Below the pieces are notes generated by a model that worked only from the letters and a program-made list of their open reading frames with translations, did not search any database and was not told the DNA's origin. Of a DNA stretch of 64,000 nucleotides, positions 1-64,000 are shown piece by piece. This DNA is from Sphagnum magellanicum (Eukaryota > Streptophyta > Sphagnopsida > Sphagnales > Sphagnaceae), in assembly GCA_021904315.1 (NCBI GenBank), contig CM038911.1, positions 20,557,390 to 20,621,389 on the forward strand, read 5' to 3'. Made by a program: the position numbers and the translations under genes. Every line of letters begins with the position of its first letter. The first letter of the stretch is position 1.

Positions 1-498
1 AACATCTATCTTGAGGGCAAGACCAATAATAAGCATGGAAATCATCCTACATAAGGGGATGTTCATTCACACCTTCCTCTTTGGCAACATCTTGTGCATG
101 TTGAAGATCTTAGTTGAATTGAACTTATGTTGTTGAATAGCTTGAATTGTCCTCTCAAAGCATATGCTATCCATGGTTTGGGGAGATTGTGAAACCTGTG
201 AACCTTGAAAGGAAGAAGGAATCAATCATTAATAAACAAAGTGATAATTGAAATTAAGTGATGGGAAGTTTGACAACTAACCTTCATTGCTTCCCTTGTG
301 GGGGTTGTCATGCTTTCCTTCATGGTGTCTTGCAAAACAAAGTTGAGAACCTTAAGACAATTCATATAATAAGGTTCCAATATTTAAAAATGAAATGGGA
401 AGAGACTAGAAATTCCAATCCAACTGGAGCTCAATTCAAAGCTCTTATAGACAAACCTAACATCCAAAAAAAAAGAAAAATAAATTGGAGCTCCATTC
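1..498. other. Unannotated AT-rich sequence
   Basis: No reading frame, RNA or repeat boundary could be recognised. The only long open stretch (258-527) has no recognisable motif and runs into the low-complexity array that follows. Confidence 0.4.
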
Positions 499-1750
499 AT
501 GCTCCATCAAACTACTCTTGGCGCTAAGAGTAACTTGGAACTACTTGAAAAAAAAAAAACCAAAAAAAAAACCAAAAAAACCAAAAAAAAAACCAAAAAA
601 CAAATTTCAAACTTGAGCTTGGATTTGTCATGCACCATTGAGCTACTTTTGACGCTGAGAGTAGTTTGGAGGTACTTACCCAAAAAAAAATTAAAAGAAA
701 AAAATAATTTCAAACTTGAACTTGGATTTATCATACGGTGTTGAATTAGTCTTAACATTGAAAGTAGCTTGGAGGTACTTATAGGAAGGAAAATAAAAAA
801 ACCCAAGCTCAAGCTTGGGTCCAATTTCAAACCTGAGCTCAACATATGCTGCTAAGTTATTCTCAACGTCAATAATAGCTTGGCAATAGTTGTAGCAAAA
901 AAAAAAAAGACCCCCTGAGCTTACGTTCAAATCAAATTTGGAAGGTTTAAGATTTAGGGTTTTTTGGTTTTTTTTGCGTTGAGCTTGGGTTCCTCATACA
1001 CTATGAAACTACTTTCGGTGTTGATAGTAGCTTGGTAGTGCTTACAACTAAAAAACAGGAAAAAAAACCCGAGCTCAAACTCGATTCCAAAATGGGACTT
1101 GGGCTTGAGCTCGGGTTCCTTATGTGCCATTGAGCTACTTTCAGCCCTAAGGGTAGCTTAGCAACACTTACAACAAAACAACAGAAAGAAACCCAAGCTC
1201 AATCCTAGGTTTGAAATGGGATGTGAGCTTGAACTTAGTTTCTTCATGTGTTGCCACTACTTTCAACATTGAAAGTAATTTGGTAATGCTTAGAACAAAT
1301 TTTTTAAAAAAAAAAACCCAAACTCAAGCTTGAATTCCTCATGCACCACCAAATTACTCTAAGCCCCAAAAATAACTCAGTAACACCTGTAACAAAAAAA
1401 TAGGAAAAAAACTTGAGCTCAAGCTTGGGTTTGAAATGGGACTTGAACTTGAGTTTGGGTTCTTTATGCATTATTGAACTACTCTTAGTGTCGAAAGTAG
1501 TTCAATAGCACCTTCAACCAAAATAAAATTTAAAAACGCGAGCTCAAGTTCAAATCCCATTTTGAACCCGAGCTTGAGTTTGAATTTCTTATGTGATGAT
1601 AAGATCAAACATGTGCTGCAATAAGAAAAAAAAGAAAAAACAACTCGAGCTCAAGCTCAAGTTCAATTTCAAACCCAAATTTGAGCTTAAGTTTCCTTCA
1701 AAGAAAAATTCAAACCAAATTCAGATTTTTTAAAAGCATCCAAGCCGAGT
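499..1750. repeat. Degenerate tandem array with A-tracts and AGCTC/GAGCT dyads
   Basis: About nine diverged units, roughly 95 to 160 bp apart, follow one another. Each has a core like GAGCTACTTT...AGTAGCTTGGTAGTGCTTACAAC, then an A-tract, then a palindromic stretch around AAGCTCAAGCTTGGGTT. Cores are visible near 524, 640, 742, 850, 1009, 1132, 1255, 1349 and 1473. The weak open frames on the minus strand here only restate the repeat as peptides and are not treated as genes. Confidence 0.7.
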
Positions 1751-4700
1751 TTGAGTTCGAAACTTTTCTATTTTACAACATATTAAAAAAAAACTCACCT
1801 AGTTGTGTATGAATTGCTTGGGGATGGTTTCAGGAACTCTTGAACTTTCCCCCTTCTCTCCTTCATCTTGCATCCACAATTCCACAAAGAGAGTGAAATG
1901 AAAGCTCAAACCTTCTTTTATACTTCAAAACCCTAAAACAATAACTCAAAGCCTCAAGATTCTTATCGAATGTTGGTTGCTTCTAAACTCAATGCTGGTT
2001 TCATCATTCGTTGATTCATTGATTATTAGATTTCACTTTTCCAACCTTTTAGTGAATGAAAACAATGATGATCCCCACATATCAAATTCAATATTATTTG
2101 AAAGTGCTTCCTTCCATGTATTCACAATCTCTTTGAGTTGCAACTTCAAGAACCTCAACTCTAGGGTTCTACTTTCTACTCCTTGATTATTTTGAAATTG
2201 AGGTGCACCACCCATCAAGTTTGAAAGTATATTTAGTTGGCTTCTTTGTCGCATGCATAGGCACAGAGCTTGTCTTCAACACCCCAAGTTTGAGATTTCT
2301 ATGTACCAAAAATTCGAAAAGTTAAACTTATCATAACCAGAATTTTTTTGCCAAACAAGAATCACATACTTCTTTCGTTCCAAAACATTGAAAATTTCTT
2401 AGTAGAGAAAGATTTCACCCGATCTCTTGGTATCCTCATTGTGCATCCTCTAATCTTCTTCTGAACCATTACAGATTTTCTTTGTTTTCCCTTTATGTGT
2501 GTCTAGTTGTGCGTTCGAAGTCTTTTTGTTTACTTGGGAGGTTGCCTACTGCTTAAAGTAGCTCTCTACATCTAGGAAATGGTTATCTAAAAACCTATTC
2601 TTTGCTCTAACTATACTATGAATAGTGACTAGTTAAGGTTTCTATGGGGGTGTCTCCAAATTTTTGTTGTTGTAATGGCCTAATTTTTGGACATAATGAT
2701 GTTTTGTGTAGATGTTATCTTTCTATTCATATCTTTGGTGTCTTCCTTTGATAATCATAGCACTAAATTCAAGAAATGTGTTATCCTACATAAATATTTA
2801 TGCATTAAATTTTGCATTGAACACCTAAATTTTTGCCAACTAGCCCCCCTAATTTATGTTCAAATGTTTTGTCTTTAATGATAACAAACTTTTAGTACTC
2901 TTTCTAAAACTACCATAATCACTCCACTCCTTTTAATGAATACTTCAGTCTAGCCATTGGGGCAATTATAACTGTCAAGGAATTCTACGATTGCTTGTGG
3001 CCCAAGTTTTTCACTTTGTTCTTTCTCAACATTGTTGTTATCGTTGTAAATTTATCGCACTAAGAAGAATATTATGAAATTTTTTTATTCCATTATTTTG
3101 GCTTCATATGTTGAATTTGAATATCTTGTCTTCATCTTACTTTGGTGCCTCGTTTTTTAGGTTTACATTTAATCTACCATTTTTTACTACCCACACACTT
3201 TTGATGATGGTACAACTATCATGTGATCCTTTATGTATGATGACACTTTTATATTGAATAGGAACATAATCATGTCATTATAATCACATTCCTCTTTGCT
3301 ATTCTATTGGATCCCTTTGGTCGACTAGATATTATGCCTTATCCTATTATATATATTTATTATTAGTTTCTGACTATATTTAAATCATTTTTTGAATTCA
3401 TAAATTTTTAATTGATAATGTTTATTCCTTTCATATTCTTATAACATGGCTTCATACAATTAAGGTTTGCTTCACACTAAAAGTCAAGCCCAAAAATACT
3501 TGCAACCAACTTTGAACATTTTTGGGTTGCAAATTGGCCCCAATTTACTAACAATTGCTAGAACATTAACATCAGGATATTAATTAATGTTGAAACATTG
3601 ACCCTAGGGGTTGCAAATTGGCCTCCCAAATTTGATGGTATCCTTTCTTTAGGCTTGGGCCTTATAAAAGGCCATGAAGTTTAATATTTATTAATAATTT
3701 GGGCCAGGTTGAAAAGTTTGTTACTATTTTAGCTTTGACTTTTAATGTGAAGCGCTTGGGGCTTATTTCAACTTTTGCACCAATAGGAATGTTAGATTTG
3801 GGTTGAACATTGGCCTTGATTCCTAGTGTAAAGGGTTCCTAGTAAAAAACCACAATATTATTGGATGTTTATATCAATAGGAAAAAAAGATCTCAATGGA
3901 GCATTTAGCAAGTGTATGTAATTATATAGTCGTAGGTTTTCATTTTCTTACTGTGTGTGTTTATTTCAATATATCTTCAATGTTTTTTTGCCTATTTTAT
4001 AATTAATTATAATCTAATGAATTTCTTGTTTTTCTACATATCAACATATATTTAATCATTACCTACTTTATAGATCAAATCTCTTGGATTGAAATTTGGT
4101 CACAAAGCATCCATGTGTGGCGAATGATAGAATTCGGGGGGGGGGGGGGGGATTAGGGTTCACCTTTCAAAACCATCATTACCATTCATTACTCTTTCAC
4201 TATGTTATTGTTCACATCTAAATTGTGTTCAATTATAAACGCCACCACCAATATGGTCTTCTTGTAAACTCCATTCCCCTTTGTTTAGTTATGCATCTTT
4301 CGACCCATTCTCTTTTTTTGGTTATTATCACTGTGAGGTGACTTTCCATCCCTCTATTCTCGGTATTACAAGGTGACTATGCTTACAAGCACAAATGCTA
4401 CCGGTAAAGGAAAAATGCAAGTGTATTTTTAAATGTTAGATTGCGTTTGTAATTGAAATTAAGTAGCTTGCCTCCTATGCATCATTTACGATTAGAACTG
4501 ATAGATATATTCTTCAAGCTTTCTCACTCCACACCCTAGGACTTTATGTCAAATTGACATTCATTTGAACCAACGTTTAAAGACTCAACACCATGTTCAA
4601 CTTAGCTGCAGACCACTAGTCATTTGGAATATTATTTCTAACGCATAGGCTACTCAAATCCGACTTGCCGTAGCTCATTAATAAGCTAACTACAAGGCAC

Positions 4701-5339
4701 AACTTGCTACCAAATCCTGTAGCTAAACTGGTAATAAGTTATGCTACCAAACTCGAAAAGGTTTATGAAATTTTTTCTAAAGTTCCAACCCCCAACATTA
4801 TCACTGTTCATTTCCATTCCTCCAAAACTATTACAAGATTTTCATTCTACTTTCCTTCCTTTTCCCATTTACTAAGACTAATTATTTTTTTCCTCCTCAA
4901 GAAGCTTGAGGGAACAAGTATTCAAGATTGAATCGAAAATTATGTCCGGGGAAAGAAATAGCTCCTAATGATCCGAGTCCAACTTTTAAAGAGAAGGAGA
5001 AGGGAAGTGAAGGTAGATCCCAAGTTTGGTGGCCAATGGGATGTTCCAAGCTTAGTGGTCAATGGAAGGTTCCATGCTTGGTGGCCAATGGAAGGTGAAA
5101 GAAAAACACATTTTTACTTCTTCTCACTTTCCCCCCAACAAACTTACTTGAACTTTTAATTTTTTCCTTTGACCTTGAGGCTTTACTTTACCATGGTTCT
5201 AGGTCGTTACTCACACCTTTCCTTCCTTTTCTTCAATCTATAAATTACGATTGTGCATCTCGATGTAACAAGTCCTTCACACCTTCATCGTCAATTTGAT
5301 TTTGATTAAAGATCCGATTTTTTTCATTTCCTTGAAATT
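1751..5339. other. Gene-poor AT-rich stretch
   Basis: No frame with a recognisable motif was found. A run of 16 G residues lies at 4136-4151. A short phrase (TTGCAAATTGGCC) recurs near 3530 and 3610. A purine-rich passage at 4970-5100 repeats the words AAGCTTAGTGG/ATGCTTGGTGGCCAATGG a few times. Nothing else could be supported. Confidence 0.4.
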
Positions 5340-5761
5340 ATGGCATTGTGCATGGTCACATCTTACGAGCCCTAAACCGTTCAAGCAAATGAAAAATCGC
5401 CTTCAGAATCATTTTTAGACCTGACATTAACGCAACATCCTCGTGATGAAGAACCTGAACCTCGAGAGGTGTGTGCTCGTCTTGGAATTGAACCCCCTTG
5501 AGCCTGGTACTATTGTATTTCCCCAAACTCTCACACCCTGGTGATCTTGTTGCAAGTTGACCCCGCTTTTGGTGACGAACCTAAGACCGTATATGAAGGT
5601 TGTTATGAAACTGAAGATACTTTTATTTCGCATGGTTTTCAGTTCCCGGCGTTGAACACTATCGTTGGTTGCGTGGTCCGATTCGTCGACTGCTTCCTAA
5701 TAACAAAGCGAACTACTTAATTCGCACCATTCGATGCATTTTAGATATGCTGCAGTTATGA
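5340..5761 (+). pseudogene. Decayed copy 1 of an unrecognised protein of about 140 residues
   Basis: From the ATG at 5340 to the TGA at 5759-5761 the frame reads as a protein with internal stops and at least one frameshift near 5650. It ends in HYRWLRGPIRRLLP, then NYLIRTIRCILDMLQL and a stop. The same protein, in the opposite orientation, lies at 8331-8744. Shared features, in order, are an LD...Q..R.EEP segment, an (L/I)SPN segment, an acidic ED segment, HYRWLRGPI, and YL.RTI..ILD.LQL with the stop at the same place. The stretch is richer in G and C than the DNA around it. I do not recognise the family. It could be a small host gene family or a piece of a transposon polyprotein. Confidence 0.5.
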
Positions 5762-6509
5762 ACTATCATTATGGCATAGCCTAGGATTTTACATGTACTT
5801 GCAGCTCCTTGCTGAGCTTATCCCTATTCTAAATAAATATTTCAGTTGTTATGAAACTTTTGTTGCCATCGACATACTATCACACTATCTACTTAATCGT
5901 TAAATTATTTCGAATTAACCTTATGTTCATATGGCTTGAGGATTATTCTATCTCTATTGAACCTTTCATTAATATCATTTCAACTATTTCAAGAATTTTT
6001 TACATCCTTGCTACTCACTAAATACTAGAACAAGACCAATGTTATGTTGAACACCGCGAATTCTGGTGTCTGCTTCTACCCCCAACCCTCTAGAGATTTC
6101 TCATCCCTAATTACGTAATAGAGTTTTTTAAAATATGGTTACCAACTTTTTGTTGAAGAAAAGAACTAACCTAACACCTTACTCACCAATAACACATTTC
6201 ATAAAAGAAAACAACCCCTCCACACACCAAACGCATTCATCATTCCTTATGAAGTTATTAAGAGCCCTTAATAACCTTACCACACTCAAATAACCTTGAT
6301 GCAACCCTTAACATTTGAGACTACCACACATGGTTGTGTCGGTATGGCTCATAGTCACTTCCTTCACTTTTGCCAAGTTCGGTTGTAAAATAAATATTCT
6401 TATCCTCCTCCTTGCTTCTTTCTTTTCTTCTTTCTTGCATCTATTTTTACCATTATTTGTTATGTCTTCTTGCTTTAGTTGTACCCCTCATTAGAAATAG
6501 ACTTTTTTT
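5762..6509. other. Intergenic stretch
   Basis: AT-rich sequence with no recognised gene or repeat. Confidence 0.35.
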
Positions 6510-7826
6510 GTGGTTCCTTACTCTCCCCTCTTAGAAAATTTGTTGTGTTCACATTGTAGAATGACAACCTTTTATGCTAAGGGGAAACTTGACCTTATAA
6601 TACTAGACAATGATGTTGCAATTTTTCATGTCACTGAAAAATGCTTGTGTGTAACGTTTGGATTCCAACCTAGAATTATGCACATTTCCAAATACAATGC
6701 ATTTTATAACAATAACAATGTTATTACACCCATGTACCAAGTTTCACTTTTGAGTGCCCATAGATTGGGATGGACTCTCTGTGTTGGTGGATTCAAGACT
6801 ATTGGTGAAAACCTCCCCAAAAGCTCTTAAAACATTATCCTCATGTTAGGCACTATTGTCTTTGTTGCCAATGTCTACACCCATGGTGTTCAAGTCAAGG
6901 ACAAATTTGACAATGTCTTTTTAGATCACCAGCCTACACTCATAGACCTTTGTGATGTTTCTAACGAAGATGCAACATTTCCAATCTCTATACATCCCTT
7001 TAACTTTTCACTATTGAATTCAATTATTTATAATGTTCCACTCCAACCCAATCCAAAGGTTGTTATTTTTGGCCCTTCTTTTCTTAGTGTAGTTGATTGC
7101 CTCAAATTAATGCCTTTTGCCCCCCATGCACCTTTGAATTGAAAGAGGCCAACTATGATGCATTCCACATTGAGAATGTTCCTTGCATTCTAACAACATT
7201 TGATGGGGATGTCCTTTTTGAACTCCCACTGATTAATAATCAAGATGGCCATTTGGGCTAGATGCAAAGGATGGACAGAAAGTATGACAATCATTTTTGG
7301 TACAAGGTCATGATAACCAATATCAATAATGATTTCAACTCTACTTTCCACAAGAGAAGGTGTTTGGGTCATCTAGAATGTCAAAACCATCTCTATAATT
7401 ATTTGGTGTTTAATGGAACCCCTAATGAAACTGCTTGGATTCGCAACACTAATCACGACTTAAGCAATGATTATTTTGCACTAGGTTTGCCCTTTTGCAA
7501 AATCTGCAATGTTGTGTCATTGTATGTTAATACAGTGTTGTTCACATGTATTATGTTATGCATAAGTAAGCTAATTTGACTTGAATGGCGATTCACCTTG
7601 AAACCCATGATCATCATGTTGCCGAGGGCAAGTGTAGAAATGTCATGGAACAAGTCAAATTCTTGGTCGAAGAAGAGGTTTCTCATAGCCTATCAGCTAC
7701 CTGGTTCGATATTTCCTTGGCTGCAAGTAAAACTTTTCTTTACTCAACAAAGATGGTGATGGGTGAATTGAACCTTTCAAAGGAGACAGACTACTTCAAA
7801 TGATGGACAAGTGTGAGCCATGGATT
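6510..7826 (+). pseudogene. Mutator-like transposase, N-terminal half (broken)
   Basis: Three open pieces (6510-6830, 6843-7142, 7262-7579) and a frame-shifted continuation (7585-7803) read as one decayed protein. The central piece contains RKYDNHFWYK, then a Cys/His cluster starting CLGHLECQNH, then CKICN. The next frame continues with HLETHDHHVAEGKCRNVMEQ. This layout (conserved aromatic block, WRKY/FLYWCH-like zinc finger, helical linker) is that of the N-terminus of a plant Mutator-like (MULE) transposase family that I recall; no search was run. Stops at 6828 and about 7140 and a frameshift near 7580 make it non-functional. The homology stops near 7826, and the catalytic part resumes at about 10.2-10.5 kb, so about 2.4 kb appears to have been inserted between them. 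No terminal inverted repeats were located. Confidence 0.5.
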
Positions 7827-8330
7827 ATAGCTCAATAATTAGTTAAGCTTTAGTTTCGTAATTTTCCTTAATACTAATGATTTGAATGCTTATAAGCTTT
7901 CAAGTAGTGATTATTAATAGTTGAATCAACTTTTGTGATATTTCTAAGCATATAGTACTTCTTTATTTTAGTTAATGTAGCACTTAATCAGTTAAGCACC
8001 TAGTAAACCTTTTAAAGTACATTATCCTTTTTACATTGTAGAGAAGGGTAAGGGGATGTAGAATTAGATGTGATTTATTGATATATAGGGAATTCAAACC
8101 CATAATAATTAATAGCATTTCGCCATGACAAGGTTAAGTTAGTATGTAAAAGAATCTTCAAACACTAATGATGTACTTGTAAGATTTTTAGGATGTAGTC
8201 CTAATACGTATTTATTTAGTTTCACTTCTATTAGATTTTTAAATAGAATCAAATCAAATTTAAGTATTAACATTTCTGTCTGAGTAGCCTCAGGTGAAAT
8301 TACAACTTTATAACCGACTTAAAGGATAGA
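7827..8330. other. Probable inserted spacer inside the Mutator-like remnant
   Basis: AT-rich DNA with no recognised frame. With 8745-10170 it separates the two halves of the transposase remnant, so it is likely later insertion material. No boundary or target duplication could be seen. Confidence 0.3.
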
Positions 8331-8744
8331 TCACAATTGCAGAAAATCTAGAATGCGACAAATGGTGCGAGCGAGGTACTTGGCTCAGTGCTCCATGGGA
8401 AGGGGGTTGATTGGCCCTCGTAACCAACGATAATGGCCATCACTGGGAACCCACGTTCGACAATGGAGACGGACATCATCATCTTCGCATTGACACTCTT
8501 CAAACCTTTCTGGCGCGGTTCCATGAGTAAGAACGAATTTTAAATAGATTGCTAAAGCATGTGGGTTAGGAGACAATCGACGATCCCATGCCGAACGATC
8601 GACTCAAGTGCGCACCATTCGCTTAAGCGGTTCTTCTTCGCGCAGCCGTTGAGAAACAATCACGTCGAGTGGTGCTTCTTCAAGCTCTTCTTATTCTACT
8701 GGTGTAACTGGAGGATTCAAAGGTGTAGCGACATCATCCACCAT
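8331..8744 (-). pseudogene. Decayed copy 2 of the unrecognised protein of about 140 residues
   Basis: One frame of 138 codons runs from the ATG at 8744 to the TGA at 8331-8333. It is broken only by three point stops (TAA near codon 18, TGA near codon 46, TGA at 8385-8387). It carries LSPNPHALAIYL, an acidic ECQCEDDDV segment, HYRWLRGPINPLP and a C-terminus YLARTICRILDFLQL, all of which align with the plus-strand copy at 5340-5761. The frame has no indels and its base composition is clearly richer in G and C than its neighbours, which suggests it was under coding constraint until recently. The function is unknown. Confidence 0.55.
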
Positions 8745-9639
8745 GACTAGTTCTCACCTGCATCAACAAAAACCAAAAAGGTAGTACAAACAATTGGTAC
8801 TTGCGTTTAGAAGGGGTCAAAGCCTTTTTATTTAAGAAATTAGGGTAAGCGTAAGGTGTGGAAGTGACGGTGGGACCTCATGAAAACTCAAACATCCTAG
8901 ATCTAATGGATTCATCAAACCCTAATTTCGATGGCGGATCTAGAAGTATGTGGGGGGTTTTTTGTGGTGTAAATTTTACTTCCAATTTATTATGTACTAC
9001 ATAATTAACTGGTGCATGGTAAAATAAATAGGTAGGGTATATCAAAAGAGTAAATGGTACAAGGGAATGTTAGTTCAACCATTGAATTAGTTAAGTAAGA
9101 ATTCAAGGACGTTACTAGTTACTACCGATGAACTATCTTAGTAGTTAGTTACTTGAAGTAATTAGGATGAAGAAATAGGATGTGAAGGTCAACGAACAGA
9201 AAGGATAAGGATCAAGCTCAAGAGACCTCATCAAGATATTTAAGATAAAGGAAGGGATGAATCCTCCAATCCCATTAGTCATGAGGATTGTCATCCTATT
9301 TGATTGGAGGATGGAATATTTCTTGTGTCTCATTGGGCCCAAGAATTCTCACCCTAAACTCAATTGGATGGCAATTTATTCTCAATTCTCATTGGCTCTA
9401 GAAGGATGAGGAGTCCATTGATTGGAGCAAAGGATTTCAAAGCTTTCATTGGACAAGGGAAACAAGCTCAAGGAAGGTCATGGAAGTTTACCAAAGGAAA
9501 GGGTATTGTGTGTATGTGGGAAGGAAATAAAGAGGAGGAAGTGTGAAGAAGAATGTTTAGTCCTTATGTGTGGAGAGGTGTTCATGGAAAAGGAGTGTGC
9601 AAGAATCAAACATGGAAGGAAGTTATGTGTAACAAGTAC
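8745..9639. other. Intergenic stretch
   Basis: No recognisable motif. Short open frames at 9364-9546 and 9422-9715 overlap in different registers and run into the duplication that follows, so neither is called. Confidence 0.3.
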
Positions 9640-10015
9640 TTGTAGCAAAGCCTCTGGAATTTTGGTTCAATTAATTGTTCCTCCCAAATCCACCGTTGGA
9701 TTTGTGTTAAAATGAAATGAGTTTTAGTTTGGAAGGTGTAGAAGGTTATCCAAAAATTTCAGCATCATCGGAGTTGTTGTCAGGGAATTACACTGGTTGG
9801 AAGTAGAGGGTGTTGTGGTGGAGTCCATGGAAGGATTTCCATGACAAGGCCTCTGGATTTTTATTTCAATTAATTGTTCCTCTCAATTCCACCATTGGAT
9901 TTGTGTCAAAATTAAATCAGTTTTAGTTTGGAAGGTGTAGAAGGTTTTCCCAAAATTTTAACCTCATCAGAATTGTTGTAAAGGAGCCACACTTGTTGGA
10001 AGTAAAGGGGGTCGA
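9640..10015 (+). repeat. Tandem duplication, period about 199 bp
   Basis: The sequence starting CCTCTGGAATTTTGGTTCAA at 9651 recurs from 9850 with a few differences. Both copies continue through AATTAATTGTTCCTC, TTGGATTTGTGT and GTTTGGAAGGTGTAGAAGGTT. The second copy ends near 10015. It has no coding content. Confidence 0.75.
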
Positions 10016-10169
10016 ATTGTCTGTTTTTTCCTTCAATCTAAGCAAAGTGGTTTCTAGTCCAAAGTTTAACTCTTGATCAAAAAAGAAAAAAAAAAACTAA
10101 AAACTTATGAGATTTTGTACCATGGCTCATTTTTAGATTAACTTTTCAAAAATCCAATGCATGTTAGAT

Positions 10170-11160
10170 TAGGATGTTATGTGTAGATGTTGGACACAAC
10201 ACATTAGATCCTTAGTGAATTTCATTACTTACTTTGAACCGCCTTACGTGTTAGATTACAACTACATAGTAGTTCCACTTCCAACCGGTTTTTTTGTGAG
10301 TGCATATTTTAATGGTGAAGGTGTGCAAGAATTCCTCACAACAAGTTCACAACGCTTTGTTTTCACAATATCCGAAACCTTGTTGCTTCTTATAAATAAC
10401 ATTTGGGTAATAGATGGTATGTTTCTAGTATTCTATATCTCAAGGTCAATAGTGATTATGACTATATCCATGATAGATGTTTTCTAGGATAATAGATTGG
10501 AATGGTATTTTTCTTCAAAATCTTTGTTGATGGAAATGGGAGCAAAGTTGATTTGGTGAAGCAGATGTAGCTTGGTGGTGACCTCCATGCAATTTGGATC
10601 ATGTTTGATCATGTCAAACATGTCTAGGACTAGACAATCCTCATTTGCCATGTGTATGATTTAGTCTATTGTAAAGTGATGATGATTACCATTTGTGACA
10701 TGCAATCTAAAAACAAAAGTTCAATGTGTCTTATGGTGAATGTTGAATAAGGTGATGTTGATGAAGGGTGTTTCCAATTTAAACTTCAAGGGCTTCATGG
10801 CCAATAACACTCAAGCCAATTGGAATGTTGTCCAAATTGTGTACGATAGTGGGGACCTTAGTGAACCTATGGCTGATAAGGAACAAACATGTTACTTCCA
10901 CTATATTCAATTTATGGATAGACACACAAAGTAACAAATCAAGCCAAAGATGCAAGAACAACATAGGACCTTGTGTTATGAATATAAGAATGCCACTTCA
11001 TTGGAGGAGGTACATGCTCACTATGCCGCTATCCATTCTTGGTGGTATTCTTCAAAGGTTGCAGACGTAACTAGGCTTCAAAAGTTGGAAAATTAGTTTA
11101 CTTTTTTGGCATTTTTGTGTCAAACAATGGGGAGGCTTCATGATATATACATGTAATTTT
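10170..11160 (+). pseudogene. Mutator-like transposase, catalytic part (broken)
   Basis: Between 10523 and 11160, several frames joined by frameshifts and stops read as DLVKQM, GGDLHAIWIMFDHVKHV, CHVYDLVYCKVM, NFKGFMANNTQANWN, VYDSGDLSEPM, then YFHYIQFMDRHTK and YEYKNATSLEEVHAHYAAIH. These follow the order of the DDE core of the same plant MULE family as the 6.5-7.8 kb remnant; the assignment is from memory of the family. The MFDHV and the NFKGFMANN...NW stretches are the kind of acidic and flanking blocks expected around the catalytic residues. It is too damaged to be active. The piece at 10179-10487 may belong to the same element or to the insertion before it. Confidence 0.55.
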
Positions 11161-11411
11161 CTCAGCCTTCCATACCCATTTTCCATCCCATCATGTTTTG
11201 ATTGCATGTTTACACAACTCCTTTGATAATGACATTATTAAACATATATTATGTTTTATAGAAATGCATTCCAAAGGAGCTTGTGAACATAGCCACCTAT
11301 AACCTTTTAGAAATAATGCATAATATATGGTTTCAATAATCTAGGAAAAGGGGGGCTTACTTATACACTATAACTTTAGATGATTATGTTTGAGATTTCA
11401 AACAAACAACA

Positions 11412-11576
11412 TTGTATTACCATTTCAAAAAGGGTGGTCCATCAAGTCAGGGGCCTGATAGGAGTGAGCTTCTCCTTTGGAAAACAACCCAATCTAGTGA
11501 CCCAAAGCAACTTAAAGACACAATTGTGAAATATCCATTAGGTTCATCTTTCACAACAGGAATCACGTATATGGAA
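11412..11576 (+). pseudogene. Open remnant interrupted by the family-S solo LTR
   Basis: A short frame (YHFKKGGPSSQG...GSSFTTGITYMEC) stays open up to the exact point where the solo LTR begins at 11577. It may be the C-terminal part of the Mutator-like protein just upstream, since it is on the same strand and a few hundred bases away. The homology is weak. Confidence 0.25.
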
Positions 11577-12399
11577 TGTCGTAACCCCACTTTGAGGGAA
11601 GTGTGAAGTTGGCACTCACACTTTCAAAAATGGAACTTGGGAGTCCTCCAGGACTTCTGAAAACTCAAAATGCGATTATAGGCATCAAAACACCTTGCAT
11701 TGAAATGTTCTTTATACTGTTGAAAAGGTTTTGAAGCGTAGATGTCCAAAATGGCCTCACGTGAACCATTTGGACATCTATAGCATAAGTTATGGTTGAA
11801 AGAAGGGTCGGGAGTCGAACTAGCAATTTGACTCCCAACCACTAAAAGTCGGGAATCGACCCAATCTCGGTGTGTGTAGGTGGAGTGCAACACACCCTTG
11901 GAAAGTTCTTAAAGAGAACTACAAGTTCGCTTTAGATCTCGTCCCAATTGGAGGTTGGAGCGAGAAGTTATGAATGCCCAAAGTCTTGGGAGTCCAAACC
12001 AGGATAGTTTCGGGACTCCACTTTGGGAGTCTCGGGAAAAAGTGCCATTCGGATGCAAGTGCAGTGGAGAATCATAGAGAATACTATATGGGGGAAGGTG
12101 GTGGCTTCCCTCGAGTCTAGGCCGTGGTGAGTCAAGTGAGTCCAGAGTTGCCCATGGCTTGTCTTAGCACCAAGGGTGCTTTAGAATGTGAACTAACCAA
12201 CTTGTTGGTTGGTTTTGGATGCAGGACCGAGTAATTAAATATTTTGTCCCTCTTCCTAGTCTAATATCAGAGTTTTCAGCACGCCCCTCCTACCCCCTTT
12301 AGTGTTGGAAGCTGGGAGCGGCACCAAGTTCCAACTATTTCCGCTTTTTAACATAGTTGGACCCTTTTTGGGCCCAACCAAGAACTTGGGAGCGCGTCA
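11577..12399 (+). mobile_element. Solo LTR, family S, copy 1
   Basis: An 823-bp unit starts TGTCGTAACCCCACTTTG and ends GGGAGCGCGTCA, giving TG...CA ends. It closely matches two other copies at 22691-23605 and 29488-30307. The flanking 5-mers are TGGAA (11572-11576) and TTGAA (12400-12404), a four-out-of-five match that fits a decayed target-site duplication. No internal retroelement sequence is present, hence the solo LTR call. All copies share a TATATGG box next to a strong GGGGGAAG/CTTCCCCC hairpin. Confidence 0.75.
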
Positions 12400-13415
12400 T
12401 TGAAAGGGAGATCTTTGGCTCTTATAAACAAAAGTTTGATTTGCCTTTAGGATTAGAAGAGGATTCACATAGGCACAATCATGTCAATTTGTTTCGCCCA
12501 TGTGTCAACACGTAGACTAGAAAATTGCATTCGTAATGTGAATGGCCTTCATGTAGCACTAATCCATATGAAGATGTGGATACCATTGATGGCGATGTTG
12601 AGGTCCTTGAAGTTCTTTATAGATATGCAATTTAGCATATATAACGATGTCCCCTAACCTCCCACATCTAGTGTTTAACATTGTAAAACACCACCAACTA
12701 TTTTTGTATCGCAAGGATTATTACAAAGTCAATGCCATTGGTGTTCCTACCCCTATTTATTATAGCTTGTCCTCTCAATTTTTAGGTGCACCCTTCAAGC
12801 TTCACAAATTTTGGTTATGTGTAGATGACATGAAATGTTGCGTGGGGGGCAACAATGAATTATAGGTATGTAGTGGAGAGATTAGTCGTTTTATTGATTT
12901 GGCATGTGCAAAAAAGGATCAATCTTTCGCACAATGAGGTGAAAGCTATTGAAGAAGCAAGTTTTGTTGTCAATAGACAACAACTAATCCTTCCTCAAAA
13001 CCTATTTGTTGGGGAGAACTTTATTCCAATTAATCAACCAGCTAATGCAATGTTGTGGCCCAAAACATGGAATGGAAAACTTGTTTGACGCACACAACCA
13101 TTTACCATGTCAAACTTACACCATTGTTAATTTGCTTATTGTGGCCACCTTCTAGCCACCATTAAAGTTTCCTACTCTTGGTCATGGATGAATCTGTAAG
13201 ATTTTATTCGGCGATAATGCCCATGTTTCTCATAGTAGTAATAGTTTGAGTCATTGTTTAATTATTAACCTTGATGACTTCCACCACGACCTCCATGACT
13301 TCCTCTTCTTTTAAAGTTTTTTCATCCACCTCCATGAAGCTAACCTTCAGTTGATGATGTCCACCATGCGAACTTTCGTGTTGACTTCAAGATGAGGTTC
13401 TTAATAGACACAAAA
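12400..13415. other. Unrecognised remnants
   Basis: Two short plus-strand frames (12647-12865 and 12855-13088) overlap in different registers. The first has YYSLSSQFLGAPFKLHKFW and the second has HNEVKAIEEASFVVN. Neither matches a family I know. They may be the distal end of the element interrupted by the solo LTR at 11577-12399. Confidence 0.25.
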
Positions 13416-13417
13416 TT

Positions 13418-14615
13418 CCTATTCTATATTCTAGTCAAAATGTGGACAATCATATCATGAAACTAATACTAATAAATTCTATTCAATCAAATCTACTCAT
13501 ATCTAAGTTCAAAACTTCAATCTAGTCATGCAAAGTATGGAGTAAACATCAAAACAACAAAACAAGTTATGGAGTTGAAACTTTTCCAGAAAACAACATG
13601 CTCTTCTATTATACTTTCCAAAAATCAATGTTCTACAATGATACTTTTGTTTTGCCAAAAATGATCACCTTAAAACAGTCCTGTGATCAATTCACATTCA
13701 AATGGTAATGAAATTATGTAAACAAGTTAGTAAATCTTAGGAAAGTAACTAGGTAAGTAAGTATTAACTAACTAATTATTTATAATAAGTAATTACCCCC
13801 TTAACATTTCCCCACCCATACTCTGAATTACGACTTGAAATTCTGGATCAAAGTATGTTAAGAAAGTTAAATTAGTTTACTATTTTGGATCCTATGGGTT
13901 AGAAATCTAATGTTGATCTTGATGTATTTATAATCTGATTTATTTGTGCTTGTTGTACTTCAATATGTGCTATCTAATCCATTTGATATATTTGTGTTAT
14001 AAATTGTTCTTTTAATTGAATCAAAGGCTATTTCTTTGTTGTATTTAGAATCAGTTGTTGTACTTCTTATACCTTTGTTTACAGTTGTGCACTTGTTTGT
14101 TGATTTGTTGTTGTCTACTCCTATGATTATAACTCTAATGTGACTTGTATTTGTTATTATGACTAGAGATATGCTATTGTGATTGCTGAAGTGATGTGAT
14201 TTGTGTTTGCTCCTGTTGTTACAACTTTGATGTTGGATCAATTTAATCCTCGTGTACCTCTTCAATTATGTGTTCCTTAGTTCGCATTTGCTCTTTTATT
14301 TTTGTAGTTGCAAATACATACTCTTGGGAACTAACCTCATGTGGAACAAATTCTAATGGTTTTAAATTATGTTTTGGTACGTATTTCATACCTCTGGCTT
14401 CTTTCTGGGAATTATCCCTTCCTCTTTTGAGGTCTACTTGTTCCTCCTCTGTTGTTCTTGTCTTTGATGGTCTTACACCATTAATTTGTCTTTTCTCTTC
14501 TTCTTCATCTAAGGTTTTTGATTTTGGAGTAAAGACTAAAGGTTCATACTAGAAGAATGGTATGACCTTTTCCATTTGGGATATCTTATGCCTATAGAGC
14601 TTCTGATTTTTCTCA
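13418..14615. repeat. Direct duplication, copy 1 (about 1.2 kb)
   Basis: This segment recurs at about 14975-16112 in the same orientation. Markers present in both copies include ATATCATGAAA, CATCAAAACAACAAA, GGATCAAAGTATGTTAAGAA, GTTGTGCACTTGTTTGTTGAT, AAAGGTTCATACTAGAA and GGTATGACCTTTTCCAT. The offset changes from 1557 at the left to 1500 at the right, so the copies differ by indels. On the minus strand both copies are rich in CAA/GAA-type codons and look like a decayed glutamine-rich, coiled-coil-like sequence, but no intact frame survives. Confidence 0.75.
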
Positions 14616-14974
14616 TACATTCAATAGAATTTTCCTTCTTTCTCCTTTTTAGGAAAAACATGTGTAGGGTTCATAAATCTCTTGTTTCTTATGAACCTTT
14701 CCCTCATAGTCTCTTTCCTCCTTTTCTCCTCTTGTGGCTGTTCACTTTGCTTCTTTTCATGTGGTTCTACTCCTTTGATTGGAAACCATTTCTAAAATAA
14801 AATTCTTAAAACAATAGTAGAATAACATACATCCTTCTTGGGCTCTCTCTTGGAAATGCCTTCAATCATGTTCTTATAACATTTGTCCCATTTGATCAAC
14901 TCCTTGACCAAATGAAAATACATGATTATAGCCCAATTCACAGATTCTCCATGATCTATTGGTAAATATAAAAT
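14616..14974. other. Spacer between duplicated copies
   Basis: About 360 bp of T-rich sequence between the two copies. It holds only a short open frame (14576-14800) that starts inside copy 1 and has no motif. Confidence 0.3.
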
Positions 14975-16112
14975 TTTATTTAATATTCTAGTTTAAATTT
15001 GGACTAAACATATCATGAAATTGATACTAATAAAATTTGTTCAATTAGATCTATTCATATCTAAGTTCAAAAATTTAATCCAATCATGAAAAGTATGAAA
15101 AAAACATCAAAACAACAAATTTGGCTATGGAATTCAAACTTTTCCATAAAATAATGCATTTGTTCCATACTCTCCAAACTCAATGTTCTATAATCATCTT
15201 CCTTTGTGTCTTGCTAAAAATGACCTCTTTAAAATAGTCCTATGATCAATTCAAATTCAAATGGTGATGAAAACTATGTAAACTAGCTAATAAATCTTAG
15301 AAAAGTAACTAGGTAAGTATTAACTAACTAACTATTTATAATGATTAATTACTCCTTTAACATTACCCCACTTGTACTTTGAATTACATTTTGGAATTTT
15401 GGATCAAAGTATGTTAAGAAAGTTAAATCAATTATTGTTTTTGATCCTATGAGTCAGAAATCTAATGTTGATCTTATTGTCCTACAATATGATCTATTTG
15501 TACTACAATTTAATCTATTTGTGCCTGTTGTACTTTAAATTGAATCAAAAGTTAATTCCCTATTAAGTTTAGAATTTGTTGTTGTTGTCCTTATACATTT
15601 GTTTATAGTTGTGCACTTGTTTGTTGATCTATTGATGTCTCTTCCTGTGACTACAACTTTGATGTGACTTATATCTGCTGTTGTGATTGTTGATTTGATG
15701 TGTTCTAAATCTACTCTTGTTATTACAACTCTAATGTTGGATCAATCTAATCTTCATGTAGTTCTTCAATTGTGTGTTCATTAGTTGGTCTTTGCTCTCC
15801 TATTTTTGTAGCTGCATATCCATACTCCTAGGTATTAACCTCTTATGGAACAAATTTTAATTATCTTAGATTTTGTTATGATACATATTTCATACCCCTG
15901 GTTTCCTTCTGAGATTTATCCCTTCCTCCTTTGAAGTCTGTTAGTTCTTATTATGTTATTCTTGTTTCTGATGGTCATGCACCATTAGTATGTCCTCCCC
16001 CCCCCCACCTAAGGTTTATAGTTTTGGAGTCATGACTAAAGGTTCATACTAGAATGATGGTATGACCTTTTCCATCTAAGATATCTTATGCTTGTAGGGC
16101 TTCTCATTTCTT
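14975..16112. repeat. Direct duplication, copy 2 (about 1.14 kb)
   Basis: Second copy of the segment at 13418-14615. It contains a short homopolymeric C run near 16000 that copy 1 lacks. Immediately to its right, the minus-strand frame 16036-16218 reads as a short coiled-coil-like peptide (KIKVERDSLQATLMQTNANY), which might be a scrap of a retroelement gag or a host coiled-coil gene. Confidence 0.7.
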
Positions 16113-16499
16113 TCTTTGCCTTAAGCTTCCAGTAGTTGGCATTTGTTTGCATCAAAGTTGCTTGCAAAGAATCCCTCTCAACCTTAATTTTCACCAAATT
16201 CATATTGTGTTTATCCATGTTGATCTTTTGTTTGGTTGTCTATAGTTCTGCCAATATTTCATTATTCTCATCTTGCTTCACCTACAATTCTGCTTTGAGT
16301 TTTTGTTCCTTTTCCAAAGCTCCTTGCAAATTATAAACAAATTTGTCCTTTTCCTATGTGGTCTGTTTAGTTTAGATTTCCAAATCATAAAATCTAAACA
16401 TAATGTTGGTCATTTGTGTGTTGTATTTTATTATCTGTTGAAACATTGTGATAACTCTCCTATGTTCATCTAGCTCTGCTTCTAATCCTTATACAAACC
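16113..16499. other. Flank left of copia element A
   Basis: T-rich sequence with overlapping short frames and no recognisable gene. It ends at the LTR of element A. Confidence 0.3.
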
Positions 16500-16961
16500 T
16501 ATTGGAAATAACTTGAAAACAAGCGAAATGAAAGATTCAAGGTTCATGAATTGGAACAATTGGATTAATTAACAAGAAGATTACAAAGGTTGTATGCTTC
16601 AAATGCTATAATCACAAAACTATGACTTGTAACAATTAACAAAGCTTGAAGGTTCTATGTGTACTCAAAAACCATGAAAGGAGAGAACAAAAGACTATTC
16701 AAAACCACTCCAATATATATTATCTCCTAACCTTAAAGTAGCCACCACTTAACCTTGACCTAGCCACCGCTTAACCCTAGCCGCCACCAAATCCTAACTC
16801 TAGTCGTCACCAAACCCTAAGCAGCCTCCACTTCCAAACCTTAGCCACCATTATTCAACTTAACCTAACTACTATAAGGATGTGAATACCATTCATCCTT
16901 TTAATGAATGTTTAACACATTCATTAACATTGGGAATTAGAAACGATTAATATTTTTAACA
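16500..16961 (-). repeat. Copia element A, 3' LTR
   Basis: A 462-bp LTR on the minus strand starts TGTTAAAAATA at 16961 and ends TTTCCAATA at 16500. It belongs to the family found at 18336-18820, 19548-20061, 25460-25899, 27708-28165 and 52450-52906. Next to its start, at 16962-16971, lies the purine-rich AAGTGGGAG-type polypurine tract. No matching 5-bp flank is seen between its outer end (AAACC) and the far side of the other LTR (TTTAT). Confidence 0.85.
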
Positions 16962-17560
16962 CTCCCACTTTATGAAGTTTCTAATCTAAACATGGTTATC
17001 AATTTGTTATGTCGTTCTTTTGATAATGCCTTGGTAAGCACATCCGCCACAATGTCCTTCGTTGAATAATATTCAAACGTAATTTCACCATTTTCAACTC
17101 GTTCTCGAACAAAGTGATGTTGCACATCAATGTGTTTTGTTCGAACATGTTGGGTGAGATTCTTCGTCAATGATATTGCATTTTGGTTGTCACATCAAAT
17201 CATCATCACCTTCTTCTTTTTCATATACCCTAATTCCTTCATGAACCCTCTCATCTATATGGCTTCCTTGGTAGCTTGTGTACTTGCCATGTATTCGGCT
17301 TCGGTCGTTGACAAAACAATTATGGGTTGTCGTTTGCTACTCCAAGAAATGGCTCCACCTCCCATCACGAATATAAACCTTGTGGTGGATCTCCTATCCT
17401 CAAGGTCATCTGCCCAATTTGCATCGCAATATCTGACCAAATCTTGGGGTGGTAATCTTTTGAAGCATAATTTGAGTTGCAAAGTGCCTTACAAGTATCA
17501 AAAAATGCACTTGGCCGCAATCCAATGTTCTAAACTTGGATTAGCTACGTTTTGATTCAC
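16962..17560 (-). pseudogene. Element A RNase H domain (decayed)
   Basis: The minus-strand frame 17482-17255 contains YCDANWADDLEDRRSTT and SWSSKRQPIIVLSTTEAEY, the copia RNase H core. The piece 17170-16970 continues with TKHIDVQHHFVRE, the trailing TKHID motif, and DVLTKALSKERH. It is split by a frameshift or stop near 17200-17250. Transcription order is RT, RNase H, polypurine tract, LTR, as expected. Confidence 0.85.
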
Positions 17561-17577
17561 CACGCTTATTAGGTATG

Positions 17578-18335
17578 TTAAATCCCGTTGAATAACAACA
17601 TGGCATACATCAAGGATCCCATGGCTTGTTGATAAAGAACCTTCACAATCTCATCATCCTTGTTCACATTCTTCTTCAACTTTGTTTTGGGATCAAGTGG
17701 CACTCCGATGGCTTTGTAATCTTCCGTGCAAAAGCGTTTGAAAATCTCCTTGAGATATCCAATTTGGTTGATGTAAAGAAGACGTTGAGCATGATCTCTT
17801 TCCACTTCCATGCCAAGGAAGAAATGTAAATCACCAAGATCTTTCATTTCGAACTTTTGAGAAAGTTTTTCCTTCACTTGTAAAAGCTTGTCCTTATTAT
17901 TACACGCCAAGATGAGATCACCAACACAGACCATAATGAAAAATTTGACATCTTCGATTTGCGCAACGTACACACAAAAATCTGCATCACTCTTCACAAA
18001 CTTGATGCTTTTTAAAAAAACGTCTAACTTTTGGTTCCAAGCCCTTGGAGATTGTTTCAACCCGTACAATGATTTGTGAAGCTTACATACAAGATGTTTG
18101 CCTTCATGTGTGAATCCTTCGAGTTGTTCCATGTAGATCCCCTCTTCAAGGTCACCATTGAAAAATGCGATTTTGACATCCATTTGATGAATCTCCATGT
18201 TTTCGATGGTCGCTAGTCCAGGGATATAATGAATTGACACAAACTTTACAATGGGTATAAAAGTTTCGTTGTAATCAACTCCAAATGTTTGGATGAAACC
18301 CCTTACCACAAGTCTGGCCTTGTAACGTTCGACTT
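17578..18335 (-). pseudogene. Element A reverse transcriptase (5'-truncated, fused to the LTR)
   Basis: An open frame of 266 codons (18378-17578) starts inside the LTR and passes straight into the copia RT domain at KVERYKARLVVRGF. It continues with MDVKIAFFNGDLEEGIYMEQ (motif A region) and SLYGLKQSPRAWNQ. The catalytic box, normally YVDD, reads CVGD here, so one of the two catalytic aspartates is lost. The start of the RT is missing, as are integrase, protease, gag and the primer binding site. The LTR end (CCAATA) is followed directly by RT sequence. Not functional. Confidence 0.9.
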
Positions 18336-18820
18336 TATTGGAAACAATTTGAAAATAAACAAGAAATGAAACATTCAAGGTTCATGAAATGGAACAATTG
18401 TATTAACTAACAAGAAATCATAAAGGTTGTATGCTTCAAATGCTACAATCATAAAACTATAGCTTGCAACTACTAACAAGGCTTGAAGGTTCTACGTGCA
18501 TTCAAAACCATGAAATAAGAGAATGAAAGACAACTCAAAACCACTCCAATATATATTATTTCCTAACCCTAAAGTAGCCACCATTTAACCCTAACCTAGC
18601 TGTCACCTAACCCTAGTCGCCACCAAACCCTAGCCCTAGCCGCCACCAAACCCTAACCTTAGCCGCCGCCAAACCCTAAGTAGCCTCCACTTCCAAACCC
18701 TAGCCACCACTATTCAACCTAACCTAACTACTATAAGGATGTGAATGTTATTCATCCTTTTGGTGAATGTTTAACACATTCATCAACATTGGGAATTAGA
18801 AACGAATAATATTTCTAACA
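18336..18820 (-). repeat. Copia element A, 5' LTR
   Basis: A 485-bp LTR on the minus strand, from TGTTAGAAATATTATTCG at 18820 to TTTCCAATA at 18336. It contains the G-rich, TAGGGTT-type minisatellite typical of this family. No primer binding site follows it. It could be the true 5' LTR of a deleted element or a separate LTR joined to an RT fragment. The absence of a target duplication leaves both open. Confidence 0.8.
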
Positions 18821-18826
18821 TTTATA

Positions 18827-19320
18827 TACAATGTTTTGAGAAGTTCAAAACATCATGCAAGATGTGGATAACTCTAATCCAAATTCTAATGATTCAGACA
18901 CAAATGATGAGGGTTTTAAAAATGAAACAACAAAGGTGGAAGCAGGTGATAACTTTGTAGTTATATATAATGAACTAGAAAATGGTGACCCATTTTATGT
19001 GATATTATGTGATCAGGCATTACATGAATGCGAGGCAATATTTGAAGATGATTGGGGTAACACATGGTATGCAGGTGAGATGCTCTTATGCAATGTATGG
19101 TACCATCATGTACTAGATCAATGAGGCCGAAACACATCTTATAGGTTAATTCATGATGCTTAAAACTTTTGCATATTCCCACCTAGTTTAGAAATTCAAA
19201 TTTGTAATGTTACATGTTGCCACAAGGAATGGGAACTCGCAGTTTTCAATGCCTTTAGAGGTTAGAGAAAGTCTACTAGCTATAATAAAAAAGTGACAAC
19301 ACTACATTAAACTCTAAATT
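18827..19320 (+). pseudogene. Possible Mutator-like C-terminal fragment
   Basis: The frame 18855-19124 (89 codons) has an acidic start followed by NFVVIYNE, GDPFYVILCDQALHECEAIF, DDWGNTWYAGEM and WYHH. A similar block, FWLMFCDKPMHVVTNTFTDA, occurs on the minus strand at about 30.7-31.0 kb. I associate this pattern (valine-rich strand, VxLVDKxLHxV, FTDxxGxxYxEGD, WY) with the C-terminal region of the plant MULE family seen at 6.5-11 kb. That is recall, not a search. It lies between two copia pieces. Confidence 0.35.
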
Positions 19321-19321
19321 G

Positions 19322-19547
19322 TCAAACACCTTGCACTTCTTCTGTCCCTTCAAGGAACACAACATCTTGACTTTTGATGATCCTTTTGGTTTCTACACAC
19401 ATCAAGCAATATCCTTTGGTCCCTTCATAATACCCTAAAAACACACAAGGTATGGATTTGGATTTTAATTTGCTTCCCTTTTCATCATGAATGTGCACAT
19501 ATGTTTTACAACCAAAAACCCTCAAATGAAATACATTACATGCCATT
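19322..19547 (-). pseudogene. Element C, integrase C-terminal piece
   Basis: A minus-strand frame reads FHLRVFGCKTYVHIHDEKG, LKSKSIPCVFLGYYEGTKGY and CVETKRIIKSQDVVFLEGTE. This is the conserved stretch after the copia integrase core, and the same block occurs in element B at about 22480-22670. Its right end is the CCATT target duplication (19543-19547) of element B, showing that B inserted into this element. Its left end stops abruptly near 19318, so the RT half of C is missing or is represented by the pieces at 16.5-18.3 kb. Confidence 0.8.
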
Positions 19548-20061
19548 TGTTAGAAATATTATTCGATTTAATCCACAAAGTTGGTGAATGTGACTAACAT
19601 TCATCAAAAGGATGAATAATATTCATATCCTTATAGTAGTGAAGTTAGGTTGAATAGTGATGGCTAAGGTTTGGAAGTGAAGGCTACTTAGGGCTTGGCG
19701 GCGGCTAAGGTTAAGGTTTGGTGGTGGTTAGGGTTTGGGTTTAGTGGCGGCTAGGGTTAGGGTTTAATGGTAGCTAGGGTTAGGGTTTGGTTGCAGCTAG
19801 GTTAGGGTTAAGTGGCAGCTACTTTAGGGTTAAGAGATAGTATATATTGGAGTGGTTTTGAGTTCTCTTTCATTCTCTCCTTTCATGGTTTTGAGTGCAC
19901 ATAGAAGCTTCAAGCCTTGTTGGTTGTTGCAAGCCATAGTTTTATGATTGTACCGTTTGAAGCATACAACCTTTGTAATCTTTTCATTAGTTAACACAAT
20001 TGTTCCATTTCATGAACTTTGAATATTTCATTTCTTGCTTATTTTCAAGTTGTTTCCAATA
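19548..20061 (+). repeat. Copia element B, 5' LTR
   Basis: A 514-bp LTR starts TGTTAGAAATATTATTCGAT and ends TTGTTTCCAATA. It is bounded on the left by CCATT (19543-19547), the same 5-mer that follows the 3' LTR. It is about 74 bp longer than the 3' LTR, mostly because of extra GGTTAGGGTTTGGTGGCGGC-type repeat units. A candidate TATA region (AGATAGTATATATTGG) lies near 19845. The LTR ends in TA, not the usual CA. Confidence 0.92.
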
Positions 20062-20074
20062 GGTTATGGGCCCA
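20062..20074 (+). promoter_or_regulatory. Primer binding site, half-tRNA type (element B)
   Basis: GGTTATGGGCCCA lies directly after the 5' LTR. It is complementary to the anticodon stem-loop of initiator methionine tRNA (TGGGCCCATAACC), not to the tRNA 3' end. Drosophila copia uses the same kind of site, with an initiator tRNA half as primer. Element C has the same site with two changes (27695-27707). Confidence 0.75.
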
Positions 20075-20645
20075 CATTTAAGCAAAAGAAAGGACATTGT
20101 GTTAGAACAAAGAAGTAGTCAAAGGTTTAACTTATATAACATAGAAAAGGATAATCCTTTTGAAGGAAGGCTTTTAGTTTGCAAGGTTGCAAAGAAAGTA
20201 GGAGTCCATTTCCAAGTGAGTGGGAGGTGTGGAAGAGATTTCTTCAAAGTATTATACATTTTTCAAGTGTGGAAAACTTGTTCTTCAAGTTTTTGAAAGT
20301 GTCAAGTTTCAAGGTGAAAATGTTTGGAAGAAAGTTTTTCAAGTTGTGAGAATTTCAACTTTGAAGTTTCAGAAAGTGTGTGGAAGAGAGTTCTTCGATT
20401 CATTGAAAGTTTGAAGTGTGTGGAAGAAAGGACTTCGAACTGTTGAAAGTGTGAAGTTTCAAGTGTGTCAAAAAAAAAAATTTCCATTGTTGCAAGTTTC
20501 AAGTGAAATTTCAAGCTTGTGCAATAAAAGATTTGTAAGTGTTAGAAGTTTCCTTTTTTTTTCAAGTTTATGTGAGGTGTTAAAGATTTCTTGCAAAGCT
20601 TTCAATCTTTTGAAAAGAGTGTTTATTGTAACATTTGTGTTCAAA

Positions 20646-21390
20646 ATGTTTTCTTTTCAAATGGAATCCTTGAAAGTCATGGAGAAGTTTGATGGTGGCA
20701 ACTTTCACCTTTGGAAGTTCAAAATGCACATGATGCTTTCTAAACATGGGTTTTGGAAATTTGTCGATGGGAGTGCCACCTTGCCAAGTGAAGAAATTGC
20801 AAGGGCTGATTGCAACGAAAAAGAGATGAACATCTCACAGATGCCCAACTTGCACACATTCAATATTGTGACAATGCGAAAAGTGCGTGGGAGGTTGTTT
20901 GTGATGTGCATGAAGTTAAGACAATTGGCAACAAGTTATTCCTTCAAAGGAGATTCTTCACCATCAAAATGCAAGAAGGAGACAACATGCTTGTGCACAT
21001 CAACACGGTGAAAGCCCTTGCAGACCAACGATGTTCCATTGAGGTGAACATTACAGATGAAGATGTTTACATGGTACTCTTCATGAGCCTTCTTCTATCC
21101 TTTGATAACTTAGTCACAAGCTTGGAGTCCATGTCCATAAAAGATGTAGACTTTTAATTCATTGTAGCAAGGTTGCTTCACGAAGTGTCCAAAAGAAAAA
21201 AATGTGACAGTTTTGAGACTATTGCATTACTCAACAAAACTCACAAGTCAAATGAAAAGCTTTGTTTTTATTGTAAGAAACTTGGACATTTTGTGAGAAA
21301 TTGTTTAAAGAAGAAAAATGATGAAAAAAAAAAACCAATCAAGCTTGTGAAGATCACGAATAAATATTTGTTGGCGCATTGAATGCCAAT
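20646..21390 (+). pseudogene. Element B gag
   Basis: The start MFSFQMESLKVMEKFDGGNF is followed by HLWKFKMHMMLSKHGFWKF, the N-terminal block of plant copia gag. A frameshift near 20815 moves to a second frame (20810-21157) with AHIQYCDNAKSAWEV, FFTIKMQEGDN and SFDNLVTSLESMSIKDVDF, the UBN2-type gag core, and a TAA follows. A CCHC zinc knuckle, CFYCKKLGHFVRNC, is intact at 21263-21304. Expected role: nucleocapsid protein binding the element RNA. Broken by one frameshift and one stop at least. Confidence 0.9.
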
Positions 21391-21790
21391 GATCATACCA
21401 CATATGAATGGATTGTCGATTTTGGTGCAATGCAACACATGGCATTCCAATAATAATGGTTTACCATGTATGAGCGCATTTCCCCAAGGAGGGTGTTCAT
21501 GGGCGATGACACCGTTTTGGAGGTCATTAGCAAGGGGAACATCAAAGCCATAATGTAAATGGGAGGCGAATTGACACACACAACCATCGCCCAAGTTCTT
21601 CATGTTCCAAAAATGAAGAATAGTCTCATTTTCGTGAGTAAACTCATTTCCAAAGGTTTCAAAGTGTAGTTTGACAAGGATGGTTGTAAGGTCAACGATG
21701 CTGGAGGAGTTGTTGTGGCGGAAACATGAAGGGACAAGAACTTGTACCTTTTTAATGTGAAGGTGTGTAAGGACACGACACACATTGCAA
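21391..21790 (+). pseudogene. Element B protease and linker
   Basis: Around 21402-21440 the frame reads WIVDFGAMQHM, where copia proteases have D(S/T)GA followed by HM. The catalytic aspartate is present but the next residue is changed. The region continues with GDDTVLE-, LTQ-V- and KMKNSLIFVS-like blocks, broken by stops (for example near 21450 and 21555). The minus-strand frame over 21268-21945 is a shadow. Confidence 0.75.
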
Positions 21791-22690
21791 ATTCTTTGGA
21801 GGAAGGTGCGATGCTTTGGCATGAAAGACTTGGCCATCTCAACATGGCAAGCCTTAAGGAGTTGGATGCCATGGTGGATGGCAAGAATTTGAAAGAAGTG
21901 TCGTTGCATCACATTTTTTAAGGATGTGTCAAAGGCAAACATCAAAGAACATCATTTCCCAAGGATGGAGCAATGAGGGCTTCACAACTTTTGGAGATTA
22001 TCCACACTGATGTGTGTGGGACAATGAGGATTACATCGCAAGGTGGAGCATGATACTTTCTCACTTTCATCGATGATTTCTCAAGGAAAACTCATGTTTA
22101 TATTTTGAAGGCCAAAGTATAAGCGTTTGAAAAATTCAAACAATACAAAACGTTGGTGGAAAACAAAATTGGTCACAAAATCAAAGTGTTATGATCCGAC
22201 AACAAAGGAGAAATTGTGTTTAAGAAATTTGATGCATTCTTGTGAAATGTGGAATTCAACGACAAACAAATGCGCCCTATTCCCCACAACAAAATGGTGT
22301 TACAGATTGTGCCAATAGAACCATCATGGAATGTGCGAGAAGCATGATTCTTGCACGAAAGTTGGAATTTGAATTTTGGGGCCAAGAGATGAACACGATG
22401 ATGTACATCAAAAATCGATGTTCAACTAAGGCTCTTGCTTCCAAGACCCCTCAAAAAGCATGGAGTGGTAGGAAACCTCATGTGTTTCATTTGAGAGTCT
22501 TTGGTTGTAAAGCCTTTTCACATGTCCCCGATGAGAAGACGACCAAATTAGAGTCCAAGTCCATGCCTTATGTGTTTGTAGGAAATTATGAAAGCACTAA
22601 AACATATCGCTTGATGTGTGTTGAAACCAAGAGAATCATCAAAAATAGAGATGTCATGTTCATTGAAGGGTCAAAAAAAAAAATGTGGTG
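21791..22690 (+). pseudogene. Element B integrase (upstream of the insertion)
   Basis: The order is LWHERLGHLNM (zinc-binding pre-integrase block), then IHTDVCG (first catalytic Asp), TFIDDFSRKTHVY, a SDN.GE block (second Asp) near 22195, then APYSPQQNGV, NRTIMECARSM, HLRVFGCKAFSHV and CVETKRIIKNRDVMFIEG. At least five stops or frameshifts separate these blocks. The only long open run is 22242-22690. The frame is cut at 22690 by the family-S solo LTR and resumes at 23606. Confidence 0.9.
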
Positions 22691-23605
22691 TGTCGCAACC
22701 TTAGCCTTGGGCTTGCAACCAAGGCAAGGGCTTGCGAAGGTGCGGGCCAAGAGTGACCCCGGGAATCACATTTCATGCTCCCAGGAGTGTAAGAAAGTGG
22801 GAGGGAATGAACCCCCACACTCCCAAGTGAATTCCCACTTTGGGAGTTGGAATCCCAATGGACTCCCAAATCTTTAGAAGGCAATTGCAGGGGTCAAAAC
22901 TCATTGGATTGAGATGTTCCTTATATCATTGAAAAACTCTTAGAACTTAGATATCTAAAATGGGCTCACATCACCCATTCGGACACTTAAAACAAAAGTT
23001 ATGGCCATGAGAAGGGCCAAGAGTCATATTGAAAATTTGACTCCCGACCACTAAAAGTCAAGAGTCGCCCCAAATTCCTTGCATGCAGGTGGCGTGCAAC
23101 ATAATGTTGGAAAGTTATCAACAAAGGCTACAACATTTCTTTAGACTTCATCTCCATCAAAAGTTTGCACACAAAGTTATAGACCTCCAAAATTGTGGGA
23201 ATCCCAACTTTGGGAATTTCGAAACTCCCACTTGGGAGTCCTCGGACAAAATGCCACTTGAATGCTAGCCCCGTGGCCAGGCACATAGTATACTATAACG
23301 GGGAAGGTGGTGGCTTCCCCCAAGTTCGAGCCATGGTGAGTCTTGTGAGTTCGAGTTTACCCATGGTTCGTCCGTGCACCAAAAGTGTTCTAACTATGCA
23401 CTAACCAACTTGTTGTTTGGTTTGTGAAAGTCCATGTGAATGATTGAAGTACTTGTCAATCTTCCTAGTGCCATCCCAGAGCTTCATCATGCCCCTTTAC
23501 CCTTGAAATGTTATGAGCAAGGGAATGTGCCCCAACTTCGTACTCTTCTGATATTTTCATCTTAGATTCACATTTGAGTCTATTGAAGAGGTTGGGAGTG
23601 CATCA
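22691..23605 (+). mobile_element. Solo LTR, family S, copy 2 (inside element B)
   Basis: A 915-bp copy starts TGTCGCAACC and ends GGGAGTGCATCA, with a perfect TGGTG target duplication (22686-22690 and 23606-23610). It lies inside the pol region of element B, so it is younger than B. It is about 90 bp longer than the other two copies. The hairpin GGGGAAG...CTTCCCC is kept at about 23300. Confidence 0.88.
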
Positions 23606-24899
23606 TGGTGTGCTCCATCCCAAGAAAATAAAAAATGTAGTTGTGAACGAAAAAGTTGAAGGAGAAGAACCATTGACCTTTAGTCAGGATACACCTTTGA
23701 ATGGAGTAACGATGGAAGGTGTGCAAAGTGAATCCACCCCAAGTTTTTCATCGGAAGATGTTGTTTCGAATGATAACCCATCTAATAAACCTTCACAACA
23801 TGTGCCAAGGGAAAGACCTCAAAGGCAACGAAGGGAATGGCCTCAAGATTGGTGGATTATTACCAAAAAGGTGGAGCGTGCCACCATTGCATTTTTGGAA
23901 GAGCCCCAAAATATTGAAGAAGCATTGACAAGTGAAAATTCCAAGGAGTGGGAGTGTGTGATGTAAGAAGAATATGATTCCTTCATGACAAATAACACAT
24001 GGACTTTGGTACCACTTCTCGTTGGTAGGAAACCTGTTTCTTGCAAATGGGTGTTCAAAATCAAAAAAGGCGCAAATGGGGAGGTGGAACTCTACAAGGT
24101 CATATTAGTGGCAAGGGGTTTTACCCGAACCTACAAAATGGATTACAATGAAACTTTTGCACCCGTCACAAAATTTACATCTATTTGTTGTATTCTTGCA
24201 TTAGCAGCCTTGGAAGACATGGAGATCCATCAAATGGATGTGAAAACCGCATTTTTTAATGGCGAGTTTAAAGGGGAGATTTACATGGGACAACCTCAAG
24301 GGTTTGTGCACCAAGGAGGTGAACATCTTGTTTGTAAGCTTCACAAATCCTTGTATGGTTTGAAACAATCTCCAAGGGCATGGAATCAAAAGTTAAATGT
24401 GTTTATCAAAAGCATTGAATTTATGAAAAGTGAAGCCAATCCTAGTGTGTATGTTGCACAAGTGGGAGATGTGAAGTTTTTCATTGTGGTCTATGTGGAT
24501 GACCTCATTTTGGTGTGCAATGATCAAAATAAACTTTTGCAAATCAAAGAGGAACTTAGTCAAAAGTTTGAAATGAAGAACCTTGTGGAGTTACATTTCT
24601 TTTTGGGGATGGAGGTGGAAAGGAATCGTGATGAACAACTCCTACACATCAACCAAATCAAATACCTCAAAAAAATATTGAAGTGTTTTCGAATGGAGGA
24701 ATGTAAGCCCATTGGAGTTCCATTTAATCCCAAAATGAAATTACAAAAGAATGCGAATGGTAATGATGAATCAAAGGGATTTCCATATCAACAAGCGGTT
24801 AGGTCCTTGATGTACACCATGTTGTGCACACAATCAGACTTGGCATACCCAATAAGTGTGTTGAGTCAACACATGGCCAACCCTAGCATGGAGCATTAA
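23606..24899 (+). pseudogene. Element B reverse transcriptase
   Basis: A linker (HPKKIKNVVVNEKVEGEEP) leads to a stop at about 23963 and then an open frame of 304 codons (23985-24899). That frame has NTWTLVPL, VSCKWVFKIKKGANGEVE, YNETFAPVTKFTSI, MDVKTAFFNGEF (motif A), SLYGLKQSPRAWNQ and an intact YVDD at 24492-24503. The RT core is the best preserved part of the element. Expected role: copying element RNA into cDNA. A single TAA just before MTNNTWT and the upstream damage make the polyprotein unusable as it stands. Confidence 0.92.
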
Positions 24900-25449
24900 A
24901 TGGCCATCAAATGAATCTTTCGATATTTGCAAAGTGCGTTGCAAATCAAATTACAATTCGGTGCAACACCATCCGAGGAAGTGTTTGGATATTGTGATGT
25001 GGATTGGGGTGGTGATCTTGAAGATAGGAGGTCCACCATAGGGTTTGTTTTCATGATCGGAGGCGAAGCCATTTCTTGGAGTAGCAAATGACAACCTACC
25101 ATAGCATTGTCCACCACAGAGGTGGAATACATGGCGAACACGCAAGCCACGAAAGAAGCCATATGGATGACAAAATTGATGATGGATTTAGGATACATGG
25201 AGGAGAAGAAAGTGACGATGATTCGATGGGACAATCAAGGTGTGATATCATTGACCAAAAATCCCACCCACCATGCATAAACAAAACACATTGATGTACA
25301 ACATCATTTTGTTCAAAAATGAATTAAAAATGGAGGAGTTCGATTTAAATATTGTCCAACGGAAGACATGGTGGCAAATGTCCTTACCAAGGCATTATCC
25401 AAATAACGACATCATAAGTTGATAAACATATTCAGATTATAATTCTCAT
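24900..25449 (+). pseudogene. Element B RNase H
   Basis: After a TAA at 24897-24899 the region reads VFGYCDVDWGGDLEDRRST, GEAISWSSK, then a stop, LSTTEVEYMANTQATKEAIW, LTKNPTHHA, stop, TKHIDVQHHF and DMVANVLTKALSK. The order and motifs are those of copia RNase H. About five in-frame stops are present. The polypurine tract AAAGTGGGAG follows at 25450-25459. Confidence 0.88.
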
Positions 25450-25459
25450 AAAGTGGGAG

Positions 25460-25899
25460 TGTTAGAAATATTATTTGATTCTAATCCCCAAAGTTGGTGA
25501 ATGTGACTAACATTCATCAAAAGGATGAATAGTATTCACATTCTTATAGTAGTTAAGTTAGGTTGAATAGTGATGGCTAGGGTTTGGAAGTGAAGGCTAT
25601 TTAGGGCTTGGCGACGGCTAGGGTTAGGCAACGGCTAGGTTAAGGTTAAGTGGCGACTACTTTAAGGTTAGGAGATAATATATAATGGAGTGGTTTTGAG
25701 TTGTCTTTCATTCTTTCCTTTCATGGTTTTGAGTGAACATAGAAGCTTCAAGCCTTGTTAGTTGTTGCAAACTATAGTTTTGTGATTGTAGCATTTGAAA
25801 CATATAGCCTTTGTAATCTTTTCATTAGTTAATACAATTGTTCCATTTCATGAACCTTGAGTGTTTCATTTCTTGCTTGTTTTCAAGTTGTTTCTAATA
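25460..25899 (+). repeat. Copia element B, 3' LTR
   Basis: A 440-bp LTR starts TGTTAGAAATATTATTTGAT directly after the polypurine tract and ends TTGTTTCTAATA. CCATT (25900-25904) follows, completing the target duplication with 19543-19547. Compared with the 5' LTR it has lost several TAGGGTT-type units and carries point changes, so the insertion is not recent. Confidence 0.92.
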
Positions 25900-26210
25900 C
25901 CATTGACCATTTTCTCCAACTTCTTAAGGCTCACCATGTTGAAGTGCCTGAATTTTTGGTGCCAAAGCGTAGCTCCTTCATTCCAAAACTTTTCCACATT
26001 CGCATTCTCCTTCCAAACAATGACGTTGAAAAGATAAAAGTTTTTCTCCCTTCGTGCTTTCGCCAGAACGGTTGCATGGACATTGTTCATCATATAACCA
26101 TCCTTGTCAAACTCCACTTTCAAGCCCTCCAAAATGAATTTGCTAACGAAAATGAGACTATTTTTCATTTTGGGAACATGAAGAACTTGAATGATGGTTA
26201 TGAGCAACAT
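25900..26210 (-). pseudogene. Element C, protease to pre-integrase piece
   Basis: A minus-strand frame reads VLHVPKMKNSLIFVSKFILEG, KVEFDKDGYM, then LWHQKFRHFNMVSLKKLEKM. This is the copia segment between protease and the integrase zinc domain. The zinc-domain GH has become RH. It ends at the CCATT duplication of element B. The integrase core that should follow is absent on the other side of B. Confidence 0.85.
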
Positions 26211-27137
26211 TTTACCTCCAATTTACATTGTGGCCTTGATGCTCCCTTTGCCAATGGTCTCCAAAATGGTGTCATCTCCCATGTACACCTTCTATGGAAC
26301 AATGGATTCATAAGTGGTGAACCATTTTCGTTCAAATGTCATGTGTTGTGTTGCGCCAAAATTGATGATCAAATCGTAGGCCTTATGATCATTAGCATTC
26401 AAGGTAGTAACAAACATTTGGTTTTGATCTTCACAAGCTTGGTTTGCCCTTTTTTTTTCATCACTCTTCTTCTTCAAACAATTCCTCACAAAGAGTTCAA
26501 GTTTTATCCAATGAAAACAAAGCTTTTCGTTTACCTTATGAGTTTTGTTAAACAATGTGGCATTTTTTATACTTTCACTTTTTTTTTCTTAGAAATTCAT
26601 GAAGCAATCGAACGACGATGAAATGAAAATCAACATCCTTGATGGACATAGACTCCAAGCTCGTCACCAAATTATCAAAAGATGAGGGAAAACTCATGAA
26701 AAGTACCATGTATATGTCTTCATCTTCAATCTCCACTTCAATGGAACATAATTGATCTGCAAGCACCTTCACCATGTTGATGTGGACAAGCAAGTCTTCC
26801 CCTTCTTGCATTTTGATGGTGAAGAACCACAAAGTGTTTCCCAAGCACTCTTGGCATTTTCACAATATTGAATACATGCAAGTTGTGCATTTATGAAATG
26901 TTCACAAAGTAATGCAAATGCCTTGGTTGCCTTTTCATTATAATCCTCCATTTCACCTTCATCATTAAGAATTGTTGCACTCCCATCAACAAACTTCCAA
27001 AGCCCATGTTTGGAAAAAATCATGTGCATCTTGAACTTCCAAAGGTGAAAGTTGCCACCATCAAACTTTTCCATGACCTTCAAAGACTCCATTTGGAAAG
27101 ATGACATTTTGTTGAACACAAATGTTAAAACAAACAC
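26211..27137 (-). pseudogene. Element C, gag and protease
   Basis: The minus-strand frame 27137-26769 has SFQMESLKVMEKFDGGNFH and LWKFKMHMIFSKHGLWKF. A frameshift near 26830 leads to FFTIKMQEGEDLLVHINMV and SFDNLVTSLESMSIKDVDF (26844-26575). The next piece (26555-26292) has a damaged zinc knuckle, CFHWIKLELFVRNC, with its second Cys and its His lost, and a protease box DLIINFGATQHM where the catalytic Asp has become Asn. All blocks match element B in order. Inactive. Confidence 0.9.
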
Positions 27138-27694
27138 TATGTTTTTTTATTCAAATGAATCGCAAGTGATAAAATTTCAAGTTGAAAAACTTGCTAATGT
27201 TTGAAAACCTCACTTCAAATCTCTCCCACTCAATTGTTATATGTCACAAAACAAAACCTTTACAAAAAAACCTTCAAACATTTAAAAAAATTTCTTGCAC
27301 AAACTTGAAATTTCACTTGAAACTTACAACAATGGCAAAGAATTTTCTTGAAAACCTCTTTTCAACACACCTCAAACTTCAATGTTGAAACTTTCAACAA
27401 TTTGAAGAACTCTCTTCCACACACTTTCAACTTAAAACTTAAAACTTAAAAACTTAAAGAACATTCATCCACACTTGAAAACTTACAACAATTTAAAAAA
27501 GTCTTTTCCACACCTCCCATTCACTTGGAAACATTGCACGCTCCTTGTATGCCACCACTTGGAAATGGACTCCCACTCACTTTGTAAACTAAAAGCCTTC
27601 CCTAAAAAAGATTCTCCCTTTTTTCTATGCAATACAAATTCAAAACCTTTCACTATGTCCTGTTTTAACACAATGTCCTTTCTTTTGCTTAGTG

Positions 27695-27707
27695 TGAGCC
27701 CATAACT
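27695..27707 (-). promoter_or_regulatory. Primer binding site of element C
   Basis: On the minus strand the LTR end CCAATA is followed by AGTTATGGGCTCA, two changes from the GGTTATGGGCCCA site of element B. It fits the same half initiator-tRNA primer. Confidence 0.65.
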
Positions 27708-28165
27708 TATTGGAAACAACTTGGAAACAAGCAAGAAATGAAACATTCAAGGTTCATGAGATCAAACAATTGTATTAACTAAGAAGATTATAAAAGTTTT
27801 ATGTTTCAAATGTTACAATCACAAAACCATGGGTTGTAACAACGAATAAAGCTTGAAGGTTCTATGTGCACTCAAAACCATGAAAGGAAAGAATGAAAGA
27901 CTACTCAAAACCACTCCAATATATACTATCTCCTAACCCTAAAACCATCGCCATTTAACCTTAACCTAGCCGTTATTTAACCCTAATAGCTATCATCTAA
28001 CCCTAGCCACCATCAAGCCTTAATGTAGCCTCCAATTCTAAACCCTAGCCGCCACTATTCAACCTAACCTAACTACTATAAAAATGTGAATATTATTAAT
28101 CCTTTTGATGAATGTTTAACACATTCATCAACATTGGGAATTAAAAATGAATAGTATTTCTAACA
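27708..28165 (-). repeat. Copia element C, 5' LTR
   Basis: A 458-bp LTR on the minus strand, from TGTTAGAAATACTATTC at 28165 to TTTCCAATA at 27708, followed by a primer site and gag. It abuts a Ty3-like gag remnant on its outer side. Confidence 0.9.
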
Positions 28166-28215
28166 ATATATTTATAGTAAACTTCAACAAGTTCATTTTC
28201 CTCCTACTTGATTCT

Positions 28216-28900
28216 TCACAGCTTTAGGTAGATTTGTTCATCATTTTGTCCCATTTTGTAATGTTTATAAAAAACTTGTTCGAATTCTACAAAAATACAA
28301 TTAGGATGGTCTTGTAGAAAATTTTCTCCCCACTTAAATATATTATCACAAAGAATGAAATCGAATGTATTAATGATGTATTCATTAATGGTTTCTTCAT
28401 TATCTTTGATGGCTGTTTTGAACACATGAATGTGAGCATCAAGATTTGTACCCTTGACATAAGTTGGATACAATAAATGTTTTTTCATTGGGGGTCTTAT
28501 TGGTGCAACAATTTGTGGATACCATGATGGCATGAATGTACCCCATCTTGAAATGGGTACAGACAACCTCCATTAGGTGGTTCTTGTGGTATTGTTCCAC
28601 CTCCTAAATCTAGTGGTGGTGAACTTGGTGGGTTATTTCCTCCACCGCCTTTTTTAGCTAAAACTCATGTTGTTCCTTGTTGTGTCATAGTCTATGTTTT
28701 TGTGTTGATTGAACATGTATAATCACATGTATTTGGGTGGTTTGTGCTAGTGGATGTACACCTTTCCGCATAGGATATGTCATTAGATTCCACATCAACA
28801 TCATTAAACTAATCATCAAGTTTATGTTTACCAACATAATCAGTGTTCCCATTGGGAAAACATAAGGGTTTAGGTGAAAGCACATTACAATGGCCAAAAA
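28216..28900 (-). pseudogene. Ty3-like gag remnant
   Basis: The minus-strand frame 28566-28216 contains LLYPTYVKGTNLDAHIHVF, IFKWGENFLQDHP and YKMGQNDEQIYLKL. The same set of blocks (YPMYTPDSDPEVHI, WGENFMQ, MQNDEHVRMM) occurs at 54.8-55.1 kb, so both belong to one gag family with the retrotransposon gag core W..F......F. Upstream on the same strand, a shifted frame has PPSSPPLDLGGG, a proline-rich N-terminal leader, also broken. Confidence 0.6.
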
Positions 28901-29487
28901 ATGTTGTCACAATATATTGCAAAATGTAAATATATTTTACAAATGATTAATATAATTACGAAACTTGATGAAATACTTAATTATATATTGAATATGAATT
29001 GATTACATCATTTCAATTACAATTGAAAAGTTTGACTCGTGTGGTTTCACAAAAAACATATGGATAAGTTTTTCAATCAAATAAACATAAATGTGTTGGA
29101 AAAAAAACTTTTTGTTGAAAGATTACTTTCGTTTGAAATATAATAAGAATTATGTTGGAGGCCTTCGTATCAAAATTCATTTTATGCATTTATCAAAATG
29201 TGAGATGAAATAAAAGAAAATTGCCCCTAAAATAATATACAAAATGTACCAAAACAAAACATTTTCTTGCCCAAAGTGCCCCCCTATAATGTGCGACCCA
29301 TTTGACCCATACCAATATGAAGGTATAATGATTGGAGTTTGTTATTGTTCAAGCCTTTTTATTGTCCTTAAGTGTTTCCTAACTCTTAGATTAATAGTTG
29401 ATAAAATAATAGAATTCACAACCACTAGTGCTTGAGAACTTGTAATTATGGTTGAATTTATGGGTTTCCTATTGAACGATTCTTTTG
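28901..29487. other. Intergenic stretch
   Basis: AT-rich sequence with no recognised gene. It ends at the TTTTG target duplication of the next solo LTR. Confidence 0.35.
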
Positions 29488-30307
29488 TGTCGCAACCCCA
29501 CTTTGGGATAAGTGTGAGGATGAAACTCACACCCCCAAAAGTGGGAAGTTGGAGTCCTCCAAGACTCTTGAAAATTCAAAGCTCGAGTTCAAGGGTCAAA
29601 ACACCTCGCATTGAGGTGTTATTTATATCAATGGAAAGGTCTTGAAGTGTAGATGCCCAAAATGGCTTCACATGTGCCATTTGGACATTTGTAGCCCAAG
29701 TTATGGGCAAAAGAAAGGCCGGGAGTCAAACTGGCAATTTGATTCCCGACCACTAAAAGTCAGGAATCGACCTCTTCCCAACATCTGCTAAAGGAGTGCA
29801 ACATGGCGTTGGAAAGCTCTCAAGGAGAGATACAACTTTGGTTTAAACCTCACTCCAATCAAAGGTCGAAGCTGGGAAATATGAGCTCCCAAAGTCCCGG
29901 GACTCTAACACGAGACAATTTCAGGACTCCTCCTTGGGAGTCCCGGGAAAAAGAGCCATTTGAATGTAGCCTCCATCGAGAGTTGCAGAGAATACTATAT
30001 GGGGGAAGGTGGTGGCTTCCCCCAAGTCCGGGCCGTGGTAAGTCAAGTGAGTCCAAGTGCATGTGGCTTGTCCCAACACCCAAAGGTGTTCCCGAATGTG
30101 ACCTAACCTTCTTGTGGTTGGTTTTGGATGCATATTCGAGTGAGATAATACTTGTCCCTCTTCCTAGTCTAATCCCGGGACTTCTAGCACACCCCTCTAC
30201 CCCCTTTTAGTGTTGGAAGTCGAGAGCGGCCCTCAAGTCCCAACTTTCCGCAATTCAACGTACTTGGACCCTCAAGTGGGTCTAGCAAGGGACTTAGGAG
30301 CGCGTCA
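29488..30307 (+). mobile_element. Solo LTR, family S, copy 3
   Basis: An 820-bp copy starts TGTCGCAACCCCACTTTGGG and ends GGAGCGCGTCA. A perfect TTTTG duplication is present at 29483-29487 and 30308-30312. It has the conserved GAATACTATATGGGGGAAGG box and CTTCCCCC hairpin arm near 29990-30025. No internal domain is present. Confidence 0.9.
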
Positions 30308-30599
30308 TTTTGAGTATTTTGAACGAAATTCCACAATTCATCACCATTGATTATCGAACCTTAAATGTAATTGTTAATGGGTGAAATTGCAACCCCCAAT
30401 TATTACCATTCCCCATAAGGTAAGACCAAAAGAACAAGGTCAACACCTTATTACTCAACAGAAAGAAATTACCCTCATTAGCTTATTTTATTACAACTAC
30501 TCAAGTAGTAAGGGAAAAGTCATACAAAGGCCAAGGAAAAAGGTAAGGGCTACCACTTCATAATAGACCTACTATCCTATCTATAAGTTAATCTAAGGG

Positions 30600-31034
30600 G
30601 GCAAGGGAAGCAAGTAGAACAAGGCAACATGGGAAATAATCATAACCTATGAGTAATTACTCTCCAAGATTCTTAAAATAATGTGTCCTACTCATGGGCC
30701 TCAATAAATCATAATATCGCCCATCAATTACCCAATCTCCTTATGTATTTTTATAAGCATCAGTGAAGGTGTTTGTCACAACATGCATTGGTTTATCACA
30801 AAACATTAGCCAAAATTGCTCCCTATTGGAGCTTTCACATGGCGTAATGGCTTGATGTGTTATAGGTCTATCAAACATTTCAAGCCTTGCAATCTCCCAT
30901 GATGGAGCATGTGATCTTTGATGGCATTCTCCTATGCTAGTTCTCCCTAAACAAACATCATTAAAACATGATAGATGACGATATTTCAACAATGTGGAAT
31001 CTTGACAAAGACCCTCTTCACCTATCCAACACAC
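30600..31034 (-). pseudogene. Mutator-like C-terminal fragment
   Basis: The minus-strand frame 31034-30741 ends with REQFWLMFCDKPMHVVTNTF and TDAYKNT. Past the stop it continues GDWVIDGRYYDLLRPM. The pattern is the same as at 18855-19124, and I read both as the C-terminal region of the MULE family. The frame upstream (31275-31090) on the same strand could be part of it but has no clear motif. Confidence 0.35.
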
Positions 31035-31439
31035 ACCATATGCACTTGAAAGTTAGCTCAATCTCCAACTTTAAAAGTCATAACCTAGTTCATGAGCTAA
31101 CAAAATAGTAAACTAAACACCCACAAGGAGATGGAAGCACCTTATGCATCCCTCTACTTCCAGTCACAGTGGAACGAACAACCATGAGCTTGAGTCCTAT
31201 TGATGTCATTTGCACCAATGTCCTAAAAGAATTTGTTGGTAGTCCTTTAGCATTGGGGTGAGCTACATGGGACATACCTACATCATGGAAATAACCATAA
31301 TTTATAAGAATCGATCTATTGGAAAAGGACTACCTTAGTAATATTAAATTTTGCTCAAACATGACTTAAAACTTGTTATAAATAAGACTTGTTGGAAAAA
31401 AGGATTATTTTATTATATGTCAACACCTTTGCCCAACAA

Positions 31440-31732
31440 TGATTTAACTTGCTAGAAATATGACTTGGTGGTCAAGAGAAAATGGTTTACTTTATGGGAA
31501 TTTTAAGGACTTATTTTCTAGGAAAAAAGACTTTCTTGTTAGAAGCAAATAACACATTTTGTAGGAAAAACACTTACTTGCTACCAAAGGACTTGCTTGC
31601 TAGAAAAATGGCCCATTGCTTTAGGAAATGGATTTACTTGTTGGAAAAAAAGGACTTACTTATTGGAAAAATGGCCATTGTTGTAGGAAAAGGACTTACT
31701 TGCTACCAAAGGACTTGCTTGTTGGAAACAAA
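31440..31732 (+). repeat. Short-unit degenerate array, left part
   Basis: Words such as TAGGAAAAGGACTTACTTGCT and TTGGAAAAATGGCC recur about every 20 to 45 bp. The frame 31482-31739 is an artefact of the repeat. The array is split by the miniature element at 31733-32179. Confidence 0.7.
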
Positions 31733-32179
31733 GGTGTAGTCACACTATTAGGACCCGCTTCAAGTGTAACAACTGCTTAATTTTACACTTTTTTAAGTGC
31801 TAAGTAATGTTCAGTAAACATGTACTATGATGTTTCTAATATGGTATGGAGACACTTGAAAAAGTTTGAAACAAATCTAATGAGTATTGAATACCCAAAA
31901 ACATTTTTTTAGCAATGTAACAAGTGTTTTTAACATTCGAAAAACTCATAAATGATTTTTTGATGGACTTAAAATGATATATTTCTGGGACATTATTTAA
32001 ATCAAACTTTACTATGATAGTATAATGCAACATCTTTGTAAGTCAAAAGGACTTTTTAAAGATTTTGTTAAATTTAAAAATAGACTATCCTTAGGATATT
32101 CCAAAAATATTTTGAAATAAACAATCATTAAACAAATCACCAAGGAGGTGGGTTTGGGTCCTAATAACATTACTACACC
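31733..32179 (-). mobile_element. Miniature element, family M1, copy 1
   Basis: A 447-bp unit has imperfect terminal inverted repeats: GGTGTAGTCACACTATTAGG at the left and, read inward from the right, GGTGTAGTAATGTTATTAGG. Its interior matches 46015-46464 in inverse orientation (for example AAACACTTGTTACATTG and ACTTTGATTTAAATAATGTC). It sits inside a short-repeat array that continues on both sides. ACAAA occurs at both outer flanks, so a target duplication is possible but not certain. Non-coding. Confidence 0.7.
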
Positions 32180-32575
32180 TAGTACAAATGATTTATTTTG
32201 TAGGAAAAGGACTTGCTTGCTGGAAACAAATGACTTATTATCAAGTAAAAGGACTTGCTTGCTAGAAAAAATGGTTTGTTTTTTGAGGAAATAAACTTAC
32301 AAGTGCTAGAAAAAAAGACCTATTTTTCAAGAAAAGGACTTACTTGCTAGGGAAAATGACATATTTTCTATGAAGAAGGACTTATTTGCTTACAAAGGAC
32401 TTGCTTGTCAGAAAAATGGTTTTTTTTTGGAAGAAAAGGTGGTACTTACTAGAAACAAATGACTTATTTTCTAGGAAAAGGACTGATTTGCTAGAAAGAA
32501 ATGACTCATCTAAAAAAAATGACTCACTTGCTGGAAAGAAATAACTCATTAACTTACAAAAGACTTATTTGTTGG
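32180..32575 (+). repeat. Short-unit degenerate array, right part
   Basis: Continuation of the array at 31440-31732, with units like TTTGTAGGAAAAGGACTTGCT and CTGGAAACAAATGACTTATT. It fades out near 32575. Confidence 0.7.
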
Positions 32576-32879
32576 ACTACTTGTTGTTATTGTTTGTTGT
32601 TTGACTTCAATTGTTGGAAAATTGATTTAAACCCACTTTAAAAGGACTATTAAGATAACATAAGAATGAATGGAAAACACCATAGTTCAAAGGGCCTTAC
32701 TTGTTCATTTTCGACAAAAGGTAACAACATCATGTGCATCTTGTAGCTTGATAGCTTGTGCTTTGATTTGTTCTTTACGAATTTCATGTTTTAATAACAC
32801 AACCCTCACCATCAACCTCACCTTTGCCATGACTAGAGGCAAAGTAATTCCAACACATTTGGACCCCTTCTAGCCTTTC

Positions 32880-35280
32880 CTTGCAAATATTAAGCCATGG
32901 ATATCAAGTGACAAAATACCAAGCACATGCACACTTGAATTGTGTTGAACATCCATCCGACCAAACCGCATGTAGTCTTGGATAACATCCCATGTTCTTC
33001 AAGTAGTCCCAATGCAAGATTAATACATGCTGCACAAAAAGATTATTGTGCATCTTGTTGTTAGAAATGTAGTAATGAACTTCCTTCAAAATTTGTGAAC
33101 TTTGAGGATTTTTTGGATCAAAATCAAGGTTCATTCTATAGGTGATATGGACTAGAATGCTTATTTTTGAATTGTACCAATGCATGTCTTGGACTTCATT
33201 TTGAGTCTTGAAGGCATAATTCTCAAAAATTCAATGCACAAGATAATAACATCATCAAAAATATCTTTCAAAAAAGTCTTGAATTCTTTTGTAGACAAAT
33301 AATAAACAACTTGGAGATAAGCTTGAAGATTTCTAATACTAGTATTTCTTTTAGCTTCTAATTACACCACATATGAGATTACAAGGACTTAGGGTACATT
33401 TGTTATACCTTGTCTTGCTATTTTGTTGTGAAATTATGGGTGACAAAATCCTTCAATTTTGGGCACATGTATTCCAACAACTCACTAGTTGGTGTATCCA
33501 TATATTACAATTGTGCAACCTTTCATCATCACCATTGACTTTTTGTCCAACCACTTGTTTTGCATATTAGCGCCATTGCACTATTTATGCAATTTGAACC
33601 TTTTCAATAGTGCAAACCCTCAATGTATGAATCCCACACAAAGTGCATTCTCCCATGAAACATGATATGTTGTGCCATTCATCATCAACTGGTTTGGAAC
33701 AACAAATAGATTCCACAATTTAGTCAAGCTTGAAAATGAATCTTGACGAGCTAAACATTCTCCCACCTAATGGGCAAGTTATGGACAACAAATCTACTCA
33801 CACCTACAAGCACATTGTGCATGGATTCCCCCAATCTTGGAACACATGTTATTTAGTCCAATTTTCAACTCCATAAGCTTTGTGTGATAATGGCAACAAC
33901 ATGTGCTCCATTCCTTCATTCACCTTACAAACCAAGGTTTGAAGGTTGAAAAAGTTATGAATTCAACTAGGACATGTGGATGTTTCTTTGTAAATGTAGT
34001 AAAAAACTTTAATTGCAATGCACAATGAACCCAATAAAATTATTAGTGAGTGCTTTTACATGGTAAGGTCCAAATAAATGTGATGAACTTCAATAACAAA
34101 GTGTAACATCTAGATGTCTACGGCAATAACTACAATATTAAGGTAGTAGATAAACCATTAAGGCAATGGTTAAATTACTAGGTGATAGTTAGACCACCAA
34201 ACTATTATCTAGGGCAGCAACCAAACTAATAAGCAACATCTAAAATATTAGGGGCAATAGATAAACCACCGAGGCTATGGTCAAATGACTAGGTATTAGT
34301 TATTTAGAACAAAGGTGGATAAAGCAAACACATTTGACTCGGGAAATTTGCAAGAAGTGGGTTGGATGATCTATTACTTGTTTAACACCCATTTTCTTCT
34401 TGCAAACTTTTTTTCGATCAGGGGATATAGTAGTTTTTATGTTCCACCAATCCAAAACAAGGGTTTTTGTTTTAGCTGATATTACATTAGACCATTGTTG
34501 TTTTCTTGTCCTTGACCAAAAGTCCAATGTGCCATCATCAATAAGCAAACGTTGTTGAAGACTCTGATAAATGCACCTTTTATCAAGGCCAAGTTGTTTA
34601 ATAACCTTTCTACCACTTACATGCTTAGTAGCAGCCTAAAACTTCCTATGCAGCAACTTGTTTGAATGTCTTTCCATTTGCTAAATGAATGGCTACTCCA
34701 GATTTGATGCTCTGGACAATAAGGTGATTATATTTTGTGTTTGCCATGTTTTAAAGATAATTGGGCAACATTGGCTTCATCAACTCATGTCCAAAGATCT
34801 TATCAACTACCCTTTGCTGAAAGGCTACATCATAACCCCATAAGTCTTTGATTAATTGGAAAACAAAATTTATGGCCACCATTGCAACTGAACGTATCTC
34901 CGCCTTGGAAGTTGTAATGTTGTTTGTTGGATGATGCATTATTTGTTGTTGAATTGGTTGTCGTTGACATCAATAAGGCCCTGACCTTCTCATTTGTTGC
35001 AAAATTCATGTTTGGGAGTTTTGTTTGTAGATTTTGTTTCTCTTGAATTCTTTTGTTCTTTCTTCATCATCATAGTTGTTACCAAATTTTTATGTTGGTC
35101 CATTGTCACCATTTGTTGTACTTCCCCCATTGTCCACACATGTTGTAACTTTAACACATTGAAATAATGCCTATAAATTAGAACATCCACACCATAATGT
35201 AATAATTTTTTTTGTTGAATATCTATTTCAATATTATATGAAACAAATTTGCCACATGAAAAGATTGTGCACCAAGACAA
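32880..35280 (-). pseudogene. Transposase-like remnant with WSDGC motif
   Basis: Several minus-strand pieces in order seem to form one decayed protein. 35280-34990 has no clear motif. 34939-34751 has NFVFQLIKDLWGYDVAFQQR. 34548-34300 has LDWWNIKTTISPDRKKVCKK and GVKQVIDHPTHFLQIS. 33185-32904 has NNLFVQHVLILHWDYLKNMG, then HAVWSDGCSTQFKCACAWYF. The last block resembles a WSDGCxxQFK...WYFVxRY segment that I recall from repeated, transposon-like plant proteins with an RNaseH-like look. The superfamily is not known to me. Stops and gaps separate all pieces. Confidence 0.4.
34146..34305 (+). repeat. Small tandem duplication, period 111 bp
   Basis: TAGATAAACCA..., AGGC.ATGGT.AAAT.ACTAGGT and TAGTTA occur at about 34148 and again at about 34259, with a few changes. 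Confidence 0.6.
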
Positions 35281-35599
35281 TTAAAAAGATCATCCAGCAA
35301 TTAAACATCATAATTTTTTCCATTCAGTCCTTCAATAAAACTTTTGTAATCAATTGATTGAATTATAATTTAATTACAAACATCTTTAACATTTTGCATT
35401 GAAAATATTGCATATCATGTTTCATCTCCCTATCTATCCCACGTCCTTGTTAAAAAATGGCAAAAAACACTAGAATTTTATGAGTTGTTAAGGTCGTCTT
35501 TTATGCTAAAAAATCTTCAACAATAGACATGATGTGGCATGAAATTCATACTATTTTTTAGGAAAAGGAAATGAATGCTAATAAAGAATGCAAAAGCCT

Positions 35600-36560
35600 T
35601 CATGAAATGACACCTAATGTTTGAACACTACATACAATGCTAATCCAAGGACTTTGTGTGTTGCTAATGATTTCACAAAGCACAAGAAGTGTTATGGGGA
35701 TTATATAAACGCAAAACCGGAAGGACCCCTAGTGCTTGAACATCGAGACATGGTTGATCCAAGGACTCTATGTGTTGGCATTGCTTTTAGAAGCACTAGG
35801 ATTAATGTGGGGAAGTGTAAAAGCACCTTATGGAAGGACTCTTAGTGCTTGAACACTAGGGATAGTGCTAATCCAAGGATTGTGTGTGTTGGGTTTACTT
35901 TCAAGAAACATTAGGACTGTTGTGGGGAAGTGTAAAAACATTTTATGGAAGGACATCTAGTGCTTGAACACTAGGGATGATGCTAATCCAAGGATTGTGT
36001 GTGTTGGGATTGCTTTCAAGAAGCACTAAGATTACTATGGGGAAGTGTAAAAATACCTAGTGGAAGGACACTTAGTGCTTGAACACTAGGGCTAGCATTA
36101 ATCTAAGGACTTTGTGTGTTGGGATTGCTTTTAAGAGGCACTAAGACTGTTGTGGGGAAGTGTAAAAGTAGTTAGTGGAAGGACACTTAATGCTTGAACA
36201 CTAAGGATGATGTTAATCCAAAGACTATGTGTGTTGGGATTGCTCTCAAGAAGCATTAGGACTATTGTGGGGAAGTGTAAAAACACCTAATGGAAGGACA
36301 CCTAGTGCTTGAACATAGGGACAATGTTAATCCAAGGACTTTGTGTGTTGGGATTGTTTTTAAGAAGCACTAAAATTGTTGTGGGGAAGTGTAAAAGCAC
36401 CTAATGGAAGGACACCTAATGCTTGAATACTAGGGACAATGTTAATCCAAAGATTATGTGTGTTGGGATTGTTGCTTTAAAGAAGCTCTAAGACTATTGT
36501 GGGGAAGTGTATAAGGACCTAATGGAATAACACCTAGTGTTTGGCCATAAGTGACATTAG
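35600..36560 (+). repeat. Satellite array, period about 115 bp
   Basis: About eight units are present. The anchor GGGGAAGTGTAAAA recurs near 35808, 35923, 36041, 36153, 36269, 36383 and 36500, that is every 112 to 118 bp. Each unit also has GGAAGGACACCTAGTGCTTG, AACACTAGGGA, AATCCAAGGA and TGTGTGTTGGGATTG. The short frame at 35621-35845 is a reading of the repeat, not a gene. Confidence 0.85.
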
Positions 36561-38190
36561 TAATCCAAGGACACCAAATCCTTAAACACAATGACAGTGT
36601 TAATCAAAGGGCCTTAGGTGGTCATTTCAAGAAGCACAACAAATATTATAAACAAGATGATAAGTGCTACTAGAACAATTATAAATGTTTAACAACATGC
36701 CATAGTACTTAGAAAATGACTGCACATGTGTTGATTACCAATATGTAACAAGGACTTTTGGTCATTTAAATAAGAAAAATGAACATCTAGAGTGATATGG
36801 GCCAAAGACTTTGAATGCTTGAAATGAGGACAAATTTTCTTGTTCAATAACAAATTTTTCATTTCAAGATTCCAAAAAGGTCCAAATCATAGCTAGATAC
36901 AATTGAAGAAGATACATGGCCTTAAAAAATTTGACCAAAGGTGAATTTAAATGGATTCAACTACTTACCAATTGATGAGGCATGGATGCAAGTTGTCACA
37001 ACTTGGAAGGGGTAGTCACTTGATGTAGGTTCCAAATCAGCTTAAAATTTAGTTGTTGGAACAGCAAGATCTAGACTTCACATTTGAAAGTTGAGCTGTT
37101 TCAAAATCCAAAATGCCTCAAAAACATTGCCTATAAGTAATCAATATACAACTTAATCAATTTTTTAACCAACCACATATATGTTTAAACTAGATCAAAT
37201 GACATTCTTGACTACATTTTCCATGTAAAAAAACTTTCATGCAAGATCAATCACTAAGATCTAATTGGAAAATAATTGAAATTCCAAATCAGCGTTGAAA
37301 AAACCTAATTAATGATGCACATGGCATTTGATGTTTTTGGCAATCAATAATTAACTACATCACCTCATGATTTTTCCAGTAGCTCATTTGATATTGAAGA
37401 CGACATAATGTTTGAAATTTTGATGCAAGTCTTGGTTCATTCTCCCCACCCAAAAAAAACTTATCTAACACCTACAATAACAAAACATTTAGTTAAGAAT
37501 ACTGCACAACATGGAATGGACAACCATGATTCAAACCAAATTGAACCCTTTGTGGAATCACCCCTAACATAGAAGCAGATTATGCAACGATTATGTTCAA
37601 AATTCAAAAGTTTAAATGCACATTTTTGACAAAGTCTGATGTTCATTGTAAGGTCCAAAACATGACAAAACAATATAATTTTTCTAGACTATTGAAGTTG
37701 TTACAAATGAAGGACTCATAATGTGTAACATGTCCAAAATCAACCAAGTTTGAAACCTTCTTTTGAAAGCTAAATATGACATCTTGATAATGTAAGTGGG
37801 GGAAGAATTGGCTAAAAATTATGAGCAAAATATGTATGTTTCAATGCAAATGGTTGTGGAAGTTTGTGAGGTTCATGGCTCAAATATGTGCTCTAGCTTG
37901 ATGTAAGTGGTCACAAAATTGGCTCAAAATTGTGGTTAGAAAATTGTGCCTTTGTAATCGATGGAATGAAACTTGTAGCCAATGAATTGTAACAATGTTT
38001 GGACTCCTGCAACTTTCATATAAACTAGTTACCAAAGCCCAACTTACATATACATTGATCACAACAAATTTTATTTCTTTTATGCAAACCCACAATAAGT
38101 AATTTATATATACTTGAATCATGCATTTGGTACCAAACACCAATTTTGAGAACTTTAGCGAAGTTCAATTTTGACAGTGTTTTTTTAGTA
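36561..38190. other. Gene-poor stretch
   Basis: Short scattered frames (37461-37673, 37643-37828, 37880-38143, all minus) share no motif with any known family. Nothing else was seen. Confidence 0.35.
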
Positions 38191-38633
38191 GAGTCCAATC
38201 ACTTTATTAGGAGTCACACATGCCCCTTTAAACCATTGTTTTATTCTTGGAATCTTTTTAATATGTGTTTCAAAAAAATATTTAAAATATTTTAAAAAAA
38301 ATTAATGCTATTATGCTAAGGTGTATATTAAAAAATATTTAAATTTTTTCATTATAAGAAATTTTCAAATTGTGATTTTAGTGTCAAAATTGTTTGAAGT
38401 TGTTTTTATGTAGTTTTTAAATAGTAGTTACAAGAAGTTAAAAGTCCTTATACGTATTTTTCATTAATTAAATTGATTCCAATTTTTTATGACATGTACA
38501 TAATGTATTCACAATAAAATTTTATTTAAATTATTTATTTATTTTTTTTTATTATTTTTTTTTACAACCCAAAATTCAAAAAATTAAGCAATGGTTACGA
38601 CTACTTTTGGTACATGTTAGTATGATTGCACCC
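38191..38633 (+). mobile_element. Miniature element, family M2, copy 1
   Basis: A 443-bp unit starts GAGTCCAATCACTTTATTAG and ends TGGTACATGTTAGTATGATTG plus CACCC. It matches 47197-47632 in the same orientation along its whole length, including AGTCCTTATACGTATTTTTC and ATGACATGTACATAATGTAT. The ends are weakly inverted (GGGTCCAACCACTCTATTA in copy 2 against GGTGTAGTCATACTA read from the right). Non-coding. Confidence 0.65.
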
Positions 38634-41140
38634 AATAAGAAAAAAGAAAGTTTAGATAAGATGTTTATTGTGGGCTAATATAAAATATTTGCATATGATC
38701 AAAAACACTATGTATGAATACTACTGAACATACACATTTCAAAACCTTTGACCATTTGATCTACTCACCTATGAAAGATGTTCATTAGTAGTAAGCTACT
38801 TCATTTCTCCAATCGTCCAGTCTATTCAAAAAACGTGGATCACAAGTTATAAGTCATTTTTCTACTCATTTTATCTATATCGATCCCACTTGATATGATG
38901 CTCACAAGCTACTTCATGTTTTTGATCATCTAATCTACTCAAGATACAAAGAGCTTGCTCCATCAAAGTTTGTTGCTAAGCATGTCCTCTCACATTCATG
39001 TTCTTTGAAAACACCAAATCCTGAAAGCTTGGAAACCCTTACCTCCATTGCTTATAAACATGCTAAATAGTGATAGAAGATCTAATGATGAAGAACATAA
39101 CTTTTGTATAATGTCAATGGAAAAGCTCACTTTTAGCATGTGAAGTCTGTCAAGTAATGACATAGAACATAGTGAAGATGGGTTCAAAATCCAAGCTCTA
39201 GATCACACTGTCACTTTTGTTGGAAACATCTTTTCCCAAAAAAATACCACTCGACCTGTGCAAAGCTAAAGTGCACACGTTTGCTCCTGTCACTTGCATC
39301 ATTCTCAATCATTATATTGTAAACCAAAGGACACACGAGGAAAAAGCTTCAATGCAAATGGTCACCATTGTGTCATTGACAAGCATCTCCTCCTAGTCCA
39401 TTAACACACATGTGGTGGGCTGATCACGAAGCAAACACATGAGTTGAAATGAAAATCTTGGCCAATTGGATTAAAATGGATGACAAGATCTCACTTAATT
39501 ATATATGACTTTGGAATAATGATGAAAAGTTGATCCACATCCATCACATTTCCATGAATCATCATATGAAAACTATTGAATTTCCTTGTTAAGTGGGTCA
39601 AATTATAACCTTCTTACACTCAATTGATTAACATGTGAAGCCCAAATGGAGTTTTTGCATGGGACCAATTGCAACTTGGCCTCATGTTGGGGAGGCTTCC
39701 TTATATAAAAGTCATAAGTTGTCTAATGATCATTGTTGGATAGAATTAATTTTCAAATTTTCATTTCAATTGAGGAAAGAAAGGAAGTTATCCAAAACAC
39801 ACAAAAACAAATTTATGATTTCCTGACTTAATTTCTATAATAATAATCTACAACTTTGCTTTAGACATCATGTCCATTCCACCCCATTTGCATGTCACAA
39901 GGTGAATGCATAGTTGAATGGCTCAAACATGGCAAAAATGATAGTCCTTATGAGTCCAAATAAGATTATTTAAAATGATTCAAATGGACATGGTTGTTGT
40001 TTTAAAAAATGTTATTATTCTAATCTTTGAATAATACATGTTCAATCACCTACAAACCTTCCCAAATTTATGTGAAAATTTATATTTAGTGTGGCTAATG
40101 TTATTTTTTAACTTGGAAGTCCCAAAAGGAAAACCCACAAAGTCCATCAAATAATGGCCCATCTAAAACTTTTTTTAAAATATGCTTTTGGGACAAAAAA
40201 ATTTGAAAAACAAAAATAAAAAATTGCAACTCATATGGACTTATGAAAATATGGTCAAATTTGAACCATTCAAAAGTCCTTAACTATTAAATGGTTACGG
40301 TTTTCAAAAAAAAGATTCATGATATGAATTTATCATTTTGTATTTCATCATATATTGAGTCCTAATAATAAATTTGGAATGTGAATTAATATAAAATTTT
40401 CCATTTTGTGATGTTCCAATTAGATGATTAATCACTATTTTTTTACTTCAAAAGTTCATTACTATTAGAAAATGATTTTTTTATCAATAAATAACCACAT
40501 AGTTATGTTCATAATGAAGTTGTTAGTTTAAATCCAAATCCAATTAGTAGATCTAAGGATATATTAATCACCATATACATTTGAATAAAGGATACATAGG
40601 AAAAAAAAACTAAAATGTCACAAAAGTGAACCACTCAATTGTGCATGTACCCGGCAAAGGACTGGGAAAAATTGTAACCACTCTGAATTTCAAAAAATCA
40701 AAATTATAGATTATTTAAAAATTGAGTGTTTTTTTTTATAGTGGTTATTAGTTCCCTAGAACTCAAAAAAAATTGAATGTAAAAAATTTCATATTTTTCA
40801 AATTAAAGAGCCTTTTGTGAAATGAAAAAATCTTATGTAACACCTACACAACTTTGAAGGTCCTTCACACATTCCATAACTCAAAATTGGAATAAACGAC
40901 AATGTAATTTGAGTTTCTCAACATTCATATTAGTCATTAAGCACAACTTCCCATATTTATCATGACTTTTGATTGGCATCACATGCATATATCTAACAAA
41001 GTTTGCATTTTGGAATATGATCTGACACCCTTTTTGGCTTTGTTTTTATTGTGACTACACTTACTTATATAGTTTACAAAAGTGGAATGTATGATAAAGG
41101 ACATGGGACAAACATTTTGGTTGTAACCATAACCAACCTA
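38634..41140. other. Gene-poor AT-rich stretch
   Basis: No gene, RNA or clear repeat was recognised. Short frames at 38996-39187 and 39635-39826 lack motifs. Confidence 0.35.
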
Positions 41141-41930
41141 GTTGCAACTACTACCTAATATATATGTTATACTAATCTAGTTTACCAACAAGCTATACTA
41201 ACTATTATAGGTAATAGTGTTAATATAAAGATATTAGAACAATAAAATAAAATAATTATTATGCTCTATTATTATATTTATATATTTTAAATTATACCTA
41301 TATGATAAATATGTTTTAGTATAATTAATAGTATAATAAGTATAATTGATAATTAATGATTATAATATATATAATTACACCATTATTTTATTTTATTTTA
41401 TTACATAACTTAGGCTAATGGCCAACTAACTAAATAATTAACCTACCTTAGCCTAGGTGAATTAATTACCTTAGTTTGGTACATTAAGGTAAGCTAAGCT
41501 AATTAGTGTAAGCCTATGTATACTAGCATATATAGCTAGTAATTTAGATAGAGTAACTAGCTTAACTATAATACTAATTTAGGCTAATTAATTATGTGAC
41601 CTAGTTGCCTAGGCTACCTTATACTTTATACATAACTATTTTCTACTAGGATAGGTGAGGTATACTAACATAGGTTTAAATAACATATATAAGTATATTA
41701 ACTTAGACTACCTATATATGTTACCTAACCTATGCATATTATGTATATTAGCTTATACTACCCATAATAATTACTTCTAATTAACCTTGGCTATGATAGT
41801 ATTATATACATATACCTAATATTTTGTAATATTTGCCTAGGTTATAAGGTATATTAGTGTAAGCTTAGGTATCATAAATAATATATTATATTATCTACAC
41901 TAACTTAAGTATGTATTACCTTAAGCCAAT
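41141..41930. repeat. Cryptically simple block of CTA/TAG words
   Basis: About 790 bp is built almost entirely from short words such as CCTAGGCTA, TTAGGCTAA, AAGCTAAGCTA, TATACTA, ACCTTA and TAATTA, in shifting order and without a fixed period. The words on the two strands mirror each other. No coding content is present. Confidence 0.6.
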
Positions 41931-43729
41931 CTCTTTGTGACTTGTTTCCATTTTGTACACTAGTAGTTGCACACACACAACCATATCACCCATATAATAT
42001 ACGATGTCAATTTTGTGGTTGCAAGCATGACCAATCTAATTGCAAATGACAACTAGTTGAATCTAGTTGCAAAATGATGGGTTGCACATGACAAGATTTT
42101 TTTGAGTGATACTTTTGTTTTGAACAACATTTGTGTAACCTTTTTAACATGTTTTAGTTTTGGACTTGTACATAATTTTCATGTACATGTTACATTTTGG
42201 CTGAAATTTTCACCTTGGAGGAAGTGTTGGAGTTTTTTTGGTGTATCTTGTTTTTGGGGAGTTCAAGTTAATGTTGGAAATTTGTTTTGGATAACTTACT
42301 TTTGGATAGTGGATCTTGGATTTTGGGTTTAAGGGCTTGAATCATGGTTTTTTTCCTTGGCTAGGTCTACTTTATGGATGGGTTTAATGAGTTTGGAAGT
42401 TATCTCTAAAATGGAAATCAAAATTTGAAAATTTGAACTTCTTGACAAATTTGAAGTTATAATTTTCGTTCAATCTTGAGTTTGAAGTTGCACCTTTGCA
42501 TTCTCAAGGTAATAAGCTACAAGTTGATTTTCCATTTTTGTAATTGAACTTGCAATATCAACCTAAGCTTGTACTTCAAATTTGAACATTTTTAATTAAT
42601 GGCTTTTCTTTTTTATGTGATGGTCATTGGTCATGAAGCTAAAGTACTTATTAAAACTCAAGGTGTTGCAACTTTAAGTTCAAAGTTAGATGTAAAACAA
42701 ATTGTGCTTTCACTTTTGACTTGGTTTTTCAAAGTGCAAGTTGAAATTGGTGTTGGACCTTAAAACTTAACATTGATACTTATAACATAATATCATATGT
42801 ACATTGCATGAAAATCATAAGGAAAAGAAATATTGATCTTCACAATAATATTAAAAACCATCAACATTATTATAAAAATGATTTCTATAAAACTTCTAAG
42901 AAATTAGTATATTTTTGTTAGAAAAGAAATCAATATATACTAAACCATACTCACAAATAAAGTTCAATATTAAGATTTCATTTTCCAAAATTAAAGTTTT
43001 GTACAGTTGCAAATATTTACATAAATAAAAAATTATTTCTACATAAAAAATTTAAATTAATTTTGAATACCAACATAATATTATTCAAGGAAAAATAATT
43101 GAAACATTAAACTATCTAGAAACATACTAAACAAACATCATAATATCCAATTACACGTTTCAATACATTGTCATAGTCATATTGTTTATTTAAGAAAGTA
43201 AGTAGTGTTATAATAAAAAATAGTTGTATAACATATTCATAATAAGTAAATAAAGATATTAGATACAAAAACATAAAATCTAAAAGTTCACATTGAAAAA
43301 AACCAAATTGTATCCATTAAACCTGAAATTATATGTTAAAAAAAGATTGAGTAAATATTAGTAGCTTTGAATTCTCAATAATTATAATAGTACATTGATA
43401 TATGGGTATTGAAAAAGAATTGAAAATCAAATCTACGAAATAAAACATATCTTGAAATTTCAAGTTTTTATGAAAATATAAATTCACATAATATCATAGT
43501 TTTAATTTCAAGAAAAAAGAGGGACATTGTTACATTTTAAGTCAATAACAAAAAAATGCAATACTTGGAAACATTTTAAAAACATTTTTTGGGCCAAAAT
43601 TTTAACAAATTAAGTAAAGAAGACAAACCTATAAAATCAAAATTTTCACACAATTATGCTTTCAAATACTAATGTAAACATAGATATTGAATTGAATAAA
43701 ATTTCCTTGCAATGACTACTAATTTTCGT
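41931..43729. other. AT-rich stretch upstream of the Helitron-like element
   Basis: No frame with a motif was found; the open stretch at 42102-42332 is T-rich and featureless. The left end of the Helitron-like element may lie here, but no boundary could be seen. Confidence 0.3.
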
Positions 43730-44160
43730 TCTAATGTAGGTGATTGTTTGTTTGATGCAATAACATATCTATTGAAATATTCAATAAGTTATAAAGTGAT
43801 ATGAAAAATAAGTATGTTTCATTTATAATAATGTTTGACATTTGGCACACCCCAAACACTAGAATGCCATAGATGTGAATTTAAATTTGAATTTTTACAT
43901 GATTTGCATTATGGGCAAGCAAATAAGTTTAAATTTTTAAAATGTCAATATTTGCTTTGGATGGTGGGTTGTGGGAGTGATTTCATTACTATTTACTAGA
44001 TATTAAAATACTTACAACACTCAATAAATGTTTGCAATAAAGAAAATGTTGAATAATGGTCAATGTAAAAAAATGAAATTATTGATTTATACCTTTAAAT
44101 GTAGTTTATGGAAATAATCATTTTGAACATGCCAACTATAATTTGTAGTATGTTTAAACC
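43730..44160 (+). pseudogene. Helitron-like element: OTU-type cysteine protease domain (decayed)
   Basis: The plus-strand translation reads NVGDCLFDAITYLLKYSIS at 43733, the block around the catalytic Cys of OTU-domain proteases (GDCLFDAI; usual form DGNCLFxAI). It continues with CLTFGTPQTLECHRCEFKFE and FLHDLHYGQANK, a GDFTAI-like segment read here as SDFITIY, and LKYLQHSINV. In a shifted frame VVYGNNHFEHANY follows near 44101-44140, carrying the histidine expected at the active-site end. At least six stops or frameshifts are present. OTU domains are known upstream of Rep in some Helitron and Helentron elements. The spacing to Rep (about 1 kb) and the shared strand support one element. Confidence 0.55.
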
Positions 44161-45041
44161 TAATTTGGATGTTTACAAATAAATGCTAGTGCAATTTCTT
44201 GCAACAACGATTTAGGATTTTTAAAAAAAAATCTGACAAAATATTATCTAATTCTAAATTCCAATTAATCTTTTTTTTAGTTTCGACATTTTTTTCATTA
44301 GTATTTTCATTAATATTTTTTAAAACATTAAAAATCATCATTATAATTATTTTAAAATTTTAAATATTTGTAATACATCTTAAGCATCTTAAATCCAAAG
44401 ACAAACATTTGATAATATTCCTTCAAAAAAGTTGGAAATGTTTATGATAAGATGATTGAAAACAGTTCATGTAATGAAAATCATTTTGTATACTAGACAA
44501 TACACTACTACAAATAAAATCCTAATTCACTAGATCATTCTCTAGGGTTTTTAGTTAATTAAAAATGTTTTTCATGCATTCAAATCACTTATTTGTTTAA
44601 TGATCAATGATGGGTTGGTGTGGACATACTCGAATCGCTAATATTTTTGGTCATGTATTTGGACTTGTAAATATAATTTTAGGTCATATTTATAGTTATT
44701 TTAGTTGTCATTCAATTTATTATTTACTATTTGTGCTATTTTTATATACTTATATTTTAAGATTTAAAATTATTATTTTTATACATATTTAAATTTGTAT
44801 GTATACATATAAAAATACACATATATATGGTTCGTCAACTTATGGTTGTTGTCTGGATCTAGGTTCGAACCTTGGTCTCCAAATAGACAATTTATCACTT
44901 TTGCCAAACCAACTACCATTTAACTTTGTAATATGAAGTTTCAAAGATTAAGTATATAACAATCACATTTTATGTATGTTAACCATAAGATACATACATA
45001 TGTGTGCGTGTGCACGTGTGTGTAATACCAATTAAGTTCAT
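44161..45041. other. Linker or later insertions inside the Helitron-like element
   Basis: No Helitron domain is recognisable here. A CACTACTACAAATAAAATCC phrase at about 44513 looks like a CACTA-type terminus but has no partner. At about 44828-44885 a tRNA-like stretch ends in the B-box-like CTAGGTTCGAACCTTGG. A GTGTGTGCGTGTGCACGTGT simple repeat follows near 45001. Confidence 0.35.
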
Positions 45042-46014
45042 TATGCAATCACTAGAAAATAAAAATAATGAAATACAATTTACTATGGAATAATCAATGA
45101 AAATAATCAATGAAAAAAAGATAATTTTGAAAAATGATGATGATTCACAAATTTCAAATAAATTGGAAGAAGTTATTGAAGAAAATTGTAGAAATAAATT
45201 AGTGGAAAACATTTTAAATCTTGAACATATGGTTGATGATGACACAAGATCATTGGCAATTGTTGCAATAAAAGTTTTTTGACCATTTGGATTATTCCAT
45301 GACATTCAAAAGAATATAATTTTCCAAAAAACAATTTAGGCCATTCAAGACCATCTTTAGCATGCTTGTATAGAAAAATAATACAAGTTAAATTAACAAG
45401 TGTAAAAAATAAATTTGCATATCACATAACCAATAGATATTTTTAAGAAACTAAAATTTTAACACATTTTATATTGTCCTTTACATAGATTTGCATTCAA
45501 AAAAAGAGTTATTGTATTGAACTTTTACAACAAATATTGTTTCAAATAATGTAAATTTAGACAAAATATTGAAATCTAATTTAGGTTATAAGGAATTAGG
45601 CAATACATGAATATCTCTAGATTATTTATATCGAGTTCAAAAAAATCCATTTGCTATGATTTGACAACTTGGACCTCCAAATTTTTTTGTGACATTCACC
45701 ACATGTATGAAAAATTGGCCTATCTTTGTAGAAACCCTAATTTTTTAATATATTAACATATTGGTAAAAATATAAAAACGAAAAATAATGATTCTTTAAA
45801 CATAAGGGACCTTGTTCAAAATGATCATGTTACATGTATACATTATTACTACACAAAATGAATAATTTTTGAAAAATTATTTGAAAATTTGACATTTTAT
45901 TAAAAAATATATTAACACATGATCATGGATTATATTCAAAGATGCTCCTTGATTTGTAGTTTTTTCAAATTAAAAAATTGAAAATGTACATGTGAGAAAA
46001 CTAAAACGGGTTTA
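45042..46014 (+). pseudogene. Helitron-like element: Rep (HUH nuclease) region
   Basis: The reading starts at 45042, continues through an acidic open stretch (45097-45282, ending LAIVAIKVF), then GLFHDIQ, FPKNNLGHSRPSLACLYRK and NKFAYHITNRYF in shifted frames. It then reads LGYKELGNT, YLYRVQKNPFAMI and QLGPPNFFVTFTTCMKNWP at about 45580-45725. The last block is the Helitron N-terminal signature (RQLGxPTFFxTFTxxxxxWP). Near 45915 the frame gives THDHGLYSK, with the two-histidine motif of the rolling-circle nuclease at 45918-45926. Expected role: nicking and joining DNA at the ends of the element. Many stops are present. The region is cut by miniature element M1 at 46015. Confidence 0.8.
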
Positions 46015-46464
46015 AACACACTACTAGGACCCACACTCACATCCTTGGTGTTTTGCTTAATGATTGCTTATTTAAAAATATTCCAAAAATATCCAAAGGA
46101 TATTCCATTAGTAAGTTTGACAAAATCTTTAAAATGTCCTTTTGACACACAAATATGTTGCATTTTACTATGATAGTAAACTTTGATTTAAATAATGTCC
46201 CAAAAATATGTCATTTAAAGTCCATTAAGGAGTCATTTATAAGTTTTTCAAGTGCTAAAAACACTTGTTACATTGTTAAAAAAATGTTTTTGAGTATTCA
46301 ATACTCATTAGATTTGTTTCAAGCTTTTTCAAGTGTTTACATAATGTGCTAAAAACATTGTTGTATACATTTACCAAACATTTTAAATATTGACTTGACT
46401 TAGCACTTTAAAAAATGTAAAATTAAATAGTTGTTATACCTAAAGTGGGTCTTAGTAGTGTGTT
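46015..46464 (+). mobile_element. Miniature element, family M1, copy 2 (inside the Rep region)
   Basis: A 450-bp unit with good terminal inverted repeats: AACACACTACTAGGACCCAC at the left and GTGGGTCTTAGTAGTGTGTT at the right (one internal mismatch). Its interior matches 31733-32179 in inverse orientation. It interrupts the Helitron-like coding region between the Rep and helicase parts. No exact target duplication was found. Confidence 0.75.
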
Positions 46465-46499
46465 GGGGCCCAAAAATTTTAACCAATTAAAAAATAATT

Positions 46500-46945
46500 T
46501 TTAAAAATGTACAACAAATATTGATTCAATAAGCAATACACATATATCTATCTATTCCATTTTCTCATTCAACAAAAATCATTTCAATTTTTACACACAT
46601 GTGAAGAACAAGACAATTTTTTTGTATTACTACCACAAAAAAATTAGATCAATTACCTCTAACTTCAAGAAAAATCAATTGCAAATCATTATTTGAAAAA
46701 TATAAAAATTGACCTTAAACATTAAAAGACGATATTTAGTAGAATTTGTTACAACTTATGATGCAAAAACATATATTAAACATAATGAAAATAGAATCAT
46801 TCATTGGGTCTCATTTATTATTTGCAAAGATTCAAAAAATCATTATAGAGAATTATTACTTTTATTTAAACATTTTTTGGGCATAGAAGCCAATTGAAAA
46901 TATCGAAAGATGCTTACACAAATGAAAAAGAAAACATTGAAAAAT

Positions 46946-46983
<38 letters not shown>

Positions 46984-47196
46984 CTTCAATATTTCAAATG
47001 AATATGCCAATGAATGGGACAAATTACAATCATGAATACAACAATATTGCAAGATACATGAAATAAATGGTTGGGAAAACATTAACTTGGACAAAGAAAT
47101 GAATATTGACAAACATTGAAAAAATTGAATCCTATGATTTAGTGTATGAACATGCATTTGAAAAATAAATAAACATCCTAAAAATAAAACATTGAT
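46500..47196 (+). pseudogene. Helitron-like element: helicase N-terminal region
   Basis: The frame 46709-46897 reads YLVEFVTTYDAKTYIKHNEN, then RIIHWVSFI, DSKNHYRELLLLFKHF. This is the block before the helicase in Helitron proteins, usual form (D)xxNYYRExLxLF. Past stops, MPMNGTNYNHEYNNIARYMK and YDLVYEHAFEK follow. An (AT)n run at 46951-46982 interrupts the coding sequence and is probably later slippage. The piece ends at miniature element M2 (47197). Confidence 0.75.
46951..46982. repeat. (TA)n microsatellite
   Basis: About 16 uninterrupted TA units inside the decayed helicase region. Confidence 0.95.
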
Positions 47197-47632
47197 GGGT
47201 CCAACCACTCTATTAAGAGCCACACGTGCCCCCTTAAACCACTATTTTTAAAAAAAAATCTTCTTGGAATCTTTTTAATAAGTCTTTCAAAAGAATATTA
47301 AAATTTTAAAAATAATTAATACTATTATGTTAAGGTGTATACTAAAACATATCCAAAAATATGTCATCAAAAATTATTTTCAAATTAGTGTCAAAACTAC
47401 TTTAAGTTGCTTTTATGTAACTTTTAAGTAGTGATTACAAGAGGCTAAAAGTCCTTATACGTATTTTTCACTCATTATATTGATTCAAAATTTTTATGAC
47501 ATGTACATAATGTATTCACAATAACATTTTATTTAAAATTATTTTATTTATTTTATTTATTTTTACAATCCAAATTCAAAAAATTAAATAATGGTTATGA
47601 TTGTTTTTGGTACATGTTAGTATGACTACACC
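47197..47632 (+). mobile_element. Miniature element, family M2, copy 2 (inside the helicase)
   Basis: A 436-bp copy of the unit at 38191-38633, in the same orientation, starting GGGTCCAACCACTCTATTAA and ending TAGTATGACTACACC. It separates the N-terminal helicase block from the Walker A region, so it inserted into an already coding or decaying helicase. Confidence 0.7.
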
Positions 47633-47639
47633 TTGATAC

Positions 47640-48489
47640 ATTTTTATCAACAAATTGTAGATGAATGCATATAATATAAAGAATTATCAGCAAACATGAG
47701 AAAATTAAAAAATGAACCAAAACTTATATTAAATGATATTATTTAAAAATAATAAATATCCACCAATTTCCATTCCATATATTTTTAATAGGCGATGCAT
47801 GCATAGGAAAAACTTTCACACTAATGTGCATCATACAAAACATGTTAAGATATTCTATAAAAGACATCCCAAATGTTGATTCTATAAAAACCAAAATGAT
47901 GAAATTAGATTAAACAAAAAAAGTTGCATTCAACATCAATGGTACAACTATACATTCTACATTTGTTATTCCTTTAAATAAAACTTCGATGAACCAAAAT
48001 CATTAAACAATGAAAAATGTGTCATTTTAATAAAAAATTACGATCAACTATGACTATTAGTTATTAATGAAATATCTTTAGTTGGTAATAGATTTTAACA
48101 TTTGTCGATCATAAATTAGCAAGTATAAGACAAATTCATGATCGATTTATGGGTGGTCTTGATGTTATTATGACCTAAGAGTTTTATTTCGTTTTTCTAG
48201 TTCAAAATTTTTGGATTTTCAAATCACAAACTAATGAATTGAATAGTTTAGGTATAAATTTTTGGCATGAAAATATCAAATGTTATGAATTAAAACAAGT
48301 TATGTGACAAAAATATACAAATTTCATTAACATTTTAAATAGGTTTCAAAATGCTTCACACATTTCTAAAGACATAAATTTCATCAATACAAATTGTTGA
48401 AAACCACCACCCATTACTAGTATATTACCACATTTATTTTACACAAACACCAAAATAACATCACATAACAAATGAATGTTGAAAAAACA
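47640..48489 (+). pseudogene. Helitron-like element: PIF1-type helicase core
   Basis: The reading is YQQIVDECI, ELSANMRKLKNEPKLILNDI, then PFHIFLIGDACIGKTFTLMC with the Walker A box GDACIGKT at 47791-47814 (usual GDAGTGKT, two changes). It continues with NGTTIHSTFVIPLNKTS and a Walker B box LLVINEISLVGN at about 48053-48092 (usual IDE, here INE). Next come FMGGLDVIMT, LNSLGINFWHENIKCYELKQ and YTNFINILNRFQNASH. The order is that of the Helitron/PIF1 superfamily-1 helicase. Expected role: unwinding DNA during rolling-circle transposition. About ten stops or frameshifts are present. Confidence 0.88.
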
Positions 48490-48749
48490 CACTACTACAA
48501 AAACAAGTTATTTTGACTAGAAAATCTAGTGAAGAACTCCATTTGGATAGGTGTAAAAAATACCATCTTATCAATTTGTAGATGTTGATTTGGACCTATC
48601 TTGCATGATTGGGGTGTTCTTTTTGATTGGTAGACTATTGGACTATTTGGTTGGTCATTTTGACTATTACATAGTGGATCATTTGATTAGTCAAATTTCT
48701 ACCCAATTTTGTTATATAGATTATTACTAAAAACATTTTTTGTACAAAT

Positions 48750-49290
48750 AGGTCTAAGCATGTAGGTAGGTAGGTTGTATATGGGTTTAGATAGGTTGTA
48801 AAAAGGCAAGTAGATAGGTGGTAGCCTAACATAGTCTATTTAACTTTCATAACTTAACTTAACCTAACTTACCCTACCTACCTTGACCTTTTAAACATTC
48901 ATATAAGTTACAAGTATTAAGGATTGAACCCCTCATCCCCAATGAGGGTCCAAGTCCTTACCAATGGACTACACCTTTTAAAGTTGACAAATCATGTCAA
49001 GTTTTTTATTTCACTTATTATTTCACATCATTAGTTATGTAGGTAAGTAAAAAAGTTAGGTAATTATTAGGTAGGTAGAGGGGTAGGTAAGTAGGTAATT
49101 TGTAATCCATAGGAAATAGGTAACTAGGTAGGTAAGTGGGTAACTAGGTAGGGATTTTGGATGGTAGGTGGGAAATAGGAGGTAGATATGTATTAGGTAA
49201 GTAGGTTAGCGGGTAAAGATGTAGGATGGTAGGTGGGAAATACAAGGTAGGTATGTAGGTAAATAAGTTGGTATGTAAGTAGGCCTAGGT
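48750..49290. repeat. GTAG/TAGG-rich degenerate simple repeat
   Basis: Runs such as GTAGGTAGGTAGGTTG (about 48763) and AGGTAGGTAAGTGGGTAACT (about 49120) fill two patches, 48750-48820 and 49030-49290, inside the CACTA-like insert. Confidence 0.7.
48921..48975 (-). other. tRNA-like stretch (A and B boxes)
   Basis: On the minus strand the stretch starts GGTGTAGTCCAT and has a box A-like TGGTAAGGACTTGG and a box B-like GGGGTTCAATCC about 30 bases apart, as in a RNA polymerase III internal promoter. The 3' half of the acceptor stem does not pair, so it is not an intact tRNA. It may be the head of a SINE or a tRNA-derived scrap. Confidence 0.4.
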
Positions 49291-49581
49291 TATTGTTTAA
49301 TCTAGTTAGTAGCTATCTTGACCAATTAAGTAACATAAGATGTTCCATTTGACTAGAACACCATTGTCCATCTTGACTAAGGATGCCATTTTGCTTTACT
49401 CAACTTGATTAGATGTTCAATTTGACAAATAGTCAAATATGTCACTTTAGACAAATTTATTAGTCAAAAATACACATGTCATTCAAGCCTCGACCTTGTA
49501 ATCAAAATGTACATGTCCACTAATAAAAAAAGATTTGTTAGTAAACTTGGACCTTTTGAAAAACCATGAATTGTAATAGTG

Positions 49582-50270
49582 AACACTTATTGAAACATTT
49601 AGATTTGTTGCACAAAATAACCATTCTAAAACTTGTCCTTCTCATTTTTAATTATCAATATTCTCAAGTCAAACAAACATTCATCATGAACTACTCAAAA
49701 AAGATATGTTATTAAAATATTTGCTAGAAATTATGCAACATTAAATGGTCTTATATGGTACCTTTCAATACTTGTTCATAAACTTGTTCAAAACATTGAT
49801 ATGGATAAATTTTTACAATCCAAAAAATGGAATCAATGTGAAAATTTAACACTTAAAAACTATAAAAATTTCCTTACACTTGAGAAAAATTGGACACCAA
49901 TTGAACAAAAAATCATAAAAACACAAATAGGATCATTGCAAGAATTCAATGTCCAATTCAACTAAATGCTAGTTGAACCATACATTGTGCACAAGGTTTA
50001 ACACTTGATTATCTTGCTTTTGACTCTCATCATGGCGTAACAAAACATGGATTGGCATATACATACAACATTGTTTCAAATTCATTCAAAAGAACATTTA
50101 TATCTACTTTCTCTGTTGTTCAATAAAAACTTCCAAATTGATTTTGTCGTAAGGAAAAAATGTTTTGTTTTAGATTAAGTGCATGATACAAATTATCAAT
50201 TGCACCTCTAAAATCTTAGCATAAGGAATTCATAATTATATAATATTTAAACACATGTTCTTTGAACTTA
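49582..50270 (+). pseudogene. Helitron-like element: helicase C-terminal region
   Basis: After a decayed stretch with FARNYATLNGLIWY and LEKNWTPIEQKIIKTQIGS, the frame reads TIHCAQGLTLDYLAFDSHHG and TKHGLAYTYN at about 49985-50075. This is the last conserved block of PIF1/Helitron helicases (usual form TIHxxQGxTLDxxxx...xxGxxYTAxSR). A shifted frame continues with SKEHLYLLSLLFNKNFQI at about 50090. The order and spacing tie it to the core upstream of the insertion. Confidence 0.85.
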
Positions 50271-50870
50271 CATTTCAAAGACATTTTAACAAATCCAAAT
50301 ATGTCAGCATCTCAAACCCTTTGCTTAAATGAAATAAGAATTCAAAACATGCACACAAACCAATCAATTTTAAATGTATTTTCAAAAAAGTTGAAGGTTT
50401 TGTCATTTTTCAATGGACATGTGGAACAATGATACTTTATAATTCAATTATGTCCTTAATAAAAACAATCTCTATAACAAATTTAGGCATAGAACTTATT
50501 ACTACACTTTTCAACAAAAATACTTGAAAAGATTATACATCATTGCAACCTATAAACAAACTATTTCATTTCTATTTTAAAAACTACACCAAAACAAATG
50601 CCTACAAATTGCCCAATTACAATAATTTTGGAGATTAACATAAACATGTTAAAATATTCACCTCAATCAACAACATAATTATGAAATTACATAAATAAAC
50701 AATTTTTTTTCCCTCCTAAAAGTACAACGTTTAATAATACACAAATAAATGATGTATGGACTAATGCACCAACACAACAATGTCATGCAATATCAACATA
50801 AGTTTATTAGATAGATCATAAACCTATATATATATAATTTAAATTGCATGATTTTGTTCCTCAATTCTTC
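50271..50870 (+). pseudogene. Helitron-like element: C-terminal EEP endonuclease domain (decayed)
   Basis: Directly after the helicase, the plus strand reads SASQTLCLNEIRIQNMH (usual xLTET in this fold), then GTMILYNSIMSLIKTISIT after a frameshift. It continues MPTNCPITIILEININMLK at about 50600-50650, where the catalytic GDFN would stand (here LEIN). Then come STTFNNTQINDVWTNAPTQQ at about 50720-50780 (usual TQIDHIWTN) and IDHKPIY at about 50810-50830, the terminal DHxPI with its catalytic His. The order fits the endonuclease/exonuclease/phosphatase fold. Such a C-terminal nuclease defines Helentron-type elements. Strongly decayed. Confidence 0.75.
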
Positions 50871-52080
50871 TTACCATAGATTAAACATACAATTTAATTT
50901 TAAAACACAAAATATTTAGAAATTAAACACATATCAAAATTTCAAGTTTTCTAAAAAACAATTTCACATAATGTTGTAGTTTTTAAATTAAAAATCATTA
51001 TTATTAATCTTTTAAAATTACAATAATTTTATATTTTCATGTTAATCATCCCAATCATTTCAATCATTTTGAATAATCAGGTTTAATCATGTTCAATCCA
51101 ACAAATTTAGTCAAAATTATTTCCAAAATGACTAATTTTTCTATTATAACCGTTTTTGTCCATTGTACATTTTTTTAAGTAGATAATGAAAGTTAGTTAA
51201 AAACCCAAGGCACAAACCATGTTTTTGTCATCATGTATGTATCATCGATTAATTTTATATGTATGTTAAATGCTTAAAACATTTTGAAAAAATGTTCCAA
51301 GCAATAGATGTAAGAGACTAATTCATTTTTTAATCATACATGACACCATATGCTTGTAATATTATGAATGCACATGTTTGAACACAAAATGGAAAATAAT
51401 TTTATAAATATTTTTGTTAGCATGTTAACTACCGATAGCAAATTTCAATATTAAACATTTACATCATCTTTCTTCAATCCATAAATGGCCAAGGCCCACA
51501 TGTTTATGATGCCTTTTAAGCAAACATCAACTTTGACAAACCTTGCATCCATCTTTCTAATGTTGGTTGTGGATGAAACATTATAAAAAATTTAAACATG
51601 AAGTTCACAAAAAAATGATATCAAGACAAGACTTTAGTAACACTTTTGAAATGAAGGAATGAAAGGTTTGTACATGAAACTTTAAAGGGACAATGATAAT
51701 AATGGGTAAGTTCATTTTTTGTCTTACATCCAAGACTATGAGTTTTTTTGTTTTTAAGAGGTGATAGATTTGTTTTGTGACATTCATTTTTTGTAGATTA
51801 ATTTTGTTTATTAATATGGTGTTATAGATTTTTTTTAATAGTTTTGTATTGTATTATATTATTTTGGATGTTGGGCATAAAGGGTATTATTTCTTGAGAT
51901 TGGGTTGATTGGATGGGTCTTTGAAGGGTTTGGATCCTACACACTTGTAAGAATTAGGTTAAGATTTAATTCTTTTGTATATGATAATTTTGTATTTGAT
52001 TTGTTGTGTTGTTTATCTATTTAAGTGTGTTTTAATTTTTATATGTTCCATGTTTGTTTAAACCTAGCTAGTTCTAATGC
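50871..52080. other. AT-rich stretch downstream of the Helitron-like element
   Basis: No gene was recognised. The 3' end of the element (a hairpin followed by a short conserved end) should lie here but could not be pinned down. Confidence 0.3.
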
Positions 52081-53660
52081 TAGACCTAACCCTAAATGGT
52101 AAAGCTACAAGTGACATAAAAATGAAATGTAAGCAATCCTAAACCATAAACCATTAACTTTGAGTTAAATCTAAACATTTATGATGAACCTAAGACAAAC
52201 CTAAACCTCAAAATTAAAAACTTGCCTACTTAAACTTAGAACTTTAAAAATTTAAATGCACATGAAATTATAACATAGATCCTAAACCTATAAATTATAA
52301 TCATAAACCTTGAACTTATAATTGTAAATTTATAATTCTAAAATTATAGGCTTCAATGTATAAACTTAAACCAACAAGCTTGAACTTATAAACTATAATC
52401 TTGAATTTATAACTTACCTTAAAAAAATAAAAGTATAATGTGTAAGCAATATTGGAAACAATCAAAAAACAAGTAAGATATCAAACATTAAAGGTTTAGC
52501 AAAAGATGCAATTGCATTGACTAATAAGAAAAATGTACACATGTTGTATGTTTCAAAAGCTACAATCATAAAACTATGATTTGTAACAAACTAAAATCAA
52601 TTGTCAAAATTGCTATGCAAACTATTCTTTAGTAAAAGGAAAAATAATAATTCACTTTGTGTTGATCATGTAACTTTTTTGTGTGCATTCAAAACCTTGA
52701 TAGAAGATAATGAATAACTTTTCAAAACTCCCCCAATATATATTTTGGTCCAAACTACTTCATAACCATAACCTAGTTGTGACCTAACCATAATGTAGCC
52801 ACCACCTAAACCTAACTACCACAAAAATGTGAATATTATTCATTCCTCGATGAATTTAAGACATATTCATTAACTCGGGAATTAAAAACAAATAATATTT
52901 CCAACAAGCAAAACCTACAATTGTAGGTTAAAACTTGAATGCAAATTTTAAATGTGAAACCAAAACCAAGAAATTAAACCTAGAAGCTAGATGTTAATTA
53001 TAAATCCTAAACCCTCAAATTAAAACCTAGCAAAAACATATAAACCTTAAGGCTAGGCACTAAAGTATAACTTGTAATATAATGACATAAGTTAAATTGA
53101 TAACTTATAGCTTCAACCTATAATTTAGTAACTTATAAATAGGTATCTTATTATTTACAATCTTATATTATAAACCAATAACTTATAACTTGTGAAAGTT
53201 AAAATATAATGTATAAACCTTGAGGGTATAAACTATGAACCCAAATTAGAACCTAAAGACCCTAGAAATTATAAACACTAAACAAATGAGGTATAAAAGT
53301 TAACCTAATAACTATATAACTTAATTAAAAATTACATTATCTTATAAACCTCACATTACAAACATTGATGAATAAAAAATTAACTTTTAACATATTTTAT
53401 AATCCAATTTATAGTGTATGAATCCCAAAATATAAGGTATAAACCCTAACCTTTAACATGTAAATAATCAATTATACAACATAATTTGCATAATATAACC
53501 TACAAAACATAATCACAAACTATATATTTTAAGATGTAAATTCAAGCTTAAAATAGAATCCTTAACCTTAAAGTATAATCTAAATTACAAACTTTAAATA
53601 TAAAGTCCTAAATTATAGACCTTAAACTATAATTTAACTTTAATCCTAGACACCTATACT
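52081..53660. repeat. Cryptically simple block of CCTAAA/TATAA words
   Basis: The sequence consists mostly of words such as AACCTAAACC, CCTAAACC, AAACCTTAA, CTTATAACTTATA and AATTATAA without a fixed period. It is broken only by a copia solo LTR. It has no coding frame. Some words resemble the plant telomere unit CCCTAAA but no true array is present. Confidence 0.5.
52450..52906 (-). mobile_element. Copia solo LTR (same family as elements A, B, C)
   Basis: A 457-bp LTR on the minus strand, from TGTTGGAAATATTATTTG at 52906 to TTTCCAATA at 52450, with a perfect AGCAA target duplication at 52445-52449 and 52907-52911. The duplication fixes the LTR ends as TG...TA, confirming the unusual terminus seen in element B. 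It is more diverged than the others and its TAGGGTT-type repeat is nearly gone. Confidence 0.88.
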
Positions 53661-54550
53661 CAGTTTTGGCGATAATTTTTCAATATAAAAGGGTAAGTTA
53701 GTGAGTTGGAAGAAATATGTGATAGAGTTTTGGTATTGTGTTTAATGAATGGATGTTTGAGAGAAATTAGGGATTACCCTTTTTGGTGTCACTTTAAAAT
53801 CTAATTAAAAACATGCTTAGACAAGGATATTGAGGAGGTAAAGAAAGGAAGACACCGTGTGTAGGAGAAAGTATGTGGAGGTTTTGATGAAGTGATAAGG
53901 TAGAGAATGTGAGAAATATTAGCATCTTCTATAACATTGTTTAAAATCTTGTAATTACACATTTTCTTTTCCAATGCACATCTCTAGGCATGTAGATCAA
54001 ATGGATGTAGTTGGAGATGGTCAAGTGGTATTTTGATGTTTCTGACATGGAACATCTGAAGCATCAGAAGACAATTTGCAAGTTATCCACCATCAATTAA
54101 CACCAACAATTAATAATAACTCTAATGGCAGTAGCAGAAGTTGAGGTGCCACAAAAAACACTTGTGAATGTGTTGACAGAACCAACAAATTTTTGGAACA
54201 AATAGGATTTGGGACAAACTTTGAAGTACCAGCATAACTAGCAATATTTGCTGCCCCTATCTTTCCAAACTCGCAAGTTATTTGGGCATGTGGATCATGA
54301 ATTGAGAGATTTGCACAAGCTTAGCGGAAATTAGACAAATACTACCTTGTATGAAATAGGAACAAGTGGTAAAAAGAATTAAGGAAGTAAAAGTAGCACC
54401 ACAGATGGTCACTTCCACTCAGTAGATGCAACCAACAAGAGTTGGAAATGTGCTAGTTAATGTTCCTATAAGAATTGATCAAAAACCACAAGGTGAACAA
54501 CCACAATTGGAGATTGTGATTAATGTCTAAAAATTAACCACAACATTCAT
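53661..54550. other. Flank left of the Ty3-like gag remnant
   Basis: No long frame. From about 54000 the composition changes to that of the gag remnant that follows, so it may be part of the same element's leader. Confidence 0.3.
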
Positions 54551-56181
54551 ACTTGGCATACTTGGCCCAATGGGAGTAAAAGGAAGGCATGCATCAAATC
54601 CACTAGAACCAAAGGAAACGAACCACTAGGAGGAGGTGGGGGGACCACTAGGCTGACCTCCTAATCTTCCAAGAGGATCTTCAGGAGCTGGTAGAAATGG
54701 ACTTGAAGGCCTTATAAACATTAGACCATGGTGGCCAAATCCGGGACAAGCATGAGGATGATACTACCTACCACAGTATTATCCTCTTGTATTGCTAGTA
54801 CTATCAAATGCTTTAAAACTTGCCACTTCCATATCCAATGTATACACCTGATTCTGATCCAGAAGTGCATATCTGAGATATCCAAAAGGCCATTAAAGAG
54901 ATTGGTGAGACTGAAAATGATGACATTGTGAACCTGTTTGGATTCACATTGAGAGATGTTATTTTTGAATGGGGTGAAAACTTCATGCAAGTCATCCTAG
55001 GTGCTGTTTTTGAAGAACTTGCAGAGGCATTATGCAAGAAATATCATACAATGCAGAATGATGAACATGTTCGCATGATGTTAAAGGAGCTCAAGAAGAA
55101 CCTACTAAACATGTGGAGGTTTAGCATGAGCAAATTTTGAAACTGGCCAATTGCCTGCAACATAAGGCTGATGATCATTTGCTGACCACTTTCTTCAAAA
55201 CCTGTTTAAATCCACACTTGGAAGTTGCTACTATTGGTATGAAGAGGAAAACATTGATTGAGCATAAAGAAGTTGCCATGATTTCTGAAGAGAGCATCAC
55301 CAACTTTGAATGATATACTTTGATCACCAAGCCTCTGATTGTCTTAGGCAAAAAAAACTCAAGAGATGTTCAAGGACAAACCTCTAAAACCAGAGACAGG
55401 TACTAAACCTGTAGCAAAACAGAAGAAGCTTGCAGCTATAGTCAACATGGTCTGTGCTGTAACTACTAGGAGCAAGGCAATTGAAGAAGCAGTAACATAA
55501 GGCCAAGAGGCCTATAGATTGGGCTAAAGAGGAACAACTACAAAAATCATTTGCAGAGGCCATTGCAGAAATCTCCCATTAACTCTCAACATGCTTTTGT
55601 CTGTTAAGGGCATGTATAGGGTATCTTTATCAGACCAATTGACAGTGGCTGCAGGGATACATGGTCAAGCTGGGGGTTAAGCAATGACAAAGCTTGTTGC
55701 TTGCTGGTTTTAAAATGGGGCAAAATGTCACTATTGGCAGGCCAATCTTGTAGCATTCACTGTACTTTGGCTGCTACAAGTTCACAAGTTTGCTCTGAGA
55801 AATTGGGTCTGTAGCCTTGCTGCTATGAACCTGAAATTTGTGCTTAAAACTGTCAACTCAAAGGGCCATGGGCTTTTGTAGCCAGAATGGAAAGTGAATT
55901 TTGAACTGTGTATTTCTTAGTTTGAGGAGTTGTCAACTGCTGCTGGATCTTCAATGACTACAACATTTGGAACTCCCCCAACATATCAATCAATCAGTCT
56001 ATCAGTCAATCAATTGAATGTTGCATGTCCAATAAAAAACACATTTCAACCATTTACTAAGAATCCTGTAACACTAGAGGCAACAACAATGTACAAAGTT
56101 CTCATGGATACCCGTCCCCAGACCTCAATTCTCCAAAGAAATAATAAACTTAAAAACTTGGACATTGAACTGTACATATAA
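54551..56181 (+). pseudogene. Ty3-like gag/protease-region remnant
   Basis: The reading contains a glycine/proline-rich leader, GLEGLINIRPWWPNPGQA, YPMYTPDSDPEVHI then a stop, IQKAIKEIGETENDDIVNLF, WGENFMQ, and KKYHTMQNDEHVRMMLKEL. After a frameshift it continues LKLANCLQHKADDHLLTTFF and IGMKRKTLIEHKEVAMISE. This is a gag of the Ty3 type (retrotransposon gag core), related to 28216-28566. Past it are scraps (TTRSKAIEEAV; a late frame 55930-56181 with TMYKVLMDTRPQTS, possibly a protease-like VLxDTGA block). No RT or LTR was found. Confidence 0.6.
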
Positions 56182-57236
56182 CTAGAAAGATAAACTGGAC
56201 TTAAATCTATGGCCACTATTTTGAGATTTCTGCATCTGCAATGATTGTAACAACAGAATTCTTTTCAGATCAATGCTCAATCCTGCTCCATATTTGTATC
56301 TCTGAGCATCCTCTATTCACCACATTCAGCATACATGTAAATGAGCCCACTACCAAGAAAGCCTTAGGCTCCAATCTCAGATAAATGATCTGTTCAGGAG
56401 TACAGCTTCTATCTTACATGCTACTTCAATAACACTCAAAATTGAAAAACTATAACTTTCTTATCACAACTTATTCACTGCTTTCATCAGCTTTTAGTGT
56501 TTATAGGCCAGTGTAACCACTAGGCTATGTACTGAGGTTCTGCTTAAGACATGAATTGAAAGTACCCCAATCAATGATTAATAACTAATGCTTTTTGCAC
56601 ATCATGGTACTCACATAAGCAAGGCCTAGAAACACAATGTTCTCATTGTTGAATATAATGTGCACATCAAGCTGATCCCACTGATCTTCAAGTTGCCAAC
56701 ATGGGATGTCAAAAGAGGATGACTTCCAAAATGGGACTGATCCTCAACTTGATCTTTGACATATGGGTCCTCTTCACTTAAAATCATCATGTTCACCACA
56801 TTCAGCCCTTGTTTTCCATCATCAGGGCTACAATGTTTTCATGAGTCAGGCTGCAGGACATATAACCACAACCATTTTGACACTGGTAGTACTGTTCTGA
56901 AATCTTCAAGACAAGTCGTCTTTTTCCACTCACACACTCTGTTCACACTCTGATCAAAGAAATCAGAGAAAACCCATCCACATGCTTTGGAACAACCAGT
57001 CCCTTAAAAGCTGCAACATGGTGGTCCAGTGGTGATCAGAGTTTGCTGAAATAACTTATCTCCCTATCATATGCACTGAGGCTGTTGTGCAGCCTGTATA
57101 GAGAGCAATCAAATATCTCATGACAATCCTGCCCTCAAGCGTGAATCTGTGTTGTTACAGCTGCAACAGTCCATCACCATATCCTACAATCTGTTAGAGA
57201 CCATTTTAGTACAAATAGTAAGCACTGAACCAAAGT
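56182..57236. other. 3' flank of the PORR gene
   Basis: No gene was recognised. The base composition is more even than in the AT-rich regions. No clear AATAAA polyadenylation signal was seen just downstream of the PORR stop on the minus strand. Confidence 0.35.
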
Positions 57237-58781
57237 CTAATTGAAGTCACTATCTTCATCATCACTGCCTTCATCATAACTACCCTCACCATCACTCTCT
57301 TCACCATCACTCTCTTCATCCACCTTGCATACGTCCCTTCTAAATTCCATTAGGCGAACAAACTGATCCTTAGCCAATATAAGTGGATGTTTCTCCAGGA
57401 GTTTCCCCCCCTTATATGCCTCTCGCAAAAAGACAGTATCCCTATTTCCAATTGCAGATACATAGAAAGTGTGCGGATGCTTGAAAAGGAGGTTTCTAAT
57501 TTTGTAAGAAAAGGTGAAATCCTTTGTGAAGTTTGTGAGATGGTCAACAAGAATTCTCTTCTCTAGGGTGAGGTTCAAGAGCTCATGAAGTCCAGTGACT
57601 GCATGCTTTTCTAGCCTGATCGGTGAAGCATCACCAAGGGTGCTTACATCCTGGTATGGGGACACAAAAGGCTCCTTCCTAAACTTATACAGCATAACTT
57701 TGTGTTTTGTTGAGAGCTTGTAGGCCTTTGGCAAATGCAACATCTTCACTCTTTTAACCCTTTCACTCATGGGACCTGCAAAGATTCCACACAATCTCAG
57801 CAACAGACCTGTGCAATTGCACTTAATGTTTAAACTAAACCACTGTATGTGTATGCAAAAGCATAGGCACCACCAATGGAATGAATTGTCTACATACCCA
57901 GAAGAATAACTAAATCAAATTCAAGAACCACAGCTTGTCTTCAACACTGGACAAATTGCAAAAACAGGAGCAAAGAGATACTGACCACCACTCTCTATTT
58001 CCTGGAGATCCTTCTGTGCAAAGCTTACTGCCAAAGATGGATCCCATGACACAAGTGCCAACAACCTTCTACTGGTATCTGCAGCTTCTTCCACACGGAA
58101 AAACTGGGGATATCGTGGAACAAGATCAGACTCAAAGTTGTCAGGAATGCCCAGATCATTAGCAAGTTGCCCTAATAAGGGCAGAGGAAGCCGTCTCCGT
58201 ATAGACAGCATCAGCAGCTTTCTCAGCACCCCCACTGACCTGTCCTCCATCTCTTGTTTCAGCCTCACTTCCTCATCATACAGTCTCTCTGCCTGCTCTG
58301 TGAGGCCGAAAGCTCTTGAATGTGGACCCTCTTTCAACACCTCGAAAATCCCTGGATACCGCCTGAGAAATTTAGAAAGATTTTTATCCCCCCTTAACCC
58401 AATGAACCGCCGCTTCCCTGCCAAATCGACAATCTCCATAGCCCGCAACGGCCTCCTCATCAACAGCTCTCGTATGCGGAAAATGATACGGATCTGCTTC
58501 TCCTTCTCAAGCACATTGTCAAATAAAGGCTCTTTCACCCTCGCAATTCCAATGTCTGGTCTTTTTGGAGGTTGGAAATCGAACCCTAATAAACCCTTCT
58601 TCCCATTACCACTACCACAAGTACCGTCACCACCACCGCTACTACTACTACTATTGGGCAATTTCGGGGCCGAATCCAATGTCTTCAAGCCTTGGGTCAT
58701 TTTTACTCCATGCATATACTGCCCTGAGAAGGCTGCTGCTATGGCAATCCTAGTCCTCATTGCAGCCATTATGTTCCACAC
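57237..58781 (-). CDS. PORR-domain organelle RNA-binding protein, two exons
   Basis: Exon 1 is 58781-57986 and exon 2 is 57775-57237, joined across an intron of 210 bp. The product has 444 residues and a TAG stop at 57239-57237. Residues 1-35 are basic with almost no acidic residues (MRTRIAIAAAFSGQYMHGVK), like a mitochondrial or plastid transit peptide. A serine/glycine-rich linker follows. The PORR domain runs from about residue 83 to about 415: KEPLFDNVLEKEKQIRIIFR, LSKFLRRYPGIFEV, LTEQAERLYDEE, LRKLLMLSIRRRLPL, LVPRYPQFFRV, then in exon 2 LPKAYKLSTKHKVMLYKFRK, HAVTGLHELLNLTLEKRI and LLFKHPHTFYVS. The C-terminus is a run of D/E/S residues. PORR proteins of plants bind organelle transcripts and assist group II intron splicing; which intron this one serves cannot be told. 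It is the only gene here without a lesion. Confidence 0.93.
57776..57985 (-). other. Intron of the PORR gene
   Basis: The donor reads G|GTCAGT at 57986/57985 and the acceptor TTTGCAG|GT at 57776/57775. Both keep the frame (ESG-GPMSERVK). A second possible donor 3 bp upstream (G|GTGGTC at 57989/57988) would also keep the frame and remove one glycine, so the exact donor needs transcript data. A pyrimidine-rich tract precedes the acceptor. Confidence 0.8.
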
Positions 58782-59023
58782 TTCCTTCCACGGCGCAATA
58801 AGCTCAAGAAATTACAACTTCCAACATTGCCAGAAAACTGAGTCCCCTGCATCAATACAGAGAGTACTCTAAGTTCAAAAATCTGACCTCCTAGTACTCC
58901 TCGTCCTCCTGAGTGAAGCCCTTAAGTTGATCGCTGCGTGCTTTCAGTAGGGCGCCATCTCAAGCTCTAATCTCTAATATGGAATTCCTCCCATCGTCGA
59001 TGCCGACAAAATTTGACGGATAG

Positions 59024-59045
59024 AAACCCTAAAACCCTAAACCCC
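59024..59045 (-). promoter_or_regulatory. Telo-box motifs upstream of the PORR gene
   Basis: AAACCCTAAAACCCTAAACC contains two overlapping AAACCCTAA-type telo-boxes, about 245 bp upstream of the PORR start codon. In plants this motif is common in promoters of genes for translation and organelle biogenesis. The role here is inferred from position only. Confidence 0.5.
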
Positions 59046-59244
59046 TTCTGACGGGGATCCACCTCTTACACTCTTCAACCACGTTTGTAAAATCCTTTGT
59101 TGGGCGGATGCATCACTGCGGACACCATATCCAACAGCACTAATTTGACATGCTTAAACAAAATATGTTTGTCACAGTTAGATAGAAGCACCGCAGATAT
59201 GAATGTACCTGTTAGGGAGAAGAACCCTGTACATATTACATATA

Positions 59245-59715
59245 GTAAAGGACGTCAGGATGAGAAATGAAGCCTCCCCTGAATCCGTGCGTCCCGTCAT
59301 CCGTCCCATCATCCTCCCTCTGTCCATCCGTCCGGTCGTCCATGCGGATGGACACCCTGGAAGCTGTGAGGTTGCCGGCTGCACACCATCCCTCTGCTGA
59401 CTCTGACACTGCAGCTTTCTGCCCACCAAGAATGGGAAGGAAATAAACCAGGAATGAAGTAATTATGGATTGTAAAGGAAGAAAGTTCCTTCCCCTGACT
59501 CCGGACGGACAGTGGCTACGGACAGTAGCTAAATATAGCGAGGGTGTGACTTGACGTCGGGATGACAAATGGAGCCGCCCCTGAACCCGCCCGTCCCGTC
59601 ATCCGTCCCCGTCGTCCCTCTGTCCATCCGTCTGGACGATGTTGCCGGCTGCACACCATCCCTCTACTGAGTCTAACACTGCAGCTTTCTGCCCACCAAA
59701 AATGGGAAGATTCTC
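59245..59715 (+). repeat. Tandem duplication, period about 302 bp, with CCGTCC/CGTCAT-rich core
   Basis: Copy 1 (about 59248-59440) and copy 2 (about 59549-59715) share GACGTC.GGATGA.AAATG, GTCCCGTCATCCGTCCC, CCCTCTGTCCATCCGTC, GTTGCCGGCTGCACACCATC and GCAGCTTTCTGCCCACCAA. Copy 1 has an extra segment (GGTCGTCCATGCGGATGGAC) with a small palindrome. The G+C content is far above the neighbourhood. Open frames on either strand here follow the repeat and are not called. Confidence 0.8.
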
Positions 59716-61300
59716 TGTATAAAACTGATCATGAATAATGGGTCTTGATCAGAACTTAACCGTCTTGAATTCTTTCTTGAAGAATTTAAATTCACTCTCA
59801 AAGCCCATGAGTTGCAGCTACATTCAATCCATTGCTGCAAGGAAAGGGAAATACAATAAAATAATTTTAAGAGAAAACAAAATTATAAAAAAGAAGAAAC
59901 CAAATAAAGAGTAGAAAATGAGAAAAAATAAAACTTATAATAATGAAAAAAAACCCTACTTGAAAAAGAATGAGGTGTGTCTTCTTTCTCCAAACTTCAA
60001 ACTTGCATCCAAATAAACAAAAATACAAAAGTGAAAAAGAAACACATAAAAATATAAAAGATAAAAGTTTAAAAAGAAATCTAAAACATGAACCAAACAT
60101 TGTTGAAATAACACACATGTGCATTAGGCACGGGGCTCACACTAGTAATAATTTAAGATGATGATGTTGTTGTTGTTGCAGAAATGTTGCAAGTTAACCA
60201 ATAGCACCTAGGTGTTTAATCCATATGCTTTGCCCAAAGTTCAAACTCCCCTATAAATAAACTATAATCGAAGGCTGCACATTTGTTTCTATTTTGCAAC
60301 TGGGGGTCCAAAGAGGTACTTCTATTGGGGGCATGCCCCAAAGTTCCAAAACAATTGCAAGTGGGCCAATCAATATGGCTCCATTAAAATAAATAAAAAA
60401 GTTGTGAGGGCACCCATGATGTAATTAATATGAATCACACTATGACATTCCTAAGAACACCCTAGCTATTCACCTCTTTTATTAATTAGATGAGGTGCCT
60501 CCCAATTTTGTTGTTTTTTTTTTCACAATGAACCAATTTGATTGGCCCATCAAACAAAAAAATGAAACTATGGAGGCTCCCCAAGATAGAAGGTTCTATT
60601 TTAAAGTATTGAGTTCCTCCCCTTTGGCCCACCCATATGGGTGAAAGGAGGACAACAATTTGCCAAAACATATGGGATTAAAGTGAGATGCTATGGAGAA
60701 TATGTTGGGGAATACATTGGGAACTTGGGCAACATATTGGGAACCCATTGAGAACTTAAAGGAACACATTGGGAATGAGAGAAAAATGAAAAAAAAAATC
60801 CTTCTAGCTCCCAGCAAAGCTTTGGGTGAGCACCTAATAGCAATTTAATTCAGTTTCCATGGCCACGAGGCATTTCACTCCTTCAAAATGGTCCGTTCTG
60901 TGAAGCAGAAGGCCCCATGCTAGATTTTGCTGGACTCCACAAAGGGGTGTAACCCCAAGGTAAGTGGGTAACTGAAGCACGTAGGTGGCATCCTAGGTGG
61001 CACACACCTGAGCATTAGGCACGGGGTTCACACTCGTATATAAACAAGGATGGAAATCCATTCACAAAAAGTACAAGGCATGTCAAAGCAAATGTAAACA
61101 CACGAAAGGAAAACCAAGACCATCAAAACAATAGTAATGAAGTGGAAGACGTAATGCTAAAAGGGCATCCTCTATCACAAATAAACTAATGATGGAGGTG
61201 CACTTGTTCATATGTGTGGAAGAGATGAAAATTTGTGACTAAGTGTGGTAACCTGTTGAAGAATCGTGATGGCTTGTGCACGTTGTAGGGCTATCAACAT
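59716..61300. other. Intergenic stretch with a repeated 30-bp motif
   Basis: GCATTAGGCACGGGG(C/T)TCACACT occurs at about 60121 and about 61013 in the same orientation. A cluster of ACATTGGGAA words lies at 60700-60775. The rest, including the A-rich tract at 59860-60080, holds no recognisable gene. Confidence 0.4.
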
Positions 61301-61439
61301 TCGTTGCCTATAATGAGATATAAGCATTGAAAGTACTAAGGAAGTTTGCTAATGGTGAGCTATACAAGCATGTACACAAGAAATTAGAAAGGAATCAAAA
61401 TGAGGATGAAGATAACCATAGGTTTCTATGGCAAAGGGA

Positions 61440-63870
61440 ATGAAATCATTTCCTAATGTTTGTTATGTGTAGGATCGTGCTTTGTTTTGAACGAAAATTG
61501 TTGTTGCATGTGTTGTCGTCGTTGAAGCACGTTACACTAAATCTAAAAAAGTCAAATTGATAATGAAAACGTCTGTCAAGGTTTGAAATTGTTTCTTGTG
61601 ATGAGAATATCCAATTGTCTTCATGTGCAATGGGGAAAAATGTGAGAAACCTTTCTTTGTACTTGGGCTCCACTTTCTGATCTGATAGCCACAACAATAT
61701 TTTGAAGCATATCATGGGCTACAATGCATTCACTCCCACATGAGCAATGTAGTAAATGGATACCCAAATCATTAATGGTATGTCCACACAACAGTGTGAA
61801 AGATGTGCAACTATAGGATGTGTTATATCGAAACAAATATGGAGTGCTATAAAAAAAATGGGTGAAGGATAAATGGAATGAATGGGTGTTAACCAAGCCC
61901 ATGTTGTTAGACTTGCATAGGAATAAATATGTGCTTGCACGACATCCAAAGGAACATTTGTTATTGAAGTAAATTCCTACTTGTGTAATTGGTCCATCAA
62001 AAAAGATTACATTTGAGGATAGGATTGCACTATTAGACTTTCGAAAGGCAAGACATGTGATCGAACAACCTCAAGTAATAATGCATGGGTATCTTATAGT
62101 GCGACCTAGAAGGGATAAGTACTGGTCTCTACATGTGCCATTGCATCAAAAAGAGTAGAATGATCATCGTGTTGGAAATGAAAAACTAGTGCAAGAATGA
62201 TTAAAACCCAACATCCTAAAAAGGCAGGGGTAACACGTCGGACAACTAAAGGAAAGGCTAGCCCCCTTGAAGAAGTAGGAAGAGTGACTTGACGACGAAC
62301 TAAATGGCCCATTATGGTGCCAAAGGATCTTGACCTTAATAACTTTTCTAACATAGTTATGGTATGAACATCAAACTTGGTATAACATTACAATATACTT
62401 GGTGATGGAAATACAATATGATGTAAGTAGCTTGGCCATTGGGCATAACAAAATGAAAACATCACAAAAACTATTTGAGAATCTATGAACATAGGAAGGT
62501 TAATGATCATGTTGAGGTCCTCTTGGAACACTTTTAATATAAAGGACTCCACAAATGGCAAAAAACCCATTGGAACACCTAGAATATGAAAATCGAACTC
62601 AAGTGTAAAAAAACTTGGAAGTGATATAGACTAGTTTAACTCCTATGGAGACCAATCTACATAGTTCATCGACTACACTGAAAGTATTAATGCTCCAAAT
62701 TCTTCTTGTAATCATAATAAAAAATAACACATTTGAAACAAAACCAACTATGTGTGTATCATCTATCAATGAAGGAAAAACACAAGTAAACTAGGCTATG
62801 CAATAGGATGAAGAGCTTGAAGATGAATGAATGCAAATAACATTCCTCCCAAAGGATCCCCTTGTCGTGTACCATACTCGGATGAAATGATAATCAAATC
62901 CTTGTGCTTAGAAGCTTTCGAGAAATATAATGGAGATGGGCGTGCATAAAACCAACGAACAAATGGGAAAAGCTAATCCAAATTGTCGATAAAAGATCGT
63001 AACTTTTGAAAAATGGTTGATTGAAATATTGAATTAAACGCATTTCAAACATCCACTTGTATTATCACCCACTTTGGATGTAAATCCAACATAGCTTTAA
63101 CCCCATGAACATTGTATCACACTCACCTAATGTTGCCACCCCAAATTGGTGTGGACTAAAATGCTCTACAAATGTATCCTTGAATCAAATAACCAATGTG
63201 TGGACGACTAATTAATAAATCACCTTTCCAATCACGATAGGTCAAATGTTTTTAGCTTGTTTTTCCAAAGCCAATAGTCACGATGCAACAAACAAGCGTG
63301 ATATTGATGGAAGAACATGACCACGAACGATGTATCCGCATATTTAAAAAAAAATTCAAAACCATTAGTAGAATCATCAAAGACAAAACAATTTCGCAAA
63401 AGTTCATACACCATACTCAAGGAACCATCGAATGAAAGAGGTGGAGAATGTGTCAAAATAGAAATAAATGCCTCTATATCCAAAACAAGATCCATCTTTA
63501 AATGAAAATCGTTGACAAAAAGGGGGAGGCCAACCTCAGCCAATGGATGAAGATGGTGAAGGGCTGCAATGGTCTCAGCTAATGGGGCCATGAAGTGCTG
63601 GGGTGCCAATGCATGCACTACTCAAACATATTCCCCTACATGAACAAGTCCTCATGCATGATGCAATTGTGTTGATGGAGGTGGAATAAGATTTGTTGCC
63701 ATGTTTGAAGGTCTTGTAATGTATCCTAGACCCTTGCCATGGATCAACGCAAATGGTTGTGTGTTTCTTAGTGGCCTTCTCACCACCCCATGGCGAAAAT
63801 GACAGACACCAAGAATGGAATAGCAAAAATGCATGCCAAGCTACTATGTAGGATGGATTGACGACCAATC
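61440..63870 (-). pseudogene. Non-LTR-type reverse transcriptase remnant
   Basis: Read on the minus strand from 63870: WHAFLLFHSWCLSFSPWGGE; FVFDDSTNGFEFFFKYAD at about 63370-63330; PKWVIIQVDV, stop, NAFNS (RT motif A) near 63070-63030; GTRQGDPLGG (motif B) at about 62874-62845; and PSLIDDTHIVG at about 62770-62745 with the two catalytic aspartates at 62758-62763. Then FVMFSFCYAQWPSYLHHIVF (62570-62388), HLVRRQVTLPTSSRGLAFPL (62354-62106) and a Cys/His cluster, GHTINDLGIHLLHCSCG, with ECIVAHDMLQNIV (about 61810-61690). The order is that of a LINE-like RT protein with a C-terminal zinc-knuckle-like domain. Several frameshifts and stops; inactive. The N-terminus probably lies beyond the window edge. 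Confidence 0.7.
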
Positions 63871-64000
63871 AAATTAAAGGGATGCGCAAAACACATTGAA
63901 CCTTGATATAAAAAACATATGGAAGGTGATGGTATGAGTGAGGATGTGATAAACCAAGATGGAAAGTATTGATGATATCTAATGATGCAATCCATATCCA

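Follow-up and report, generated by a model that had tools for sequence, protein, structure and literature searches.

The window, the whole 64,000-nucleotide stretch of Sphagnum magellanicum DNA that was analysed, contains at 43680-50895 of the forward strand the coding remnant of one long gene, badly broken, in which an OTU protease is followed by a Helitron-type Rep of the HUH kind, then by a PIF1 helicase and, at the C-terminus, by an EEP endonuclease. The remnant, which includes two inserts, is collinear with residues 4-2125 of P0004, an intact 2126-aa metagenomic protein with the full domain set. Aligned end to end with the window, P0004 gave a score of 1503, compared to 141, 152 and 170 for shuffles. 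A frameshift-tolerant alignment of a second metagenomic protein, P0001, scored 1939 (reversed protein, 214; three shuffles, 212, 227 and 235), with 39.7% identity, 52 frameshifts and 39 in-frame stops. The peptides quoted in a preliminary description of this DNA were all recovered on the forward strand in the order given there: GDCLF(DAI) at 43739, NNHFEHA at 44113, QLGPPNFF(VTFT) at 45665, HDH at 45918, GDACIGK(T) at 47791, INEISL(VGN) at 48063, QGLTLDY(LAFD) at 49992, TQINDVW(TN) at 50739 and DHKPIY at 50814. They are scattered over three frames with many stops between them; since the P0001 and P0004 alignments far exceed the reversed and shuffled controls, the motif set is far above chance. 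One part of the P0001 alignment, which placed its first ~100 residues at 39849-40078, beyond a 4.3-kb gap, was taken as spurious. A 67-bp direct repeat surrounds the gene, and Rfam and tRNA scans returned no matches.

The OTU-type cysteine protease remnant (43700-44142; GDCLFDAI, GGLW and NNHFEHA, in three frames) was identified by homology to the OTU of P0004 and of other copies. It is followed by a linker (44143-45125) at the expected place of DUF6570, where the P0004 alignment is gap-rich and of low identity and DUF6570 was not recognisable; homology to the DUF6570 region is present in other copies. The Rep region (Helitron_like_N) spans 45154-45992, with QLGPPNFFVTFT at 45665 and the HUH-type HDH at 45918-45926, as located by tblastn with P0001 (E 2e-33 for the collinear group) and a motif table. 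The part between Rep and helicase (45993-47217) was traced by P0001 tblastn, the P0004 alignment and the motif table, in which the Y2 motif was not recognisable in the window copy. A gap in both protein alignments then marks the insertion of a dispersed repeat some 440-450 bp long (47198-47662), which has a second copy in the window at 38193-38632 and 77-81% matches in the window and in sequence upstream of copy C5_6660. The first part of the PIF1 helicase (47663-48496; GDACIGKT, INEISLVGN and FMGGLDVIMT) was supported by a P0001 tblastn group (E 1e-42) and Pfam PIF1. It is separated from the last part (49592-50138; QGLTLDYLAFD at 49992), found by P0001 tblastn and the P0004 alignment, by a ~1.1-kb insert seen in both protein alignments (48488-49591) that holds a 65-bp tandem repeat at 49129-49257 and is in parts 67-77% alike repeated DNA near copy C2_17682. 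The EEP endonuclease remnant (50160-50895; LNTCSLN, LCLNEIR, TQINDVWTN and DHKPIY) aligns with the Exo_endo_phos domains of P0001 and P0004, both of which exceed the Pfam cut-off. Its GDxN motif is altered in the motif table.

Pfam scores of the window itself are low. A straight read-through gave a weak PIF1 match (13.2 bits, E 0.065), and hand-joined pieces raised PIF1 to 43 bits, over the cut-off, and Helitron_like_N to 24.4 bits, under the cut-off of 28.9. Failure of the OTU and EEP blocks against their profiles, named beforehand as a refutation, was seen for the hand-joined pieces of the window, which matched nothing in Pfam, but not for relatives. We call these two domains in the window because the aligned domains of relatives pass Pfam, and for OTU also because of better-kept copies in the same genome, where PF02338 reached 21.0, 19.6 and 15.2 bits in three of four copies scanned (cut-off 23.3). 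In P0004 the OTU (28.4 bits), DUF6570, Rep, PIF1 and EEP domains are all over their cut-offs. No PDB chain was recovered at E<=1 with a profile built from seven OTU reads, and OTU reads from two copies found no protein at E<=1 among 901 database candidates.

In the moss genome, at least 60 matches to a relative were found across 12 contigs (30 of 2212 candidates scored). Each of these 60 matches contains at least one stop, and the intact relatives that had been thought possible in this genome were not found among those scored. Of 12 further copies, 9 carry a co-oriented OTU upstream, as do L045 and L046 (2/2); the three copies with no OTU include L018, searched over 1.5 kb only, and C16_10808, which is broken there. 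OTU and EEP blocks residing in separate elements were not seen. In five of the eight copies read at 20 kb, the alignment from OTU to EEP fits within 5.9-6.9 kb with no insert above 485 bp, and this compactness indicates that OTU to EEP was one reading unit. The family is endogenous to the genome, with copies in several subfamilies of different age.

To place the element, Rep-helicase trees were built with the LG+G4 model and no mixture model; the window and many moss rows were flagged for odd letter composition. In the careful 31-row tree, the window falls in a 27-row clade (100/100), which is named after the domain sets of its members, the rows including no published Helentron references. Outside this clade are a Rhododendron protein, a Fusarium protein and two canonical Helitrons that come from the moss genome itself. 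Further in, the window groups with moss copies, metagenomic proteins and a protein of the conifer Cryptomeria in a clade of 16 rows (100/100). A quick 88-row tree agrees. The window is set apart from canonical Helitrons and grouped with EEP-bearing elements.

P0001 and P0004 (sources jgi and lgn) are the closest intact-looking relatives, and P0001, which starts without an OTU, sits among the moss copies in the tree. The Cryptomeria japonica protein (P0008, named LOC131876217 by its source; 1365 aa) has Rep, PIF1 and DUF6570, is 43% identical to P0001 over 85%, and shares a 14-row subclade with the moss copies (98/97); the protein as listed has no OTU and no EEP. According to a precomputed Pfam column, 10 of the 85 proteins listed combine Rep, PIF1, OTU and EEP, among them two from the fish Salarias fasciatus (P0049 and P0054), of which P0049 is in the same Rep-helicase clade as the moss copies. 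The same column shows OTU, DUF6570, Rep, PIF1 and EEP in one protein in animal Helentrons (insects, fish, mites, molluscs and cnidarians). In contrast to these, the moss copies have a plant host, group with conifer and metagenomic proteins in a subclade apart, are broken in all copies examined and, in one subfamily, end 3' in (C/T)TTGTT. An OTU is common but not universal in Helentrons, and some have an RPA-like gene. Searches with P0001 of viral_contigs and genome_contigs gave 4 and 7 pattern matches, none of which was confirmed, and among the phage matches listed at most 32% of P0001 was covered, in the helicase part.

The 3' end was examined in one young subfamily, in which 19 of 39 non-self matches stop at the same base. 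All 12 such junctions read TTGTT, followed in 10, as judged by eye, by sequence unlike all others, so that the end is (C/T)TTGTT; the base that follows is T in 8 of the 12. A perfect hairpin stem directly precedes CTTGTT in 3 of 13 tails, and fold z-scores ranged from -1.81 to +0.92 (|z|>2 in 0/6 against shuffles). Neither the hairpin nor a 3' CTTGTT end was found in the window copy. Two candidate 5' ends, at position 6551 of C16_10808 and position 1458 of L045, were rejected as breaks because other copies continue beyond them. A 5' end and subterminal inverted repeats were not found in the copies read, one repeat test having used the L045 break point. Upstream of the OTU lies an open stretch with a CxxC; homologues of it occur in 3 of the 9 sequences compared, and it matched nothing in Pfam or the PDB.

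Collectively, these results identify the element as a Helentron, an already known kind whose full OTU, Rep, PIF1 and EEP set is not new. The window very probably holds the dead remains of a once autonomous Helentron, a rolling-circle transposon equipped with an endonuclease, consistent with the type proposed in the preliminary description and supported by the full-length set of P0004, the order kept in genome copies and the trees. That it is instead of the Helitron2 or proto-Helentron type is improbable. The incompletely known termini, including 5' subterminal inverted repeats and TT insertion, leave some room for this assignment, but it is opposed by the C-terminal EEP and by the position of the lone Fusarium protein outside the clade. 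This protein (P0078; Rep and PIF1, no EEP) we take to be Helitron2-type and perhaps one of the published FOSC elements. In passages of PMC5148889, Fusarium Helitron2-type elements are without EEP, and there and in passages of PMC4067079 a C-terminal EEP is the Helentron hallmark. A canonical plant Helitron (Rep-helicase, RPA in a separate gene) that captured OTU and EEP by chance is a very unlikely explanation. Canonical-type Helitron_like_N domains are plentiful in this genome (all 150 scored, of 576 candidates, exceed the cut-off), yet the canonical Helitrons L001-L008 and Rhododendron P0084, a Rep and PIF1 rolling-circle type (P0084 being listed by Pfam with no EEP and no OTU), form a separate branch (100/100), OTU and EEP are found again in further copies and in external relatives, and the related young subfamily ends in (C/T)TTGTT and not CTRR, the 3' end given for canonical Helitrons in part of PMC4067079.

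The broken frames and two internal repeats might suggest that several elements inserted next to each other were mistaken for a single one, a reading left with almost no probability by P0004, which has all blocks in one protein, and by the order and strand kept in copies on other contigs. Contaminating animal, protist or microbial DNA in the assembly is just as hard to credit, even though most named non-plant relatives are animals and contamination was something that Thomas et al. were unable to rule out for their own plant hits (in the part of PMC4067079 concerned), since a plant PORR gene lies in the window on the contig that carries the element, matches occur on 12 contigs (17-36 Mb where the size is known) and the copies share the depleted CAG/CTG pattern of the host. 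The PORR gene, with Dynein_heavy in the genome, also agrees with the plant host proposed earlier, most likely a moss and not a seed plant.

The Helentron reading contrasts with the 2014 survey of Thomas et al., which in the relevant passage of PMC4067079 reports Helentrons as absent from most plant genomes, with few hits on short low-copy contigs and contamination possible. Here, the family is spread over many loci in a plant assembly of chromosome scale, and its subclade also includes a conifer protein. With so many broken copies in what is most likely a moss genome, Helentrons, familiar above all from animals, were genuine residents of land plants. We tentatively raise the possibility, which we hold to be somewhat unlikely, of a distinct land-plant lineage of OTU- and EEP-bearing Helentrons in mosses and conifers, characterised by its 3' (C/T)TTGTT and by an additional gene upstream whose CxxC pattern resembles a zinc ribbon, and either kept since early land plants or spread horizontally. 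Chromosome-scale copies make early presence with later loss (for example in flowering plants) testable against horizontal transfer, and the moss Helentrons offer plant material for studying the roles of OTU and EEP. The listings from searches of an open-access library, which covered neither Repbase nor the paper on the HELIANO method, showed no moss or Sphagnum Helentron, and priority is not claimed.

From the protein families concerned, we infer each biochemical step of a possible life cycle, including the OTU and EEP roles. The living form would have been one ~2100-aa OTU-DUF6570-Rep-PIF1-EEP protein, in which the HUH/Tyr centre of Rep would nick the transferred strand of the element and the PIF1 helicase would peel it off during copying, before it is joined to DNA at a new site. 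Nicking of the target or the opposite strand is the probable task of the EEP nuclease; the OTU domain probably removes ubiquitin, which may shield the transposase or open up the chromatin. The element would have entered the moss lineage long ago and split into several subfamilies. Its past activity and methylation as the cause of its decay are likewise inferred from families: silenced by CG/CHG methylation, it would have decayed through deamination, frameshifts and nested insertions. The composition fits decay by CG/CHG methylation, the window element having 6 CAG and CTG observed against 91 expected and a CpG observed/expected ratio of 0.23. CHG depletion is also strong elsewhere in the window, at 0.14-0.18 in the TE-rich 16-32 kb.

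The preliminary description had read an OTU protease, a Rep (HUH) block, a PIF1 helicase and an EEP endonuclease, and all of its motifs were present on the + strand at window 43739-50831 in that order. A 1020-residue frame-switched reading of the element, with X at stops, was used as a protein query; of 4748 candidate proteins, three reached E<=1: P0001 (1.3e-123), P0002 (7.7e-73) and P0003 (3.3e-6). The metagenomic protein P0001 has Helitron_like_N, PIF1, DUF6570 and Exo_endo_phos domains, each exceeding its Pfam cut-off, and is collinear with window 45154-50843. Its frameshift-tolerant alignment with the window scored 1939, compared to 214 after reversal of the protein and 212-235 with three shuffled versions. 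With the whole of P0001 as query, 85 proteins (P0001 included) were found at E<=1e-6 among 5404 candidates; the precomputed Pfam column gave OTU in 16 of the 85, and Rep, PIF1, OTU and EEP together in 10. No Pfam family was found for the window's own OTU and EEP pieces, whereas both domains were over cut-off in a second metagenomic protein, P0004 (2126 aa; OTU 28.4 bits, DUF6570 45.8, Helitron_like_N 76.7, PIF1 102.5, Exo_endo_phos 29.6 and Exo_endo_phos_2 37.3, all over cut-off). Residues 4-2125 of P0004 aligned with window 43680-50895 at 33.9% identity with 51 stops, 65 frameshifts and two inserts (score 1503; shuffles 141, 152 and 170), the alignment being gap-rich throughout from the OTU end to ~45.13 kb.

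To place the element, a Rep-helicase tree was built from 31 rows (8 of 28 prepared moss rows, 20 external proteins and 3 canonical ones) under LG+G4 without a mixture; residue composition was marked as odd in many rows, the window among them. The window fell inside a 27-row clade (100/100), outside which lay two canonical Helitrons of the same genome, a Rhododendron protein and a Fusarium protein. A nested 16-row clade (100/100) held every moss row and P0001-P0008 without any named animal protein; P0001 was placed among the moss rows (100/99), and the Cryptomeria protein P0008 lay within a 14-row subset (98/97). A quick tree of 88 rows, with 21 of the 28 moss rows, agreed. We call the 27-row clade Helentron, a putative assignment based on the EEP and OTU domains that its members carry, in a tree without published reference proteins.

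The window copy is decayed. Its motif-bearing tract is AT-rich (GC of the coding remnant, 25.6%) and the longest open frame is at most 108 aa. One can still read the HUH motif as HDHG, the GKT of Walker A and, in EEP, the residues of LNT, LNE and DHKPIY. Walker B is NE instead of DE, GDxN of EEP appears as LEIN, and no Y2 motif could be recognised in the motif table. CAG+CTG occurred 6 times against 91 expected from dinucleotides (0.07) and CpG o/e was 0.23, which is consistent with deamination at CG and CHG sites that carried methylation, as judged from base composition. The CAG+CTG ratio was 0.17-0.44 in the eight copies described below and 0.69 at window 56-64 kb, the site of a PORR (plant organelle RNA recognition) gene. 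It was 0.14-0.18 at 16-32 kb, so the loss is not peculiar to the element. Ratios of 0.07-0.18 with low CpG were seen at 43680-50895, 16001-32000 and 40001-48000. A ~440-bp dispersed repeat (window 38193-38632 and 47198-47634; C5_6660 (L029) 6123-6547; 77-81% alike) has one copy, 47198-47634, inserted inside the Helentron. Just beyond both ends of the coding remnant lies a 67-bp imperfect direct repeat (79%; 43437-43503 and 50919-50983), which could be what remains of a head-to-tail neighbour, or could have arisen by chance in AT-rich sequence.

The same genome (438,994,042 bases, 31 contigs) gave at least 60 P0001 matches on 12 contigs with 30 of 2212 candidates scored, a lower bound since the window's own copy is absent from the 60 listed. 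The intact relatives that had been anticipated were not found among these listed matches, all 60 of which contain at least one stop. P0001 aligned with all eight copies examined, 20 kb each (scores 2613-3173, 43-46% identity, 18-37 stops), its end parts being set across kilobase gaps, and maybe spuriously, in C2_17682, C17_4897 and C14_18948. P0004 spanned residue 8 or earlier to at least 2109 in five of the eight, over 5.9-6.9 kb with all inserts <=485 bp. DNA identity of the longest copy pairs was 66-88%; the window's closest long match was C5_19083 (~70%). Of 12 copies tested for OTU, nine had it in the same orientation, 0.76-1.63 kb upstream of P0001 residue 1 (scores 91-363; shuffles <=76), and it was not found in C16_10808, C2_17682 and L018. 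It was also present in copies L045 (176; shuffles 46) and L046 (203; shuffles 51). OTU reads from three of four copies scored 21.0, 19.6 and 15.2 bits with PF02338 (cut-off 23.3). On the reverse strand of L046, 0.9-2 kb upstream of OTU, are three open stretches with GT...AG-like gaps between them and a CxxC...CxxC pattern. Homology at least 25 above shuffles was found in C12_15350 (159 vs <=77), C5_6660 (101 vs 63) and C7_15154 (110 vs 74), and was not seen in the remaining five copies or the window. The CxxC stretches are alike between subfamilies and had no Pfam or PDB match; an RPA-like gene is our guess.

Helentrons are described in PMC4067079 and PMC5148889 as transposing by a rolling-circle mechanism through Rep-helicase, with EEP as hallmark, OTU in many, a 3' stem-loop, subterminal repeats and a TT preference. 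Tegument-type deubiquitinases encoded by Helentrons were active in vitro according to PMC9741609, which presents transposon OTU domains as still awaiting a test. By analogy with these families, the element would have nicked DNA and transferred the strand, and its OTU may have acted in deubiquitination.

Among 13 aligned tails beyond EEP, six had CTTGTT and one CTTGAT; CTTGTT was not seen in the window copy's tail. A perfect hairpin immediately preceded CTTGTT in three of the 13, with three different stems, and folding energies did not beat those of shuffled sequences (z from -1.81 to +0.92). With the L017 tail as DNA query, at least 40 matches were obtained from the 40 candidates scored out of 101. 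Among the 39 non-self matches listed, 19 stopped at one common base and 29 fell within 286-295. Because two similar pile-ups were breaks in the query copy, 12 junctions were read. All ended in TTGTT, followed by T in eight, and the sequence beyond was unrelated by eye except in L066 and L072. These two have a common 3' flank resembling that of C12_15350, from another subfamily, which may reflect several insertions into a single site of a repeated target, or else the presence of a neighbouring element. A break in L045 was rejected as the 5' end, as 14 of 15 copies run on upstream. Matches extend to the very start of L046 without reaching a 5' end, which gives the young subfamily a minimum length of ~9 kb.

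Canonical-type Helitron_like_N matches were over cut-off in 150 of 150 scored (576 candidates), for example G000:C6:8218477-8219022 and C17:18597872-18598417. Some lie in stop-free frames of 1000-1500 aa, and the canonical Helitrons therefore look younger than the Helentrons. Dynein_heavy had 10 matches over cut-off in the genome; flowering plants are not known to have dynein heavy chains. The window also holds a Copia reverse transcriptase and, at 36001-36572, tandem-like self-repeats spaced ~115 bp apart and 76-85% alike.
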